Shown here: piece after piece, positions 1 to 49,954 of the stretch
Layout of the letters: the number at the start of each line of letters is the position of its first letter
Position numbering within the stretch: position 1 is the stretch's first letter
Source: a virus
IMG/VR virus record: IMGVR_UViG_3300032214_000336
Coordinates: 1 to 49,954 of that record
Strand: one strand, 5' to 3'
Length of the DNA stretch: 49,954 nt
Notes under the pieces: generated by a model
Databases searched by the model: none
Seen by the model: the letters and a program-made list of their open reading frames with translations, nothing else
What the model was told of the DNA's origin: nothing
Position numbers and translations under genes: made by a program

Positions 1-296
1 ACATCTGTCTTGTTAATTTTTTTATAGTCTATTTCAAATTCTTTAGCGGATAATTTTTTACCGCCGATAAGCACAGCTGATTCGTGTGCCTGTTTTGAAA
101 GTTTTGTTGCTCGATTTCTTTTTGCTTCTGCTACAGTACGAACATTAATTTTGCTGAGATTTGGCAGAATTAAATCGTAATCACAATATTCGGGACTTGT
201 AAAAGTACAGTAGGTATTTTTACTTAAATGTATTTCTTTTAATAGATCTTTGTTGGTTAGGTACTTGATTTTAGGCGGTTGCGATATGATTGTCAT
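1..296 (-). CDS. Unrecognised phage protein, 3' end outside window
   Basis: An open frame reads leftward from an ATG at 296-294 to the window edge, giving 98 codons without a stop. It begins MTIISQPPKIKYLTNKDLLK and is lysine-rich, with a charged stretch (VRTVAEAKRNRATKL) around residues 52-66. I do not recognise a domain, signal peptide or membrane segment. Upstream on its own strand is a GGAG sequence 12 bases before the ATG, a long but possible spacing. It is the only gene I can support on the - strand and is divergent from the structural operon, so it is probably transcribed at another time in infection. No function is proposed. Confidence 0.72.
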   Translation of the reverse strand, partial: MTIISQPPKIKYLTNKDLLKEIHLSKNTYCTFTSPEYCDYDLILPNLSKINVRTVAEAKRNRATKLSKQAHESAVLIGGKKLSAKEFEIDYKKINKTD

Positions 297-321
297 AGTT
301 ATAGGGTTCTCCGTTACTTAT

Positions 322-330
322 ATAATAGCA
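322..330 (-). promoter_or_regulatory. Possible extended -10 promoter for the leftward gene
   Basis: On the - strand this reads TGCTATTAT, an extended -10 pattern (TGn followed by a TATAAT-like hexamer), 26 bases before the leftward ATG. A TTGACA is present further upstream (336-341) but is only 8 bases from the -10 hexamer, so it is not a normally spaced -35. It suggests host sigma70-type transcription of the leftward gene, unlike the late boxes on the other strand. Confidence 0.3.
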
Positions 331-342
331 CATTTTGTCAAG

Positions 343-350
343 AATAAATA
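343..350 (+). promoter_or_regulatory. Candidate T4-like late promoter box
   Basis: The sequence AATAAATA matches the T4 late promoter consensus TATAAATA at 7 of 8 positions. It lies 20 bases before the ATG at 371, which places the expected start of transcription just before the AAGGA Shine-Dalgarno at 357-361. It would drive the rightward baseplate operon. Confidence 0.5.
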
Positions 351-370
351 GACTAAAAGGAATATATTTT

Positions 371-1441
371 ATGGGTCTTTCGCTCAATCCGTTCTCCTCA
401 ATTCTTAGCTCTGCTAAGAGTGCTATTAGTTCTGTGACCAACATTGCCAGCGGTGTTTCCAGAGGGCTTGGCGGTGGCGAATTTACTGGTGATTTTGGTT
501 CTGGACTTGGCGCTAGTGTTAGCAAAGGTCTAGATGACATCAGCAAAACTGTTAGCCGACTCGGCGGCGGTATAGGATCTCCACTCAACGGAATGTCGGT
601 TGGGGGCTTTGGTGACATTGGTACTGCTCTAAAAGGCATTGGCGGAATTAGTAATGCAGCTGGCGATATTGGTAGAGCTATTAATGGCCTAGGCATTGGT
701 GGAGCAGTGGGATCTATTGGCAGTATAGCAGGTGCTATATCTTCCGCAGCTGGACAGCTTAATAACGTACTTAGCCTTTTCCGGGGTAGAAATTTACCCA
801 GTAATGCTGAATTATTTTCAGCAACAGGCTCATTTGTAGAATTGCAACCAGGTAATGCAGAAGACTGGCGTGTAAGGATTAATTGTAATTTTGGTCTGTT
901 TGGCGGAGCATTTGGACGTCTTCAAGAAACTAATGGAGTTGTTTGGCCATATATGCCTAAAATTTCTATTAGCACCAAGGCAAATTATCAGCCTATTGAT
1001 CCAGTACACAGTAACTATCCTTTCAACGCTTATAAAAATAGTGTGGTCGAAGACATACAAATCAGCGGAGAATTTAGTTGCGAAACTGAATCAGATGCTG
1101 CCTACTGGCTTGAAACAACAACATTCTTTAAGAGTGCTACAAAAATGTTTTATGGCGCTAGCGACAATGCAGGTAATCCTCCAGTGATATGTAATCTAAG
1201 CGGTTATGGTCCGGGGGTTCTCAATAGTATTCCGGTAATTATTAAATCTTTTACCATGGACTTGCCCGACGATGTAAATTATATCAAAGTTAGCGGAAAA
1301 TACGGTGAAGGTCCTACTTGGGTACCTATCCTTAGCACAGTGTCAGTTACTGTAAGTCCAATATACAACAGAAGTAGATTACGAGAATTTAGTCTACAAG
1401 ACTACGCTAAGGGACTACTAAACACCAAAGGATATATCTAA
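371..1441 (+). CDS. 48: Baseplate tail-tube cap / initiator protein (gp48-like)
   Basis: A 356-residue protein, close to T4 gp48 (364) and gp54 (320), which cap the baseplate hub and start the tail tube. The start is ATG 371 because AAGGA sits at 357-361; an in-frame TTG at 335 has no such support. Residues 1 to about 145 are rich in Gly, Ser, Ala and Ile and low in complexity. From about residue 150 a compact beta-rich domain begins (FSATGSFVELQPGNAEDWRV) and runs to SPIYNRSRLREFSLQDYAKG near the end, as I know it from marine T4-like tube-cap proteins. The stop overlaps the next start by one base (TAATG), and the neighbours are baseplate genes. The choice of gp48 over gp54 is by resemblance and order, so it is less sure than the general role. 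Confidence 0.62.
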   Translation: MGLSLNPFSSILSSAKSAISSVTNIASGVSRGLGGGEFTGDFGSGLGASVSKGLDDISKTVSRLGGGIGSPLNGMSVGGFGDIGTALKGIGGISNAAGDIGRAINGLGIGGAVGSIGSIAGAISSAAGQLNNVLSLFRGRNLPSNAELFSATGSFVELQPGNAEDWRVRINCNFGLFGGAFGRLQETNGVVWPYMPKISISTKANYQPIDPVHSNYPFNAYKNSVVEDIQISGEFSCETESDAAYWLETTTFFKSATKMFYGASDNAGNPPVICNLSGYGPGVLNSIPVIIKSFTMDLPDDVNYIKVSGKYGEGPTWVPILSTVSVTVSPIYNRSRLREFSLQDYAKGLLNTKGYI

Positions 1442-1758
1442 TGGCAGTCAAAGGTAACGCTGTAAAGTACGGAAAGTCAAGTCCTTGGTACAATACCAGA
1501 CAGAACAGACTGTATCTTGATCTTATTACTATTCGTCCTGTGCCTGCACAGAAAGATGATTTTCGATATGCTATTGAAAATCAATATCGTCATCGCCCCG
1601 ACTTATTAGCCTACGACCTGTATGGAGATCCTAAGTTATGGTGGGTTTTCACTCAAAGAAATATGGATGTAATTAAAGATCCTATCTATGATTTTGAACC
1701 TGGCTTAATTATTTTTGTCCCAAAAAAATCTAATCTAATAAGTTACCTAGGAATCTAA
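1441..1758 (+). CDS. 53: Baseplate wedge subunit gp53
   Basis: A 105-residue protein of the gp53 family, which in T4 binds the wedge and joins wedges to one another around the hub. The conserved core is visible: a basic N-terminus, RQNRLYLDLITIRPVP, then LYGDPKLWWVFTQRN and DPIYDFEPGLIIFVPKK, the last resembling the LysM-like segment known from this family. It is shorter than T4 gp53 (196 residues), lacking the extra C-terminal part, but frame and ends look intact. The start shares one base with the upstream stop, implying translational coupling. The downstream hub gene starts 1 base after the stop. Confidence 0.85.
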   Translation: MAVKGNAVKYGKSSPWYNTRQNRLYLDLITIRPVPAQKDDFRYAIENQYRHRPDLLAYDLYGDPKLWWVFTQRNMDVIKDPIYDFEPGLIIFVPKKSNLISYLGI

Positions 1759-1759
1759 T

Positions 1760-4159
1760 ATGGAAGATTTTTACGGAGAAGGAGATTTTAGTTTCCCTAG
1801 CTCAGAAGAACTAAATGTCTCTAGAGGATCAGCCGCAGTAACCACTGGCGAAGAAGAAGCCACTACAACAATTAATATAGATACACCTGAAGGTGCTGCT
1901 ATAGCAGTTGACTATTGGTCTTTGACTGGTATGGCTGCTCCTAGTAAACCAGGCGGACCTCCTTACGAAAACATATTAGATCAATTTGCAACCTACTCTC
2001 CGCTATGGACCTTTGCCGCAATAACTCCTGATCAATATAATAATCCTTATCTTTATAGAGATAATCGAGCTTCTTTAGATAACATAATTTTTTCTTCGGC
2101 CGGAAGATATGATAGTCAACGAACTCAGACAGTTGTTGGGGCACCTGAATATTTTGTAAACAATTTTGAAATGAAGATGACTACTGCGGCTACTGAAAAG
2201 ACCGGAGTAACAAATAATATTTCTATGACCTTTGATGTCTACGAACCTTACTCAATGGGATATTTTGTTCAAAGTGTTCAGACAGCTGCCCTCAACGCTG
2301 GCTATCCTAATTATATTGGAACCCCATTTGTATTAATATTAGAATTTGTTGGACACCGAGACAATGGGCAAATGTTTACAGCTTCAAAATTATTAACAAA
2401 ATATTTTGTTATACAATTTAAAAAAGTTACATTCTCAACTAATGAAGGCGGCACAAATTACAAAGTAGAAGCAGCTCCATATAATCATACCGGCTTCACT
2501 AACGTAGCACAGCAAATAACCAAAGATATTAAAATTAGAGGTGAGAACATCAAAGAGATGTTGGTATCTGGAAATATGAGTCTTTGCAAAGTGCTCAACG
2601 AAGCACAAAAAGAACTTGTTCCTAAAAAACAAGATACCGCCGATGAATATGTAGTAGTGTTTCCAAAGAATTGGTCCGATAAGGTGGGATTACCTGGCGA
2701 AGGAGAAATACCCGACGAAGCGGTACAGGCCACAGTAGATCCAGATGAGCCTGCTTCTAGCCCATTGGTAGGACGCCAGGGACAACAGACTCTCACATTT
2801 GGTCTAGGTGAGATCGGATCAGCTAGTCTAGGATTTGGCCCGTCATCGGGGGGAAATCTTGCGTTTGGATTTGAGGGAGATGTTGTAGATGAGGCCACTG
2901 GACTTATAACCAGGAACTCACTAAAGATTGATCCCAAGCAGAGAGAATTTCAATTCCCTCAAGGATCTACTGTACAGAACGTTATTACCCAAATAATATT
3001 AAGTTCGGATTATGCTAAGAATGCTCTTGATCCTAGTAAATTAGATAGTGCAGGTCGTATTAAATGGTTTAGGATCGATGTACAAATCAAAATAGGAGAG
3101 TTTGATGTGCAGCGAGCCGCTAGACAGAGAACCTATATTTTTAGAGTTATGCCTTTCTATGTACACTCTAGTGTGTTTAGGGCTCCGGGTACTAATCCTC
3201 CAGGTTACAAAACTTTAAATCGATTAGTGGCCAAAGAGTACAATTATATCTATACCGGTAAAAACAATAATGTAATAAAATTTGATATCCAGATTAATCA
3301 ATTATTTCAAAGTGGTACAAATCCTACTCCTTTAGAAAATACAGAATCAGAAGCCAATCCTTCACAAGCTGGCACCGCAGAAGATCCTGGTCAGCAGGAT
3401 GTAAGTTCGAGAGAAAGCGATCCTAGAAATCAAGCTACCCAGGGAGATGCACCTGCACATAAATCAATGGAAGTAACCAAGGTAACTACTAAAGGTGGTT
3501 ACGGTGCAGTTACCGTACCACAAAAAGTTGCACAGATGATGATGAATAAGATTTTGATGCAAGGTAGTACTGGTGATCTAATGAAGGTAAATCTAGAAGT
3601 AATAGGCGATCCTTATTGGATCACAGACAGCGGTATGGGAAATTATATCAGCGATTTTTATGGATCAGAAGAAGGTCCTGAAAAAGGTCCTTACGCTCTT
3701 ATAGATGGAGATCAGTGCTTAAACTATCAAGGAACGGATACCTATATACGAATAATATTTGCTACCCCAATCGAACCGTTATTAGGAACAACCGGTGTAG
3801 GCGGTCTTTACAGTTTTCCTAAAGGTAGAATTAATCCCTACAGCGGAATATACAAGGTAATTAATTGTACCAACAGTTTTAGAGATGGAAAGTTTACACA
3901 GGTATTAGAGTGTACACGTCAACCTAACCAGGCTCAAGACTTTGAAGGCGGCGGCTATGAAGTAGACAAGAAATTCTTTGCCAACGATGTAAGCCTAGCT
4001 GATGTTATCAGTACAAGTCCAAACAGCGAAGCACCTGAATACAGAGACGATGCAGAAGATTTAAATTTAATTTTTGGTGATTTAGGTCCTACTGGAGATC
4101 CGTTAACTGATGAAGAAATAGCACAAAACAATGCCGACCTCGGCGATTTTATGGGATAA
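1760..4159 (+). CDS. Large baseplate hub protein (gp27-like, by context)
   Basis: A 799-residue protein directly upstream of the gp5-like spike gene, as expected for a partner of the central spike. Residues 1-45 are acidic and Thr/Ser-rich. Residues about 130-260 contain ordered beta-rich sequence (VNNFEMKMTTAATEKTG, IGTPFVLILEFVGHRDNGQ) of the kind seen in hub proteins. A Gly-rich linker lies near 330-375, and a second Pro/Gln/Glu-rich linker near 525-565. The C-terminal domain ends with GIYKVINCTNSFRDGKFTQV and LECTRQPNQ, resembling the end of LysM-type hub proteins. It is about twice as long as T4 gp27 (391 residues). Hub identity is inferred from neighbours and these patterns; I cannot assign it by catalytic or binding residues. 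Confidence 0.6.
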   Translation: MEDFYGEGDFSFPSSEELNVSRGSAAVTTGEEEATTTINIDTPEGAAIAVDYWSLTGMAAPSKPGGPPYENILDQFATYSPLWTFAAITPDQYNNPYLYRDNRASLDNIIFSSAGRYDSQRTQTVVGAPEYFVNNFEMKMTTAATEKTGVTNNISMTFDVYEPYSMGYFVQSVQTAALNAGYPNYIGTPFVLILEFVGHRDNGQMFTASKLLTKYFVIQFKKVTFSTNEGGTNYKVEAAPYNHTGFTNVAQQITKDIKIRGENIKEMLVSGNMSLCKVLNEAQKELVPKKQDTADEYVVVFPKNWSDKVGLPGEGEIPDEAVQATVDPDEPASSPLVGRQGQQTLTFGLGEIGSASLGFGPSSGGNLAFGFEGDVVDEATGLITRNSLKIDPKQREFQFPQGSTVQNVITQIILSSDYAKNALDPSKLDSAGRIKWFRIDVQIKIGEFDVQRAARQRTYIFRVMPFYVHSSVFRAPGTNPPGYKTLNRLVAKEYNYIYTGKNNNVIKFDIQINQLFQSGTNPTPLENTESEANPSQAGTAEDPGQQDVSSRESDPRNQATQGDAPAHKSMEVTKVTTKGGYGAVTVPQKVAQMMMNKILMQGSTGDLMKVNLEVIGDPYWITDSGMGNYISDFYGSEEGPEKGPYALIDGDQCLNYQGTDTYIRIIFATPIEPLLGTTGVGGLYSFPKGRINPYSGIYKVINCTNSFRDGKFTQVLECTRQPNQAQDFEGGGYEVDKKFFANDVSLADVISTSPNSEAPEYRDDAEDLNLIFGDLGPTGDPLTDEEIAQNNADLGDFMG

Positions 4160-4162
4160 AAA

Positions 4163-5935
4163 ATGGCACAGATTAAACGAGAAGCAGCCAACAAACCCAG
4201 CGACATGACTGGCGGCCCTTTTTTGGCCAAAGTAGTAGGTCATTTAGATCCTAGTTTTATGGGCGGCTTAGAAGTTACACTACTACGTTCAGATGGTAAT
4301 ACTGTAGGTACCGCTACAGAGACACACGGAGTAAGATATTGTAGCCCATTTTTTGGCGCAACACCTTTTGAATTTCAAGGCCTTAACAAAGACGATTATA
4401 ACGACACACAAAAAAGTTATGGAATGTTTTTTGTGCCACCAGACATTGGTGTAACAGTAATGGTATTTTTTATAGACGGTGATCCAAGTAAAGGATACTG
4501 GATGGGCTGTGTACCCGATAGATTTAGTAATCATATGGTTCCAGCAATTGCCACTAGTTCTAGTGTGGCATTTGCAGAAGGCGAAGCAGAATTATATGAT
4601 ACTTCATCAGTACCAGTAGCAGAATTAAACAGAAGAGCCTATGCCGACGATCTAGAAAACGGCACCGAAGTTGATAAAGTTCGAAAACCAGTACATCCTT
4701 TTGCTGACCATCTTTTAGAAGAAGGCACACTTGAAGATGATATTCGTGGAGTTTCGTATACAACTAGTAGACGTAATGTTCCTAGCAGTGTCTACGGAAT
4801 ATTAACACCTGGTCCTCTTGATCGTAGAGATGGTGCCAAAAAAGCATTTATAGGTAAGACTGAAAGCCAAAGCCCTGCTCCAGTACCAGTAAGTAGATTG
4901 GGCGGCAGTCAGTTTGTAATGGATGACGGTGACGATCGTTATCAACGCAGAACTAATGCTAGCGAAGGTCCACCGGACTATGCTGATTTATTAGATGGTG
5001 ACAGTGGTGAACCTGAAATCCCAGCAGATGAGTATATCCGCTTAAGAACTAGAACTGGTCATCAATTACTCCTACACAATTCAGAAGATTTAATCTATAT
5101 CGGTAACAGCAGAGGAACTAGTTGGATAGAATTGAGCAGTGATGGTAAAATAGATATTTTTGCTGAAGACAGTATTAGTATTCACACTAAACAAGATTTT
5201 AATTTTTACGCTGATCGCGATGTAAACATAGAAGCTGGTCGAAATATCAATATGAAAGCCTCGGCAGTACATCCCGACGGCGGCGGAAATTTTAGAGTTG
5301 ATACAGAAGAAAATACTAGATTTTTTGTCAAAGGCGATACAAAGATTACTACCGAAGGTGAACTGCATATTGCTACTTTGCAGGACAATCACATAACCAC
5401 AGTGATGAATAATAATTTTAAAAGCATAATGAGTACATATGTTCAGTCTAGTTTGGATACACATATTAAAGCAGGAACAAGCGTTAATATGCAATCTGGG
5501 ACCAGTATGGATATTAAATCAGGTACAGCTATGCAAGTCACAGCAGGTGGCGACGGAAGTTGGGGCGCAGCAAACTTAATTTTTAGCGGCGGCCAAATAG
5601 ATTTAAACGGACCAGCCGCACCCTCTGCAGGTGCAGCAACTAAAGCAACCGCAGCAACACCAACTTTAGCCTTGGGCGTGACTGGTAATATTGTTGTAAA
5701 TCCTGCCGAAGCAGAATGGGTAGGACAGCGTTATACTTCTGACACACCATTAGAAAGTATTATGTTTAGAATACCAATGCACGAACCTTGGCCAAATCAC
5801 GAAAACAAAGATCCTTTAAGTTTCAAACCTGAATTAACAGATAGAGAACAGGCAGGCGGTGGTGAAGATGGAGCACCTGCAGGTGGTGATGAAGGTGGCG
5901 ATGAAGGTGGCGATGAAGGTGGCGGAGAAGAATAA
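4163..5935 (+). CDS. 5: Central spike protein, gp5-like OB-fold plus beta-helix, no lysozyme domain
   Basis: A 590-residue protein. Residues about 15-130 match the gp5 N-terminal OB-fold (GGPFLAKVVGHLDPSFMGGL, PPDIGVTVMVFFIDGDPSKG, GYWMGCVPDRFSNHM). From about 243 (LGGSQFVMDDGDD) the VgrG/gp5-type C-terminal part begins, and about 295-470 is a repetitive beta-helix with short alternating repeats (SDGKIDIFAEDSISIHTKQD, VNIEAGRNINMKA). T4 gp5 has a lysozyme between these parts; here the roughly 110 residues between them are too short for one and contain no recognisable lysozyme motif. After the helix comes a segment with RIPMHEPWPNHENKDP and then an acidic Gly/Asp/Glu tail made of tandem repeats. 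The role is membrane puncturing at the tail tip. The stop overlaps the gp25 start by one base. Confidence 0.82.
   Translation: MAQIKREAANKPSDMTGGPFLAKVVGHLDPSFMGGLEVTLLRSDGNTVGTATETHGVRYCSPFFGATPFEFQGLNKDDYNDTQKSYGMFFVPPDIGVTVMVFFIDGDPSKGYWMGCVPDRFSNHMVPAIATSSSVAFAEGEAELYDTSSVPVAELNRRAYADDLENGTEVDKVRKPVHPFADHLLEEGTLEDDIRGVSYTTSRRNVPSSVYGILTPGPLDRRDGAKKAFIGKTESQSPAPVPVSRLGGSQFVMDDGDDRYQRRTNASEGPPDYADLLDGDSGEPEIPADEYIRLRTRTGHQLLLHNSEDLIYIGNSRGTSWIELSSDGKIDIFAEDSISIHTKQDFNFYADRDVNIEAGRNINMKASAVHPDGGGNFRVDTEENTRFFVKGDTKITTEGELHIATLQDNHITTVMNNNFKSIMSTYVQSSLDTHIKAGTSVNMQSGTSMDIKSGTAMQVTAGGDGSWGAANLIFSGGQIDLNGPAAPSAGAATKATAATPTLALGVTGNIVVNPAEAEWVGQRYTSDTPLESIMFRIPMHEPWPNHENKDPLSFKPELTDREQAGGGEDGAPAGGDEGGDEGGDEGGGEE
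5882..5929 (+). repeat. Four 12-base tandem repeats in the spike gene 3' end
   Basis: The unit GGTGGCGATGAA (Gly-Gly-Asp-Glu) occurs four times in tandem; the first differs at one base and the last diverges in its second half. It encodes the acidic, flexible tail of the spike protein. Such short repeats readily change number, so length may differ between relatives. Confidence 0.85.
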
Positions 5936-6369
5936 TGGCTAAATTATACAATCAAAAATCCGTGGCAACTAATAAGGCCACAACTGCACAAACCAGTACA
6001 AGTTTCAAATATAGAGGATTTAGTTCTAATGAATTTAAGAACAATTTTAAACTCTATGATATGGAACTAGTAAAAAGAGATTTGTTAAATCATTTCTATA
6101 TCCGCAAAGGTGAAAAATTAGAAAATCCTAACTTTGGAACAATTATTTGGGACATGCTTTTTGAAAACTTTACACCTGAAGTTAAAAAATTAATCACTGA
6201 AGATGTGGAACAAATTATTAACTACGATCCCAGAATACAGGTTACCGCTCTAACTATCGACAGCACAGATATGGGTATTAGAATAGAAGCTGAAATAGTC
6301 TATAGACCTTTCAACGTAAGCGAAAGAATGACCTTTGACTTTGATAGAAAAAATAACATAGTTAACTGA
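5935..6369 (+). CDS. 25: Baseplate wedge subunit gp25
   Basis: A 144-residue protein of the GPW/gp25 family (T4 gp25 is 132 residues). The conserved pattern is clear: LVKRDLLNHFYIRKGEKLEN, PNFGTIIWDMLFENFT and the C-terminal strand region ending VSERMTFDFDRKN. gp25 is part of the inner wedge that contacts the sheath and triggers its contraction. The first 35 residues are a polar extension. The ATG shares one base with the spike stop, and GGAGAAG upstream is a good ribosome binding site. Its place between spike and gp6 is the normal T4-like order. Confidence 0.92.
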   Translation: MAKLYNQKSVATNKATTAQTSTSFKYRGFSSNEFKNNFKLYDMELVKRDLLNHFYIRKGEKLENPNFGTIIWDMLFENFTPEVKKLITEDVEQIINYDPRIQVTALTIDSTDMGIRIEAEIVYRPFNVSERMTFDFDRKNNIVN

Positions 6370-6385
6370 CCTGATAATTTTTAAG

Positions 6386-6393
6386 GGTAAATA
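6386..6393 (+). promoter_or_regulatory. Weak late-promoter-like box before gp6
   Basis: The 44-base gap between gp25 and gp6 contains GGTAAATA, which keeps the TAAATA core but departs from TATAAATA at the first two positions. It is 20 bases before the gp6 ATG, the same distance as the better box at 343-350. The gap is otherwise unexplained. Confidence 0.22.
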
Positions 6394-6413
6394 TGTAATA
6401 GGGTACAAAAATA

Positions 6414-9400
6414 ATGACTACGACAACTAGACAAACAAATTTAATATTAAATCAAGACTGGACAAGGATATATCAAACCTTTAGAAGTGCTTATTTTAAA
6501 AGCTACGACTTTGAAAATTTGCGTAGAGTTATTATCACGTATCTACGTGAAAATTACCCAGAAGATTTTAACGATTATATTGAAAGCAGTGAGTATCTAG
6601 CATTAATTGATGCTGTAGCATTCCTTGGCCAAAGTCTAGCGTTTCGTATCGACCTTGCCAGTAGAGAAAACTTTATTGAATTAGCTTCTCGTAGAGAAAG
6701 CGTCCTTAGAATAGCTCGTATGTTGAGCTATAATGCTAAGAGGAATATTACCAGCAAGGGTCTTTTAAAGTTTGATACAATTAACACAACTGAAAACATC
6801 CTAGATGCCAACGGCAAAAATCTAGCTCGCCAGACAATTATCTGGAACGATTCTACCAATGCAAACTGGAGAGAACAGTTTCTTACTGTGCTTAATGCAG
6901 CAATGGCAGATAATACCGAATTTGGCCGCAGCGAAGGCAGTGACACTATTCAGGGTATTCCTACTGAGCAATATAGATTTAGAACAACGGGCACAGACAT
7001 TCCTATTTTTTCCTTTGAAAAAAATGTGGCAGGTAGAAGTATGCCGTTTGAAATTGTTAGTACAGCATTTAAAGGCAGCGAAGAACTTTATGAAGAACCG
7101 CCAGTTCCCGGAAATCAAATTGGTTTTGTCTATAAAAATGACGGCAAAGGATCTGCTAGTGTAAATTCTGGATTTTTTTTACTATTCAAACAAGGTAGTC
7201 TAGAGTTAGCTGATTTTAACATTGCAGTTCCGACAACTAACGAAAAAGTTTCAGTCGATGCAGACAATATCAATAATGACGATGTGTGGTTATTTGGCCT
7301 CAGTCCAAACGGGAGTCAACAAGATCAGTGGACTAAAGTTTCTGCTCTAGTAGGAAATAACATTGCTTACAACAGTGTAGAAAATAATATTAGAAACATC
7401 TATGCAGTATCAACTAAAAACAATGACAGAGTAGATTTAATATTTGCTGATGGAGTTTATGGCAATTTACCTCAAGGACCTTTTAGAGTCTATTATCGTG
7501 TAAGCAACGGATTGTCATACAGTATATTACCTAATGAACTGAGAGGAATCAGTATTGATATTCCCTACGTTAGTAAAACGGGTACTCGTCAAGTTTTATC
7601 TATTAGTATGAGTTTAAAATACACTGTTAGCAATGCAGTGCAGGCAGAATCAGTAGACAGTATTAGAACAAAAGCACCAGCGCAATATTATACACAGAAC
7701 AGAATGATTACTGCGGAAGATTACAATCTTGCGCCGTTAACCAGTAGTCAAGACATTTTAAAAGTTAAAGCAATCAATAGAACAAGTAGCGGTGTTAGTC
7801 GTAACTTTGATATCATTGATGCCAGCGGCAAGTATTCAAGTGTTAATGTGTTTGCTGACGATGGATTGATTTATAAACAAGAAAGTGAAAAAACACTGGC
7901 ATTTAAGCCGTTGACTAGAATTGATACTCTTAATTTTATTCGACAGAGTGTAGAACCTTTGTTTACAGACACAGCAGTCTACAACTTCTATATAACAAAA
8001 TTTGATAAAGTATTGTTTACTGATACCAATACTTTGTGGACACAGATTACTAATGATTTAAACGAAAGTACTGGATATTTTATCAATGCTATCGATCTTA
8101 CTTTGCAAAGAACAGGTACATACACTTCTAGTACTTTAAAATATATTCAGGCAGGATCAATGATTAAATTTGTTCCGCCTGCAGGTAAGAGTTTTAAACA
8201 AGGTGTATTAGTTGATACAGATCCGTTAGATCTAAATCAAACTGATAGACTATGGACTAAGATTATTCGTGTTGTAGGTGATGGCACAAATGCTGGCCGA
8301 GGAACACTTAGCACAGGCCGCGGCCCGATTGTATTCAATGATGTAATTCCTACGGGAGCAGTAGCTAGCAGAATTGTTCCAAAATTTGTGAACAATCTTC
8401 CCGATGCTTTAGAAACTCAGATTATAAATCTTTGTGCAGAAAGCAAAAACTTTGGTCTAAGATTTGACCTCACTACAGCTAGTTGGAAGATTATAACAGC
8501 GCCAAACATTGATTTAATAAATGCCTTTGCATTAGGCAAAGCAGGCGACATTACCAATAACAATTTAGATACCAGCTGGATTATGGCCTTTACTAAAGAA
8601 GGTGACGAATATCAAATCCGTGTAAGAACTCTTGATTATGTATTCGGCAGTATTGAACAAAATAGATTTTATTTTGATGTTAATCAAAAAATTTATGACG
8701 GAAAAACTGGATTAGTAATAAAAGATCAGATTAGAATCTTAGGTATAAACGCTATGCCTAAACAGCCATTTCCTATTAAGCAGGTACTAACTTTTGAAGT
8801 CGATGATTCTATAAAATTTGAAGACGGTTATCAAAGCTCAGACGAAATCAAAATAGCATTTAGTGATTCTGATAATGACGGAGTTATTGATAACCCAGAT
8901 GCTTTTGAACAAGTTGTTGGTTCTGATCTAGATCTAAAATACATTTTCTTTGTTAAAGATGTAGACACATTTGGAAATATTGTTTATACATATTATCCTA
9001 ATCTAGTTAAAGTTGACGGTTTTGATACTATAGAGGTAGAGCCAACCGAAGGAAGTGTTAACCTAAACGAATACCCAGACGGCCAACTAATTTATTTTTA
9101 TGACATTGCAGAAGACAGAGTAAAGCGTGTTGACTATGCTTCTAATACATTGATCTTAGAACCTTCTTATAGAGCAAATATTGGCCGATCAGATTTAAAA
9201 TTTCAGTATGTTCACAATGCTAATGTTGATCGTAGAATAGATCCTAGTGTTAGTAACATTGTTGATGTTTATCTATTAACTAGAAGTTATGATACTGAGT
9301 TTAGAAAATACCTATCCAAAGCTACAGCCATTCAACCAGAAGCCCCTAACAGTGACAGCCTTCGAATCAGTTTTGGAACTGCCCTCAGTGAGATTAAATC

Positions 9401-9827
9401 TATCAGTGATGAGATAATCTATCATCCTGTAAATTACAAGGTATTATTTGGTGCAACCGCAGATGTGTCATTGCAGGCAGTTTTTAAAGTAGTTAAGAAC
9501 CCAAATAAAACAATTAACGACAATGATCTTAAAGTTAGAATTGTTTCAGCAATCAACGATTTCTTTGATGTGGCTAACTGGGACTTTGGTGATAGATTCT
9601 ATCTGGGCGAATTAATCACATATATTACTAATGCAGTCACTCCAGATTTAAGTAACTTAGTAATTGTTCCAAGACAAAGCACACAAACATTTGGCAGCTT
9701 ATTTGAAATTCAAAGTGGCAATGATGAAATTTTTGTCAGCGGTGCCACTGTTGATGATATTGTGATAGTAACTGCTATCACGGCAAGTGAAATAAAAGTT
9801 GATGCTTCTGGTGTCATCTCATCGTAA
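6414..9827 (+). CDS. 6: Baseplate wedge subunit gp6
   Basis: A 1137-residue baseplate wedge protein; T4 gp6, which forms the dimeric inner ring of the baseplate, is 660 residues, so this is an enlarged version. The N-terminal 110 residues carry the gp6 signature (NLRRVIITYLRENYPEDFND, EYLALIDAVAFLGQSLAFRI, LASRRESVLRIARMLSYNAK). The region around 390-470 (YYTQNRMITAEDYN) is baseplate-J-like. The C-terminal domain (about 1040-1115) has YLGELITYITNAVTPDLSN and NLVIVPRQSTQTFGSLFEI, also typical. The extra length lies in the middle, with beta-rich segments. It follows gp25 as in T4, and the ATG has only a weak AGGG ribosome site. Confidence 0.9.
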   Translation: MTTTTRQTNLILNQDWTRIYQTFRSAYFKSYDFENLRRVIITYLRENYPEDFNDYIESSEYLALIDAVAFLGQSLAFRIDLASRENFIELASRRESVLRIARMLSYNAKRNITSKGLLKFDTINTTENILDANGKNLARQTIIWNDSTNANWREQFLTVLNAAMADNTEFGRSEGSDTIQGIPTEQYRFRTTGTDIPIFSFEKNVAGRSMPFEIVSTAFKGSEELYEEPPVPGNQIGFVYKNDGKGSASVNSGFFLLFKQGSLELADFNIAVPTTNEKVSVDADNINNDDVWLFGLSPNGSQQDQWTKVSALVGNNIAYNSVENNIRNIYAVSTKNNDRVDLIFADGVYGNLPQGPFRVYYRVSNGLSYSILPNELRGISIDIPYVSKTGTRQVLSISMSLKYTVSNAVQAESVDSIRTKAPAQYYTQNRMITAEDYNLAPLTSSQDILKVKAINRTSSGVSRNFDIIDASGKYSSVNVFADDGLIYKQESEKTLAFKPLTRIDTLNFIRQSVEPLFTDTAVYNFYITKFDKVLFTDTNTLWTQITNDLNESTGYFINAIDLTLQRTGTYTSSTLKYIQAGSMIKFVPPAGKSFKQGVLVDTDPLDLNQTDRLWTKIIRVVGDGTNAGRGTLSTGRGPIVFNDVIPTGAVASRIVPKFVNNLPDALETQIINLCAESKNFGLRFDLTTASWKIITAPNIDLINAFALGKAGDITNNNLDTSWIMAFTKEGDEYQIRVRTLDYVFGSIEQNRFYFDVNQKIYDGKTGLVIKDQIRILGINAMPKQPFPIKQVLTFEVDDSIKFEDGYQSSDEIKIAFSDSDNDGVIDNPDAFEQVVGSDLDLKYIFFVKDVDTFGNIVYTYYPNLVKVDGFDTIEVEPTEGSVNLNEYPDGQLIYFYDIAEDRVKRVDYASNTLILEPSYRANIGRSDLKFQYVHNANVDRRIDPSVSNIVDVYLLTRSYDTEFRKYLSKATAIQPEAPNSDSLRISFGTALSEIKSISDEIIYHPVNYKVLFGATADVSLQAVFKVVKNPNKTINDNDLKVRIVSAINDFFDVANWDFGDRFYLGELITYITNAVTPDLSNLVIVPRQSTQTFGSLFEIQSGNDEIFVSGATVDDIVIVTAITASEIKVDASGVISS

Positions 9828-9843
9828 AGTAGGTTAAAATATA

Positions 9844-12800
9844 ATGGCAGACGAAATTTATCCAAACAGCGGTATACCAATTCGTAGATCTGTAGATCTA
9901 CTACCCCAAGTTTTTAAAACTGAAACTAATAGTAAGTTTATGGCTGCTGTGGTTGATCCTTTGATACAACCTGGGGCACTAGATAAAACTGTGGGCTATG
10001 TTGGAAAAAGATTTGGTAAAACTTACAAAGGCACTGACATATATCTTGACAGTGACGATTCTTTAAGAAGTAGATATCAGTTAGAACCGGGCGTTGTTAT
10101 AAGAAACAATCGAGATGTTGTTGAAAATTTTTACGACTACGTTGACTTTAAAAATCAATTACAGTTCTTTAATAATTTTACTGAAAGAGATGATCTAGTA
10201 ACCAGTCAAGATCATTACAGCTGGGATCCTCCAATCACTTGGGATAAGTTTGTAAACTTTAGAGAATACTATTGGGTTCCTAACGGACCTCCTAGTGTTA
10301 AAGTATTAGGTCAAGGCGATGCAATTACTAGCACCTATAGAGTTAGACAAGGTACAACATCCACTTGGATTTTTCATCCCGACGGTCTTACAAATAATCC
10401 AACTATTACTCTTTATAGAGGCCAAACATACAAATTTAATGTAAACAGTCCTCGTGAAGGGTTTTATATTAGAACAGCATTCGACACAGGTAGCTTAACT
10501 TACAATCCTATTCTTCCTTATATTCCTAACCAGTTAGCGGTCTATGATGGCAAGCTATGGAGAGCATTAACTTTTGTTACTGCTAGTATTGATGGAACTA
10601 TCGTCGAAGGTCCTGAATGGGAACTTGTTGATGAGAATATTCGCACCAGCAAATTTGACTATGAAAGCGGAGTTACAAATAATGGTGCTACTAACGGCAC
10701 AGTTACATTTGAAGTCCCATTAGATGCTCCTGATATCCTCTATTATCAAAGTGCAATTAATCCTGACAGATTTGGACGTTTCTTAATTCAAGACATTGAA
10801 GAAAATACCAGCATTAATATTGATAAAGAAATCATAGGAAAAATAAACTATACCAGCAGCAATGGCGTTGAGTTTACTAACGGTCTTGTTGTGAGATTTG
10901 GCGGAAAAGTTACTCCTGCAAAATATGCTAAAAATAATTGGTTAGTAGAAAAAGTTGGTCGCGAAATTACTTTGATTAAATTTAGCGATCTCGAAGTACC
11001 TATTATTACAAGTCAGGTGCCGGAAGTGATTTTTGACAATGCTGGATTTGATACTGATCCTTTTGATGATGCAACTTCATATCCGGGAGAAAAAGATTAT
11101 ATTACAATCTGTAGAGCCAGCATTGACAACAACCCTTGGTCAAGATATAACCGATGGTTTCATAAATCAGTTTTAGAAAAAGCTAATGCATTAAATGGTA
11201 CTGACTTTGAAGCAGGAGATAGTTTTAGAGCCAAACGACCTATTGTTGAATTTAGACCTAATCTTCAACTGTACAATCACGGTAGTATAGCTAAACAGTC
11301 GGTTGATTTTATTGATACGTTTACTACTGATGTGTTTTCTACAATTGAAGGAAGTACTGGTTATAGCATCGACGGCGAATTTTTATATCAAGGCGCCCGA
11401 GTATTATTCACAGCCGATACTGACACACTGGCCAACAACAAAATTTATCAAGTCAACATTATTACACACAATAATGTTAGACAAATTACTTTAAAAGCAA
11501 CCGCCGATTCAGAACCAATATTAGGCGAAGCAGTCCTAGTAAGAGCTGGCAATGTTAACAAAGGATTAATGTATCATTTTAACGGTACAAGCTGGGTAGC
11601 AAGCCAGAAGAAAACTAAAGCCAACCAGCCACCGCTGTTTGATGTGTTTGATGATAACGGAGTAAGTTTTGGAGATAACGAAACTTATCCTGCAACCTCT
11701 TTTGTAGGAACTCCTCTTCTAGGCTATAAAGTTGGTAACAGTATCACTGATACAGAATTGGGATTTAGTTTAGATTATCTAAACATAGACAATGTTGGCG
11801 ATATCCTGTTTACTTTTAACTTAGACAGTGACAGCTTTTCTTATTCTTTAAATCAAGAAACAGTTAGTGTAAATCTAAACACTGGCTATTATAGATTTAA
11901 TCCTTTAGACGAATTTGCCAACGGATGGTTGGCAACTGATCCAGTTTATCTTCAACCTATCTTAGATAGTGTAGTAGTTACAGAAGTAACTTCAACTGTT
12001 CAGCTGAGTACAGTAAATTGGGACGTATTTGATGCTTTAGAATCTACCCTAATTGTTTATCTAAATGGAATTAGATACAATTTGTATTCTAGAACCAAAG
12101 GATCTTTTGTCTTTGACAGAGCTCTATCAGTCGGAGATGTTGTTTCTATTAAGATATTTGCCAACATAGATCCAGATCGAGGTTATTATCAAATTCCTTT
12201 AGGATTGGAAAAGAACCCACTAAATCAAACAGTACAGACATTCACACTAGGACAGGCTATAGATCATTTGACTTCTGCTCTAGAAGTAGATTCTGAGTTT
12301 GCAGGTGTGTATCCTGGCAATAGTAATCTTAGAGACATAGATGGCTATCAATCTCGAGCAATGAGATTTTTAAAGCATTCTGGAATCGCTCCATTGGCTA
12401 TTACTTTTCTTTGTGACAAAAATACAAATATCATAAAATCTATTCAATATTCTTTAAAAAATTACAGCAATTTTAAAAATGATTTTTACAAAAGAATATC
12501 TGAAACAAATTTTAATGGCGATATCTCTGACTTTGTCGATCAAATAATATCGGCTATTGGTTCAGCAAAAGATTCTTCAAATCCGTTCGCCGACACTGAT
12601 ATGATTGGTAGCGGTGCCCATACAGATATCAATTATGAAGTTGAAGACGAAGGTATTAAGGTATTTGCTTTAACTGAAAAATTTGACCTAAACACTCTAA
12701 GTAGAAAAGCAGTGTATGTTTATCGAAACGGTGCTCAATTATTAAACGGCAAAGACTATGTGTTCGATAGCACATTTGGTTTTATAAGATTATTGTTGGA

Positions 12801-15800
12801 TCTCGTAGAAGGCGATAACATTGTTATTAGAGAATATACTTCAACAGCATTTAATTATATTCCTTGCACCCCTACTAAATTAGGTCTTTATAAAAAGTAT
12901 ACTCCAAGAAAGTTTTTAGACGACACTTTTGTCACCCCTAGAAACGTAATTCAAGGGCACGATGGCAGTATTATCACGGCTTATGACGATTACAGAGATG
13001 ATGCAATTCTTGAATTAGAATTGAGAATTTACAATAACATTAAAGTTCAATACGACGAATCAGTTTTTGACATTGATAGTATACTTGGCGGATATTACGG
13101 CAATTCTTTGTACGGTAAAGAAGAATTAGATTTAATAGTAGGTCAAGATTTTCTACGTTGGGTAGCAAACACTGACATTGATTATACTACTAATACTGCA
13201 TATTTTGATACTGAAAATAGTTTTACCTATACCTATTCTAATATGACTGACCCTACTAGAACTAAGAGTCTACCTGGATATTGGAGAGGAGTATATCAAT
13301 GGTTTTATGATACCACTCGACCACACACTTGTCCTTGGGAGATATTAGGGTTCAGTGAACAGCCCGATTGGTGGGAATCAGAATACGGTGCTGCTCCTTA
13401 TACCAGCGGCAATTTATTGTTATGGGAAGATATTCGAGATGGTATTATTCGCCAAGGTCCAAGAGCCGGCACCTATCCTCGTTATGCTAGACCGTCTATT
13501 ATAAATCATATCCCCACAGATAACGACGGTAAACTATTAAGCCCATTAAACTCTGGCGTAGCAAATGATTATGTTTTGGTCAATAATCAAGGAGATTACA
13601 GATTAGGAGATCTTAGTCCTTCGGAGTATGCCTGGAGATCTACATCCGAGTGGCCGTTTGCAGTGATTTCTGCATTGTGTCTAATGAAACCGTTTGAATT
13701 TATTACAGATAGTTTTGACAGATCTCGTACAACTGTTAACAAATTAAATCAAACAGTTCATACCGGTACAGGAGTTTTCACTACTCTAGCAGATCTTGAA
13801 TTGCCGTCCACAGGAAATCAACAGGCTTCGGGACTAAGCAACTTTATTTCAAGTTACATCAAAAGCAAAAATCTATCTGATACTACCCTACTAGATAAGA
13901 TTTCAAATATCGATGTACAAATTAGCACAAGACTTTCTGGTTTCGTTGATCAATCTGAACAGAAATATCTACTGGATAGCAAAACTCCTAGCTCTTCGTC
14001 GAGCAGTGTTTATGTTCCAAACGAAAATTATGACATTATTTTTAATATCAGCGTGCCTATTAAAGCAATTGCTTATAGCGGAGTTTTGATTGAAAAACTA
14101 GCAGAAGGTTGGAAGATCAAAGGCTATGATACTCAACAACCTTACTTTAATTATTTTAAACCAATTGCCAGTAGCGTAGATCCGTTAATGTCAGTTGGCG
14201 GTGTTAGCGCAGACTTTTTTAATTGGGCTCCTGATAAACTCTATGGTAACGGCGACATTGTAAGAAATCAAGACGTATTCTATCGCGCATTAAAGAGTCA
14301 TACCAGCGGCGAAATCTTTGATAAAAATCTATGGAAAGTTCTTCCTAAGCTGCCAGTAGTCGGAGGCGTAGATGCATTTTTTAGAAGAACATTTAATCAA
14401 ATAAAAACTGAAAAATTGTACTACGGCACAGTATTAACATCAGTTCAGGCTGTAGTAGATTTTTTACTAGGCTATCAATCTTGGCTAACTGTCCAGGGAT
14501 TTAGTTTTGATAGATACGATTCTGAAACTCAAACAGCCTATAACTGGCAGACCAGTTCTAAAGAATTTTTATTCTGGACTAAACATAATTGGGCTGTAGG
14601 CTCATTGTTAACTTTAAGCCCTAGTTCTGCACAAGTTGATGCTGCAATCCCTGCAGGTGTTGCTGATAATTTGTTTGATAGTTTTTATGATTATCAAATT
14701 TATAAAGCCGACGGCACTCCTTTGCTGCCAGTATTTTTAAATGTTAACAGAGACTTTAAAAAAGTAAAAGTTAGTACAGTTAATACCAACGAAGGAATAT
14801 ATTTCTTAAAGATTTATTTTGTATTAAAAGAACACGTTACTTTATTTGACGATCGCACAGTTTTCAACGATGTTATCTATGATAAAACTACAGGATATCG
14901 CCAAGAGCGCATTAAGAGTCGAGGCTTCCGTACCGTAGACTGGGACGGCGATTATACAAGCCCAGGTTTCTTGTTTGATAATGTAAACATTCAACAATGG
15001 CAACCTTATACAGACTATCGTTTAGGAGACATTGCTTCCTATAAGTCTTTTAACTGGGTCAGCAAAGAAAATCAAATTGGTTCAGACACCTTTAATAATA
15101 ACGGCTGGGAAAAGTTAGACTCTACCCCAACTAAAGGATTAGTTGCAAACTTTGATTATAGAATTAATCAGTTTGAAGACTACTACGAAACTGATGCAGA
15201 CGGATTGGGAAGTAGTCAACGAGATCTAAGTCGACACGTTATCGGTTATCAAACTAGAGAATATCTACAAAATATGGCTGAAGATAGCGTTAGCCAATTT
15301 AGAATTTATCAAGGGTTTATTCGTGAAAAAGGCACATCAAATGCTGTTACTAAAGTATTTGATAAACTCAGTAGAACAGAATCTGGAAGTATAGAACTCA
15401 ATGAAGAGTGGGCATTTAGAGTAGGACGTTTCGGGGGAACTGATCAGTTCAAAGAAACTGAGTTTAGAATATTTAAAAATAATTTTAAACTAAATCCACA
15501 GCCTATTTTATTAGCTCCCGGCGAAGAGTCTACCGATGTTTTAGATCTTTATATGAGAATTCCTGAAAGGAATTTTACAGTAGCTCCAATTCCGTTTACA
15601 GCAAACATTAACCCTACAAAAGATTACTTTCAATCGTCTAGAACAGCAGGATATGTCAGCGCCTTGGATGTTGATTTTGCAGTTAGAGTTTACGACGACA
15701 TTTTAAATCTTGATTTAGAATCGTTTGAAGAAAACGCACACGTTTGGATCAGTTTTTATAAAAATAGCTGGACTGTGTTGAGATATAATGTTTCTAATCT

Positions 15801-18800
15801 ATTATTGGTCACTGATCTAAATGTTACTAAAACTAGAGTAGAATTAGTTTTAAATAGAACTCACGGATTATCCGTTGGAGATATTTTTGGTATCCGAGGG
15901 ATAGAAAATCTTGTAGGTTTCTACAAAATAACAGAAGTACCTAACAGTAGGTCTATTGTAATTCAAATAACAAAAGAAGCTAAAGAACCAAAATGGGATT
16001 CTAGTAGCAATGTTAATTTAGAAGTGTTCTCTGAATCAAGATTTGCAAATTATCAAGAAGTTAATTTAAAACAGGCAGCTAACTCTACCAGCGGCGCAAA
16101 GTTCTGGATAGATAGTAATCAAGATCAGAAATGGGAAGTGGTGGAAAAGCAACAGCAGTTTACATCGAAGGCTATTAATGAATACGGAACAACCAGTCCC
16201 TTAGGTAACGGATCTGCAGTTCTATATATTGACATCTTAACACAAATTATTTCGTCAATGCCCGAATCTAATCTAGTAGTTTCTTACGCAGAAAGAACTG
16301 ACGGATTAAGACCGTTTCAAATTTTGAATAGGCCCGAGGTAGTTAGTTCAGGCGTTGCAGGCAAGTTTGGCGAAACACTGGCGGCAAGTCCAGACGGTCA
16401 GTGGTTGGCTGTAGGGTCTCCTAGAGCTTCTGGTATTAGAAGTGACTATAGAAAAGATTTTGATGCTACTCGAACATATTTACAAGGCGAGATCGTAGTC
16501 TTTAGAGGTAAACTATGGAGAGCCAAGGTAGATGTGCTGCCAGCAGATGGTAGCACAATTACTATTGATTCAGAAGATTGGGAACCAGCATCGATTATTA
16601 CAGCTAATAGTAGCGGAGTTGGTTTAGGATATGCTGAGCAGGGCGTAGTATCTCTATATCAATGGAGCGGGCAGACTTGGGTAGAAAAATTTAGTTTTGT
16701 AAGTCCTAGGCAGGCAGCTTCTGAAAAATTTGGAAGTAAGATATCCATCGGGGTGTCAGATGGAAATTATTATATGGCTATTTCTGCCCCTGGGTCTTTA
16801 TTAGAAACTGGTAGAGTTTATCTTTACAAATATGCCCCTTTAACTTCTACCAATGGCGAGACTATAACCTATACAGTAACAGTTGGTCCAGCTCAAGGTC
16901 TTGATTCTGGTTTCAAATATTATATTAATGAAGAATATAGAAAAAATATAACTTTGTTAGTAGGGAACACTTATATATTTGATCAAACAGATCTTAGTAA
17001 TGTATATTTTCCAAACCCAGAAAACGGAGCGGTGATAAACAAACATACATTGGGATTTAGTGCCGACAATATTAGCGGAACGCTTGCTGGCGGCACGCTT
17101 TATACTCCGGGGGTTATCTATTACTTAGATAATAGTCCGGTAACTAGAACCCAATACATTTCTAAATTTGCATTAGCAACCACTAGAAAAATTCAAATTA
17201 CTGTAACAGAATCAACAGCAGGGGTGTTGTATTACTTCTCTGCCGAAACTGCTAATATGGGTAATTCTATGATTAGAAAATATCCATCTATTGCCAGAGA
17301 ATGGCAATTTATTGAAAATCAATATTATAAGGGAGTCTACGATCAAACTAGAACAGGCTTTTACGAAGAAGGTGCAATAGTTTGGCACGACAATAGTTAT
17401 TGGAGATCTCTCGAAGATCAAATCGGAGACGGCAGCACAATTACTATTGAATCTGGGCAATGGGAACGTCTAGATCCTATTCCAACACAAAGCTCTTTAC
17501 CTAATAATGTTGCGTTATATGACGAGAATAATACAGCCTCGTTATTAGATGATTCAACGATCCCGTCAGGGCTTTCAGCTTCAACTCAAAATGCCGAAAT
17601 GGTTAAGATTGGCGATAAGTTTGGAACAACTATGACTATGAGTAGAGATGGATCTGTTTTAGTTGTTGGTGCTCCTGAAAGTGACGGGCAATATTTTGTA
17701 AATTATCGAGGTATATGGAATGGTTATCAAGAATATGTAGAGGGCGACGTTGTAAAATATACCAATGGAAATTTTTATCAATTAGGACATTTTGGTGATA
17801 GTGCAGGACTTTCGAAAGCCTACGGCGGCACCGAAGCCCCGCCAGCATCACCTTGGTCTTTAGTTGCTGTTGAAACTACTACTAAATCAGGCAAGATTTT
17901 TATCTACCAGAAAAACACATATGATTTTTATGATTTAGTACAAACAGTTAATGCAGGCAGTCTAGATTTATACAGTGACATTACTGAAGAAGAATTAATT
18001 GATACCAGTGACTTGTTTGGCTATGCTCTTGACATCGACTATTCAGGCACTACACTAGCAGTATCTAGTCCACGAGCTGATATCAATCTACAAAATCAAG
18101 GAGCAGTTTATGTTTTTAAATTAGAAATAGATTCTGCAACACCTACATTTAGATTGAAACAAAAACTTCAAAGCTACGAAATTTACAATAATGAATTATT
18201 TGGCTCAACAGTTTCTATCAGCGAACGTACAGAAAGAATTGTAGTAGGAGCTAAAAATACTCCTTATAAATTGCCAGTAATATTTGACAGCAATACTACT
18301 AGATTCGATGGCAACAGAACAAGATTTAGCAAAGACCAAGGTTATCCTGGTCAAGTTTATGTATTTGAAAGAAAAGACGACACATATTTGTTAGCTGAAA
18401 AGTTAGAAGCTAACTTAGTTGAAAATGAAGGTTTTGGAAGTTCTATTGATTCAACAGCATCAGTAATTGTTGTAGGTTCTCCAACTTATAAAGTTGGTGG
18501 AAATGTTGTTGGTACAACTAGAATATTTAGAAAAGATACTAGCAAAAACAGTCTTGAAGTTTTAGCAGTTCAGGAGCCGTTAGTTAATATAAATCTCTTA
18601 AAGAGTATTGCAGTCTATGACGATGAAAAATTTGTAAAACTTGCAGACCTTGATATTATTGATCCTAATAAATTTAAAATTTTAGGTCGTGCAGAACAAG
18701 AAATTAAATTTAAAACTCCTTACGATCCTGCAACTTATACTCAAGGTATAGACGACGTTACCGTAGACACTGATAGCGCCTGGTTTGAAAAGAACGTAGG

Positions 18801-21800
18801 TGTATTGTGGTGGAACACAAGCACTGCTAAATGGGTTCATTACGAACAAGGAGATCTTGCCTATCGAGCAGGTAATTGGAATCAACAGGCAGTGGGATCG
18901 AGCATTGATGTTTATGAGTGGGTTGAAAGCTCAATCACTCCCACCGATTGGCTGAAAATCTCAGACACTGTTGAGGGATTGGCAGCAAATATCTCTGGAC
19001 AGCCGTTGTATGGTAATACAGTTTATTCTAAGAAAATATTCTTTAATCCTACAACTGGATTACAAAACGGAACCAAATATTATTTCTGGGTAAAAAATAA
19101 AACAATTATTCCTAAGAATGTTATTGGTAGAAATATTTCTTCATCTGATGTAGCTACGTTAATTGCTAATCCTGCAAGTTCAGGCCTCCCTATACTAGCA
19201 ATACTAGCACCAGACAAGTATCTCGGTTATAATTTAAATTCTATTATTACCGGAGACTCTGCTTTAATAAACATTGAGTATTATAATTCGGAAAGAATGC
19301 CAAATTCTGTTCATACTGAATATCAGTTGTTAACCGAGGGTGTAGAAGACAGCTTGCCTAGTGAAGCATTAGAACAAAAATGGATTGACAGCTTGGTAGG
19401 ATTTAATCAAGCAGGCAATCCAGTTCCTGATCCTACATTGTTGCCTAAACAACGTTACGGATTAGCCTTTAGACCTATTCAAACAATGTTTGTTAATCGA
19501 GCTACGGCTCTTAAAATAGTAGTTGACAATATAGACGACATTTTAGAAACAAAACCGTTCAGTGATCTAGTTGATTTTAGAAATTTAAACAAAGTTGATC
19601 CAATACCCGACGAAACTTTAAATTTATATGATTTGAGTGTGGATACTTATGCTGAATTGGCAGAAGTTGGCATTGTTAGGATTCGTCCGGCAGTGTTTAG
19701 TGCAAATATTGTTGATGGTGAAATTGATACAATTGATATTATTGATGCAGGATTTGGTTATAGAACTGCTCCTCCTGTGGTGATCACCGGTACAGGTACT
19801 GGCGCTAAAGCTTCGATAACATTAGATACTCAAGGTCGAGTTTCGTCTATTACAATTTTACAAAGAGGAAAAAATTACACTTCTGCTGAAATTTCAGTTA
19901 GGAGTTTTTCAGTACTGGTAAAAACTGATAATACATTTAATGGTTCTTGGAGCATATATTTCTGGGATTCGGCTAGAGAAGGCTTCTTTAAGAGCAATGT
20001 ACAGGCTTACGATACAACTAAGTTTTGGTCTTATGCTGATTGGTATGCTCTAGGATACAGCAACACAACCAGAATATCAAAAGAGATATTAAATCTTTAC
20101 CAAATACCAACTATTGGTTTAGAGCTAGGAGATATTGTTAAGATCAAAGAATATGCAAACGGTGGCTGGGCACTTTTAGAAAGAGTTGAATCTGGACTAG
20201 GTGATATTTTACAAGATTACGTTTTAGTAGGGCGTCAGGCCGGTACAATACAACTAAGTCAAAATTTATATGATTTGCGAGTATATGACTATCAAACAAC
20301 CTATGATGAGATAACTTACGACAATCAACCAACTCAGGAATTAAGATTTATCCTTGCCGCAGTTAAAGAAGACATATTCATTAATGATCTAGCAGTTGAA
20401 TGGAATAAATTATTCTTTACAAGTATGAGATATATTTTCTCAGAGCAGCTCTATGTTGACTGGGCATTTAAGACAAGTTTCTTAAATGCAATCCATAACG
20501 TTGGTGATCTTGTTGAAAAAACAAATTACAAAAATGATAATTTAGAAAGTTTCCAAAAATATCTAGAAGAAGTTAAACCTTTTAGAACTACTATACGTGA
20601 ATACACAAGCAGATATACTGATATTGACAGACACGGTGCAGCTATTACTGACTTTGATGTTCCTCCGTTGTACGATCAGCGAGAAGGGCAAATATTGCCT
20701 GTTTTAGAAAATTCTTCAGTGATTGATACCTATCCATACCGTTGGTGGAAAGATAATAAAGGATATTCGATAGTAGCTATAGAAATATCGGATGCAGGAG
20801 ATAATTATGTTCAACCACCGAGGGTTTTTATTCAAGGCGACGGAACTGGAGCAACTGCTCAGGCTTATATTAGTAACGGTTCTGTCATTGGTGTTAAGGT
20901 ATTAACACCAGGTAGCGGATATACAACTGCTACCGCAACTTTAGTCGGCGGTAACGGTTCTTCTACTGCAATTGGTAAAGTGTCTGCTATTTTAGGCGAC
21001 TCTAAGGTAAGAACTTTTAATCTAGCTCTAAAATTTGACAGAACATCTAAAACTGGTGAAACGTCTGAATATATCTACGAACAAACATTTATTGCAGACG
21101 GTTTCACGGCTATCTTTAATTTAAATTATCCGCCAACTCGAGATAAAACTAAAATCTCTGTTGAAATTAACAGTGAAATTATTTTAGACAGTGATTACTC
21201 TATAACATTCTATAAGTCGAACACTGATTCGTATGAATTATTAAGAGGTAAACTGAAACTAAACAACCTTCCTGCTGCCGGTGATACTATTATCATCGTC
21301 TACGAAAAGAGCGATGAAGTGTTGGATGCTGTTGATAGAATTAACAAATACTACGCACCAACAAGTGGAATGATTGGTAAAGAAATCAATCAGTTAATGA
21401 CAGGAATTGATTTTGGCGGTGTACAAATCCAAGGTACAACTTTTGATGTATCCGGAGGCTGGGATGCCCTTCCTTGGTTTACTGATACTTGGGATTCAGT
21501 AGAACCTAACAGCGATTATTATTACATTGCCGACGGTAGTACTACTTTTGTTACTTTGCCAGCAGCACCAGCTGAAGGCCAACAAATATCTGTTTATCTA
21601 AAAAGATTTGGTGCAGGATCGCCTCGCACTATTGATACTTTAGACTCGGCTGGTGCACCTGTTGTAGTATACGATCAAGGAACAGACGAGCAACCAACTA
21701 TTAGAATTGATGACCCTAATTTTATAGTCTACGAAGATGGTTCTACAAATAATGATTTAGTAATTAACCCTAATGCGGTTATGACAACATTTGTGGGAGA

Positions 21801-24114
21801 TGGTATTACAAAGAACGTTGAAGTTGGGCAATTCGTTGCAATAAATGCTGGCGACACTTTAATTTTCCGTCCTCTTGAAAGTGATGGCACTGTTAATATC
21901 ACAGACGTTAACATTCTTGATACAAAAATTAGCGGAGGAAGTTTAAGTGTACTTGACGGAGCGTATGCAACTGCTTCGGGTACCCTAGCTGAAGAAATTG
22001 TTGTTGACGGCGGCAAATATATTGGTCCAGATCAAGTTCCTGCACCCGAAGAAAACATTCCAGGGCAGGTATTGGAAAGTGTATCTATTAAAGTATTTCA
22101 TACTGTTCAAACAGGAGCTACTCCTTTACAAGCTAAAGTCAGCTACGGCAATGGTGTAAAAACTAGATATAATATTGGATTAACAATTTTAGAGTCACAG
22201 TCTGTAGTTGTTTACATTGATAAAATTAAATGCGAGACTACAAATGCAGACAGCACGTTGATATATGAAATTGATTATGAAACAAATGAAGTAGTCTTCT
22301 TTAATCCCCCCGAAACTGGATCTGTAGTAGAAATTATTTCTATAGGTATCGGAGGAGCTGAAATACTTGATTACCAAGAATTTATTGCTGATGGCGAAAC
22401 TACATTATTTTTAACAACAGCTAATTATGCCGACACTACTTCAGTGGTTGTGACCGTTGATGGGGTATCTGTTGATTCTATACCTCTCAATAGTAGTGAC
22501 TTTTTAGATGTTAAAAATAAAACTCTAATACAGTTTGCCAACGTTCCCGCAAACAAACAAGTAATAAAAATAGTCTGTATGGGAGCAGTTTCTGATGTTG
22601 ATTCTTCCGGTAATTCAGTAGTTAGAGTAAATCAGCAGGTAATTACATTTGATGGTAGCACATTAAGTTATGATTTGGATAGATTTGTAAATCTTGAAAG
22701 ATCAAGTGCTGCAGGATCAACTTTAGTTGAAATAAACGGTAAACAACTAAAAGGTGTTGATACTTCTTTTGTAGTCTACGATGGTACAAATAACATAATT
22801 GAAGTAGGTAAAGATCCTGTAGAAGCACCTAACACTGCCACGCAAGAAAATATTCAAGTTTATATTAATAATGAACTAAAAAGATATATCTTAGATTATA
22901 ATTATGATGGAAACAACAACTTAGTTACAGTTGATACAGAAGTACTTTCAGTAGGCGATGAGATCAAAGTTGTTGTTGATGTTAGAAGTCAATATAGATT
23001 TGAAGGCAACAATATTGTCTTTGCAGGTACATCTTTTGTAGAAAACGATAGTACAACAACCTTGCAAGAAGGAGATCAGATTACAGTAACTTGGTTTAGC
23101 GAATACCCAAGTATGAACATAGTTACAGATCAGTTCACTGGAGGAAAAGTGCAGTATCAATTATCTTTTGAACCTATTAGTGCCAGCTACATATGGGTTT
23201 ACAGAAATGGTTTACGCCTAACACAGGATATTGATTACGATGTGTCTGTTCCTAGAAATGTAGTTTATATGAAATCTCCTGGAGTAAATACCGATCAAAT
23301 CAAGATCGTACAGTATGGAAATTATCTAAGAAGACAACCAATCGGCTATGAGGTTTTCAAAGATATGTTAAACATTCATCACTATAAGAGGTTTAGTCTA
23401 AACAAGAATGTTGTACTAACACAGAATTTAAATTATTATGACACTGTGATAAATGTTTCCGATACGTCGAATTTATTTGAACCAATCAAATTAAAAAATA
23501 TTCCGGGTACAATTTGGATTAACGGTGAACGTATTGATTACTTTGAAAAAACAGCCACAACATTAGGTCAGCTAAGAAGAGGCTGTTTTGGTACAGCAAT
23601 TAAAGAGGTACATACTCTAGGTAGTAATATTGTTGACATTAGTAAGCCTGAAACTATTCCTTACAACGAAGAACAGGAAAGATACGATTTTGTTAGTGAT
23701 GGTAGTAGTTTGTTGATAGGTCCTTTACCGTTTGTTCCTGCACAGGCTACTAGATCAGGTTGGTACAGATCTACTATTCCTACAGGTTTTGAACCCTGCG
23801 ATCAAATTGAAGTATTCTCAGCAGGAACTAGATTGAGAAAGGATCCAATTACTATCTATGATAATTCGTTAAATCTTACTAGCCCTGAGGCAGATGTTAC
23901 TGTTGAAGCTGAATTTAGCGTTGACGGATTCAATAATTATATCAGATTAACTAATTCAGTTCCGGCAGGCACACGCATTACAGTTATTAGAAGAACAGGA
24001 AAAACCTGGTATGATAGAGGAGAAAATTCAGCTTCTAGCGGAGTTACTTTAGTTAAAAATCAAAACTCGATAGTTAAGTTTTTAAAACAAAGAGCCACTG
24101 AGCTACCTGAATAA
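9844..24114 (+). CDS. Giant mosaic virion protein in the outer-wedge gene position
   Basis: One uninterrupted frame of 4756 residues begins MADEIYPNSGIPIRRSVDLL. It follows gp6, where T4 has gene 7 and the outer wedge genes, so a baseplate-periphery role is inferred. Recognisable parts: a cupredoxin-like domain split by an inserted module (about 180-325); W/Y-rich carbohydrate-binding (CBM5/12-like) modules near 229-262, 1457-1500, 1716-1758, 2202-2249, 2494-2543 and 2619-2675; a conserved segment with GYWRGVYQWFYDTTRPHTCP and QPDWWESEYGAAPYTSGN (about 1140-1200); six FG-GAP-like propeller repeats spanning about 2170-2890; a second cupredoxin-like domain (about 2335-2475); two glycine-hairpin repeats (about 3296-3356, 3643-3704); a string of beta-sandwich-like repeats from about 3745 to 4490; and a compact C-terminal domain (RIDYFEKTATTLGQLRRGCF). 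No signal peptide is seen. Domain names come from motif resemblance only; identity with gp7 is not established. Confidence 0.8.
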   Translation: MADEIYPNSGIPIRRSVDLLPQVFKTETNSKFMAAVVDPLIQPGALDKTVGYVGKRFGKTYKGTDIYLDSDDSLRSRYQLEPGVVIRNNRDVVENFYDYVDFKNQLQFFNNFTERDDLVTSQDHYSWDPPITWDKFVNFREYYWVPNGPPSVKVLGQGDAITSTYRVRQGTTSTWIFHPDGLTNNPTITLYRGQTYKFNVNSPREGFYIRTAFDTGSLTYNPILPYIPNQLAVYDGKLWRALTFVTASIDGTIVEGPEWELVDENIRTSKFDYESGVTNNGATNGTVTFEVPLDAPDILYYQSAINPDRFGRFLIQDIEENTSINIDKEIIGKINYTSSNGVEFTNGLVVRFGGKVTPAKYAKNNWLVEKVGREITLIKFSDLEVPIITSQVPEVIFDNAGFDTDPFDDATSYPGEKDYITICRASIDNNPWSRYNRWFHKSVLEKANALNGTDFEAGDSFRAKRPIVEFRPNLQLYNHGSIAKQSVDFIDTFTTDVFSTIEGSTGYSIDGEFLYQGARVLFTADTDTLANNKIYQVNIITHNNVRQITLKATADSEPILGEAVLVRAGNVNKGLMYHFNGTSWVASQKKTKANQPPLFDVFDDNGVSFGDNETYPATSFVGTPLLGYKVGNSITDTELGFSLDYLNIDNVGDILFTFNLDSDSFSYSLNQETVSVNLNTGYYRFNPLDEFANGWLATDPVYLQPILDSVVVTEVTSTVQLSTVNWDVFDALESTLIVYLNGIRYNLYSRTKGSFVFDRALSVGDVVSIKIFANIDPDRGYYQIPLGLEKNPLNQTVQTFTLGQAIDHLTSALEVDSEFAGVYPGNSNLRDIDGYQSRAMRFLKHSGIAPLAITFLCDKNTNIIKSIQYSLKNYSNFKNDFYKRISETNFNGDISDFVDQIISAIGSAKDSSNPFADTDMIGSGAHTDINYEVEDEGIKVFALTEKFDLNTLSRKAVYVYRNGAQLLNGKDYVFDSTFGFIRLLLDLVEGDNIVIREYTSTAFNYIPCTPTKLGLYKKYTPRKFLDDTFVTPRNVIQGHDGSIITAYDDYRDDAILELELRIYNNIKVQYDESVFDIDSILGGYYGNSLYGKEELDLIVGQDFLRWVANTDIDYTTNTAYFDTENSFTYTYSNMTDPTRTKSLPGYWRGVYQWFYDTTRPHTCPWEILGFSEQPDWWESEYGAAPYTSGNLLLWEDIRDGIIRQGPRAGTYPRYARPSIINHIPTDNDGKLLSPLNSGVANDYVLVNNQGDYRLGDLSPSEYAWRSTSEWPFAVISALCLMKPFEFITDSFDRSRTTVNKLNQTVHTGTGVFTTLADLELPSTGNQQASGLSNFISSYIKSKNLSDTTLLDKISNIDVQISTRLSGFVDQSEQKYLLDSKTPSSSSSSVYVPNENYDIIFNISVPIKAIAYSGVLIEKLAEGWKIKGYDTQQPYFNYFKPIASSVDPLMSVGGVSADFFNWAPDKLYGNGDIVRNQDVFYRALKSHTSGEIFDKNLWKVLPKLPVVGGVDAFFRRTFNQIKTEKLYYGTVLTSVQAVVDFLLGYQSWLTVQGFSFDRYDSETQTAYNWQTSSKEFLFWTKHNWAVGSLLTLSPSSAQVDAAIPAGVADNLFDSFYDYQIYKADGTPLLPVFLNVNRDFKKVKVSTVNTNEGIYFLKIYFVLKEHVTLFDDRTVFNDVIYDKTTGYRQERIKSRGFRTVDWDGDYTSPGFLFDNVNIQQWQPYTDYRLGDIASYKSFNWVSKENQIGSDTFNNNGWEKLDSTPTKGLVANFDYRINQFEDYYETDADGLGSSQRDLSRHVIGYQTREYLQNMAEDSVSQFRIYQGFIREKGTSNAVTKVFDKLSRTESGSIELNEEWAFRVGRFGGTDQFKETEFRIFKNNFKLNPQPILLAPGEESTDVLDLYMRIPERNFTVAPIPFTANINPTKDYFQSSRTAGYVSALDVDFAVRVYDDILNLDLESFEENAHVWISFYKNSWTVLRYNVSNLLLVTDLNVTKTRVELVLNRTHGLSVGDIFGIRGIENLVGFYKITEVPNSRSIVIQITKEAKEPKWDSSSNVNLEVFSESRFANYQEVNLKQAANSTSGAKFWIDSNQDQKWEVVEKQQQFTSKAINEYGTTSPLGNGSAVLYIDILTQIISSMPESNLVVSYAERTDGLRPFQILNRPEVVSSGVAGKFGETLAASPDGQWLAVGSPRASGIRSDYRKDFDATRTYLQGEIVVFRGKLWRAKVDVLPADGSTITIDSEDWEPASIITANSSGVGLGYAEQGVVSLYQWSGQTWVEKFSFVSPRQAASEKFGSKISIGVSDGNYYMAISAPGSLLETGRVYLYKYAPLTSTNGETITYTVTVGPAQGLDSGFKYYINEEYRKNITLLVGNTYIFDQTDLSNVYFPNPENGAVINKHTLGFSADNISGTLAGGTLYTPGVIYYLDNSPVTRTQYISKFALATTRKIQITVTESTAGVLYYFSAETANMGNSMIRKYPSIAREWQFIENQYYKGVYDQTRTGFYEEGAIVWHDNSYWRSLEDQIGDGSTITIESGQWERLDPIPTQSSLPNNVALYDENNTASLLDDSTIPSGLSASTQNAEMVKIGDKFGTTMTMSRDGSVLVVGAPESDGQYFVNYRGIWNGYQEYVEGDVVKYTNGNFYQLGHFGDSAGLSKAYGGTEAPPASPWSLVAVETTTKSGKIFIYQKNTYDFYDLVQTVNAGSLDLYSDITEEELIDTSDLFGYALDIDYSGTTLAVSSPRADINLQNQGAVYVFKLEIDSATPTFRLKQKLQSYEIYNNELFGSTVSISERTERIVVGAKNTPYKLPVIFDSNTTRFDGNRTRFSKDQGYPGQVYVFERKDDTYLLAEKLEANLVENEGFGSSIDSTASVIVVGSPTYKVGGNVVGTTRIFRKDTSKNSLEVLAVQEPLVNINLLKSIAVYDDEKFVKLADLDIIDPNKFKILGRAEQEIKFKTPYDPATYTQGIDDVTVDTDSAWFEKNVGVLWWNTSTAKWVHYEQGDLAYRAGNWNQQAVGSSIDVYEWVESSITPTDWLKISDTVEGLAANISGQPLYGNTVYSKKIFFNPTTGLQNGTKYYFWVKNKTIIPKNVIGRNISSSDVATLIANPASSGLPILAILAPDKYLGYNLNSIITGDSALINIEYYNSERMPNSVHTEYQLLTEGVEDSLPSEALEQKWIDSLVGFNQAGNPVPDPTLLPKQRYGLAFRPIQTMFVNRATALKIVVDNIDDILETKPFSDLVDFRNLNKVDPIPDETLNLYDLSVDTYAELAEVGIVRIRPAVFSANIVDGEIDTIDIIDAGFGYRTAPPVVITGTGTGAKASITLDTQGRVSSITILQRGKNYTSAEISVRSFSVLVKTDNTFNGSWSIYFWDSAREGFFKSNVQAYDTTKFWSYADWYALGYSNTTRISKEILNLYQIPTIGLELGDIVKIKEYANGGWALLERVESGLGDILQDYVLVGRQAGTIQLSQNLYDLRVYDYQTTYDEITYDNQPTQELRFILAAVKEDIFINDLAVEWNKLFFTSMRYIFSEQLYVDWAFKTSFLNAIHNVGDLVEKTNYKNDNLESFQKYLEEVKPFRTTIREYTSRYTDIDRHGAAITDFDVPPLYDQREGQILPVLENSSVIDTYPYRWWKDNKGYSIVAIEISDAGDNYVQPPRVFIQGDGTGATAQAYISNGSVIGVKVLTPGSGYTTATATLVGGNGSSTAIGKVSAILGDSKVRTFNLALKFDRTSKTGETSEYIYEQTFIADGFTAIFNLNYPPTRDKTKISVEINSEIILDSDYSITFYKSNTDSYELLRGKLKLNNLPAAGDTIIIVYEKSDEVLDAVDRINKYYAPTSGMIGKEINQLMTGIDFGGVQIQGTTFDVSGGWDALPWFTDTWDSVEPNSDYYYIADGSTTFVTLPAAPAEGQQISVYLKRFGAGSPRTIDTLDSAGAPVVVYDQGTDEQPTIRIDDPNFIVYEDGSTNNDLVINPNAVMTTFVGDGITKNVEVGQFVAINAGDTLIFRPLESDGTVNITDVNILDTKISGGSLSVLDGAYATASGTLAEEIVVDGGKYIGPDQVPAPEENIPGQVLESVSIKVFHTVQTGATPLQAKVSYGNGVKTRYNIGLTILESQSVVVYIDKIKCETTNADSTLIYEIDYETNEVVFFNPPETGSVVEIISIGIGGAEILDYQEFIADGETTLFLTTANYADTTSVVVTVDGVSVDSIPLNSSDFLDVKNKTLIQFANVPANKQVIKIVCMGAVSDVDSSGNSVVRVNQQVITFDGSTLSYDLDRFVNLERSSAAGSTLVEINGKQLKGVDTSFVVYDGTNNIIEVGKDPVEAPNTATQENIQVYINNELKRYILDYNYDGNNNLVTVDTEVLSVGDEIKVVVDVRSQYRFEGNNIVFAGTSFVENDSTTTLQEGDQITVTWFSEYPSMNIVTDQFTGGKVQYQLSFEPISASYIWVYRNGLRLTQDIDYDVSVPRNVVYMKSPGVNTDQIKIVQYGNYLRRQPIGYEVFKDMLNIHHYKRFSLNKNVVLTQNLNYYDTVINVSDTSNLFEPIKLKNIPGTIWINGERIDYFEKTATTLGQLRRGCFGTAIKEVHTLGSNIVDISKPETIPYNEEQERYDFVSDGSSLLIGPLPFVPAQATRSGWYRSTIPTGFEPCDQIEVFSAGTRLRKDPITIYDNSLNLTSPEADVTVEAEFSVDGFNNYIRLTNSVPAGTRITVIRRTGKTWYDRGENSASSGVTLVKNQNSIVKFLKQRATELPE

Positions 24115-24117
24115 ATA
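24110..24117 (+). promoter_or_regulatory. Candidate late promoter box overlapping the giant gene stop
   Basis: AATAAATA overlaps the stop of the giant gene (24112-24114). If it works as in T4, transcription would begin about 6 bases downstream, near 24123, which cuts into the first ATG of the next gene (24122). It would then serve the internal start at 24152 or genes further on. It may be a chance match in AT-rich DNA. Confidence 0.35.
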
Positions 24118-24121
24118 TACT

Positions 24122-24787
24122 ATGGAACAAGAAAATACAAGCGATACAACCATGAAAAACGAAAAATCACAGGAAAATCAACAGCCTAATGAGACCGCCG
24201 GATGGCATTTTGAGGGCCACATTAAGATTTTTGATCCGGAAACTGGCGAGGTTTTCCAGGACAAACGCAATGCCATTCACTACGAAAATATGAGTGTAGC
24301 AATGGTAAATGCACTGTCTAATCAGGGTCAGGGTTGGATTTATCAAATGGTTTTTGGCAGCGGCGGCACCACAGTAGATCCTACAGGACTTATTACCTAT
24401 CTAACGCCTAACACTATTGGTGTAAACACAGGGTTGTACAATCAAACTTATGCAAAAGTTGTTGATCAAAACGCTACTGAAAACGTAGACCCAACTCGCA
24501 ATAAGATGGAAATTCGTCACGTTAGCGGTGCAACATATAGTGATATCGTTATTAGTTGCTTGTTAGATTACGGTGAACCGGTGGGACAACAGGCCTTTGA
24601 TAATAGTCAAGATATGAACAGCAATTTTGTTTTTGATGAATTAGGATTGAAGAGTTATAATCCCAACGGTGGAGGTAAGTTACTTACACACGTGGTTTTT
24701 CACCCAGTACAAAAATCATTAAATCGTCTCTTACAGGTTGATTATACAATCCGTGTACAGAGCTTAACCGGCTTTACGGAGGTATAA
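24122..24787 (+). CDS. Probable virion structural protein, family not recognised
   Basis: A 221-residue protein between the giant wedge protein and the first tail fibre. The first 25 residues are polar (Glu, Asn, Gln, Lys, Thr) and look disordered. A compact domain follows with HIKIFDPETGEVFQDKRNAI, ending in beta-rich sequence (KLLTHVVFHPVQKSLNR, DYTIRVQSLTGFTEV). I recall similar proteins in marine T4-like phages annotated only as structural; placement suggests a link between wedge and fibres. The start is uncertain: ATG 24122 has no ribosome site, and an in-frame ATG at 24152 would remove 10 residues. It is followed 4 bases later by a fibre gene whose Shine-Dalgarno (CGGAGGT) lies inside this 3' end. 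Confidence 0.68.
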   Translation: MEQENTSDTTMKNEKSQENQQPNETAGWHFEGHIKIFDPETGEVFQDKRNAIHYENMSVAMVNALSNQGQGWIYQMVFGSGGTTVDPTGLITYLTPNTIGVNTGLYNQTYAKVVDQNATENVDPTRNKMEIRHVSGATYSDIVISCLLDYGEPVGQQAFDNSQDMNSNFVFDELGLKSYNPNGGGKLLTHVVFHPVQKSLNRLLQVDYTIRVQSLTGFTEV

Positions 24788-24791
24788 TTAA

Positions 24792-27080
24792 ATGCCATAT
24801 ACAGTTAATTTTACTGACAGAGAAAACAAAACTCCAGTTACGGTATTTGATAATACTTCTAATGCAGACACTAGCATAAACTTTCCCGGACGAAACGTTA
24901 CCGGATATGGTCAAATTATTGCTGAAAATTTTTTACATCTCTTAGAAAATTTTGCCAGTGGTACAGCACCTGTATCCCCAGTCGAAGGGCAGTTATGGTA
25001 CAATTCTCTAGAAGGAATTCTACAAATTTGGGATAACACCCAATGGAAGGCAGCATCTAATATTCAAAAGTCCACTACAGAACCCAGTGTTGAAACTAGC
25101 AGAGTTGGCGAACTTTGGGTAGACACTACTAATCAACAGCTATATGTATTCTCGGGAGCCAGTTGGATTTTAGTAGGTCCTAATTTTAGTTCTGGATTAC
25201 GAAGCGGTCCGGTCGTAGAATCCGTTATTGACAGTGATAACTTTGATCGCGTAATACTTACTATCTTTATTGATGATGTTCCGGTAATTATTATCAGTAA
25301 AGACAGCTTTACTCCTAAGAATTCGATTAATGGATTTACCGCTATCAAAACTGGTATTAACATTACTAGTCTGGATATTGGAGAAGGCGGCTTTAGTCCA
25401 AAATTTTATGGAACAGCAATAGCTGCAGATTCATTGAATATTGGCGGAACAGCTATTGCTGCCGCTAAATTTTTACGAACTGATACAATTAATACCACTG
25501 AACAGGCTTTTAATATTAGAAATAACAGCGGACTTACATTGGGGGTAGACGGAACATTTAGCCTAACAACTAGCCCAACTGCCGCCAAAATTTACAATGC
25601 TACTAGTGGTTCTAGCATTGACCTGCAGACTAATAGGAACGGTGTTCCTAGCACAGTTGTAAAAATAGTTAATGACACAATTGGTATTAACATAGAAGCA
25701 CCAGACGAAGCGTTAACAGTTGGTGGAAATATTAAAGCTGATGGAAATTTAATTCTTACCAACGCTGCTGAAAGTACCAATTTCAGCAATGGTAGTTTTA
25801 GAACAGCCGGCGGCATTGCAGTTACTAAAAATATTTTAGTTGGAAAAAATTTAGATGTTTATGGTTCCACAATTACTACGTCAGTTGAACCAAGAGAGAC
25901 TGAAAGATACGACAGCGGAAGTTTAACAAGACGATGGAATACAGTTAGAACTAAAACTCTAATTGCAGACACTCTTGTCGGAGCACTACAAGGTAATATT
26001 ATTGGTAATGCTACAACAGCAACCAATTTACGATTTCCTACTACTTTCCGTATGCAAGGAGATATTACCAGTGCTAGTATTACCTTTGATGGACAAGTTG
26101 GGGGCACTACTAAAACTTTTGAGACTGTAATTACATCTGGTATTATTTCTAGCAAGGTAGAGCCAAGTCCAAACGTTTCATTAAAAGACGACTATGTTTT
26201 AGTATTTAGAGCGGGCGAAGGCTTATTAAAACAAACTAGAAATGTATTTGTAGGCGACCTTGGAATTCCTATTGGTACTATTCTTCCTTTTTCGGGTGCT
26301 ACTGCTCCTTACGGTTACCTGCTTTGCGATGGTAGTGAGCAAGAAATTTCAAAATATAGAGATTTGTATAACGTCATCGGAACAACCTACGGTACACCTT
26401 TTAGAGGTCAGTCAGGATTAACTTTTGTATTGCCTGATATGAGAGGACGTTTTCCTCTAGGTAAACATAATATGGATAATGCTAATACTGTACCGTTGGG
26501 AGGAGGCTTTGTTGACGGTGGTGGTGGTTTACCAAGTAGTGAAACAATTCCAGCAGGTAATTTTGTAATTGGTCGTAGATATTCTATTGCCAGTGTAGGA
26601 TCAACAAGTTGGACATCAATTGGAGCAAGTTCGGCAACAGTGGGTGTGGTGTTTACAGCGACCGGTCCTGGTACTGGTACTGGTACTGCTACCCTAGTAC
26701 CTAGAGTTGACGATACACAGGCTCAGACATTAGGCGGCGCTAGCGGCGACTACAGAAATACCCTTACAATTACTAATTTACCACAACACGAACACGATTT
26801 TAAAGCATTGGATTCGAATGGAACCAAAGGTGGAAATCAATATTATGCAACTAGATTAGACACTGCTAGTCCCGGCGGCATTGAACCAGGCCAGGGAGCA
26901 TTTTTAGGTCGCGGACCAACTACGCCGGGCCAAACGCAGTACCTGCCTAGCTCTGGTGGTGTTATGGGGCCAGGACAAACAGAAACATATTCAACGGCAC
27001 AGCTAGGACAGAGTTTTTCAATTATGAACCCTTACCTAACTTTAAACTACATTATCCGTTCAGGACCACCAATATTCTAA
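24792..27080 (+). CDS. Tail fibre with collar (gp12-like) receptor-binding end
   Basis: A 762-residue fibre. Residues 1 to about 135 are the N-terminal domain shared by five genes here (GYGQIIAENFLHLLENFA, VEGQLWYNS), probably the attachment end. A long beta-rich shaft follows. Residues about 493-556 are a phage tail collar domain (GTILPFSGATAPYGYLLCDG, LPDMRGRFPLGKHN). Near 664 is LPQHEHDF, an HxH pair like the zinc-binding histidines of T4 short fibre gp12, and the end (NPYLTLNYIIRSGPPIF) fits the collar family. Between them, about 590-637, is an inserted module (SVGSTSWTSIGASSATVG, FTATGPGTGTGTATL) that I know as a recurring motif in marine phage proteins. Strong Shine-Dalgarno GGAGG, spacing about 10. 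The likely role is irreversible host binding. Confidence 0.85.
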   Translation: MPYTVNFTDRENKTPVTVFDNTSNADTSINFPGRNVTGYGQIIAENFLHLLENFASGTAPVSPVEGQLWYNSLEGILQIWDNTQWKAASNIQKSTTEPSVETSRVGELWVDTTNQQLYVFSGASWILVGPNFSSGLRSGPVVESVIDSDNFDRVILTIFIDDVPVIIISKDSFTPKNSINGFTAIKTGINITSLDIGEGGFSPKFYGTAIAADSLNIGGTAIAAAKFLRTDTINTTEQAFNIRNNSGLTLGVDGTFSLTTSPTAAKIYNATSGSSIDLQTNRNGVPSTVVKIVNDTIGINIEAPDEALTVGGNIKADGNLILTNAAESTNFSNGSFRTAGGIAVTKNILVGKNLDVYGSTITTSVEPRETERYDSGSLTRRWNTVRTKTLIADTLVGALQGNIIGNATTATNLRFPTTFRMQGDITSASITFDGQVGGTTKTFETVITSGIISSKVEPSPNVSLKDDYVLVFRAGEGLLKQTRNVFVGDLGIPIGTILPFSGATAPYGYLLCDGSEQEISKYRDLYNVIGTTYGTPFRGQSGLTFVLPDMRGRFPLGKHNMDNANTVPLGGGFVDGGGGLPSSETIPAGNFVIGRRYSIASVGSTSWTSIGASSATVGVVFTATGPGTGTGTATLVPRVDDTQAQTLGGASGDYRNTLTITNLPQHEHDFKALDSNGTKGGNQYYATRLDTASPGGIEPGQGAFLGRGPTTPGQTQYLPSSGGVMGPGQTETYSTAQLGQSFSIMNPYLTLNYIIRSGPPIF

Positions 27081-27090
27081 GAGATAAATT

Positions 27091-28896
27091 ATGGCATATT
27101 TAATTACCAAGTCAGACGGAACAACACTTACTACAGTATCAGATGGTCAAATTGACGACCTGTCAACTGACTTGACCCTGATAGGAAAAAATTACAGTGG
27201 CTTTGGCGAATCGTTAAATGAAAATTTTGTTAAACTGTTAGAAAACTTTGCCAGCACAGCTAGACCAACTCGCCCAGTTAGAGGTCAAATTTGGTTTGAT
27301 GTAACTGAATTAAAATTAAAAGTATATAACGGAACTGCATTTCAGCCAGTTAGTTCTGCTACCATTGCGGCTATTCAACCTACTACATTAACTCCGGGTG
27401 ATTTATGGTTTGATGATACAAACAAACAATTATATTTCTATGACGGAGAAAACACATTATTGTTAGGTCCAACGTATGGACTTAGCCAAGGTCTTAGTGG
27501 AATTAGAGTCAGTACAATTCTTGACACATTAAATCAAAGTAAAGTTATTACCAGTTTGTATAACAACGGAACATTGGTAGGTATTTTCTCTAGTGCAGAA
27601 ACTGAGTTTACACCAAAGATTCCAATCGGTGGATTTTCGGGAACAATCACTCCCGGATTCAATGCAGGTTCAATTCCAGGAATTAAATTTAAAGTAACAG
27701 CAACTGATTCAGATAGACTTGGAGGTACAATAGCCAGTACCTATGTTCGAAGAGATGAAAGTACTGTAATTACTGGAAAATTGGGTATCAGCGACGGTAT
27801 TGAAGTAGGTGCTGGTTACACAGGTAGATTATTATCTAATAATGGAGAACTGTTACTACAAAACGTGGCCCTAAACAAGGCTGTAAAAATTAGTGCCAAC
27901 CGCGGTAACATCCAAGATGATGTAGTTATTATAGATCCAAGTACACAGACATTTAAAATATACGATGGATTTATAACTAGCGAAACTACTGTAGGCGGAA
28001 ACCTTACAGTTAAGGGAGACCTTACTGTAGAAGGAAACACTGTTGCTGTAGACGTAGCTAATTTGAGAGTAGAAAATAAACAAATTGAATTAGGAACAAG
28101 TGCAGACAGTTCAATTCTTACTAATGAGCAGGCCGACGGCGGCGGCATTATATTAAGATCTTCCGGCGCCGGCGGCGATAAGGAAATTTATTGGAGCCTA
28201 GTCAACGATGCCTGGACTTTTAATCAACACGTTAATTTAGAAAGAAACAAGTCTATTAGAATCGGAGGGGTTGAACTATTAAAATATAATGAAGGATTGG
28301 CCACCTACGAATTAACTAATTCAGTAACTCGTGCTACAGGTATTAGTATTTTTGGTACGCAATCAGAATGGACAGTAGATAATGTCTACACAAATACCAA
28401 CAGAATTTCTATTATAAATTCAGCAGGTAACTTAGAATTAGAACCTACAACTGGTAGCAGCGTTAGCCTTATTGGATCTCCTAGAATAACAGGATTAGGC
28501 GAGCCCTCTGGATCTCAAGATGCAGCTACTAAGAATTATGTGGATAATCAACTTAGAGCAAAAAGTTTAGCCTTTACGTTTGACATTAGTGATGGTATTT
28601 CAAACGGTGATATTGCAACTTGGTTAGAACAAATTGCTCCGGTAGTAGAATACGGAAATGGAACAATTGCAAGGCTTCTATGTACATATGTAAGTAATCT
28701 TAATACAGATATTGATTCGCTGTTAAATGCAGCATTGAATGAATCTTCTTCTACATTTAATACACCAACTGGCACAGGATCAGCCCTAACTGACGTTAGT
28801 TTTGCTACTGTTACAATTCCAGCACCTGCGGTGAGTATTTCAAGATTAGTAAAAACATATCAGATTACTGCTGGAGTCTGGACATTTGTGTCATAA
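27091..28896 (+). CDS. Tail fibre paralogue, shared N-terminal domain
   Basis: A 601-residue fibre starting MAYLITKSDGTTLTTVSDGQ, with the shared N-terminal domain (GFGESLNENFVKLLENFAS, VRGQIWFDV, then GDLWFDDTNKQLYFYDG) over the first 130 residues. The shaft has beta-repeat sequence (TVGGNLTVKGDLTVEGNTVA). Near 470 is the widespread fibre motif GEPSGSQDAATKNYVDNQLR. The last 100 residues form a separate end domain with no adhesin family I recognise (LLCTYVSNLNTDIDSLLNAA). It follows the collar fibre by 10 bases with an AAGAGA ribosome site. It is probably a structural fibre or adaptor. Confidence 0.8.
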   Translation: MAYLITKSDGTTLTTVSDGQIDDLSTDLTLIGKNYSGFGESLNENFVKLLENFASTARPTRPVRGQIWFDVTELKLKVYNGTAFQPVSSATIAAIQPTTLTPGDLWFDDTNKQLYFYDGENTLLLGPTYGLSQGLSGIRVSTILDTLNQSKVITSLYNNGTLVGIFSSAETEFTPKIPIGGFSGTITPGFNAGSIPGIKFKVTATDSDRLGGTIASTYVRRDESTVITGKLGISDGIEVGAGYTGRLLSNNGELLLQNVALNKAVKISANRGNIQDDVVIIDPSTQTFKIYDGFITSETTVGGNLTVKGDLTVEGNTVAVDVANLRVENKQIELGTSADSSILTNEQADGGGIILRSSGAGGDKEIYWSLVNDAWTFNQHVNLERNKSIRIGGVELLKYNEGLATYELTNSVTRATGISIFGTQSEWTVDNVYTNTNRISIINSAGNLELEPTTGSSVSLIGSPRITGLGEPSGSQDAATKNYVDNQLRAKSLAFTFDISDGISNGDIATWLEQIAPVVEYGNGTIARLLCTYVSNLNTDIDSLLNAALNESSSTFNTPTGTGSALTDVSFATVTIPAPAVSISRLVKTYQITAGVWTFVS

Positions 28897-28914
28897 AAGA
28901 ATACGGAGCGATAA

Positions 28915-31900
28915 ATGGCCTATATTATAAACAGATTTGATGGAACACAACTTACCATAGTTGATGATGGAGTATTAGATATCAGTACTCCGTTGGGGCT
29001 TATTGGTAGGAACTACACAGGCTACGGCGAAACCCAGAATGAGAATTTTGTTTTCTTATTAGAAAACTTTGCCAATAATGCACCCCCAGCAAGAGCCTTA
29101 AGAGGTCAAATTTGGTACAACACTACTGAAAGGGCGTTAAAAACATATAACGGTACGGATTGGTTGTCGATTGGTAATGCTACTGTAGCTGAAACAGAAC
29201 CTGCTCACAGCTCTGGAGGATTGTGGTTAAATTCAGTAACTAACCAAATGTATGTTAGTGATGGTACTGTTTGGAGATTAGTTGGCCCAGAAGGCGTAGA
29301 GGGCTTTGCAGTTACTAAAATGACCAGCACTAAAATTAGAGATAGCGCCGGAACTTATAAACCTGTAATTATTTCACAAATAAATGGTGAAACTACTGCA
29401 ATTTTAACCAATGAATCTTTTACTATTAATTCTCAAGAAAGTATATTAGGATTTGGTCAATTATACAAGGGAATCAATTTAAAGTCTGATTCATTTTTAA
29501 ACGGAAATGTAAAGGGTAACGCTGATTCTGCTACAAGATTAGAAACAGCTAGAACTATAAATGATGTTGCTTTTAATGGTACTGCAAATATTGTTCTAAC
29601 AGCAACAACTAATCAGCCTTTAAAGCCTGGTGATTATATTCTAGGCTCTGACTTTAGTGGTGCATTTGAAGATACCTGGGACATTGACGCTACTCCTGAA
29701 AATCTAGTTGGCAAAGTAGTAGCAAGAGACAGTACAGGTAGTTTTTCAGCAACTAGTATAACCTCAAGCGAATTTGTTGGAAATTTATTAGGCAATGTTA
29801 CAACCATCACAGGTACTAGTACATTTAGAGAAATTAATGTTACAACAATAATTGGCGATACATTTAGTGGATTGTCAGCTAGAGCTACTAGATTAGAAAC
29901 ACCAAGATTAATAAACACTATTCCGTTTGACGGAACAACTAATATTACCTTGCCTGTTCCTGCCGAAACGCTTATTGGTAGTGCTTTAGCTCCAAACATT
30001 GTTAATTCGAGCTTAACTACATTGGGTCAGTTAGAATATCTAACTGTAGAAGCACCTGGAATTACTGTAGGTGATGGTAATAATATCAATATTAAAATTG
30101 AAGGTTTCACACCTACAATTGAATCTGACACAACAAATATATTAAAATTAAAATTAGCCACTGGCGCAGTAACAGTATCACCGACTACTCTTACATTTCT
30201 ATCAGCATCAGCAGCAGCCGCCGACGGAGTACTTTCTCCAGCTTTTGCTCCTGACTATACATTAGGTACTCCTGAAGATAACAGACCTGTCCTTGGACTT
30301 CCTTCACATAGATGGAAAAATATCTATTCTAAAGCAGCTACATTAGACACCCTTAATGTAACAGTATTAAAAGGTAGAACACCAGCAGATCAAGTTACAG
30401 TATCTAAAGACTTGATTATTAACGGTACAATGTATGGTCCTGTTGTAGGAAATGTTTCTGGAATATTAACTGGTAGTGTCGTAGGTGCTTCTAGTCTTAA
30501 TGTATTAAAGTCTGGTGATACAATGACCGGAGATTTGTCTTGGTCAACTTCTGGTCGAGGCCTCTCGTGGTCTATTAATACAGATTCAGCCAGTATTAGA
30601 TATTATAATTCAACAGATAATTCAACAGACAATCGTCTAGAATTTAATACTGGTGATAATTTAGATGAATATTTTAGATGGACGCATACATCGGCTAACA
30701 CAACCTTTGAATCTATGCGTCTTACTCCGAATGCTAACGGTTTAGCAAATTTAAGAGTATCAGGTCAAATTACAGTAACTGGTGGAATATCAGCAGCTCA
30801 AATAGTTGGTGACGGAAATCAAATTACAAATTTAAATGCTAGTCAAATATTAACTGGTACAATACCAGTGGGTAGACTGGTAGGAACTTATAGTATTAAT
30901 GTAGCAGGTAATCTTACAGGCAATGTAGTAGGAAATTTACAAGGAAATGTTACAGGAAATGTTACAGGAAATGTTACAGGAGCGGCAAGTCTTAATGTAT
31001 TAAAGTCCGGTGATACAATGACCGGAGACTTAAACATTGTTAAAGACAATGCCTGGTTAGTTCTAGATAGTCCAAGTGTAGGAACAGACGGACAGTTCCA
31101 GGCAGCAGGTATCAGTCTAGGCGAGTCTGGTTATAAAGGCAGTGCAACATTACACTTTACCTATACCGGAGATGGATTTGGCCATATTGGTATGGGGCCA
31201 GTTAGCCCATCTACAAGTTTACCGCAATTTGAAGCAATTCGCTTATATTACTTAGATAATACAGTACGAGTATTAGGCAATATGACGGTTGCTGGAACAG
31301 CCAGCGGAACATTTAGCGGAACTGGCACTGGTTTAGATATCAATGCAGACCGTCTAATAACCGGCACCTTGCCTAGAAGTAGATTAACAGGCACATACGA
31401 CATTAGTATATCTGGTAGTTCAAATTATGCTGCATCGGCAGGATCAGCATCAACAGCTTCCACAGCAAATACCGCAACTACAGCAACCTTTTCTAATACC
31501 AGTATAGTAACAGATTCGAGAGCCTCGGTTACAACTCCTCAATCAATTAATCAGGGAGTTGTTTTTGATTTTAAACAAAATGCTACAGATGGTTTAAATG
31601 ATGGAGGTACATATTTTGGAGAGATGACGTTTAGGCCATACGGTAGCTCTTCGGACTGGACAGGAGGCCCATCTCATCAACTTGGTTTTACAAGTAACGG
31701 AAATTTATGGCACAGATCTGGAAGCAACACTTCTTGGGGAAGTTGGCAGCAATTTTTAGATAGTGTAAATTATACAACATATACTGTAACAAAAACAGGT
31801 ACAGGTGCAAGCGGTATATGGCCAATTAGTGTTAGTGGTAATTCAGCTACAGTTTCTTCTATATCTAGTTCACAAGTTATTACAGCCCTGGGTTATACTC

Positions 31901-33219
31901 CTGTAAATCCTGTATCGTTAACTAATCAATCAGGCGGAGCTTTAAATGGAAGTACTGGAACATTTAGTGGAAAAGTATCAATAGCAGCAGGAAGTGATAA
32001 AGGAATTCACTTTCCAAACGATCCGTTTGGAGGCAGCGGCGATGCCGCAAGTATTACATATGAATCAGTCGGTGGCGAACGTACTCGTCTACGCTTTAGA
32101 GTAACAAATGATGCAGGCATTAGTCCTGTTGACGACAAGGCAGAATTTTTAGTACCTGACAATGATAGTTTGTTAGTTAACGGATACGTTACCTTAAATG
32201 CTGCAAACTATACCAATTACACAGTAACAAAAACAGGAACCGGAGCAAGTGGAACTTGGCCAATTAATATTACAGGTAATGCTCTCTCTGTTTCTGCTAT
32301 ATCCGGATCACAGGTTATTACCGCTCTTGGATATACACCAGTAAATCCAAGTGCCCTAACAAATCAAACCGGAGCAGCAATTTCAGGATCAACTGGAACT
32401 TTTACTTCAAATATCAGTGCAGGTAATACAAGCAAAGGTTCTGACACTGTAATTACTGTAATGGCAGGCGATGGTAATAAGGCAGGATTTGAAGCATATG
32501 GTTCTAGTCAGGGTACTGGATATATCTATGTTGGACAATCAACAGTCTACGGTGGCGGAATGTCGTACAATGGCGACGGCGCCCCTGGATTCATTGGCGG
32601 AGAAAGTTCTGATTATGTTTCATTCTTCAGGAGAAATGCAGGAACTGACACTGTAGTATTTGATTACTATTATGCCAATAGTACAGTTAGATTTAAAGGC
32701 GATATTAGTGTAGCTGGAATGATTTACGGCAATTTAACCGGTAATGTTACAGGCCAAGCCAGCTCAGTTGCTTCTATTACTAGCGGACAAGTTGTATCGG
32801 CATTAGGTTATACGCCTGCTAACGGTAGCGGAGCAGGACTTATAAATGGTGAACAAAACTATCAAGACAACAACTTAAAACGTGCAACTATTATTGATTA
32901 CAGTCTTGCACACAACGCATTAACTAATGTATCCGGCGGCACAACTATTAATATGGAACTAGGTAACTATGTTTCTGCAACAGCAGTTGGTGCAGTAACT
33001 TGGACTTTTGCAAACCCCCCAACTGGTGCTAGAGCAGGTAGTATTATTCTAGAACTCACTAACGGCGGAGCTTATACTCAGTATTGGCCTGCAAGTGTTA
33101 GATGGCCAGCTGGATCTGCCCCGAGTCTAGCAGCAGCAGGAGTTGATGTGTTAGTATTCATTACAGACGACGGCGGCACAAACTGGCGCGGCGCAATATC
33201 TATGGGCGATAGCAGATAA
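28915..33219 (+). CDS. Long tail fibre paralogue with repeat-rich shaft
   Basis: A 1434-residue fibre, start supported by CGGAG. The first 130 residues are the shared N-terminal domain (GYGETQNENFVFLLENFAN, LRGQIWYNT). The shaft holds two near-identical LNVLKSGDTMTGDL segments, runs of 4-residue GN(V/L)(T/V)-type repeats, and two copies of an about 70-residue block (NYTxYTVTKTGTGASGxWPI to ALGYTPVNP). A third partial copy (VVSALGYTPANGSGAG) comes near 1300. Near 930 the sequence GNLWHRSGSNTSWGSWQQFL resembles the pyocin knob fold of fibre proteins. The C-terminus (VGAVTWTFANPPTGARAG, VFITDDGGTNWRGAISMGD) is a compact beta domain typical of marine fibres. The next gene, a multi-domain adhesin, begins 1 base after the stop and may form its tip. 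Confidence 0.82.
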   Translation: MAYIINRFDGTQLTIVDDGVLDISTPLGLIGRNYTGYGETQNENFVFLLENFANNAPPARALRGQIWYNTTERALKTYNGTDWLSIGNATVAETEPAHSSGGLWLNSVTNQMYVSDGTVWRLVGPEGVEGFAVTKMTSTKIRDSAGTYKPVIISQINGETTAILTNESFTINSQESILGFGQLYKGINLKSDSFLNGNVKGNADSATRLETARTINDVAFNGTANIVLTATTNQPLKPGDYILGSDFSGAFEDTWDIDATPENLVGKVVARDSTGSFSATSITSSEFVGNLLGNVTTITGTSTFREINVTTIIGDTFSGLSARATRLETPRLINTIPFDGTTNITLPVPAETLIGSALAPNIVNSSLTTLGQLEYLTVEAPGITVGDGNNINIKIEGFTPTIESDTTNILKLKLATGAVTVSPTTLTFLSASAAAADGVLSPAFAPDYTLGTPEDNRPVLGLPSHRWKNIYSKAATLDTLNVTVLKGRTPADQVTVSKDLIINGTMYGPVVGNVSGILTGSVVGASSLNVLKSGDTMTGDLSWSTSGRGLSWSINTDSASIRYYNSTDNSTDNRLEFNTGDNLDEYFRWTHTSANTTFESMRLTPNANGLANLRVSGQITVTGGISAAQIVGDGNQITNLNASQILTGTIPVGRLVGTYSINVAGNLTGNVVGNLQGNVTGNVTGNVTGAASLNVLKSGDTMTGDLNIVKDNAWLVLDSPSVGTDGQFQAAGISLGESGYKGSATLHFTYTGDGFGHIGMGPVSPSTSLPQFEAIRLYYLDNTVRVLGNMTVAGTASGTFSGTGTGLDINADRLITGTLPRSRLTGTYDISISGSSNYAASAGSASTASTANTATTATFSNTSIVTDSRASVTTPQSINQGVVFDFKQNATDGLNDGGTYFGEMTFRPYGSSSDWTGGPSHQLGFTSNGNLWHRSGSNTSWGSWQQFLDSVNYTTYTVTKTGTGASGIWPISVSGNSATVSSISSSQVITALGYTPVNPVSLTNQSGGALNGSTGTFSGKVSIAAGSDKGIHFPNDPFGGSGDAASITYESVGGERTRLRFRVTNDAGISPVDDKAEFLVPDNDSLLVNGYVTLNAANYTNYTVTKTGTGASGTWPINITGNALSVSAISGSQVITALGYTPVNPSALTNQTGAAISGSTGTFTSNISAGNTSKGSDTVITVMAGDGNKAGFEAYGSSQGTGYIYVGQSTVYGGGMSYNGDGAPGFIGGESSDYVSFFRRNAGTDTVVFDYYYANSTVRFKGDISVAGMIYGNLTGNVTGQASSVASITSGQVVSALGYTPANGSGAGLINGEQNYQDNNLKRATIIDYSLAHNALTNVSGGTTINMELGNYVSATAVGAVTWTFANPPTGARAGSIILELTNGGAYTQYWPASVRWPAGSAPSLAAAGVDVLVFITDDGGTNWRGAISMGDSR
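30493..31031 (+). repeat. 44-base direct repeat pair in the long fibre gene
   Basis: The segment 30493-30536 recurs at 30988-31031 with two differences in 44 bases, both silent. It encodes SLNVLKSGDTMTGDL both times. Near-identity at the DNA level over a gap of about 450 bases suggests recent duplication or ongoing conversion, and recombination between copies would delete or add a shaft block. Confidence 0.85.
30907..30978 (+). repeat. Six 12-base tandem repeats, Gly-Asn-x-x shaft
   Basis: Six consecutive 12-base units; the last three (30943-30978) are identical, GGAAATGTTACA, encoding Gly-Asn-Val-Thr. The earlier three are degenerate. The same unit recurs in another fibre gene at 40541-40636. 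Confidence 0.9.
31768..32420 (+). repeat. Two copies of an about 70-residue fibre block
   Basis: The block starting at 31768 (NYTTYTVTKTGTGASG) is repeated from 32206 (NYTNYTVTKTGTGASG). Both continue through a SxxxSQVITALGYTPVNP segment and end in a GSTGTF segment, about 215-220 bases each. The DNA copies have diverged more than the protein, so this duplication is older than the 44-base one upstream. Confidence 0.8.
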
Positions 33220-33220
33220 T

Positions 33221-36200
33221 ATGTTAGCATTAGAAAAAGTTTTACTTGGCAGCGCTTATTACTATAGGCCCAAAGCTCAGGGTCAACAAGAATTCACCTC
33301 CCCGGGAACATATTCATTTATTGTTCCTGCCAATGTTGAATCTATATCAATGGTTGCAGTTGGTGGTGGTGGCGGTGGCGCAAGTGTTAACGATGGCGGC
33401 GCAGGCGGCGGCGGAGCACTAGCTTACTCAAATAATGTTGCTGTAACTCCTGGAGAATCTCTAACAGTAGTAGTTGGCGCTCCCGGCACCCCAGGCGGAG
33501 GATCCGGTACAGCAGGCGGCACATCTAGCGTTACTAGAAGTGGCACTGGATCTCAAATATATGATAATTTTGAAACGGTCGGAGTATTGGGATCTAAATG
33601 GATTAGCAGCCAAGGTGTAACTGTTAAAAATTGGGGAACTGGAACGGGCGGATACCCTGCAGGTCCTGGATTTGCATCTAGTGGTATTTCAGGAAGTTCG
33701 GCTTATTTAGGATTTAATGGCAACGCTGGATTTCGTCAGGCTACTACTCAGTCTCAAGATTTAACATATGCTACTAAGTTAAAAATTAGATATATTTACG
33801 GCAATGGAACAAATGGCGGCGAGCAGGTTGACAACGGTGAATATCTTGGTATTGCATTATCTTTAAGCCCAGGTAATGCCAACAATAACTCAGGTTATAC
33901 TGATATTATCTATCCTTTTTCATTAGTATATTCTTGGACAGATGGAGAAATAGCGATTCCTTCTCTTTGGAAGAGAGCTGGAGTTTATATAAGAATTTAT
34001 CAACTAAGTTCTAGCGGTAGCGAATTTGATCACATAGGTATAGATAATTTTACCATTGAATACGGTAATAGACTATTAGTAGCTGCCGGCGGCGGCCAAC
34101 CTGGCGTAGGAAATCGTGGCGGCAACGGCGGAGTACCTGCAGGTAGTACAAGCGATCAATATTCTTCATCTGTTGTATTGCTATTAACTGGTGACGGAGG
34201 AGATGGCTCAAGGAACTTTGTCGATAGCTCGCCTAATCCTAAAACAATATCAAACTTTCAAGATCTCAATGGCACCGGCTATCCTTTGCAGACTACAAGA
34301 TTTAAAAAGTTTGGATCAGGCAGCATAGATTTTAACGGTAGATCATCTTTTTATGTCACAGGCGGAACAGATTTTGTTCTAGGCGGAGATTTTACCATAG
34401 AAGGATGGCTATGGGTTAATGATCAAGATCAGGAACCTTATGAAACTATCTGGGAACTTGGAGACTATCGAAACGGTATATTATTTAGATTTGGATATTC
34501 TATTGATAATTTTTATATTAACGGTGTCCGTCGTATTAACAATATAAGACAGTTTTTTCCGCCGTTACAATGGCATCATTTTGCAGTGGTTAGAAGTGGA
34601 TCAACAGTAACAGTATATGCTAACGGTGTCTCTATTTCTAGTTTTACAGAAACTGGAGTAATTAATTCTAATGGCGGGTCTTTAAGAGTTGGCGAGTCTA
34701 GCCATACTGGTGGTCAACAGTCACCACCTATGTACCTTGATGAGTTTAGAATAACCAAAGGTGTTGCTAGATATACTGGTAATTTTACTCCCCCTACAAC
34801 TTCTTCAAACGACACCACATCCTTAACTAACTTTACAGGATTTCCAGGAGGCGCAGGCGGAAGCGGATCAGAGTTTTTTGGCGGAAACTATCTTACGGGT
34901 GGCGGCGGCGGCGCCGGCGGATATACCGGCAGTGGTGGAGCAGGCGCTGGCAGTAGAGACAGTCCAACTTTTGGTGTAGGTTCTACCGGTGGCGGCGGAG
35001 CAGGTGGTAATAATAATGACATTCGAGGTTTTGGCGGCGGCGGCACTGGGCTAAAAGGAATTTCAAATAATGGCTCCGGTAACGGTGGTGGAGGGTCTTC
35101 TTATAATTCTGTAACTGATTTTATCTCCAGCAATATAAATTCACAGGTTGATTTTTATCCTGTTACATTATCTTATGCCTGGGGCAATTTTTTAAACACC
35201 TACGGAGTATGGTACGATAACGGCACTTATAACAGAGGATGGTATGCTCCGTACACTGGCACATATACTATGGAGTATACAGCCGACAATTATATAGAAG
35301 TTAGAGTTGACGGTAGACTTGTAGGAGTTGAAAGTAATTTTGGCGGATCAACGGTTTCTACATTTACTGCTAGTCAAGGCATAGTGATTTTATCTTTTGC
35401 TGTGGCAAACTATGGCGGTCCTGCAGGATTTGCAGTAACCATTAGAGATAGAAATAACACACTTCTTTGGGACACTAGAACCTACGCTTCTAAAAATTCC
35501 ATCAATCAGGCAATACGATCAGTAGCTGCAGGAACTAACGGAACACAACCGAATGGAGGTTTTCCTGGCGGAGGTGGCGCCGGATATGATACTGACGGCA
35601 GCGGCTCTACTGGTGCAGGATTTGGCGGCGCGGGTGCAGTTAGGATTATATGGGGAGCAAATAGAAGTTATCCATACAACGCTAATGATGTTACACCAAT
35701 TTCGGTAGCTTCTATTAATGGTTTAATATTGTACTATGATGCAGAAAATGCAGCATCATATAGCGGTGGAAATACAATCTATGATATTTCTGGAAATGCT
35801 AACAGTGGAACTATCACTTTAGGATATGCTCCAGCTACAGTTCCTTCTTTAGGATCTAATAAGGTTATTAGATTTCCAGCAACACAAAATACTAAGATAG
35901 ATTTTAATGCCAACGAATTAACTTCTACCACTATTACAGTTGAAATGTGGACTATTGCCTATAGCTTTGCTAGCGGAATGTTCTTTGGATGGAATATACA
36001 CGATGTTTGGACACAAGGAGGAACATTAGGTTATAATACAGGACAAGGAGATATTTACGGTATTTCAGCAAGTAGAATTAACTCACTCAATGTTACTGGC
36101 CGATGGGCTCATTATGTATTTGTTATGAATGTTGGGGACTATAACAGAAATAAGATTTATATCAACGGAGTTTCGCAGTCTCTCAGCCAACAATATTCAA

Positions 36201-36862
36201 ATCAGTATACTCCTTATGCTAATTTTAACAGCGGAGTCGGCAGAATAGGCGGTTGGAGAAATGATAACAACTATCAACAGGTAATGGATCTTGGCGTTTT
36301 TAAAATCTATAATAGAGAACTAACACAGGCTGAAATTACTACTAATTATAACGAAAAGAAAGCACAATACAGCACACCTGTTTATTATGCGGGATTATGG
36401 GGCAAAAGAGTTAGCGGTTATTATAATGACAATGTTAATTATTTTGCTTCTAATTCAACAGTTGAAACTAGAATTGTAACAGATTTTTCATATTTTAGTT
36501 CTTACACTGATCAATACAGTTGGGAATTTAAAGGATACTTTAGAGCCCCTGCCGACGGCACATATACATTTGCTACAACATCAGATGATGCAAGTCATTT
36601 ATGGATAGGAACAACAGCAGTATCGGGATTTAGTACAGGAAATGCTTTAGTAAATAACGGAGGCCTACACGGTGCAAGATACATTCAAGCTTCTATTAGT
36701 TTATTAGCTAATGTTTATTATCCTATACGAATCCAATTTGGAGAAAATTACGGTGCGGATTTATTAGCAGTGTATGTATACGGCCCTACAATTACAGATG
36801 CTGACGGAAATCCAAGTACCGGTAATGGATATTTTTTCCATGATGATACTAATAAACTTTAA
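33221..36862 (+). CDS. Glycine-rich multi-domain adhesin with LamG and PA14/GLEYA-like domains
   Basis: A 1213-residue protein. After a short leader comes FTSPGTYSFIVPANVESI, the first strand of a glycine-rich phage adhesin fold. That fold is interrupted by foreign domains: residues about 115-282 resemble a jelly-roll (reelin-like) domain; about 315-527 is a concanavalin/LamG domain (GDFTIEGWLWVNDQDQ, QWHHFAVVRSGSTVTVYANG, YLDEFRITKGVARYTGNFTP); about 641-757 is PA14-like. Glycine-rich pieces at about 45-100, 285-305, 560-612 and 779-813 separate them, and the fold closes with FGGAGAVRIIWGANRSYP. A second LamG domain (about 832-1050; YLxDxx-type core with WAHYVFVMN) and a C-terminal PA14/GLEYA-like domain (about 1052-1213; GYFRAPADGTYTFATTSDDA) follow. 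These families bind glycans in known cases, so receptor binding at a fibre tip is likely. It has no signal peptide. Confidence 0.8.
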   Translation: MLALEKVLLGSAYYYRPKAQGQQEFTSPGTYSFIVPANVESISMVAVGGGGGGASVNDGGAGGGGALAYSNNVAVTPGESLTVVVGAPGTPGGGSGTAGGTSSVTRSGTGSQIYDNFETVGVLGSKWISSQGVTVKNWGTGTGGYPAGPGFASSGISGSSAYLGFNGNAGFRQATTQSQDLTYATKLKIRYIYGNGTNGGEQVDNGEYLGIALSLSPGNANNNSGYTDIIYPFSLVYSWTDGEIAIPSLWKRAGVYIRIYQLSSSGSEFDHIGIDNFTIEYGNRLLVAAGGGQPGVGNRGGNGGVPAGSTSDQYSSSVVLLLTGDGGDGSRNFVDSSPNPKTISNFQDLNGTGYPLQTTRFKKFGSGSIDFNGRSSFYVTGGTDFVLGGDFTIEGWLWVNDQDQEPYETIWELGDYRNGILFRFGYSIDNFYINGVRRINNIRQFFPPLQWHHFAVVRSGSTVTVYANGVSISSFTETGVINSNGGSLRVGESSHTGGQQSPPMYLDEFRITKGVARYTGNFTPPTTSSNDTTSLTNFTGFPGGAGGSGSEFFGGNYLTGGGGGAGGYTGSGGAGAGSRDSPTFGVGSTGGGGAGGNNNDIRGFGGGGTGLKGISNNGSGNGGGGSSYNSVTDFISSNINSQVDFYPVTLSYAWGNFLNTYGVWYDNGTYNRGWYAPYTGTYTMEYTADNYIEVRVDGRLVGVESNFGGSTVSTFTASQGIVILSFAVANYGGPAGFAVTIRDRNNTLLWDTRTYASKNSINQAIRSVAAGTNGTQPNGGFPGGGGAGYDTDGSGSTGAGFGGAGAVRIIWGANRSYPYNANDVTPISVASINGLILYYDAENAASYSGGNTIYDISGNANSGTITLGYAPATVPSLGSNKVIRFPATQNTKIDFNANELTSTTITVEMWTIAYSFASGMFFGWNIHDVWTQGGTLGYNTGQGDIYGISASRINSLNVTGRWAHYVFVMNVGDYNRNKIYINGVSQSLSQQYSNQYTPYANFNSGVGRIGGWRNDNNYQQVMDLGVFKIYNRELTQAEITTNYNEKKAQYSTPVYYAGLWGKRVSGYYNDNVNYFASNSTVETRIVTDFSYFSSYTDQYSWEFKGYFRAPADGTYTFATTSDDASHLWIGTTAVSGFSTGNALVNNGGLHGARYIQASISLLANVYYPIRIQFGENYGADLLAVYVYGPTITDADGNPSTGNGYFFHDDTNKL

Positions 36863-36874
36863 CAGGAAAAGACA

Positions 36875-37375
36875 ATGTTACTTTATATTAAAATAGAAAA
36901 CGAACAACCAGTAGGATATCCACTGACAGTGCAGACTATACGAGATCTGTATCCACATATTTCCTTTCCTTCGATCATTGATTCTAGCGAATTGTTAACG
37001 TTAGGATATGCAGAATTCATTAGAACTTTGCCTCCTACCGCAGGAGTGTTGCAAAAAGCCGTAGAATTAACTCCAATTTTTGACGGAACAGTAGCCACAC
37101 AGACCTGGGAACTTCAAGATATGAGCGATCAAGAAAAAGCAGATGTTACCGCTAATGCATTGATCGCAGCTCGAAGTGTACAAAAAAGCCTATTAGCTGT
37201 ATCTGATTGGACTGAAATGCCTAGTGTACAGGCTAAAAAAGACCAGGCCTGGAAAGACGCCTGGGCAGAGTATAGAACCGCAGTTAGAGATGCTGATAAA
37301 CAAGCCACTTGGCCTATAGGTCCTATATGGCCTGTAGAACCTATTAATGATATAGGCGAGCCCGAACCCAATTAA
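36875..37375 (+). CDS. Tail fibre assembly chaperone-like protein
   Basis: A 166-residue protein whose last 80 residues carry the pattern of phage tail assembly chaperone-like proteins: LLAVSDWTEMPSVQAKK, then WAEYRTAVRDADKQATWPIG and a Pro/Trp-rich end (PIWPVEP). In other phages proteins with this ending are encoded just after a fibre or adhesin gene and help it fold or attach. Here it follows the multi-domain adhesin by 12 bases, which fits that partnership. The N-terminal half (VGYPLTVQTIRDLYPHISFP) is a separate small domain. The ribosome site AGGAAA is well placed. Confidence 0.72.
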   Translation: MLLYIKIENEQPVGYPLTVQTIRDLYPHISFPSIIDSSELLTLGYAEFIRTLPPTAGVLQKAVELTPIFDGTVATQTWELQDMSDQEKADVTANALIAARSVQKSLLAVSDWTEMPSVQAKKDQAWKDAWAEYRTAVRDADKQATWPIGPIWPVEPINDIGEPEPN

Positions 37376-37383
37376 AGAACTGC

Positions 37384-37391
37384 GATAAATA
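37384..37391 (+). promoter_or_regulatory. Candidate late promoter box before a fibre gene
   Basis: GATAAATA matches TATAAATA at 7 of 8 positions and lies in one of the few real gaps of the operon (37376-37417), 26 bases before the next ATG. It would allow separate expression of the second fibre group. Confidence 0.45.
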
Positions 37392-37417
37392 CTAGATAAG
37401 AACTTAGGTAGCGAATA

Positions 37418-38941
37418 ATGGCATATCAAATTGATAGATATAATGGTACTTTTTTAGTTTCGATTGATGATCAAACCATCAATAGTACTGCTACGGACCT
37501 ACGTCTTGTAGGTCGAAATTATAGTGGTTACGGTGAAATTCAAAATGAAAATCTATTACATTTATTAGAAAATTTTGCCAATACTAGCGCACCTCCTAGA
37601 GCAATCTTAGGACAACTTTGGTACGATTCTGTTAATAAAAAAATTAAAGTCTATGACGGTACTAAATTTAAACTAGTCGGCGGCGCTGAATCTAGTGCTA
37701 ATGCACCTTCGGGTCTAGCAGTAGGTGATTTTTGGTGGGATAATCAGAACGAACAAATTAATGTATGGAACGGTACAGAGTTTGTTGTAGTTGGACCGGA
37801 AAGATCTCCAGCATATGGTAACACTTCGGCATTGCCGGCAGTAGTTAAAGACTCAGTAGGCACTGATCAACAGATTATTAAGTTTCAAGTTGGTGGCGAA
37901 GTTATTGCTATAATTAGTAGAGCTGAATTTACATTGAATAATGTTTTGAATCCTATTACTGGATTTTTACAGATAACTCCTGGTATTAATTTTATCAATA
38001 GTGCTATTACAGGAGAGACCAGTAGTGTTCATAGATTTAAAGGAACTGCATCAAATTCAGAAAGATTGGGTGGTTTTTTAGTTACTGATTTTTTAAGAAC
38101 AGGCTCTACAAGATTTGATTCTCAGATTAGTTTTTCGGATAACGGTCTAAAAGTTGGCGATCAAGATGATTTTAGAATTCGAATATTAAGTGGTAATAGT
38201 CCAACTATTGAAAGCACCAGTAATCAATCTATAATTATAAGAATATCTAACAATGATACTGATATACGCGATGTAGTTGTAGTAAAAAGAACAGGAATTG
38301 AACCAGGTTCTACAGGATTGTATGATCTTGGTTCAGTTGCAGCTAAATGGAAAACTGTAAATGCAGAAGAAGTAACAGCTAATACATTTTACGGTAAATT
38401 AGTAGGAACAGTGGAAACAGCCCCAGGCCCAGGAGGCATTACTCCCCCATTAGCAATTCAAAGTATCGCAGTTAGCGGTGCATTTAATATGACTGGCAGC
38501 GGATCATCATCAAATTTTAATGTTAATCTTGCAGGCAGTACCAGCGCTGTTAATCTATCATCTGGAACAGTTGGAAGTTTAAATAATTTTAATATTGGCG
38601 GAACAACTCCTGGTACGGCCAGAGTTACTACTTTAAATACAACAGGATCTACTACTATAGGATCTACTTTATCAGTAACTGATAATGCAACAATGAACGG
38701 AACTTTATCGGTAGCTGGCAACGTATTTTTTACAGGAGTAGGGGCAGTTAAAGTTCCAGTTGGATCAACTGCACAACGACCTGCATCTCCTGATAGGGGA
38801 ATGATTAGATTTAACACTACAATTGGCGAGTGGGAAGGATACGATGGTGCTGAATGGAGATTAATCGGCGGAGATGCCGACGAGGATTACGGATTAATTA
38901 CCAGTGGTGCTGATACATTTGTAGATTACGGCGGATTATAA
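37418..38941 (+). CDS. Tail fibre paralogue, shared N-terminal domain
   Basis: A 507-residue fibre starting MAYQIDRYNGTFLVSIDDQT, nearly the same opening as the fibre at 39536. Residues 1-130 are the shared domain (GYGEIQNENLLHLLENFAN, ILGQLWYDS, GDFWWDNQNEQINVWNG). The middle is Ser/Thr/Gly-rich beta shaft (TTGSTTIGSTLSVTDNATM). The C-terminus from about 442 has VPVGSTAQRPASPDRGMIRF then EGYDGAEWRLIGGDADED, a common end in marine phage fibres. It is probably a short fibre with an exposed, variable tip. A candidate late promoter lies just upstream. Confidence 0.8.
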   Translation: MAYQIDRYNGTFLVSIDDQTINSTATDLRLVGRNYSGYGEIQNENLLHLLENFANTSAPPRAILGQLWYDSVNKKIKVYDGTKFKLVGGAESSANAPSGLAVGDFWWDNQNEQINVWNGTEFVVVGPERSPAYGNTSALPAVVKDSVGTDQQIIKFQVGGEVIAIISRAEFTLNNVLNPITGFLQITPGINFINSAITGETSSVHRFKGTASNSERLGGFLVTDFLRTGSTRFDSQISFSDNGLKVGDQDDFRIRILSGNSPTIESTSNQSIIIRISNNDTDIRDVVVVKRTGIEPGSTGLYDLGSVAAKWKTVNAEEVTANTFYGKLVGTVETAPGPGGITPPLAIQSIAVSGAFNMTGSGSSSNFNVNLAGSTSAVNLSSGTVGSLNNFNIGGTTPGTARVTTLNTTGSTTIGSTLSVTDNATMNGTLSVAGNVFFTGVGAVKVPVGSTAQRPASPDRGMIRFNTTIGEWEGYDGAEWRLIGGDADEDYGLITSGADTFVDYGGL

Positions 38942-38961
38942 TAAATCGGGAGTTTTAAAGA

Positions 38962-39534
38962 ATGGCAAAAAGAATACAATTTAGGCGTGGAACAACAACT
39001 GAACACGCAACGTTCGTGGGTGCTCCTGGTGAACTTACAATTGACACCACAAAGAAAACAGTAGTTGTTCATGACGGTGTTACCCCAGGGGGTTTTCCAG
39101 CGACACGATTAGATGCAGCAGGGGGAATATCAACTTTTAACGGACCTATTGTTGTTACAGATGCTACTCCTAGTACATCAACAACTACCGGTGCTATACG
39201 AATTACTGGTGGATTAGGAGTAGGAGCAAGAATTACCTGCTCACAACTAGTTGAAACATCTACTATTACAGTTAAAGAAAATGTAAATCCTATTTCAAAT
39301 GCTCTTGAAGATATATTAAAGTTAACTGGTGTAACTTATGATAGAAAAGATAAATCTTCAATTAATGAGGCCGGCTTAATTGCAGAAGATGTAGATAAAG
39401 TATTACCTAACTTGGTTGTAAAAGATGATAAAGGTAATCCTAATGGAATATATTATACAAAATTAGTAGCTTATCTAGTAGAAGCAATTAAAGATCAACA
39501 AGAACAAATTGAAGAGCTAAAGAAAAAGGTATAA
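38962..39534 (+). CDS. Small Mtd-like N-terminus / S74 intramolecular chaperone protein
   Basis: A 190-residue protein joining two fibre modules. Residues 1-50 (RIQFRRGTTTEHATFVGAPG, VHDGVTPGGFPATR) match the N-terminal domain of major-tropism-determinant-type proteins. Residues about 98-190 form an S74 endosialidase-type chaperone (NALEDILKLTGVTYDRKD, AGLIAEDVDKVLPNLVVKD, YYTKLVAYLVEAIKDQQEQI) ending in a coiled coil. The self-cleavage dyad appears intact: Ser100 and Lys105, spaced five residues as in known S74 domains. Almost no receptor-binding body remains between them. It is sandwiched between two fibre paralogues, so it may trimerise as a mini-fibre or supply its chaperone in trans; both are inference. 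Confidence 0.82.
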   Translation: MAKRIQFRRGTTTEHATFVGAPGELTIDTTKKTVVVHDGVTPGGFPATRLDAAGGISTFNGPIVVTDATPSTSTTTGAIRITGGLGVGARITCSQLVETSTITVKENVNPISNALEDILKLTGVTYDRKDKSSINEAGLIAEDVDKVLPNLVVKDDKGNPNGIYYTKLVAYLVEAIKDQQEQIEELKKKV

Positions 39535-39535
39535 A

Positions 39536-41290
39536 ATGGCCTATCAAGTAAATAAATTCAACGGAACATTCTTAGTTTCAGTAGCAGATGGTACGATAGA
39601 TTCTACCACTAATATTCGTTTTGTTGGCAAAAATTATGCAGGTTACGGACAAGTTCAGAATGAAAATTTCTTACATCTACTAGAACATTTTGCCGGAGCA
39701 AGTCAACCAAGTAAACCAGTCAGCGGACAATTATGGTACGATTCTTCAGATAGAAAAATTAAAATCTATGATGGAACAAGATTTAGACCAGTTGGAGGAG
39801 CAACTTCAAGCGCCACTGCTCCATTGGGATTAAGTGCTGGCGAATTTTGGTTTGATAGTCTTGCACAACAATTATACTGCTGGACTGGTAGTGAATATGT
39901 TTTAGTTGGTCCAGAAAGTCCCGGAACATTAGGCGAAACCTCATTAACATCAGTTACAGTTAAAGACACCGGGAATGAAAGCCACACTATTGCTAAAATC
40001 AAATCAGGTGGAACTGACATTGCAGTTTTTAGCAAAGATACATTTAATCTTAGTGATGCTGACAAAACTCTTCTTCCAAATTTTGGAAGAATTAAAAAAG
40101 GTATTACACTTGTAAACACTGATAACGATAACGGAATAACAACATCTGCATCAGGTACTGTTATTTGGGGAACGGCAACATCTGCTCAACGTCTTGTGGA
40201 TATTGAAGACAGTTCTGTATTTTATGATATAACTGATTTTGTATTAAAAGATTCTCCAACATTTACCACCTCTGTAACTTTTAATAACGGATTTATTTTA
40301 GGTTCAGTTCCACGTGCAGCCGCTGAAATTGCTAACGGTGCGGATTTGTTGTTTAGAACTTATTCAACAGGCAGTAAGATAATTTTATTGCCAGCAGGCG
40401 GTGATGCCGCTGGCGTGTTACAAATTGACAACGAATCAGTTATACCGTCATCGGGCGTAAGTTTAGGCAGCGATGCGGATAGATTTTATCAAATATTTTC
40501 AGACAACATTGCAGGAACAAGTATAGTAGGTGCGTTTTTTGGTAATCTAACAGGAAATGTTACAGGTAATATTGTTGGCAATGTCGCTGGTAATCTAACA
40601 GGTAATGTTACTGGTAATCTAACAGGTAATGTTACCGGCAATGCAAGTTCTGCTACAAATGCCAGTAGATTAAATAATACAGAAGCTAGCGATGCAGCAA
40701 CAAACTCAACTGTAGCATTAAGAACTGCTAGTGGTAATTTAGTAGCTAATCAGTTTATAGGTACTGCTGATAAAGCTGATCGTATAAAAATAGATAACAG
40801 TGCATCTGATAATCCGGCCTCCGCATATAAGACGGCAATGACCACACAAACTCCGTTAACTATTGCTGCAAGAGATAGTAGTGGAGATATTACAGCTAGA
40901 ATTTTTAGAGGCACCGCCACAGCAGTTCAAGCAGCAGACCTTGCTGAGAAATATCTAGCTGACAAAGAATATGAAATTGGTACTGTGATAATAGTGGGCG
41001 GAGAACGTGAAGTTACTGCCAGTGTTTGGGTCGGTCAACGTGCTATAGGTGTTGTATCTGGAAATCCAGGTTATATGATGAACACTGAATTAGATGGCGG
41101 TACTTATGTTGCATTAAAAGGTCGAGTACCTGTAAAAGTTATCGGTCAAGTTAAAAAAGGTGACAGACTGATAGCAGCACCCGATGGGTATGCAACTGTT
41201 AGCGAAGATTCTAATTCCAATACCTTTGCTATCGCATTAGAAACAAGTCTAAATACTGAAGTAAAATTAATTGAAGCAATTGTTCTCTAA
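39536..41290 (+). CDS. Tail fibre paralogue with Gly-Asn repeat shaft
   Basis: A 584-residue fibre starting 1 base after the preceding stop. Residues 1-130 are the shared N-terminal domain (GYGQVQNENFLHLLEHFAG, VSGQLWYDS, GEFWFDSLAQQLYCWTG). Residues about 336-370 are the 4-residue GN(L/V)TG-type repeat. From about 466 a distinct C-terminal domain begins (AADLAEKYLADKEYEIGTVI, AIGVVSGNPGYMMNTEL, YVALKGRVPVKVIGQVKKGD), a unit that recurs at the end of marine phage fibres and vaguely recalls self-cleaving G2-type fibre ends; I see no certain catalytic residues. Confidence 0.8.
   Translation: MAYQVNKFNGTFLVSVADGTIDSTTNIRFVGKNYAGYGQVQNENFLHLLEHFAGASQPSKPVSGQLWYDSSDRKIKIYDGTRFRPVGGATSSATAPLGLSAGEFWFDSLAQQLYCWTGSEYVLVGPESPGTLGETSLTSVTVKDTGNESHTIAKIKSGGTDIAVFSKDTFNLSDADKTLLPNFGRIKKGITLVNTDNDNGITTSASGTVIWGTATSAQRLVDIEDSSVFYDITDFVLKDSPTFTTSVTFNNGFILGSVPRAAAEIANGADLLFRTYSTGSKIILLPAGGDAAGVLQIDNESVIPSSGVSLGSDADRFYQIFSDNIAGTSIVGAFFGNLTGNVTGNIVGNVAGNLTGNVTGNLTGNVTGNASSATNASRLNNTEASDAATNSTVALRTASGNLVANQFIGTADKADRIKIDNSASDNPASAYKTAMTTQTPLTIAARDSSGDITARIFRGTATAVQAADLAEKYLADKEYEIGTVIIVGGEREVTASVWVGQRAIGVVSGNPGYMMNTELDGGTYVALKGRVPVKVIGQVKKGDRLIAAPDGYATVSEDSNSNTFAIALETSLNTEVKLIEAIVL
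40541..40636 (+). repeat. Eight 12-base tandem repeats in a fibre gene
   Basis: Eight 12-base units encode GN(L/V/I)(T/V/A)-type repeats. Three copies of GGTAATCTAACA alternate with GGTAATGTTAC-type units, so the later part is a 24-base higher-order repeat. It shares its unit with 30907-30978 in the long fibre gene. Confidence 0.9.
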
Positions 41291-41299
41291 GGATTAAAA

Positions 41300-42193
41300 A
41301 TGGCAGGATCAGGAACCACAGTACTTGCAAGCGATGTTAACACACCGTATACTACCGGTGTTAACGTTATGGGCGTTGGCTCCGTAAGTAGAGGATACGG
41401 CCAATCCACTTTTGGTTCAGGAGTAACCACAAGCACCATCATCAATGCAAATGATTATAATAACATTAGATATGATTTATTAAATGCCAGTGCTCATCAA
41501 AATGGCTCAGCTGGTGCTCTAACTTTGGCAGGAAAAGTTTCGGGAGATTTACTCGACACAACTGATGCAACAAACTTTTTAGCCTATCAAAGCACAGTCG
41601 ACTCTGACAGATTTAACTGTCATTCAACTAGAAAAACTACAGCCGCTGCCGGAGGCAATTCGAGAACAAGTTCTTGGGCCAGTTCAGTGACTGCAACTTA
41701 TACTCTCAATTTTGCAAACGCTAACGAAGCACGTTATTTTTGGAACGGCGGAGGTAGAATAAGAATAGCTAGTTCTAGAACTGGAGGAGCCGCTAGTTCG
41801 CAAAATACCGCTTGGAGTAATCTATTAAGTTCTGCAGGAACTCAAGAATTTGGCGGTATTGGAGTTTATGGGTGGAATGTGGCATCTACTGATCTTTACC
41901 AAGTTTTTAGTTCAGCTCCTTATGCATCTAACAGTTATAAAATAGCAGTTCGTGTTAATACAAACAACAGTTCGGGCGGAGCAAACATATTCTATTTTGA
42001 TCTAACCTGGGCAGATCCATATGTTGATCCAATGCCAGGCGCCCCGCCGTTGCCAGAAGATATTGTCGATGGCACATTAAGCTATTCTGTTGAAATCACA
42101 TATCCCACTGGCGGCCATGCTTTAACTCCTAGCGGTACCTGGACAAGTTATAGCTATTCTTCGTACAATGCTAGTGCAATAACTGGCGGATAA
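41300..42193 (+). CDS. Unrecognised likely virion protein at the end of the fibre module
   Basis: A 297-residue protein, rich in Ser, Thr, Ala, Asn and Gly, with no charged domain, membrane segment or signal peptide. Visible features are an N-terminal ASDVNTPYTTGVNVMGVG, a central beta-rich region (ATYTLNFANANEARYFWNGG then GRIRIASSRTGG) and a Tyr/Ser-rich end (GTWTSYSYSSYNAS). The composition and place after the last fibre suggest a structural or fibre-tip component. The ribosome site TAAGGA is good. Its stop is followed by a strong stem-loop, making it the last gene before the sugar operon. Confidence 0.7.
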   Translation: MAGSGTTVLASDVNTPYTTGVNVMGVGSVSRGYGQSTFGSGVTTSTIINANDYNNIRYDLLNASAHQNGSAGALTLAGKVSGDLLDTTDATNFLAYQSTVDSDRFNCHSTRKTTAAAGGNSRTSSWASSVTATYTLNFANANEARYFWNGGGRIRIASSRTGGAASSQNTAWSNLLSSAGTQEFGGIGVYGWNVASTDLYQVFSSAPYASNSYKIAVRVNTNNSSGGANIFYFDLTWADPYVDPMPGAPPLPEDIVDGTLSYSVEITYPTGGHALTPSGTWTSYSYSSYNASAITGG

Positions 42194-42197
42194 TATT

Positions 42198-42251
42198 TTG
42201 GGCTCAATTCATAGCTGGTAAATAAACAGCTATGTTTATTCGGAGACCCAA
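42198..42251 (+). promoter_or_regulatory. Start-sequestering RNA stem-loop between fibre and sugar modules
   Basis: Almost the whole intergenic gap folds on itself. Paired segments are 42198-42202 with 42247-42251, 42203-42205 with 42243-42245, 42206-42208 with 42238-42240, and 42210-42217 with 42227-42234 (CATAGCTG/CAGCTATG), giving about 19 pairs with small bulges and a 9-base loop. The Shine-Dalgarno GGAG (42242-42245) and the A of the ATG (42251) lie in the stem. A competing hairpin, AATAAAC/GTTTATT (42221-42227 with 42234-42240), would break the inner stem. No run of T follows, so it is not a typical terminator. Translational control or transcript processing is inferred. Confidence 0.6.
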
Positions 42252-42601
42252 TGGACGACAGATTATCTAAGGCTCTTGAGTTTGCCAATTATCGCCAGAC
42301 TCTTGCCATTCAAAGAAAAACCCTTAAAGAAAAAATTGCTGCAAAGCTAACCTACGGTCATGCAGGCGGTCTATTTAAAATCAATCGTGAACTGATTGTG
42401 TTTGTACAAATGTTGATAGATCAAGGTCGCGTTGAAAATGTACCTTTTATTGACGAAAATGGAAATCCAGTACTTATAGCCGATCTACAGGCATTTAAAG
42501 ATGAAATTATAGATAGATACTTCACATCTACCTATGAATATTATGAAGATTATCAAAAAATTAAATCTAGTAGAACAGTTGAAAAGTTATTGGATGTATG
42601 A
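42251..42601 (+). CDS. Small phage protein with helical N-terminus, function unknown
   Basis: A 116-residue protein, first gene of the overlapping downstream operon. Residues 1-35 are charged and heptad-like (ALEFANYRQTLAIQRKTLKE), consistent with a coiled coil. The middle reads GGLFKINRELIVFVQMLIDQ and the end is Tyr-rich and charged (YFTSTYEYYEDYQKIKS). I recall similar small proteins in marine T4-like phages, always unnamed. Start ATG 42251 has GGAG five bases upstream, but both are buried in the stem-loop described above. The stop overlaps the next start as ATGA. Confidence 0.75.
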   Translation: MDDRLSKALEFANYRQTLAIQRKTLKEKIAAKLTYGHAGGLFKINRELIVFVQMLIDQGRVENVPFIDENGNPVLIADLQAFKDEIIDRYFTSTYEYYEDYQKIKSSRTVEKLLDV

Positions 42602-43458
42602 CACAAGGTGCATTAATATTTGCTCATAATAGTCCTGATATTGATTACGGCTTAATGGCTATAATTGCAGGAGGCCTTGCCAAAAAAAATCTAGGTATCC
42701 CTGTAAGTTTAGTCACAGATCTAGGCACATTAAATTGGCTTGAAGAATCGGGAACATTGGCTAAAGCTAAAGAAGTTTTTGATAAAATTATAGAAGTTGA
42801 AAGACCTTATACTAAAAATGTAAGAAATCTGCACGACGGATTTGAAAGTAAAATTATACCGTTTGTAAATTCAAATAGATATAGTGTTTGGGAATTAAGC
42901 CCCTACAACAAAACACTATTACTTGATAGCGACTATCTTGTATTTTCAAATAGACTAAACGAATATTGGTCAGTGGATGCTCCAGTAATGATGGCTCATA
43001 GTATGACCGATTTAACCGGTGACCGTAGCGGCATTCTAGACAGTCGTGTAAGCGAAACTGGCGTACATATGTTCTGGGCTACAACCGTAATGTTTGACAA
43101 AAGCCCCGAAAGCGAATTCTTTTTTAAATTGGTAGACTTTGTCAAAGACAATTATGTTTACTATGCAGACCTATTCCGTTTTAATCCCAAACAGTTTAGA
43201 AACGACATTGCCTTTAGTGTTGCTAAACATATTATGAATGGATTTGAAACTGAATTTGCCTATACACTTCCACCTATATTAACAGTATTTGATAAAGATG
43301 TTTTACAGAGTGTTAATAACAATCAACTAACATTTTTAGTCAGCCAACCTCAAGATGTTTCAGCGTTCTGGGCCGCCACAACTCGAGGTGTCGATGTTCA
43401 TATTATGAACAAACAAAGTATAATCAGAAACAAAGATAGTCTTCTGGAGTTAATATGA
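42598..43458 (+). CDS. GT-A-like glycosyltransferase
   Basis: A 286-residue protein with the outline of a GT-A fold transferase. It has an N-terminal nucleotide-binding-like start (GALIFAHNSPDIDYGLMAII), then TLLLDSDYLVF with the DxD-type metal motif at residues 110-112. Downstream are WELSPY and a conserved-looking acceptor region (ETGVHMFWATTVMFDKSPES). It is likely to transfer a sugar from a nucleotide-sugar in the infected cytoplasm; donor and acceptor cannot be read. The next gene is a paralogue (same opening with HPDIDY and an equivalent DxD), so they probably arose by duplication. It starts at the ATGA overlap with the upstream gene. Confidence 0.66.
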   Translation: MTQGALIFAHNSPDIDYGLMAIIAGGLAKKNLGIPVSLVTDLGTLNWLEESGTLAKAKEVFDKIIEVERPYTKNVRNLHDGFESKIIPFVNSNRYSVWELSPYNKTLLLDSDYLVFSNRLNEYWSVDAPVMMAHSMTDLTGDRSGILDSRVSETGVHMFWATTVMFDKSPESEFFFKLVDFVKDNYVYYADLFRFNPKQFRNDIAFSVAKHIMNGFETEFAYTLPPILTVFDKDVLQSVNNNQLTFLVSQPQDVSAFWAATTRGVDVHIMNKQSIIRNKDSLLELI

Positions 43459-44291
43459 ACTTTGGTTACCTAATGTTTGTAGCAGCCCACCCGGATATAG
43501 ACTATGTTAAATTAGCCTATGCCGCTGCTTTAAGTATCAAAAATACACAACGTGAAGGTTATGATAAGGTAGCATTAGTCATTACCGATAAAACACTTTT
43601 AGATAATTTAAAAAGCCCTTGGGTATTTGACCAAGTTATTGAATGGCCCGAACAAACATTTTGGGATGGACGTAGTTGGATGGATCATCTTACGCCTTGG
43701 GATCATACAGTTTGTATTGATGCAGATATGTTATTTTTAAGAGATTATAGTCATTGGATTGATTACTTTATAGAAAACTCTGAATTATATATTGCCAATA
43801 AGGCATATACATATAGGGGCGAAGTTGTTACCAGCGATGCCTATCGTAAAACATTTACTAAAAATGAATTGCCTAATCTTTATTCCATGTGGACTTTCTT
43901 TAAAAAAGATGCAGGCAAAGAATTTTTTGAATTAGCAAGGCAGATTTTTATTAATCCTATTGAATTTAAAAATTTATATCTAAGTAATCATACACCTAAA
44001 GTTATAGGTACAGATGAAGCGTTTGCATTGTCTGCAAAACTATTAGATATTGACAGTGAAATTGCCTACCCTTTAGATTTTCCAAGAGTCGTACATCTAA
44101 AACCTCAGGTGCAGAATTGGCCTTGGGATGCTGACCGGGTTACGGATCAAGTGGGATTTTATCTTAAGAGTGACGGCGGTTTAAAAATTGGAAACTATCA
44201 ACAGACTGATATTATTCATTATGTTGAAAAAAACATTATTACTGATGAATTAATTAGTATATTAGAGGAGATAGTATGGAAGAAAAACTAG
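43455..44291 (+). CDS. GT-A-like glycosyltransferase, paralogue of the upstream gene
   Basis: A 278-residue protein parallel to its upstream neighbour: MFVAAHPDIDYVKLAYAAAL at the N-terminus and HTVCIDADMLFLRDY with DAD at residues 89-91. A late segment has FPRVVHLKPQVQNWPWD, resembling the C-terminal His-containing motif of family-8-like transferases. A good GGAG lies before the start, and the ATG overlaps the preceding stop as ATGA. It is probably a sugar transferase acting in the same pathway; the donor is unknown. Confidence 0.68.
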   Translation: MNFGYLMFVAAHPDIDYVKLAYAAALSIKNTQREGYDKVALVITDKTLLDNLKSPWVFDQVIEWPEQTFWDGRSWMDHLTPWDHTVCIDADMLFLRDYSHWIDYFIENSELYIANKAYTYRGEVVTSDAYRKTFTKNELPNLYSMWTFFKKDAGKEFFELARQIFINPIEFKNLYLSNHTPKVIGTDEAFALSAKLLDIDSEIAYPLDFPRVVHLKPQVQNWPWDADRVTDQVGFYLKSDGGLKIGNYQQTDIIHYVEKNIITDELISILEEIVWKKN

Positions 44292-44878
44292 ACCTTCCTC
44301 TTTTTGAAGAATGGATAAAAACTTTAAAAATTCCTGAAGAAACATATTTTTTCGAATTTAATAATGATGGTAATGTAATAGCACTTCATCCAGGACAAGT
44401 TGTAGCCGGAATCAAAAATAAAATCCAAGTTGATAATTCTATTGCTTTAGCAATTTATGAAAGCGGAGAAACTCTGCGTCACTACAAGGTAGATGTTATC
44501 TCTGGAAGAGTTATAAAAGTAAATCTTTCTAGTATAACTGGTCTTCATAAAATTGATGATGTTTTACATAGAGTTATAGACAAACGATGGAGTAATGTTA
44601 CTAAACCAGATATTGCTATTGAGTATGATAGAGAAGAATTATTGCTAACATTTAAGATTAATCCGTTATTAAAAACGGTTGAATGGCAAGGCGATCAAGA
44701 TATGATATTTTTAATAACTGAATATAATGATCCTAATATTCTGCAGGAAATGATCAGTTTTAATGTCAATGAACTGGTAAAGTATCCACAACGTATTAAA
44801 ATAGATCTTCCTAAAAAATTTAGTATCTACACGCGAAGAATTTTTGACAAGTATACCTATGAAGACCTTAGAGCTTGA
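44276..44878 (+). CDS. Unknown protein within the sugar operon
   Basis: A 200-residue acidic protein with no recognisable domain. The N-terminal part (FFEFNNDGNVIALHPGQVVA) and the middle (LRHYKVDVISGRVIKVNLSS) look like small beta domains of the kind seen in unnamed marine phage proteins; the C-terminus (FSIYTRRIFDKYTYEDL) is basic. There is no transmembrane or signal segment. The ATG overlaps the preceding gene by 16 bases and has the strongest ribosome site of the operon (GAGGAGA), so it may be made in larger amounts than its neighbours. A structural or adaptor role is possible but unsupported. Confidence 0.72.
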   Translation: MEEKLDLPLFEEWIKTLKIPEETYFFEFNNDGNVIALHPGQVVAGIKNKIQVDNSIALAIYESGETLRHYKVDVISGRVIKVNLSSITGLHKIDDVLHRVIDKRWSNVTKPDIAIEYDREELLLTFKINPLLKTVEWQGDQDMIFLITEYNDPNILQEMISFNVNELVKYPQRIKIDLPKKFSIYTRRIFDKYTYEDLRA

Positions 44879-45737
44879 TATTGTTTTCCTTAGTTATGAT
44901 GAGCCTAATGCTGATCAACATTATGCTGATCTCTGCAACAAAGTGCCCTGGGCTAAACGTGTTCACGGTGTTAAAGGTAGCGATGCCGCTCACAAAGCCG
45001 CAGCAGAGTTAAGCGAAACAGAATGGGTTATTACTGTTGATGCGGACAACATTGTTGACAATAGATTTTTCAACTTAGAGTTTGATCCCAACAATAAAGA
45101 TATACAAGTTTACAGTTGGTTGTCTCGAAATAGAATTAACGGCTTACTCTATGGTAACGGAGGCTTAAAAATTTGGCGCAAAGACTTTATTCTTAATATG
45201 AAAAGTCACGAAGCCAGCGACAGCGAAAGAGCACAGGTTGATTTTTGTTGGGAAGACGGATACAAGCAGTTTGCAGAATGCTACAGTGAAACTGTTATTA
45301 CGGGATCACCAATCCAGGCCTGGCGTGCAGGATTTCGAGAAGGTGTTAAAATGACTCTACTCGACGGAGTTAAAATTCCAGCAGATGAGATTAAAGAACG
45401 TATATGGTGGCATAACATACATAGACTTAAAGTTTGGTCAACTGTTGGCGCTCACGAAGAAAATGGTCTTTATGCTATCCACGGTGCTAGATTAGGTCAA
45501 TGGATGACAAACTGTTCTGATTGGAATTATGTCGATGTTCGAGATTTTGAAATATTAAAAAACATCTACAATGAAAATGTCAATTACGGTACATTAGAAG
45601 ACGATATACGGCATTTAGGAGAGCAAATTAAACGAGGTATGGGGTTTGATTATCCTTATCTGGATGCCGGCCAAAGCAAGTATACTTTAGATTTATACGA
45701 AGAAACAATTAAACTTACTAACACATACCTAAGATGA
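44859..45737 (+). CDS. Nucleotide-sugar transferase-like protein, single-domain
   Basis: The start is taken as ATG 44859 (292 residues); an in-frame TTG at 44844 is less likely. The N-terminal 70 residues show a GT-A-like pattern: LDIVFLSYDEPNADQHYADL, KRVHGVKGSDAAHKAA, then WVITVDADNIVDNRFF with DAD at residues 61-63. The central GGLKIWRKDF and the ITGSPIQAWRAGFREGVK segment recur in the next gene. I know this family only as glycosyltransferase-like proteins of marine phages. Overlap with the upstream gene is 20 bases, without a clear ribosome site, so translation probably depends on coupling. Confidence 0.7.
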   Translation: MKTLELDIVFLSYDEPNADQHYADLCNKVPWAKRVHGVKGSDAAHKAAAELSETEWVITVDADNIVDNRFFNLEFDPNNKDIQVYSWLSRNRINGLLYGNGGLKIWRKDFILNMKSHEASDSERAQVDFCWEDGYKQFAECYSETVITGSPIQAWRAGFREGVKMTLLDGVKIPADEIKERIWWHNIHRLKVWSTVGAHEENGLYAIHGARLGQWMTNCSDWNYVDVRDFEILKNIYNENVNYGTLEDDIRHLGEQIKRGMGFDYPYLDAGQSKYTLDLYEETIKLTNTYLR

Positions 45738-46819
45738 TCTACGATATTTTTTATGTAAGCAAACAAAATGTTAACGTTGAGAGCTGGCAACAGTTCCGTC
45801 AAAGATTTCCTAGCGCACAAAAAATAAGCAATGTTGAAACATTAAATGATATTAAGAAAAAAGCGTTTACAAAATTCTTTTGGGTAGTATGGGATGATTT
45901 GAATGTATTAGAAACATTTACATTTGATTATCGAATTCCCAAATGGGATGAATCTTATATTCACGTCTGGTTGAATGATACTTATAGAGATGGTATATGT
46001 TTATTTCCTAAGAATGTAGAAGTTTCGCAAAAAGAATTTAATCATAGATTTTATTTTAACAAGAAAGAAATAGATGTTATTGCTAGCAAACCAAAACCAT
46101 ATGATATAATCTTTATTAGTTACAATGAAGTAAATGCCGACGAAAACTACAAAAAATTAAAGAATAGATTTTCTAATGCTAAACGCATACATGGAGTTAA
46201 GGGAATACATCGGGCACATCTTGAAGCTGCTAAAATATCCGATACAGAAATGTTTTGGGTAGTAGACGCTGATGCAGAAATTGTTGACGATTTTAATTTT
46301 AAAATTGAATATTTCCCTCATTACGATGCCGGAAATAGATTAGAACAAACTTCAACAGTACACGTATGGGCAAGTCAAAATCCTGTTAACGATCTTATCT
46401 ACGGATACGGAGGTGTTAAATTATTGCCAACAAAGAACACATTAGAAATGAATATTGAATCTGTTGATATGACCACGTCTATTAGTAAAAAATTTAAATC
46501 TATTAATAAAGTTAGTAATATTACGGTATTTAATACGGACGAATTTTCAGCCTGGCGCTCAGCTTTTAGAGAATGTGTTAAATTGGCTAGCAAAATAATT
46601 GATAGCAAGTATGCAATTGAAACCGATGAGAGATTAGAAAGTTGGATAAAGAAAGGCGAGGATCGTCCATTTGGTAAATTTTCTATTGCCGGCGCAAAAT
46701 ATGGAAAAACATTTGGATATCAATGGATGGGTAATAAAAAAATGCTGTCAAAGATCAATGACTTTGACTGGCTTAAAGAAGAATTTGAAAAATGCCTAGC
46801 AACAATGTTGATAGAATAA
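45734..46819 (+). CDS. Nucleotide-sugar transferase-like protein with a degenerate extra N-terminal domain
   Basis: A 361-residue protein. Residues about 123-200 repeat the upstream gene's pattern (YDIIFISYNEVNADENYKKL, KRIHGVKGIHRAHLEAAK, FWVVDADAEIVDDFNF, DAD at 178-180), followed by GYGGVKLLP and FSAWRSAFRECVK. Residues 1-115 look like a worn copy of the same unit: DIFYVSKQNVN, FPSAQKISNVETLNDIKKKA, then FWVVWDDLNVLETFTFDY, where the DxD is changed to WDD. This suggests a tandem domain duplication in which the first copy lost activity or became a binding domain. The start overlaps the upstream stop as ATGA. Confidence 0.7.
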   Translation: MIYDIFYVSKQNVNVESWQQFRQRFPSAQKISNVETLNDIKKKAFTKFFWVVWDDLNVLETFTFDYRIPKWDESYIHVWLNDTYRDGICLFPKNVEVSQKEFNHRFYFNKKEIDVIASKPKPYDIIFISYNEVNADENYKKLKNRFSNAKRIHGVKGIHRAHLEAAKISDTEMFWVVDADAEIVDDFNFKIEYFPHYDAGNRLEQTSTVHVWASQNPVNDLIYGYGGVKLLPTKNTLEMNIESVDMTTSISKKFKSINKVSNITVFNTDEFSAWRSAFRECVKLASKIIDSKYAIETDERLESWIKKGEDRPFGKFSIAGAKYGKTFGYQWMGNKKMLSKINDFDWLKEEFEKCLATMLIE

Positions 46820-48165
46820 AAAAATTTATTCCTATTATGAATGAAATTTCGCCTACTTTCTGTATGGCTAAGTGGCATCACACAACCATCTACTTACAAA
46901 CTGGCGAAACACATAGTTGCTATCATCCTCGCCCGCACAAAATTCCTTTAGAAGAAATTCTCATAAATCCCAGTGCATTACATAATACTGAACAGAAAAA
47001 ACACGAACGTTTAGAAATGCTTAATGGTGAAAAACCTAGCGGATGTCAATATTGTTGGAACATTGAAGCATTAGGCGAAGACTATATTAGTGATCGAAAA
47101 GAAAGAAACAGCACAATATATACGCCTGAAAGATTTGAACAAATTAAGACAGGCGAGTGGGATCAAAACATAAATCCTGAATATATTGAAATAAGTTTTG
47201 GAAACGAATGTAATTTTAAATGTGGGTACTGCCATCCTAAACATTCGAGTAGTTACTACAAAGAAATTAAAGATTACGGCCCGTATACTACAGTAAAAAA
47301 TCACCGAGGCGATATCAACTGGTTTAAAATCTACGAAGAGGAAGTTAATCCTTATGTAGAAGCATGGTGGAAGTGGTGGCCAGAAGTTAGTAAGACTTTA
47401 AACATTTTACGCATCACAGGCGGTGAACCTTTATTACAAAAGAGTACCTGGAGATTGTTGGACGATTTAGATAAAAATCCCTTACCTAATCTAGAACTTA
47501 ATATTAACAGTAACTTTGGAGTTAAACCAATCCTTATTGAACGCCTTGCAGAGCGTGCCAATGATTTAGTTAACAGTGGAAAGATAAAAGATTTTAAAAT
47601 TTTTACTAGTATAGATACTTGGGGCACGCCGGCTGAATATATTAGAACTGGATTAAATTTAGAATCTTGGGAAAAGAATTTTGAAATTTATATGCAAAAA
47701 ACAAAATTGCCAATAACTTTTATGATTACATTTAATATATTATCAGTTCCAAATTTTCAATTGTTATTGCAAAAAATATTGCAATGGAGAAAGCGTTATA
47801 ATGATATATTTAAAACTAGAGAACAGCGTATTAGATTTGACACTCCTTACTTAAAAGAACCTTTGCAATACGATATGAATATATTGCCAAAGGAGGAGTT
47901 TATGCCCTATATGCATAAAAATTTGGAATTTATTAAATCAAATATATATGATCGTAGCACTGAATATTTTACAAGTTTAGAGTATGAAAAGTTTCGTCGA
48001 GTAGTTGATTATATGGAAACAACACACTATTCTGAAGAAAAATTAAAAGAAGGCCGCAAAGATTTTTATAATTGGTTTACAGAATATGACCGTAGACGCG
48101 GTACTGACTTTTCCAAAACCTTTCCAGAGATGGTAGAATTTTATAATAGATGTAAAGATGAGTAA
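46792..48165 (+). CDS. Radical SAM protein with N-terminal twitch-like auxiliary cluster
   Basis: A 457-residue enzyme. The radical SAM signature is CNFKCGYC, Cys140-x3-Cys144-x2-Cys147, which would bind the 4Fe-4S cluster that cleaves S-adenosylmethionine; GGEP follows at 210-213. Before the core, Cys24, Cys43, Cys85 and Cys88 (FCMAKWHHTTIYLQTG, HSCYHPRPHK, GCQYCWN) resemble the SPASM/twitch auxiliary cluster, which usually sits after the core. The substrate is unknown; beside sugar transferases and an epimerase, a sugar or peptide modification is plausible. The gene overlaps its upstream neighbour by 28 bases; a start at 46837 (MNEISPTFCM) is an alternative that keeps all cysteines. Confidence 0.82.
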   Translation: MPSNNVDRIKKFIPIMNEISPTFCMAKWHHTTIYLQTGETHSCYHPRPHKIPLEEILINPSALHNTEQKKHERLEMLNGEKPSGCQYCWNIEALGEDYISDRKERNSTIYTPERFEQIKTGEWDQNINPEYIEISFGNECNFKCGYCHPKHSSSYYKEIKDYGPYTTVKNHRGDINWFKIYEEEVNPYVEAWWKWWPEVSKTLNILRITGGEPLLQKSTWRLLDDLDKNPLPNLELNINSNFGVKPILIERLAERANDLVNSGKIKDFKIFTSIDTWGTPAEYIRTGLNLESWEKNFEIYMQKTKLPITFMITFNILSVPNFQLLLQKILQWRKRYNDIFKTREQRIRFDTPYLKEPLQYDMNILPKEEFMPYMHKNLEFIKSNIYDRSTEYFTSLEYEKFRRVVDYMETTHYSEEKLKEGRKDFYNWFTEYDRRRGTDFSKTFPEMVEFYNRCKDE

Positions 48166-49444
48166 AAAATTAAATCTAGTATACGAATGGATAGGCCCTA
48201 ACGGCCCATTGACAAATAATAGGATGCCTACTCTAGCAGATATGATGGCAGCATCAGTTGATTATCATTTCCCGCAGATTAGGGGAGATTTATTTCAAAG
48301 ACCGCATCTTCATTCTAGAATAGTCAACTCTAATATCTGTCCTAGTTATAAGTTACCAAACGAATCTTTTTTATACGAGTTAAACTGGACTACATTTCAT
48401 TATAGAGATAAATTTCATAACTTTCACGGTGCCGACGGTTTTTTTGATAATAACGAAATACACAAAGAAGTATTGTTTAGAATAAGAAATAGAACAGCTT
48501 ATTTTTTAATAACTGTTTTGTACGAGGGTTATATGGATGATGATTTTTTAGATCATATGTCTGATTATTTTACTTCTAAAAGTATTCCGTTAACGCAGAT
48601 AATTTATCTTAGTAATTGTTACAACGGAAAAGAAATTTATAAAGATTATTGCCAGCGTAAAAATAAACTTGCAGAAATGAATATGGAATATTTTCCAATA
48701 TTTAGGATTGATAAATGTGATGTTCAGTCGGCATTAAACAAAATTACTGAATACAAAACTGGTACTAGAAAAAAAACATTTCTGTGTTTTAATCGAAGAT
48801 ATAACGATCATCGATTAATGCTATATTTACAAATGGTTAAAACTGGTCTAATAGATCAATCTTATTATAGTATGGACAAAACACAACCAGAATCTAATAG
48901 ATCGTTTGTTGATAATTGCAAATACTTATTATCAAGATTTGCTGATATGGATTTAAATGCAGCTGACGTTTTAGTTGCTGACAATTTATTACCTTTAATT
49001 TTAGATAATCCTAACTTTAACAACTATCCAATGGAGCAGAGTGTTGATCCAGTTCAACATTTTTATAATAATTCGTTGGTTAATATTGTTACTGAAACTT
49101 ATTTTTTTAATAATATTATTCATATCACAGAAAAAACTTATAAACCTATTGCATTCAAACAGCCGTTTGTAATGATAGCCGCCCCCGGAAGTTTACAACA
49201 CGTAAAAGATATGGGATTTAAAACCTTTAATGAATTTTGGGACGAAAGCTACGATCAGGAAAAAGATCACAAAATAAGATTCCGCAAAATTCTTAAAGTT
49301 TTAGAAGAAGTTAATAGTTGGTCTGATGAAATAAAAGCTGACTTTACATATGTAGTAAAGGATATATTAGAGTATAATGCATCTCATTTAAATACGATGA
49401 AGAATATTGAGATAGATAATTTGGTAGAAAAATATGGAACATAA
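48158..49444 (+). CDS. GT-B-like glycosyltransferase family protein
   Basis: A 428-residue protein with two halves. The N-terminal half is variable (YEWIGPNGPLTNNRMPTLAD). The C-terminal half has KKTFLCFNRRYNDHRLMLYL, then VNIVTETYFFNNIIHITEKT, YKPIAFKQPFVMIAAPGSLQ and MGFKTFNEFWDESYD. The ET-x-xx-HITEKTYKPI region resembles the donor-binding motif of GT-B transferases with an exostosin/GT10-like layout, a family I have seen in marine phages. No signal or membrane segment. The start overlaps the radical SAM stop by 8 bases. The sugar donor cannot be read; a product of the downstream epimerase is a possible donor. Confidence 0.65.
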   Translation: MSKKLNLVYEWIGPNGPLTNNRMPTLADMMAASVDYHFPQIRGDLFQRPHLHSRIVNSNICPSYKLPNESFLYELNWTTFHYRDKFHNFHGADGFFDNNEIHKEVLFRIRNRTAYFLITVLYEGYMDDDFLDHMSDYFTSKSIPLTQIIYLSNCYNGKEIYKDYCQRKNKLAEMNMEYFPIFRIDKCDVQSALNKITEYKTGTRKKTFLCFNRRYNDHRLMLYLQMVKTGLIDQSYYSMDKTQPESNRSFVDNCKYLLSRFADMDLNAADVLVADNLLPLILDNPNFNNYPMEQSVDPVQHFYNNSLVNIVTETYFFNNIIHITEKTYKPIAFKQPFVMIAAPGSLQHVKDMGFKTFNEFWDESYDQEKDHKIRFRKILKVLEEVNSWSDEIKADFTYVVKDILEYNASHLNTMKNIEIDNLVEKYGT

Positions 49445-49954
49445 AAAAATATTAGTTTGTGGCGCGGGTGGGTTTATTGGAACACATTTGGTTACAAGTT
49501 TAAAAAATCAAGGACACTGTGTAATTGGTGCTGATTTAAAATATCCGCTGTATTCTAAAACTGATGCTGATCAATTTCACATTGTAGATTTAAGAAATCA
49601 GGAATTAGTAGCTAAGATTATTACCAGTGATATTGATGAAATTTATCAACTAGCAGCTGATATGGGCGGTGCCGGATTTATCAGCACTGGAGATAACGAT
49701 GCTGATATCATGCATAACAGTGCTACAATCAATCTTAACATTCTTAATGAGATGGTTAAGAAAGGAGTTAAGAATGTATTCTATACCAGCAGCGCCTGCG
49801 TCTATCCAGAATATAATCAACTAGACCCAGACAATCCCAAGTGTTCAGAAGATAGTGCGTACCCAGCAGAACCAGACAGTGAGTATGGTTGGGAAAAACT
49901 ATTCAGTGAACGCCTATACCTAAGCTATGGTCGTAACTATGGATTTAGAGTTCG
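49434..49954 (+). CDS. GDP-mannose 3,5-epimerase-like enzyme, 3' end outside window
   Basis: 173 residues are visible of an extended short-chain dehydrogenase/epimerase. The NAD-binding motif is GAGGFIG (residues 10-16). Then come QLAADMGGAGFI (about 72-83), SSACVYPE (119-126) with Cys122 at the place of the catalytic cysteine in plant GDP-mannose 3,5-epimerase, and AEPDSEYGWEK with the Tyr151-x3-Lys155 pair. This combination (LAADMGG, SSAC-YPE, AEP...YG.EK) is characteristic of that epimerase, which makes GDP-L-galactose or GDP-L-gulose from GDP-mannose. It suggests that the operon makes its own sugar donor. The start overlaps the upstream stop by 11 bases; the frame is open to the edge. Confidence 0.82.
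   Translation, partial: MEHKKILVCGAGGFIGTHLVTSLKNQGHCVIGADLKYPLYSKTDADQFHIVDLRNQELVAKIITSDIDEIYQLAADMGGAGFISTGDNDADIMHNSATINLNILNEMVKKGVKNVFYTSSACVYPEYNQLDPDNPKCSEDSAYPAEPDSEYGWEKLFSERLYLSYGRNYGFRV

Follow-up and report, generated by a model that had tools for sequence, protein, structure and literature searches.

The giant baseplate protein of a myovirus was found to carry what is almost certainly a seven-bladed FG-GAP_2 propeller with further domains nested in its loops, an architecture that the predicted structure assigns to residues about 2108-2892 of 4756. We consider it probable, with some reservation, that this propeller is a unit insert in the giant protein and acts as a peripheral platform for host contact. 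Host contact as the function of the propeller itself, argued by analogy, comes slightly short of an even chance. The window, that is, the whole stretch of DNA analysed, is a 49,954-base virus fragment that contains a myovirus baseplate cluster. The genes that define the locus are the following:

5935..6369, plus strand: gp25-like baseplate wedge protein (Pfam PF04965)
6414..9827, plus strand: gp6-like baseplate wedge protein, upstream of the giant ORF (phrog_10646, 1e-287)
9844..24114, plus strand: giant structural protein of 4756 aa, encoded between gp6 and the 221-aa ORF (phrog_10938, 'virion structural protein')
24122..24787, plus strand: conserved 221-aa ORF, downstream (phrog_11259)

The gene order is gp53-like, a 799-aa structural protein, a gp5-like hub, gp25, gp6, the 4756-aa ORF and the 221-aa ORF, 3' of which collar, fibre and chaperone genes are located; several fibre-like genes directly follow the giant-ORF locus. 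The framework of the giant protein matched the phrog_10938 profile with an E value of 0 and 1060.8 bits. Compared with the T4 order, its position directly after gp6 is the slot of gp7. Sequence kinship with T4 gp7 was not detectable, as the hhalign probability was below 1% for all six profiles tried, and T4 gp7 was in none of the match lists from profile searches of the PDB. Therefore, 'gp7 slot' refers here to position alone, and the placement rests on gene order.

With the framework as query, 108 relatives were found and 80 were kept. The relatives in IMG/VR lie on contigs of up to 327 kb, and the nearest cultured kin, Phosso, Atu_ph07 and PA5oct, have genomes of 287-490 kb; therefore, the source virus is probably a jumbo phage. 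The 221-aa ORF is retained in these three phages and in most relatives whose locus extends that far. The framework profile found no relatives when searched against genomes of bacteria and archaea. Single-sequence searches yielded no relatives of the propeller stretch alone and no match in the PDB. The PA5oct homologue of the giant protein, gp355, is a virion protein according to mass spectrometry. The same method detected CBB_236, which adjoins a gp6 homologue, in the virion (PMC5259590), as well as the 382 kDa protein gp245 of phAPEC6, encoded next to gp244, 'baseplate wedge' (PMC7247149). Based on gene order and tblastn hits in that phage group, CBB_236 and phAPEC6 gp245 are read as the same gene as the giant ORF.

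Further genes of the window were noted. A 1213-aa fibre-like protein (33221-36862) contains Gly-rich and laminin-G/concanavalin-like domains as well as C-terminal PA14/GLEYA domains; the PA14/GLEYA type is typical of yeast adhesins. A 190-aa protein (38962-39534) combines the N-terminal domain of a major tropism determinant with an S74 endosialidase chaperone domain. A Radical SAM protein (46792-48165) is encoded in a tight, partly overlapping run of ORFs (42251-49952) by the tail genes, and its neighbours in this run have no assigned family.

The initial annotation had placed six FG repeats at residues of about 2172, 2296, 2595, 2725, 2786 and 2864. All six were recovered within three residues, the FG motifs being located at 2175, 2296, 2593, 2725, 2786 and 2864. 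The rest of the 4756 residues held no further match to the pattern, and shuffled proteins yielded 0.023 matches on average and two at most. The match to the Pfam family FG-GAP_2 (PF14312) scored 58.9 bits (E value 5.5e-16), well above the cut-off of 23, and the family was also matched by 42 of the 43 relatives. The integrin-type family FG-GAP (PF01839) was not matched in the window and was matched by one of the 43 relatives (E 0.0016), and no calcium-binding loop of the form D-x-[DN]-x-[DN] occurs within residues 2100-2920. A blade profile built from the alignment retrieved six repeats in each relative that is complete in this region, except for the relative L085, and none in L001-L005.

Structure prediction of residues about 2100-2950, which had been suggested as a check on the repeats, yielded a propeller that matched integrin alpha chains over its whole length. 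The AlphaFold model covered residues 2085-2970 and used a 43-sequence alignment (42 relatives). Its pLDDT was 73 overall and above 90 in most blade strands, whereas the insert domains had low to middling values, much below those of the blade strands; the pTM was 0.71. The model contains 28 strands, which could be sorted into seven sets of four, as follows:

16165..18519, plus strand: whole propeller module, residues about 2108-2892, between 'WEVVEK' and 'QEPLVNI' of the framework
16219..16329, plus strand: blade 1, residues 2126-2162, without FG motif (four strands in the model)
16360..16698, plus strand: blade 2 with insert, residues 2173-2285 (FG at 2175, blade HMM 1.8e-9, strands)
16723..17310, plus strand: blade 3 with insert, residues 2294-2489 (blade HMM 1.8e-13, strands)
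17614..17952, plus strand: blade 4 with insert, residues 2591-2703 (blade HMM 5.2e-12)
18010..18168, plus strand: blade 5, residues 2723-2775 (blade HMM 5.5e-22; best Pfam FG-GAP_2 stretch)
18193..18402, plus strand: blade 6, residues 2784-2853 (blade HMM 5.9e-11)
18427..18570, plus strand: blade 7, residues 2862-2909 (blade HMM 2.7e-8)

Thus, the six FG repeats of the proposed propeller stood, but the number of blades is seven rather than six, since blade 1 lacks an FG motif. Aligned with VIA-align, integrin alpha-L (5e6u) matched the model with a Z score of 30.4; the alignment extends from model residue 20 to 817 (protein residues 2104-2901) and superposes 360 residues with an rmsd of 3.0 A. 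WD40 propellers came next among the matches listed (Z 28-29), and integrin alpha-M was also recovered by a sequence profile. The ring appears to be closed in the model, because the match to closed propellers is full-length and because the two ends meet in L085.

The uneven spacing of the repeats and the mean pLDDT of 73 could also be taken to mean that the repeats fall in unrelated domains and that there is no closed propeller. Yet three relatives (L078, L081 and L083) contain the bare blades, nearly without inserts, in about 587 aa, and the integrin match extends over the whole length. Together with the junction in L085, these findings largely refute the reading without a propeller, which we regard as the least credible of all those considered. 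A further reading would make the propeller an enzyme domain, for instance a lyase or hydrolase acting on glycans, with a surface polymer as its substrate. Propellers are indeed frequent among phage depolymerases. Endosialidases are also noted in a description of phage propellers (PMC4901313). However, the closest folds listed were propellers of the integrin alpha and WD40 types rather than those of sialidases or lyases, and FG-GAP_2 and CBM_5_12 were the only Pfam families matched by more than one relative. Thus, an enzymatic role is very improbable.

The uneven gaps had been attributed to modules inserted between strands, and the comparison of 43 relatives bears this out. The A-B strand blocks of 20, 35 and 23 aa are almost invariant, whereas the B-C loop of blade 2 varies from 48 to 132 aa, the stretch from strand C of blade 3 to blade 4 from 13 to 230 aa, and the B-C loop of blade 4 from 1 to 72 aa. 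The modules in these loops, and similar modules elsewhere in the protein, are as follows:

16429..16635, plus strand: residues 2196-2264, a CBM5/12-like module between strands B and C of blade 2 (Pfam CBM_5_12, 24.4 bits)
16840..17295, plus strand: residues 2333-2484, a cupredoxin-like module between strands C and D of blade 3 (predicted fold, PDB matches)
17326..17487, plus strand: residues 2495-2548, a CBM5/12-like module in the D3-A4 loop (aligned relatives; profile columns also match Cis13 of 7b5h)
17692..17886, plus strand: residues 2617-2681, a CBM5/12-like module between strands B and C of blade 4 (sequence pattern, alignment)
10507..10641, plus strand: weak CBM5/12-like module outside the propeller, residues 222-266 (profile 6.8e-4; 0.33 to a chitinase domain)
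14221..14343, plus strand: CBM5/12-like module outside the propeller, residues 1460-1500 (Pfam CBM_5_12)
14995..15123, plus strand: weak CBM5/12-like module outside the propeller, residues 1718-1760 (pattern, profile 0.13)

CBM-like modules were thus present where the initial annotation had seen them, at about residues 2202, 2494 and 2619. The best of these propeller modules reached 24.4 bits against a Pfam cut-off of 26.2, but CBM_5_12 was matched somewhere in 33 of the 43 relatives, with E values down to 2.8e-12. For the whole protein, the CBM_5_12 score was 37.2 bits, above the cut-off, with the best stretch at 1460-1488; the module around it was aligned to the chitinase A1 domain ChBD (1ed7). 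Five of the 43 relatives lack the B-C insert of blade 4, and the weak module at 1718-1760 is missing in Phosso, Atu_ph07 and PA5oct.

The suggested cupredoxin-like insertion was recovered as well, as the inserted stretch (2340-2484) yielded a predicted cupredoxin fold. Modelled with 39 relatives, it reached a pLDDT of 88.9, and the leading PDB matches were mostly laccases, rusticyanin and nitrite reductase; the best of them, with a Z score of 8.8 and 3.2 A over 108 residues, is middling. At the blade 3 site this domain occurs in the close clade only. Instead of the type-1 copper ligands H, C, H and M, the window protein has H, S, T and M, i.e. two of the four are lost, and the full set (H, C-x2/3-H-x2-M) is present in half of the aligned phage sequences (20 of 40). 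Cupredoxin-like domains were also seen to be widespread in phage structural proteins (L124-L181). None of the papers searched brought cupredoxin, phage and baseplate together. Copper binding would be an unexpected property of a phage tail domain.

Judged from the sequences, the propeller as a whole is an insert in the framework, and its site is empty in four lineages. In L085, 'WKVIEK' is joined to 'QEEPTVDI' with about a dozen residues between them, and Phosso, Atu_ph07 and PA5oct (L001, L002 and L003) are likewise short at the propeller site. Loss within the clade rests on one contig, that of L085. Independent support for the empty site comes from the three cultured outgroups. A protein and DNA pattern search for a second phage contig with such a propeller-less junction found the exact junction only in L085's own contig. 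On the framework tree, the propeller state changed twice, insert 3 nine times and insert 4 twice. The relatives with bare blades (L078, L081 and L083) are the deepest that carry the propeller, although long branches weaken the certainty of the deep order. The simplest reading is one gain of the propeller, later addition of the inserts and one loss in L085.

Two observations concern the cultured kin. Atu_ph07, whose giant protein has no propeller, has a 393-aa 'hemagglutinin' as a separate protein (BFVD A0A2L0UZX4), the predicted structure of which matches the window propeller model with a TM score of 0.65 by target length. Upstream of the propeller site, between residues of about 1700 and 3180, the giant ORFs of Phosso and Atu_ph07 contain long repeats of the G-x-G-x-G-A type, which were not seen at that place in the window protein.

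Mid-distance relatives are 20-41% identical to the window protein at residues 2001-2900, compared with mostly 45-73% in the framework, which makes the region one of the least conserved of the protein; this lower conservation is as expected of an outer part. The variability was not specific to one face, as the top-face loops were no more variable than the bottom-face loops, and a trace of variation driven by receptors was thus not found. Inserts, where present, were about as conserved as the blades.

The B-C and D-A loops of propellers share one face, which is the ligand face in integrins. On the preferred reading, residues 2108-2892 form one closed seven-bladed propeller of the integrin-alpha fold, inserted as a unit into the framework in the gp7 slot. 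Propeller topology would place the three CBM5/12-like modules, which interrupt two B-C loops (blades 2 and 4) and the D3-A4 loop, on one face, and the cupredoxin-like domain, between strands C and D of blade 3, on the other. The propeller would be the rigid hub of a platform present in multiple copies at the periphery of the baseplate, on its rim, and its inserts may make the first contacts with glycans or proteins of the host surface; we infer the copy number, the rim position, the faces and the host contact. Host contact is favoured because propellers are known from phage host-recognition devices, namely the phi11 receptor-binding protein, PRD1 P2 and phiKZ gp131C (PMC4901313).

The modules may also bind protein instead of sugar, and the propeller may then be a structural docking hub for tail fibres or wedge proteins. 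The match of a CBM5/12-like stretch to residues 34-87 of Cis13, the three further modules in the framework of the same protein, the conservation of the inserts at the level of the blades, and the fibre-like genes directly after the locus all agree with this. However, four lineages with otherwise the same baseplate gene order have the empty site, and insert 3 was gained or lost often, a pattern that is hard to reconcile with an indispensable docking site. We regard a docking hub as the leading alternative to host contact, although a rather unlikely one. The same observations bear on the multivalent lectin platform that had been proposed. The propeller with domains emerging from its loops was upheld, but the lectin platform was not, since modules of the CBM5/12 type can be purely structural in contractile baseplates (Cis13/All3316), three are located outside the propeller, and no excess variation of the top face was found. 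A lectin role of these modules remains putative.

Peripheral host contact, the preferred reading, can be compared with several known systems. The integrin alpha propellers (5e6u, 7usm) share the seven four-stranded blades, the FG...GxP repeat and a loop-inserted domain; however, the window protein is 16-18% identical to them and lacks DxDxD calcium loops, and its inserted domains are CBM-like and cupredoxin-like instead of an I domain. The phiKZ protein gp131C (4GBF) has a seven-bladed propeller at the periphery of a jumbo-phage baseplate and is a proposed receptor binder (PMC4901313), but this propeller is the C-terminal domain of a different protein, its description contains no nested inserts, and the likeness is by description only; gp131C did not appear among the 50 fold matches listed for the model, which does not speak against a kinship. 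The phi11 receptor-binding protein, another propeller in a host-recognition device (PMC4901313), is trimeric, has five blades and belongs to a siphophage. The giant proteins of Phosso, Atu_ph07 and PA5oct (3857-4555 aa, phrog_10938 kin) have the framework and gene order in common with the window protein but no propeller at the site. Cyanophage P-HM2 gp7 (4454 aa) is also giant, occupies the slot after gp6 and shares the cupredoxin-like domain, which is 32.5% identical, but the blade profile found no FG-GAP repeats in it. Cis13/All3316 (7b5h), from the contractile injection system of Anabaena, likewise has a CBM5/12-like stretch in a baseplate-attached protein, but it is small and trimeric, resembles a fibre and has a membrane helix. 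None of the papers searched combined FG-GAP, beta-propeller and baseplate. Baseplate propellers as such are already known, and the variant added here is one of the FG-GAP type inside a giant wedge-slot protein, with nested inserts that turn over.

These results map concrete domains onto part of a giant baseplate protein for which cultured jumbo phages carry only the annotations 'virion structural protein' or 'hypothetical'. They reveal two levels of insertion, the propeller in the framework and small domains in the propeller, with different turnover rates. The natural loss in L085 and the relatives with bare propellers make the role of the propeller testable. Tentatively, the propeller might have been acquired once as a unit by a clade of jumbo-type phages and act as an integrin-like recognition head; on one face, in the manner of the integrin I domain, it would carry exchangeable glycan-binding inserts, whose gain and loss would shift the host range.

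Follow-up and report, generated by a model that had tools for sequence, protein, structure and literature searches.

A glycine-rich core interrupted by three whole domains in a probable tail-fibre-tip adhesin of a metagenomic phage

In phage fibre tips, a change of specificity is usually attributed to short variable loops or to swaps of the whole tip. One of the closest described systems is the Pam3 fibre, where a role in receptor binding has been proposed for the distal glycine-rich loops and gp25 acts as the chaperone (PMC9608196). That a binding module can sit inside a tail protein is already known from the evolved Dit (PMC6669499). Here we describe a gene whose product combines a glycine-rich core with three inserted and two appended domains.

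The window analysed is a complete IMG/VR record, a metagenomic virus contig of 49,954 bases. Its left part encodes baseplate proteins, including a wedge protein (E 1e-287) and a hub/lysozyme. Among isolated phages, those nearest to the window in the wedge protein (33-36% identity) are for the most part jumbo myoviruses, Agrobacterium phage Atu_ph07 and Salicola phage SCTP-2 among them. The source of the window is probably a contractile-tailed phage, and probably a jumbo phage. Directly 3' of the wedge gene, 9844-24114 encodes a protein of 4756 aa that matches the FG-GAP repeat and CBM_5_12. A tail-fibre cluster lies to the right of the baseplate genes. Five of its genes (24792-27080, 27091-28896, 28915-33219, 37418-38941 and 39536-41290) have in common a related N-terminal module (MAYxINxFDGT..) with phrog_14394/15511 matches, which suggests a fibre family with a common attachment part. 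The 190-aa gene at 38962-39534 combines a major-tropism-determinant N-terminal domain with a Peptidase_S74 (endosialidase chaperone) domain. Past the fibre cluster, 41300-49444 holds mostly unmatched genes, with a radical SAM domain in 46792-48165.

The interrupted core

An earlier note on this DNA had described 33221-35670 as one continuous glycine-rich adhesin core with three whole domains inserted into its loops, followed by a second LamG and a GLEYA/PA14 domain. The Pfam search of the open reading frame returned Gly_rich_2 (39 bits, cut-off 24.3), Laminin_G_3 and PA14/GLEYA. A core profile of 254 positions was then built from 95 uninterrupted cores. Against this profile, the intact 1213-aa protein gave separate collinear matches at positions 1 to about 92, about 105 to 200, and 209 to 254. 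When the four pieces were spliced in script, a single full-length match was obtained (profile 1-254, 139.6 bits). The native order scored best, as the five other orders of segments 2-4 gave 97.5-127.2 bits. Splices with residue-shuffled tails (n=200) reached at most 98.6 bits, against 100 bits for the N-terminal piece alone. The 31-aa core segment 2 is the least certain, because 127 bits were still reached when it was moved to the end. In MAFFT alignments with 12 random sets of uninterrupted cores, 74-92% of the residues of these cores fell on the four core segments, which represent about one third of the length aligned. In these alignments the protein was restricted to aa 14-830. One glycine-rich core interrupted by three domains, as the note had proposed, is thus confirmed for this reading frame, in the form of a Gly_rich_2 core in four collinear pieces. 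Position 35670, the end given in the note, falls just beyond the last core strand, AVRIIWG (aa 806-812), and the second LamG and PA14/GLEYA domains extend past it to 36862.

Features of the adhesin gene and its two neighbours. Boundaries between core segments and inserts are accurate to +-10 aa.
Feature	Position	Strand	Basis
Upstream tail-fibre gene, probable shaft, 1434 aa	28915..33219	+	PHROG tail fibre
Probable tail-fibre-tip adhesin gene, 1213 aa, single open frame	33221..36862	+	intact ORF; dN/dS 0.11 overall vs L004
Core segment 1, aa 21-110: TNF-like strands, first glycine loops	33281..33550	+	profile 1-92; Gly_rich_2 E 1.2e-9; pLDDT mostly 85-96
Insert 1, aa 111-281: reelin/CBM35-like jelly roll, at core beta-hairpin turn	33551..34063	+	Foldseek; sub-threshold Pfam
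Core segment 2, aa 282-312	34064..34156	+	RLLVAAGGG.. = TVKGGGG.. of uninterrupted cores
Insert 2, aa 313-530: LamG domain (LamG1)	34157..34810	+	Laminin_G_3 E 2.6e-12; PHROG matches
Core segment 3, aa 531-628, glycine-rich motifs	34811..35104	+	profile ~105-200
Insert 3, aa 629-762: Synechococcus phage structural-protein-type beta domain	35105..35506	+	phrog_773; tblastn S-E7
Core segment 4, aa 763-812, closing strand AVRIIWG	35507..35656	+	profile 209-254; strand pLDDT about 91
Second LamG (LamG2), aa ~830-1050, after core	35708..36370	+	Laminin_G_3 E 2e-8
C-terminal PA14/GLEYA domain, aa 1051-1213	36371..36859	+	GLEYA E 9.6e-16; PA14 E 1.2e-15
Tail-fibre-assembly-like gene, 166 aa, probable tip folding chaperone	36875..37375	+	PF16778 E 2.5e-8; fibre-assembly PHROGs

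A pattern search of IMG/VR with the whole protein gave no match; relatives were found by core-based searches. The search with the N-terminal core returned two kinds of relatives, one with the same architecture and one with short uninterrupted cores (L009 and L010). Two larger IMG/VR searches yielded 162 viral cores with both end motifs. Uninterrupted homologues are plentiful: the core spans 300 aa or less in 152 of the 162, with a median of 252 aa for the whole set, compared with 790 aa in the window and 802 aa in the relative L004, inserts included. These frequencies are rough, because sampling favours near relatives. The uninterrupted relatives, about 150 in number, represent natural controls. 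A scan of bacterial genomes with the core returned one relative. Several glycine-rich cores also occur in tandem within single proteins (L050:5733-10436, L087:5199-9884 and L025:1185-5360).

Fold of the core and identity of the added domains

The uninterrupted core of L009, predicted from a 62-row alignment, gave a confident model (mean pLDDT 85.8, pTM 0.83). Its best solved match by Foldseek was the Pam3 tail fibre (7ypx, E 1.6e-6, TM 0.53/0.59), followed by the Bxb1 tail tip and, weakly, by ALK glycine-rich domains. When solved structures were searched by sequence with the core, no meaningful match was obtained, and the Pam3 link comes from the fold search only. The model of the window protein (aa 14-830) was weak, with a pLDDT of 59.1 and a pTM of 0.54; its alignment had been selected as the best of 12 random sets, which has to be kept in mind. 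In ten-residue blocks, pLDDT was high in the strands of segment 1 and in the closing strand (table), ranging elsewhere from 27 to 76 in core segment 3, 47 to 83 in insert 1, 26 to 57 in LamG1 and 26 to 75 in insert 3 (59-75 in its beta-rich part). The interrupted model still matched the Pam3 fibre (7ypx, E 1.1e-3). A TNF-like sandwich with a glycine-rich lattice is thus found in the L009 model, and weakly in that of the window. Structure prediction, which the earlier note had proposed as a check, gave a confident model for a natural uninterrupted relative, folded in place of the spliced core, and a weak one for the window protein. Because an uninterrupted relative folds confidently and matches a solved phage fibre, the core is predicted to be a fold of phage-adhesin type rather than a set of unstructured linkers. 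Neither of the two outcomes that the note had named as refuting its reading was thus observed. The matches from a fold search of viral models with the window model included glycine-rich-domain or collagen-like proteins of giant viruses of eukaryotes (Bandra megavirus, Pandoravirus, Fadolivirus and Pithovirus).

The identities of the added domains are supported with varying strength. Insert 1 matched reelin repeats (E 2.3e-5), CBM35 (E 4.9e-4) and other jelly rolls by Foldseek. Its match to Pfam Reelin_subrepeat-B (E 1.6e-4, 21.9 bits) lies below the cut-off of 27 and is read as a fold resemblance only. Judging from strand order, insert 1 occupies one of the hairpin turns in the TNF-like sandwich and may be directed away from the distal glycine-rich tip. 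Both LamG domains passed the Laminin_G_3 cut-off of 27.6, with 47.5 bits for aa 313-530 and 34.9 bits for aa 830-1050. Insert 3 clearly matched phrog_773 (positions 459-574, E 5.7e-9; 2.5e-17 for the L004 copy) and, by tblastn, Synechococcus phage structural proteins, including the S-E7 'structural protein with PA14 domain' (E 1e-4). Its own match to Pfam PA14 (E 0.02, 15.1 bits) is under the cut-off of 24, and we filed it as a phrog_773 domain instead. Among the labels of the earlier note, LamG is supported by profile matches and jelly roll by fold matches, and PA14-like for insert 3 corresponds to a sub-threshold Pfam match. Inteins or introns were also considered for the inserts but rejected, because the inserts keep the reading frame and their matches are to ordinary beta domains.

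In PA14 lectins, an Asp-Asp pair in cis holds the sugar-binding calcium (PMC8092209). The C-terminal PA14/GLEYA domain carries, besides its profile matches, a consecutive Asp-Asp at aa 1122-1123 (nt 36584-36589), where TSDDASHLWIG aligns with TVDDSAILSVG of yeast FLO1. Calcium and sugar binding are predicted only, and this motif is the best hint of glycan binding that the sequence offers. For the inserted and appended domains in general, glycan binding would be expected from the families they belong to. The arrangement of up to five binding surfaces on one tip, proposed in the earlier note, is putative, as insert 1 may face another way. Altogether, that earlier reading is partly supported.

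Neighbouring genes, conservation and competing explanations

The ATG of the adhesin gene lies one base past the stop codon of the upstream fibre gene. The C-terminal 120 aa or so of this fibre protein (from about 32845) recur in genes directly preceding glycine-rich tips in lineages L002, L003, L004, L059, L040, L086, L209, L251 and L044. On the other side, the assembly chaperone gene that adjoins the fibre gene in the Gly_rich_2/Pam3 type is represented by 36875-37375. In an iterative search, 57 of 128 core genes, with that of the window among them, were followed by a relative of this chaperone-like gene. Shaft, tip and chaperone form a recurring trio, since the fibre module before the core gene and the chaperone-like gene after it recur in other lineages. 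Given its place after a fibre gene and before a chaperone-like gene, the 33221-36862 reading frame most likely encodes a fibre-tip adhesin.

We consider it highly probable that this protein is the tail-fibre-tip adhesin of a contractile phage, with a TNF-like/glycine-rich core, three loop inserts and two appended domains that provide further, probably carbohydrate, contacts. As in the Pam3 fibre, the core would be a TNF-like beta sandwich with loops that continue into a glycine-rich lattice. The jelly roll, the first LamG and the cyanophage-type beta domain are inserted into core loops, the core sequence pattern remaining unbroken, and the second LamG and a PA14/GLEYA lectin domain follow the core. 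Such a tip would cap the upstream fibre protein, and the product of the downstream chaperone-like gene would assist the tip in folding. Contact with the cell surface would be made by the variable distal glycine-rich loops of the tip and also by its inserted and appended domains, these extra contacts being probably carbohydrate-binding. One tip may in this way grip several cell-surface sugars.

The complete architecture was found in one relative, L004, and its beginning is shared by L003 and L002 up to their contig ends. Since the window is a metagenomic contig, and the architecture is complete in one other contig only, the combination of domains could be an assembly artefact or a decaying, non-functional gene. 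This is very improbable, as the segments are 62-83% identical (window against L004) between contigs that come from different samples, with no stop codons. Moreover, the dN/dS ratio was about 0.1 overall and 0.07-0.24 per segment (LamG1 not included), with the caveat that synonymous sites are near saturation. These values indicate purifying selection on a conserved architecture. For insert 1, insert 3 and the PA14 domain, IMG/VR pattern searches returned, as far as such searches reach, close relatives from this lineage only.

The glycine-rich pieces might also be flexible linkers between independent lectin-like domains, with no single core. Glycine-rich sequence is indeed of low complexity and easily aligned, and pLDDT is low in LamG1 and in parts of core segment 3. 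Nevertheless, the pieces are collinear with a conserved family of about 252 aa and have the same end strand, the order and shuffle controls favour the native splice, and an uninterrupted relative is predicted to fold like a solved fibre. We regard such linkers as improbable. A different objection leaves the nested architecture in place and concerns the function of the inserts, which could be spacers, trimer stabilisers or docking sites for virion or chaperone proteins rather than lectins. Many virion proteins whose role is unknown contain LamG or PA14-like domains, insert 1 may point away from the tip, and insert 3 has no recognised sugar-binding motif. Against this possibility, which we consider rather unlikely, stand the resemblance of insert 1 to CBM35 in fold, the Asp-Asp motif in the C-terminal PA14 domain, and the fact that other phage tails use carbohydrate-binding modules as inserts (PMC6669499).

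Other nested tips and comparison with known systems

Nested inserts were found in three other lineages, two of which use the same loops as the window. L192 and L228 carry a phrog_773-type domain (E 3.9e-13 in L192) in the inter-glycine loop that holds insert 3. Their insert family and insert 3 match the same part of phrog_773; on a quick tree with long branches, one versus two entries of this domain gave an AU p of 0.22. In L061, a module of about 65 aa (phrog_21413, E 1.2e-7), unrelated to the jelly roll of the window, lies at the hairpin of insert 1. The glycine-rich tip L059:2203-4044 has an insert of about 290 aa in a third, central loop, with weak propeller-like matches (DUF6242, BNR). 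End-to-end fusions of core and LamG were seen in L039, L042, L050 and L087. The loops of glycine-rich TNF-like fibre tips might be reusable sockets for whole domains, an idea that we hold tentatively. If it is true, host contacts would evolve through the uptake of whole domains by a tip core that is itself kept. Whole-domain insertion into the loops of such a core would add another way to reach multivalent recognition.

The window core is a member of Pfam Gly_rich_2 (PF21722)/phrog_4474, nearly all sampled members of which are uninterrupted and about 250 aa long. It resembles Pam3 gp24 (PDB 7ypx, 7yfw; PMC9608196) in its TNF-like and glycine-rich tip fold, and the pairing of the fibre gene with an assembly chaperone gene recalls Pam3 gp24-gp25 (PMC9608196). 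Unlike gp24, the window core carries three whole-domain interruptions and two domains after it, and is preceded by only about 20 aa, with no N-terminal helices.

As with S16-type gp38 of T-even phages (PDB 6F45; PMC6851490), a separate tip protein is encoded after the fibre gene, and glycine-rich motifs alternate with variable distal loops (PMC6851490). Unlike the window core, gp38 has a beta-helix base and short variable segments (PMC6851490). The listed 50 PDB matches of the L009 core, headed by the Pam3 fibre, do not include gp38 (6f45). The window tip would work like gp38 adhesins, yet its modelled scaffold is not that of gp38 and it does not appear to be one of them.

The window tip has in common with the evolved Dit, and with further CBM-decorated proteins of lactococcal siphophage tails (PMC6669499), a carbohydrate-binding module, putative in the window, within a structural tail protein. 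The evolved Dit differs in its scaffold, in having usually one insertion and in its Gram-positive hosts (PMC6669499). In titles and abstracts, with partial coverage of the literature, we did not find multiple whole-domain insertion in this glycine-rich scaffold described; it is what is new here, in about four lineages. The parts of this tip are of known kinds, and it is their plugged-in arrangement that is rare.
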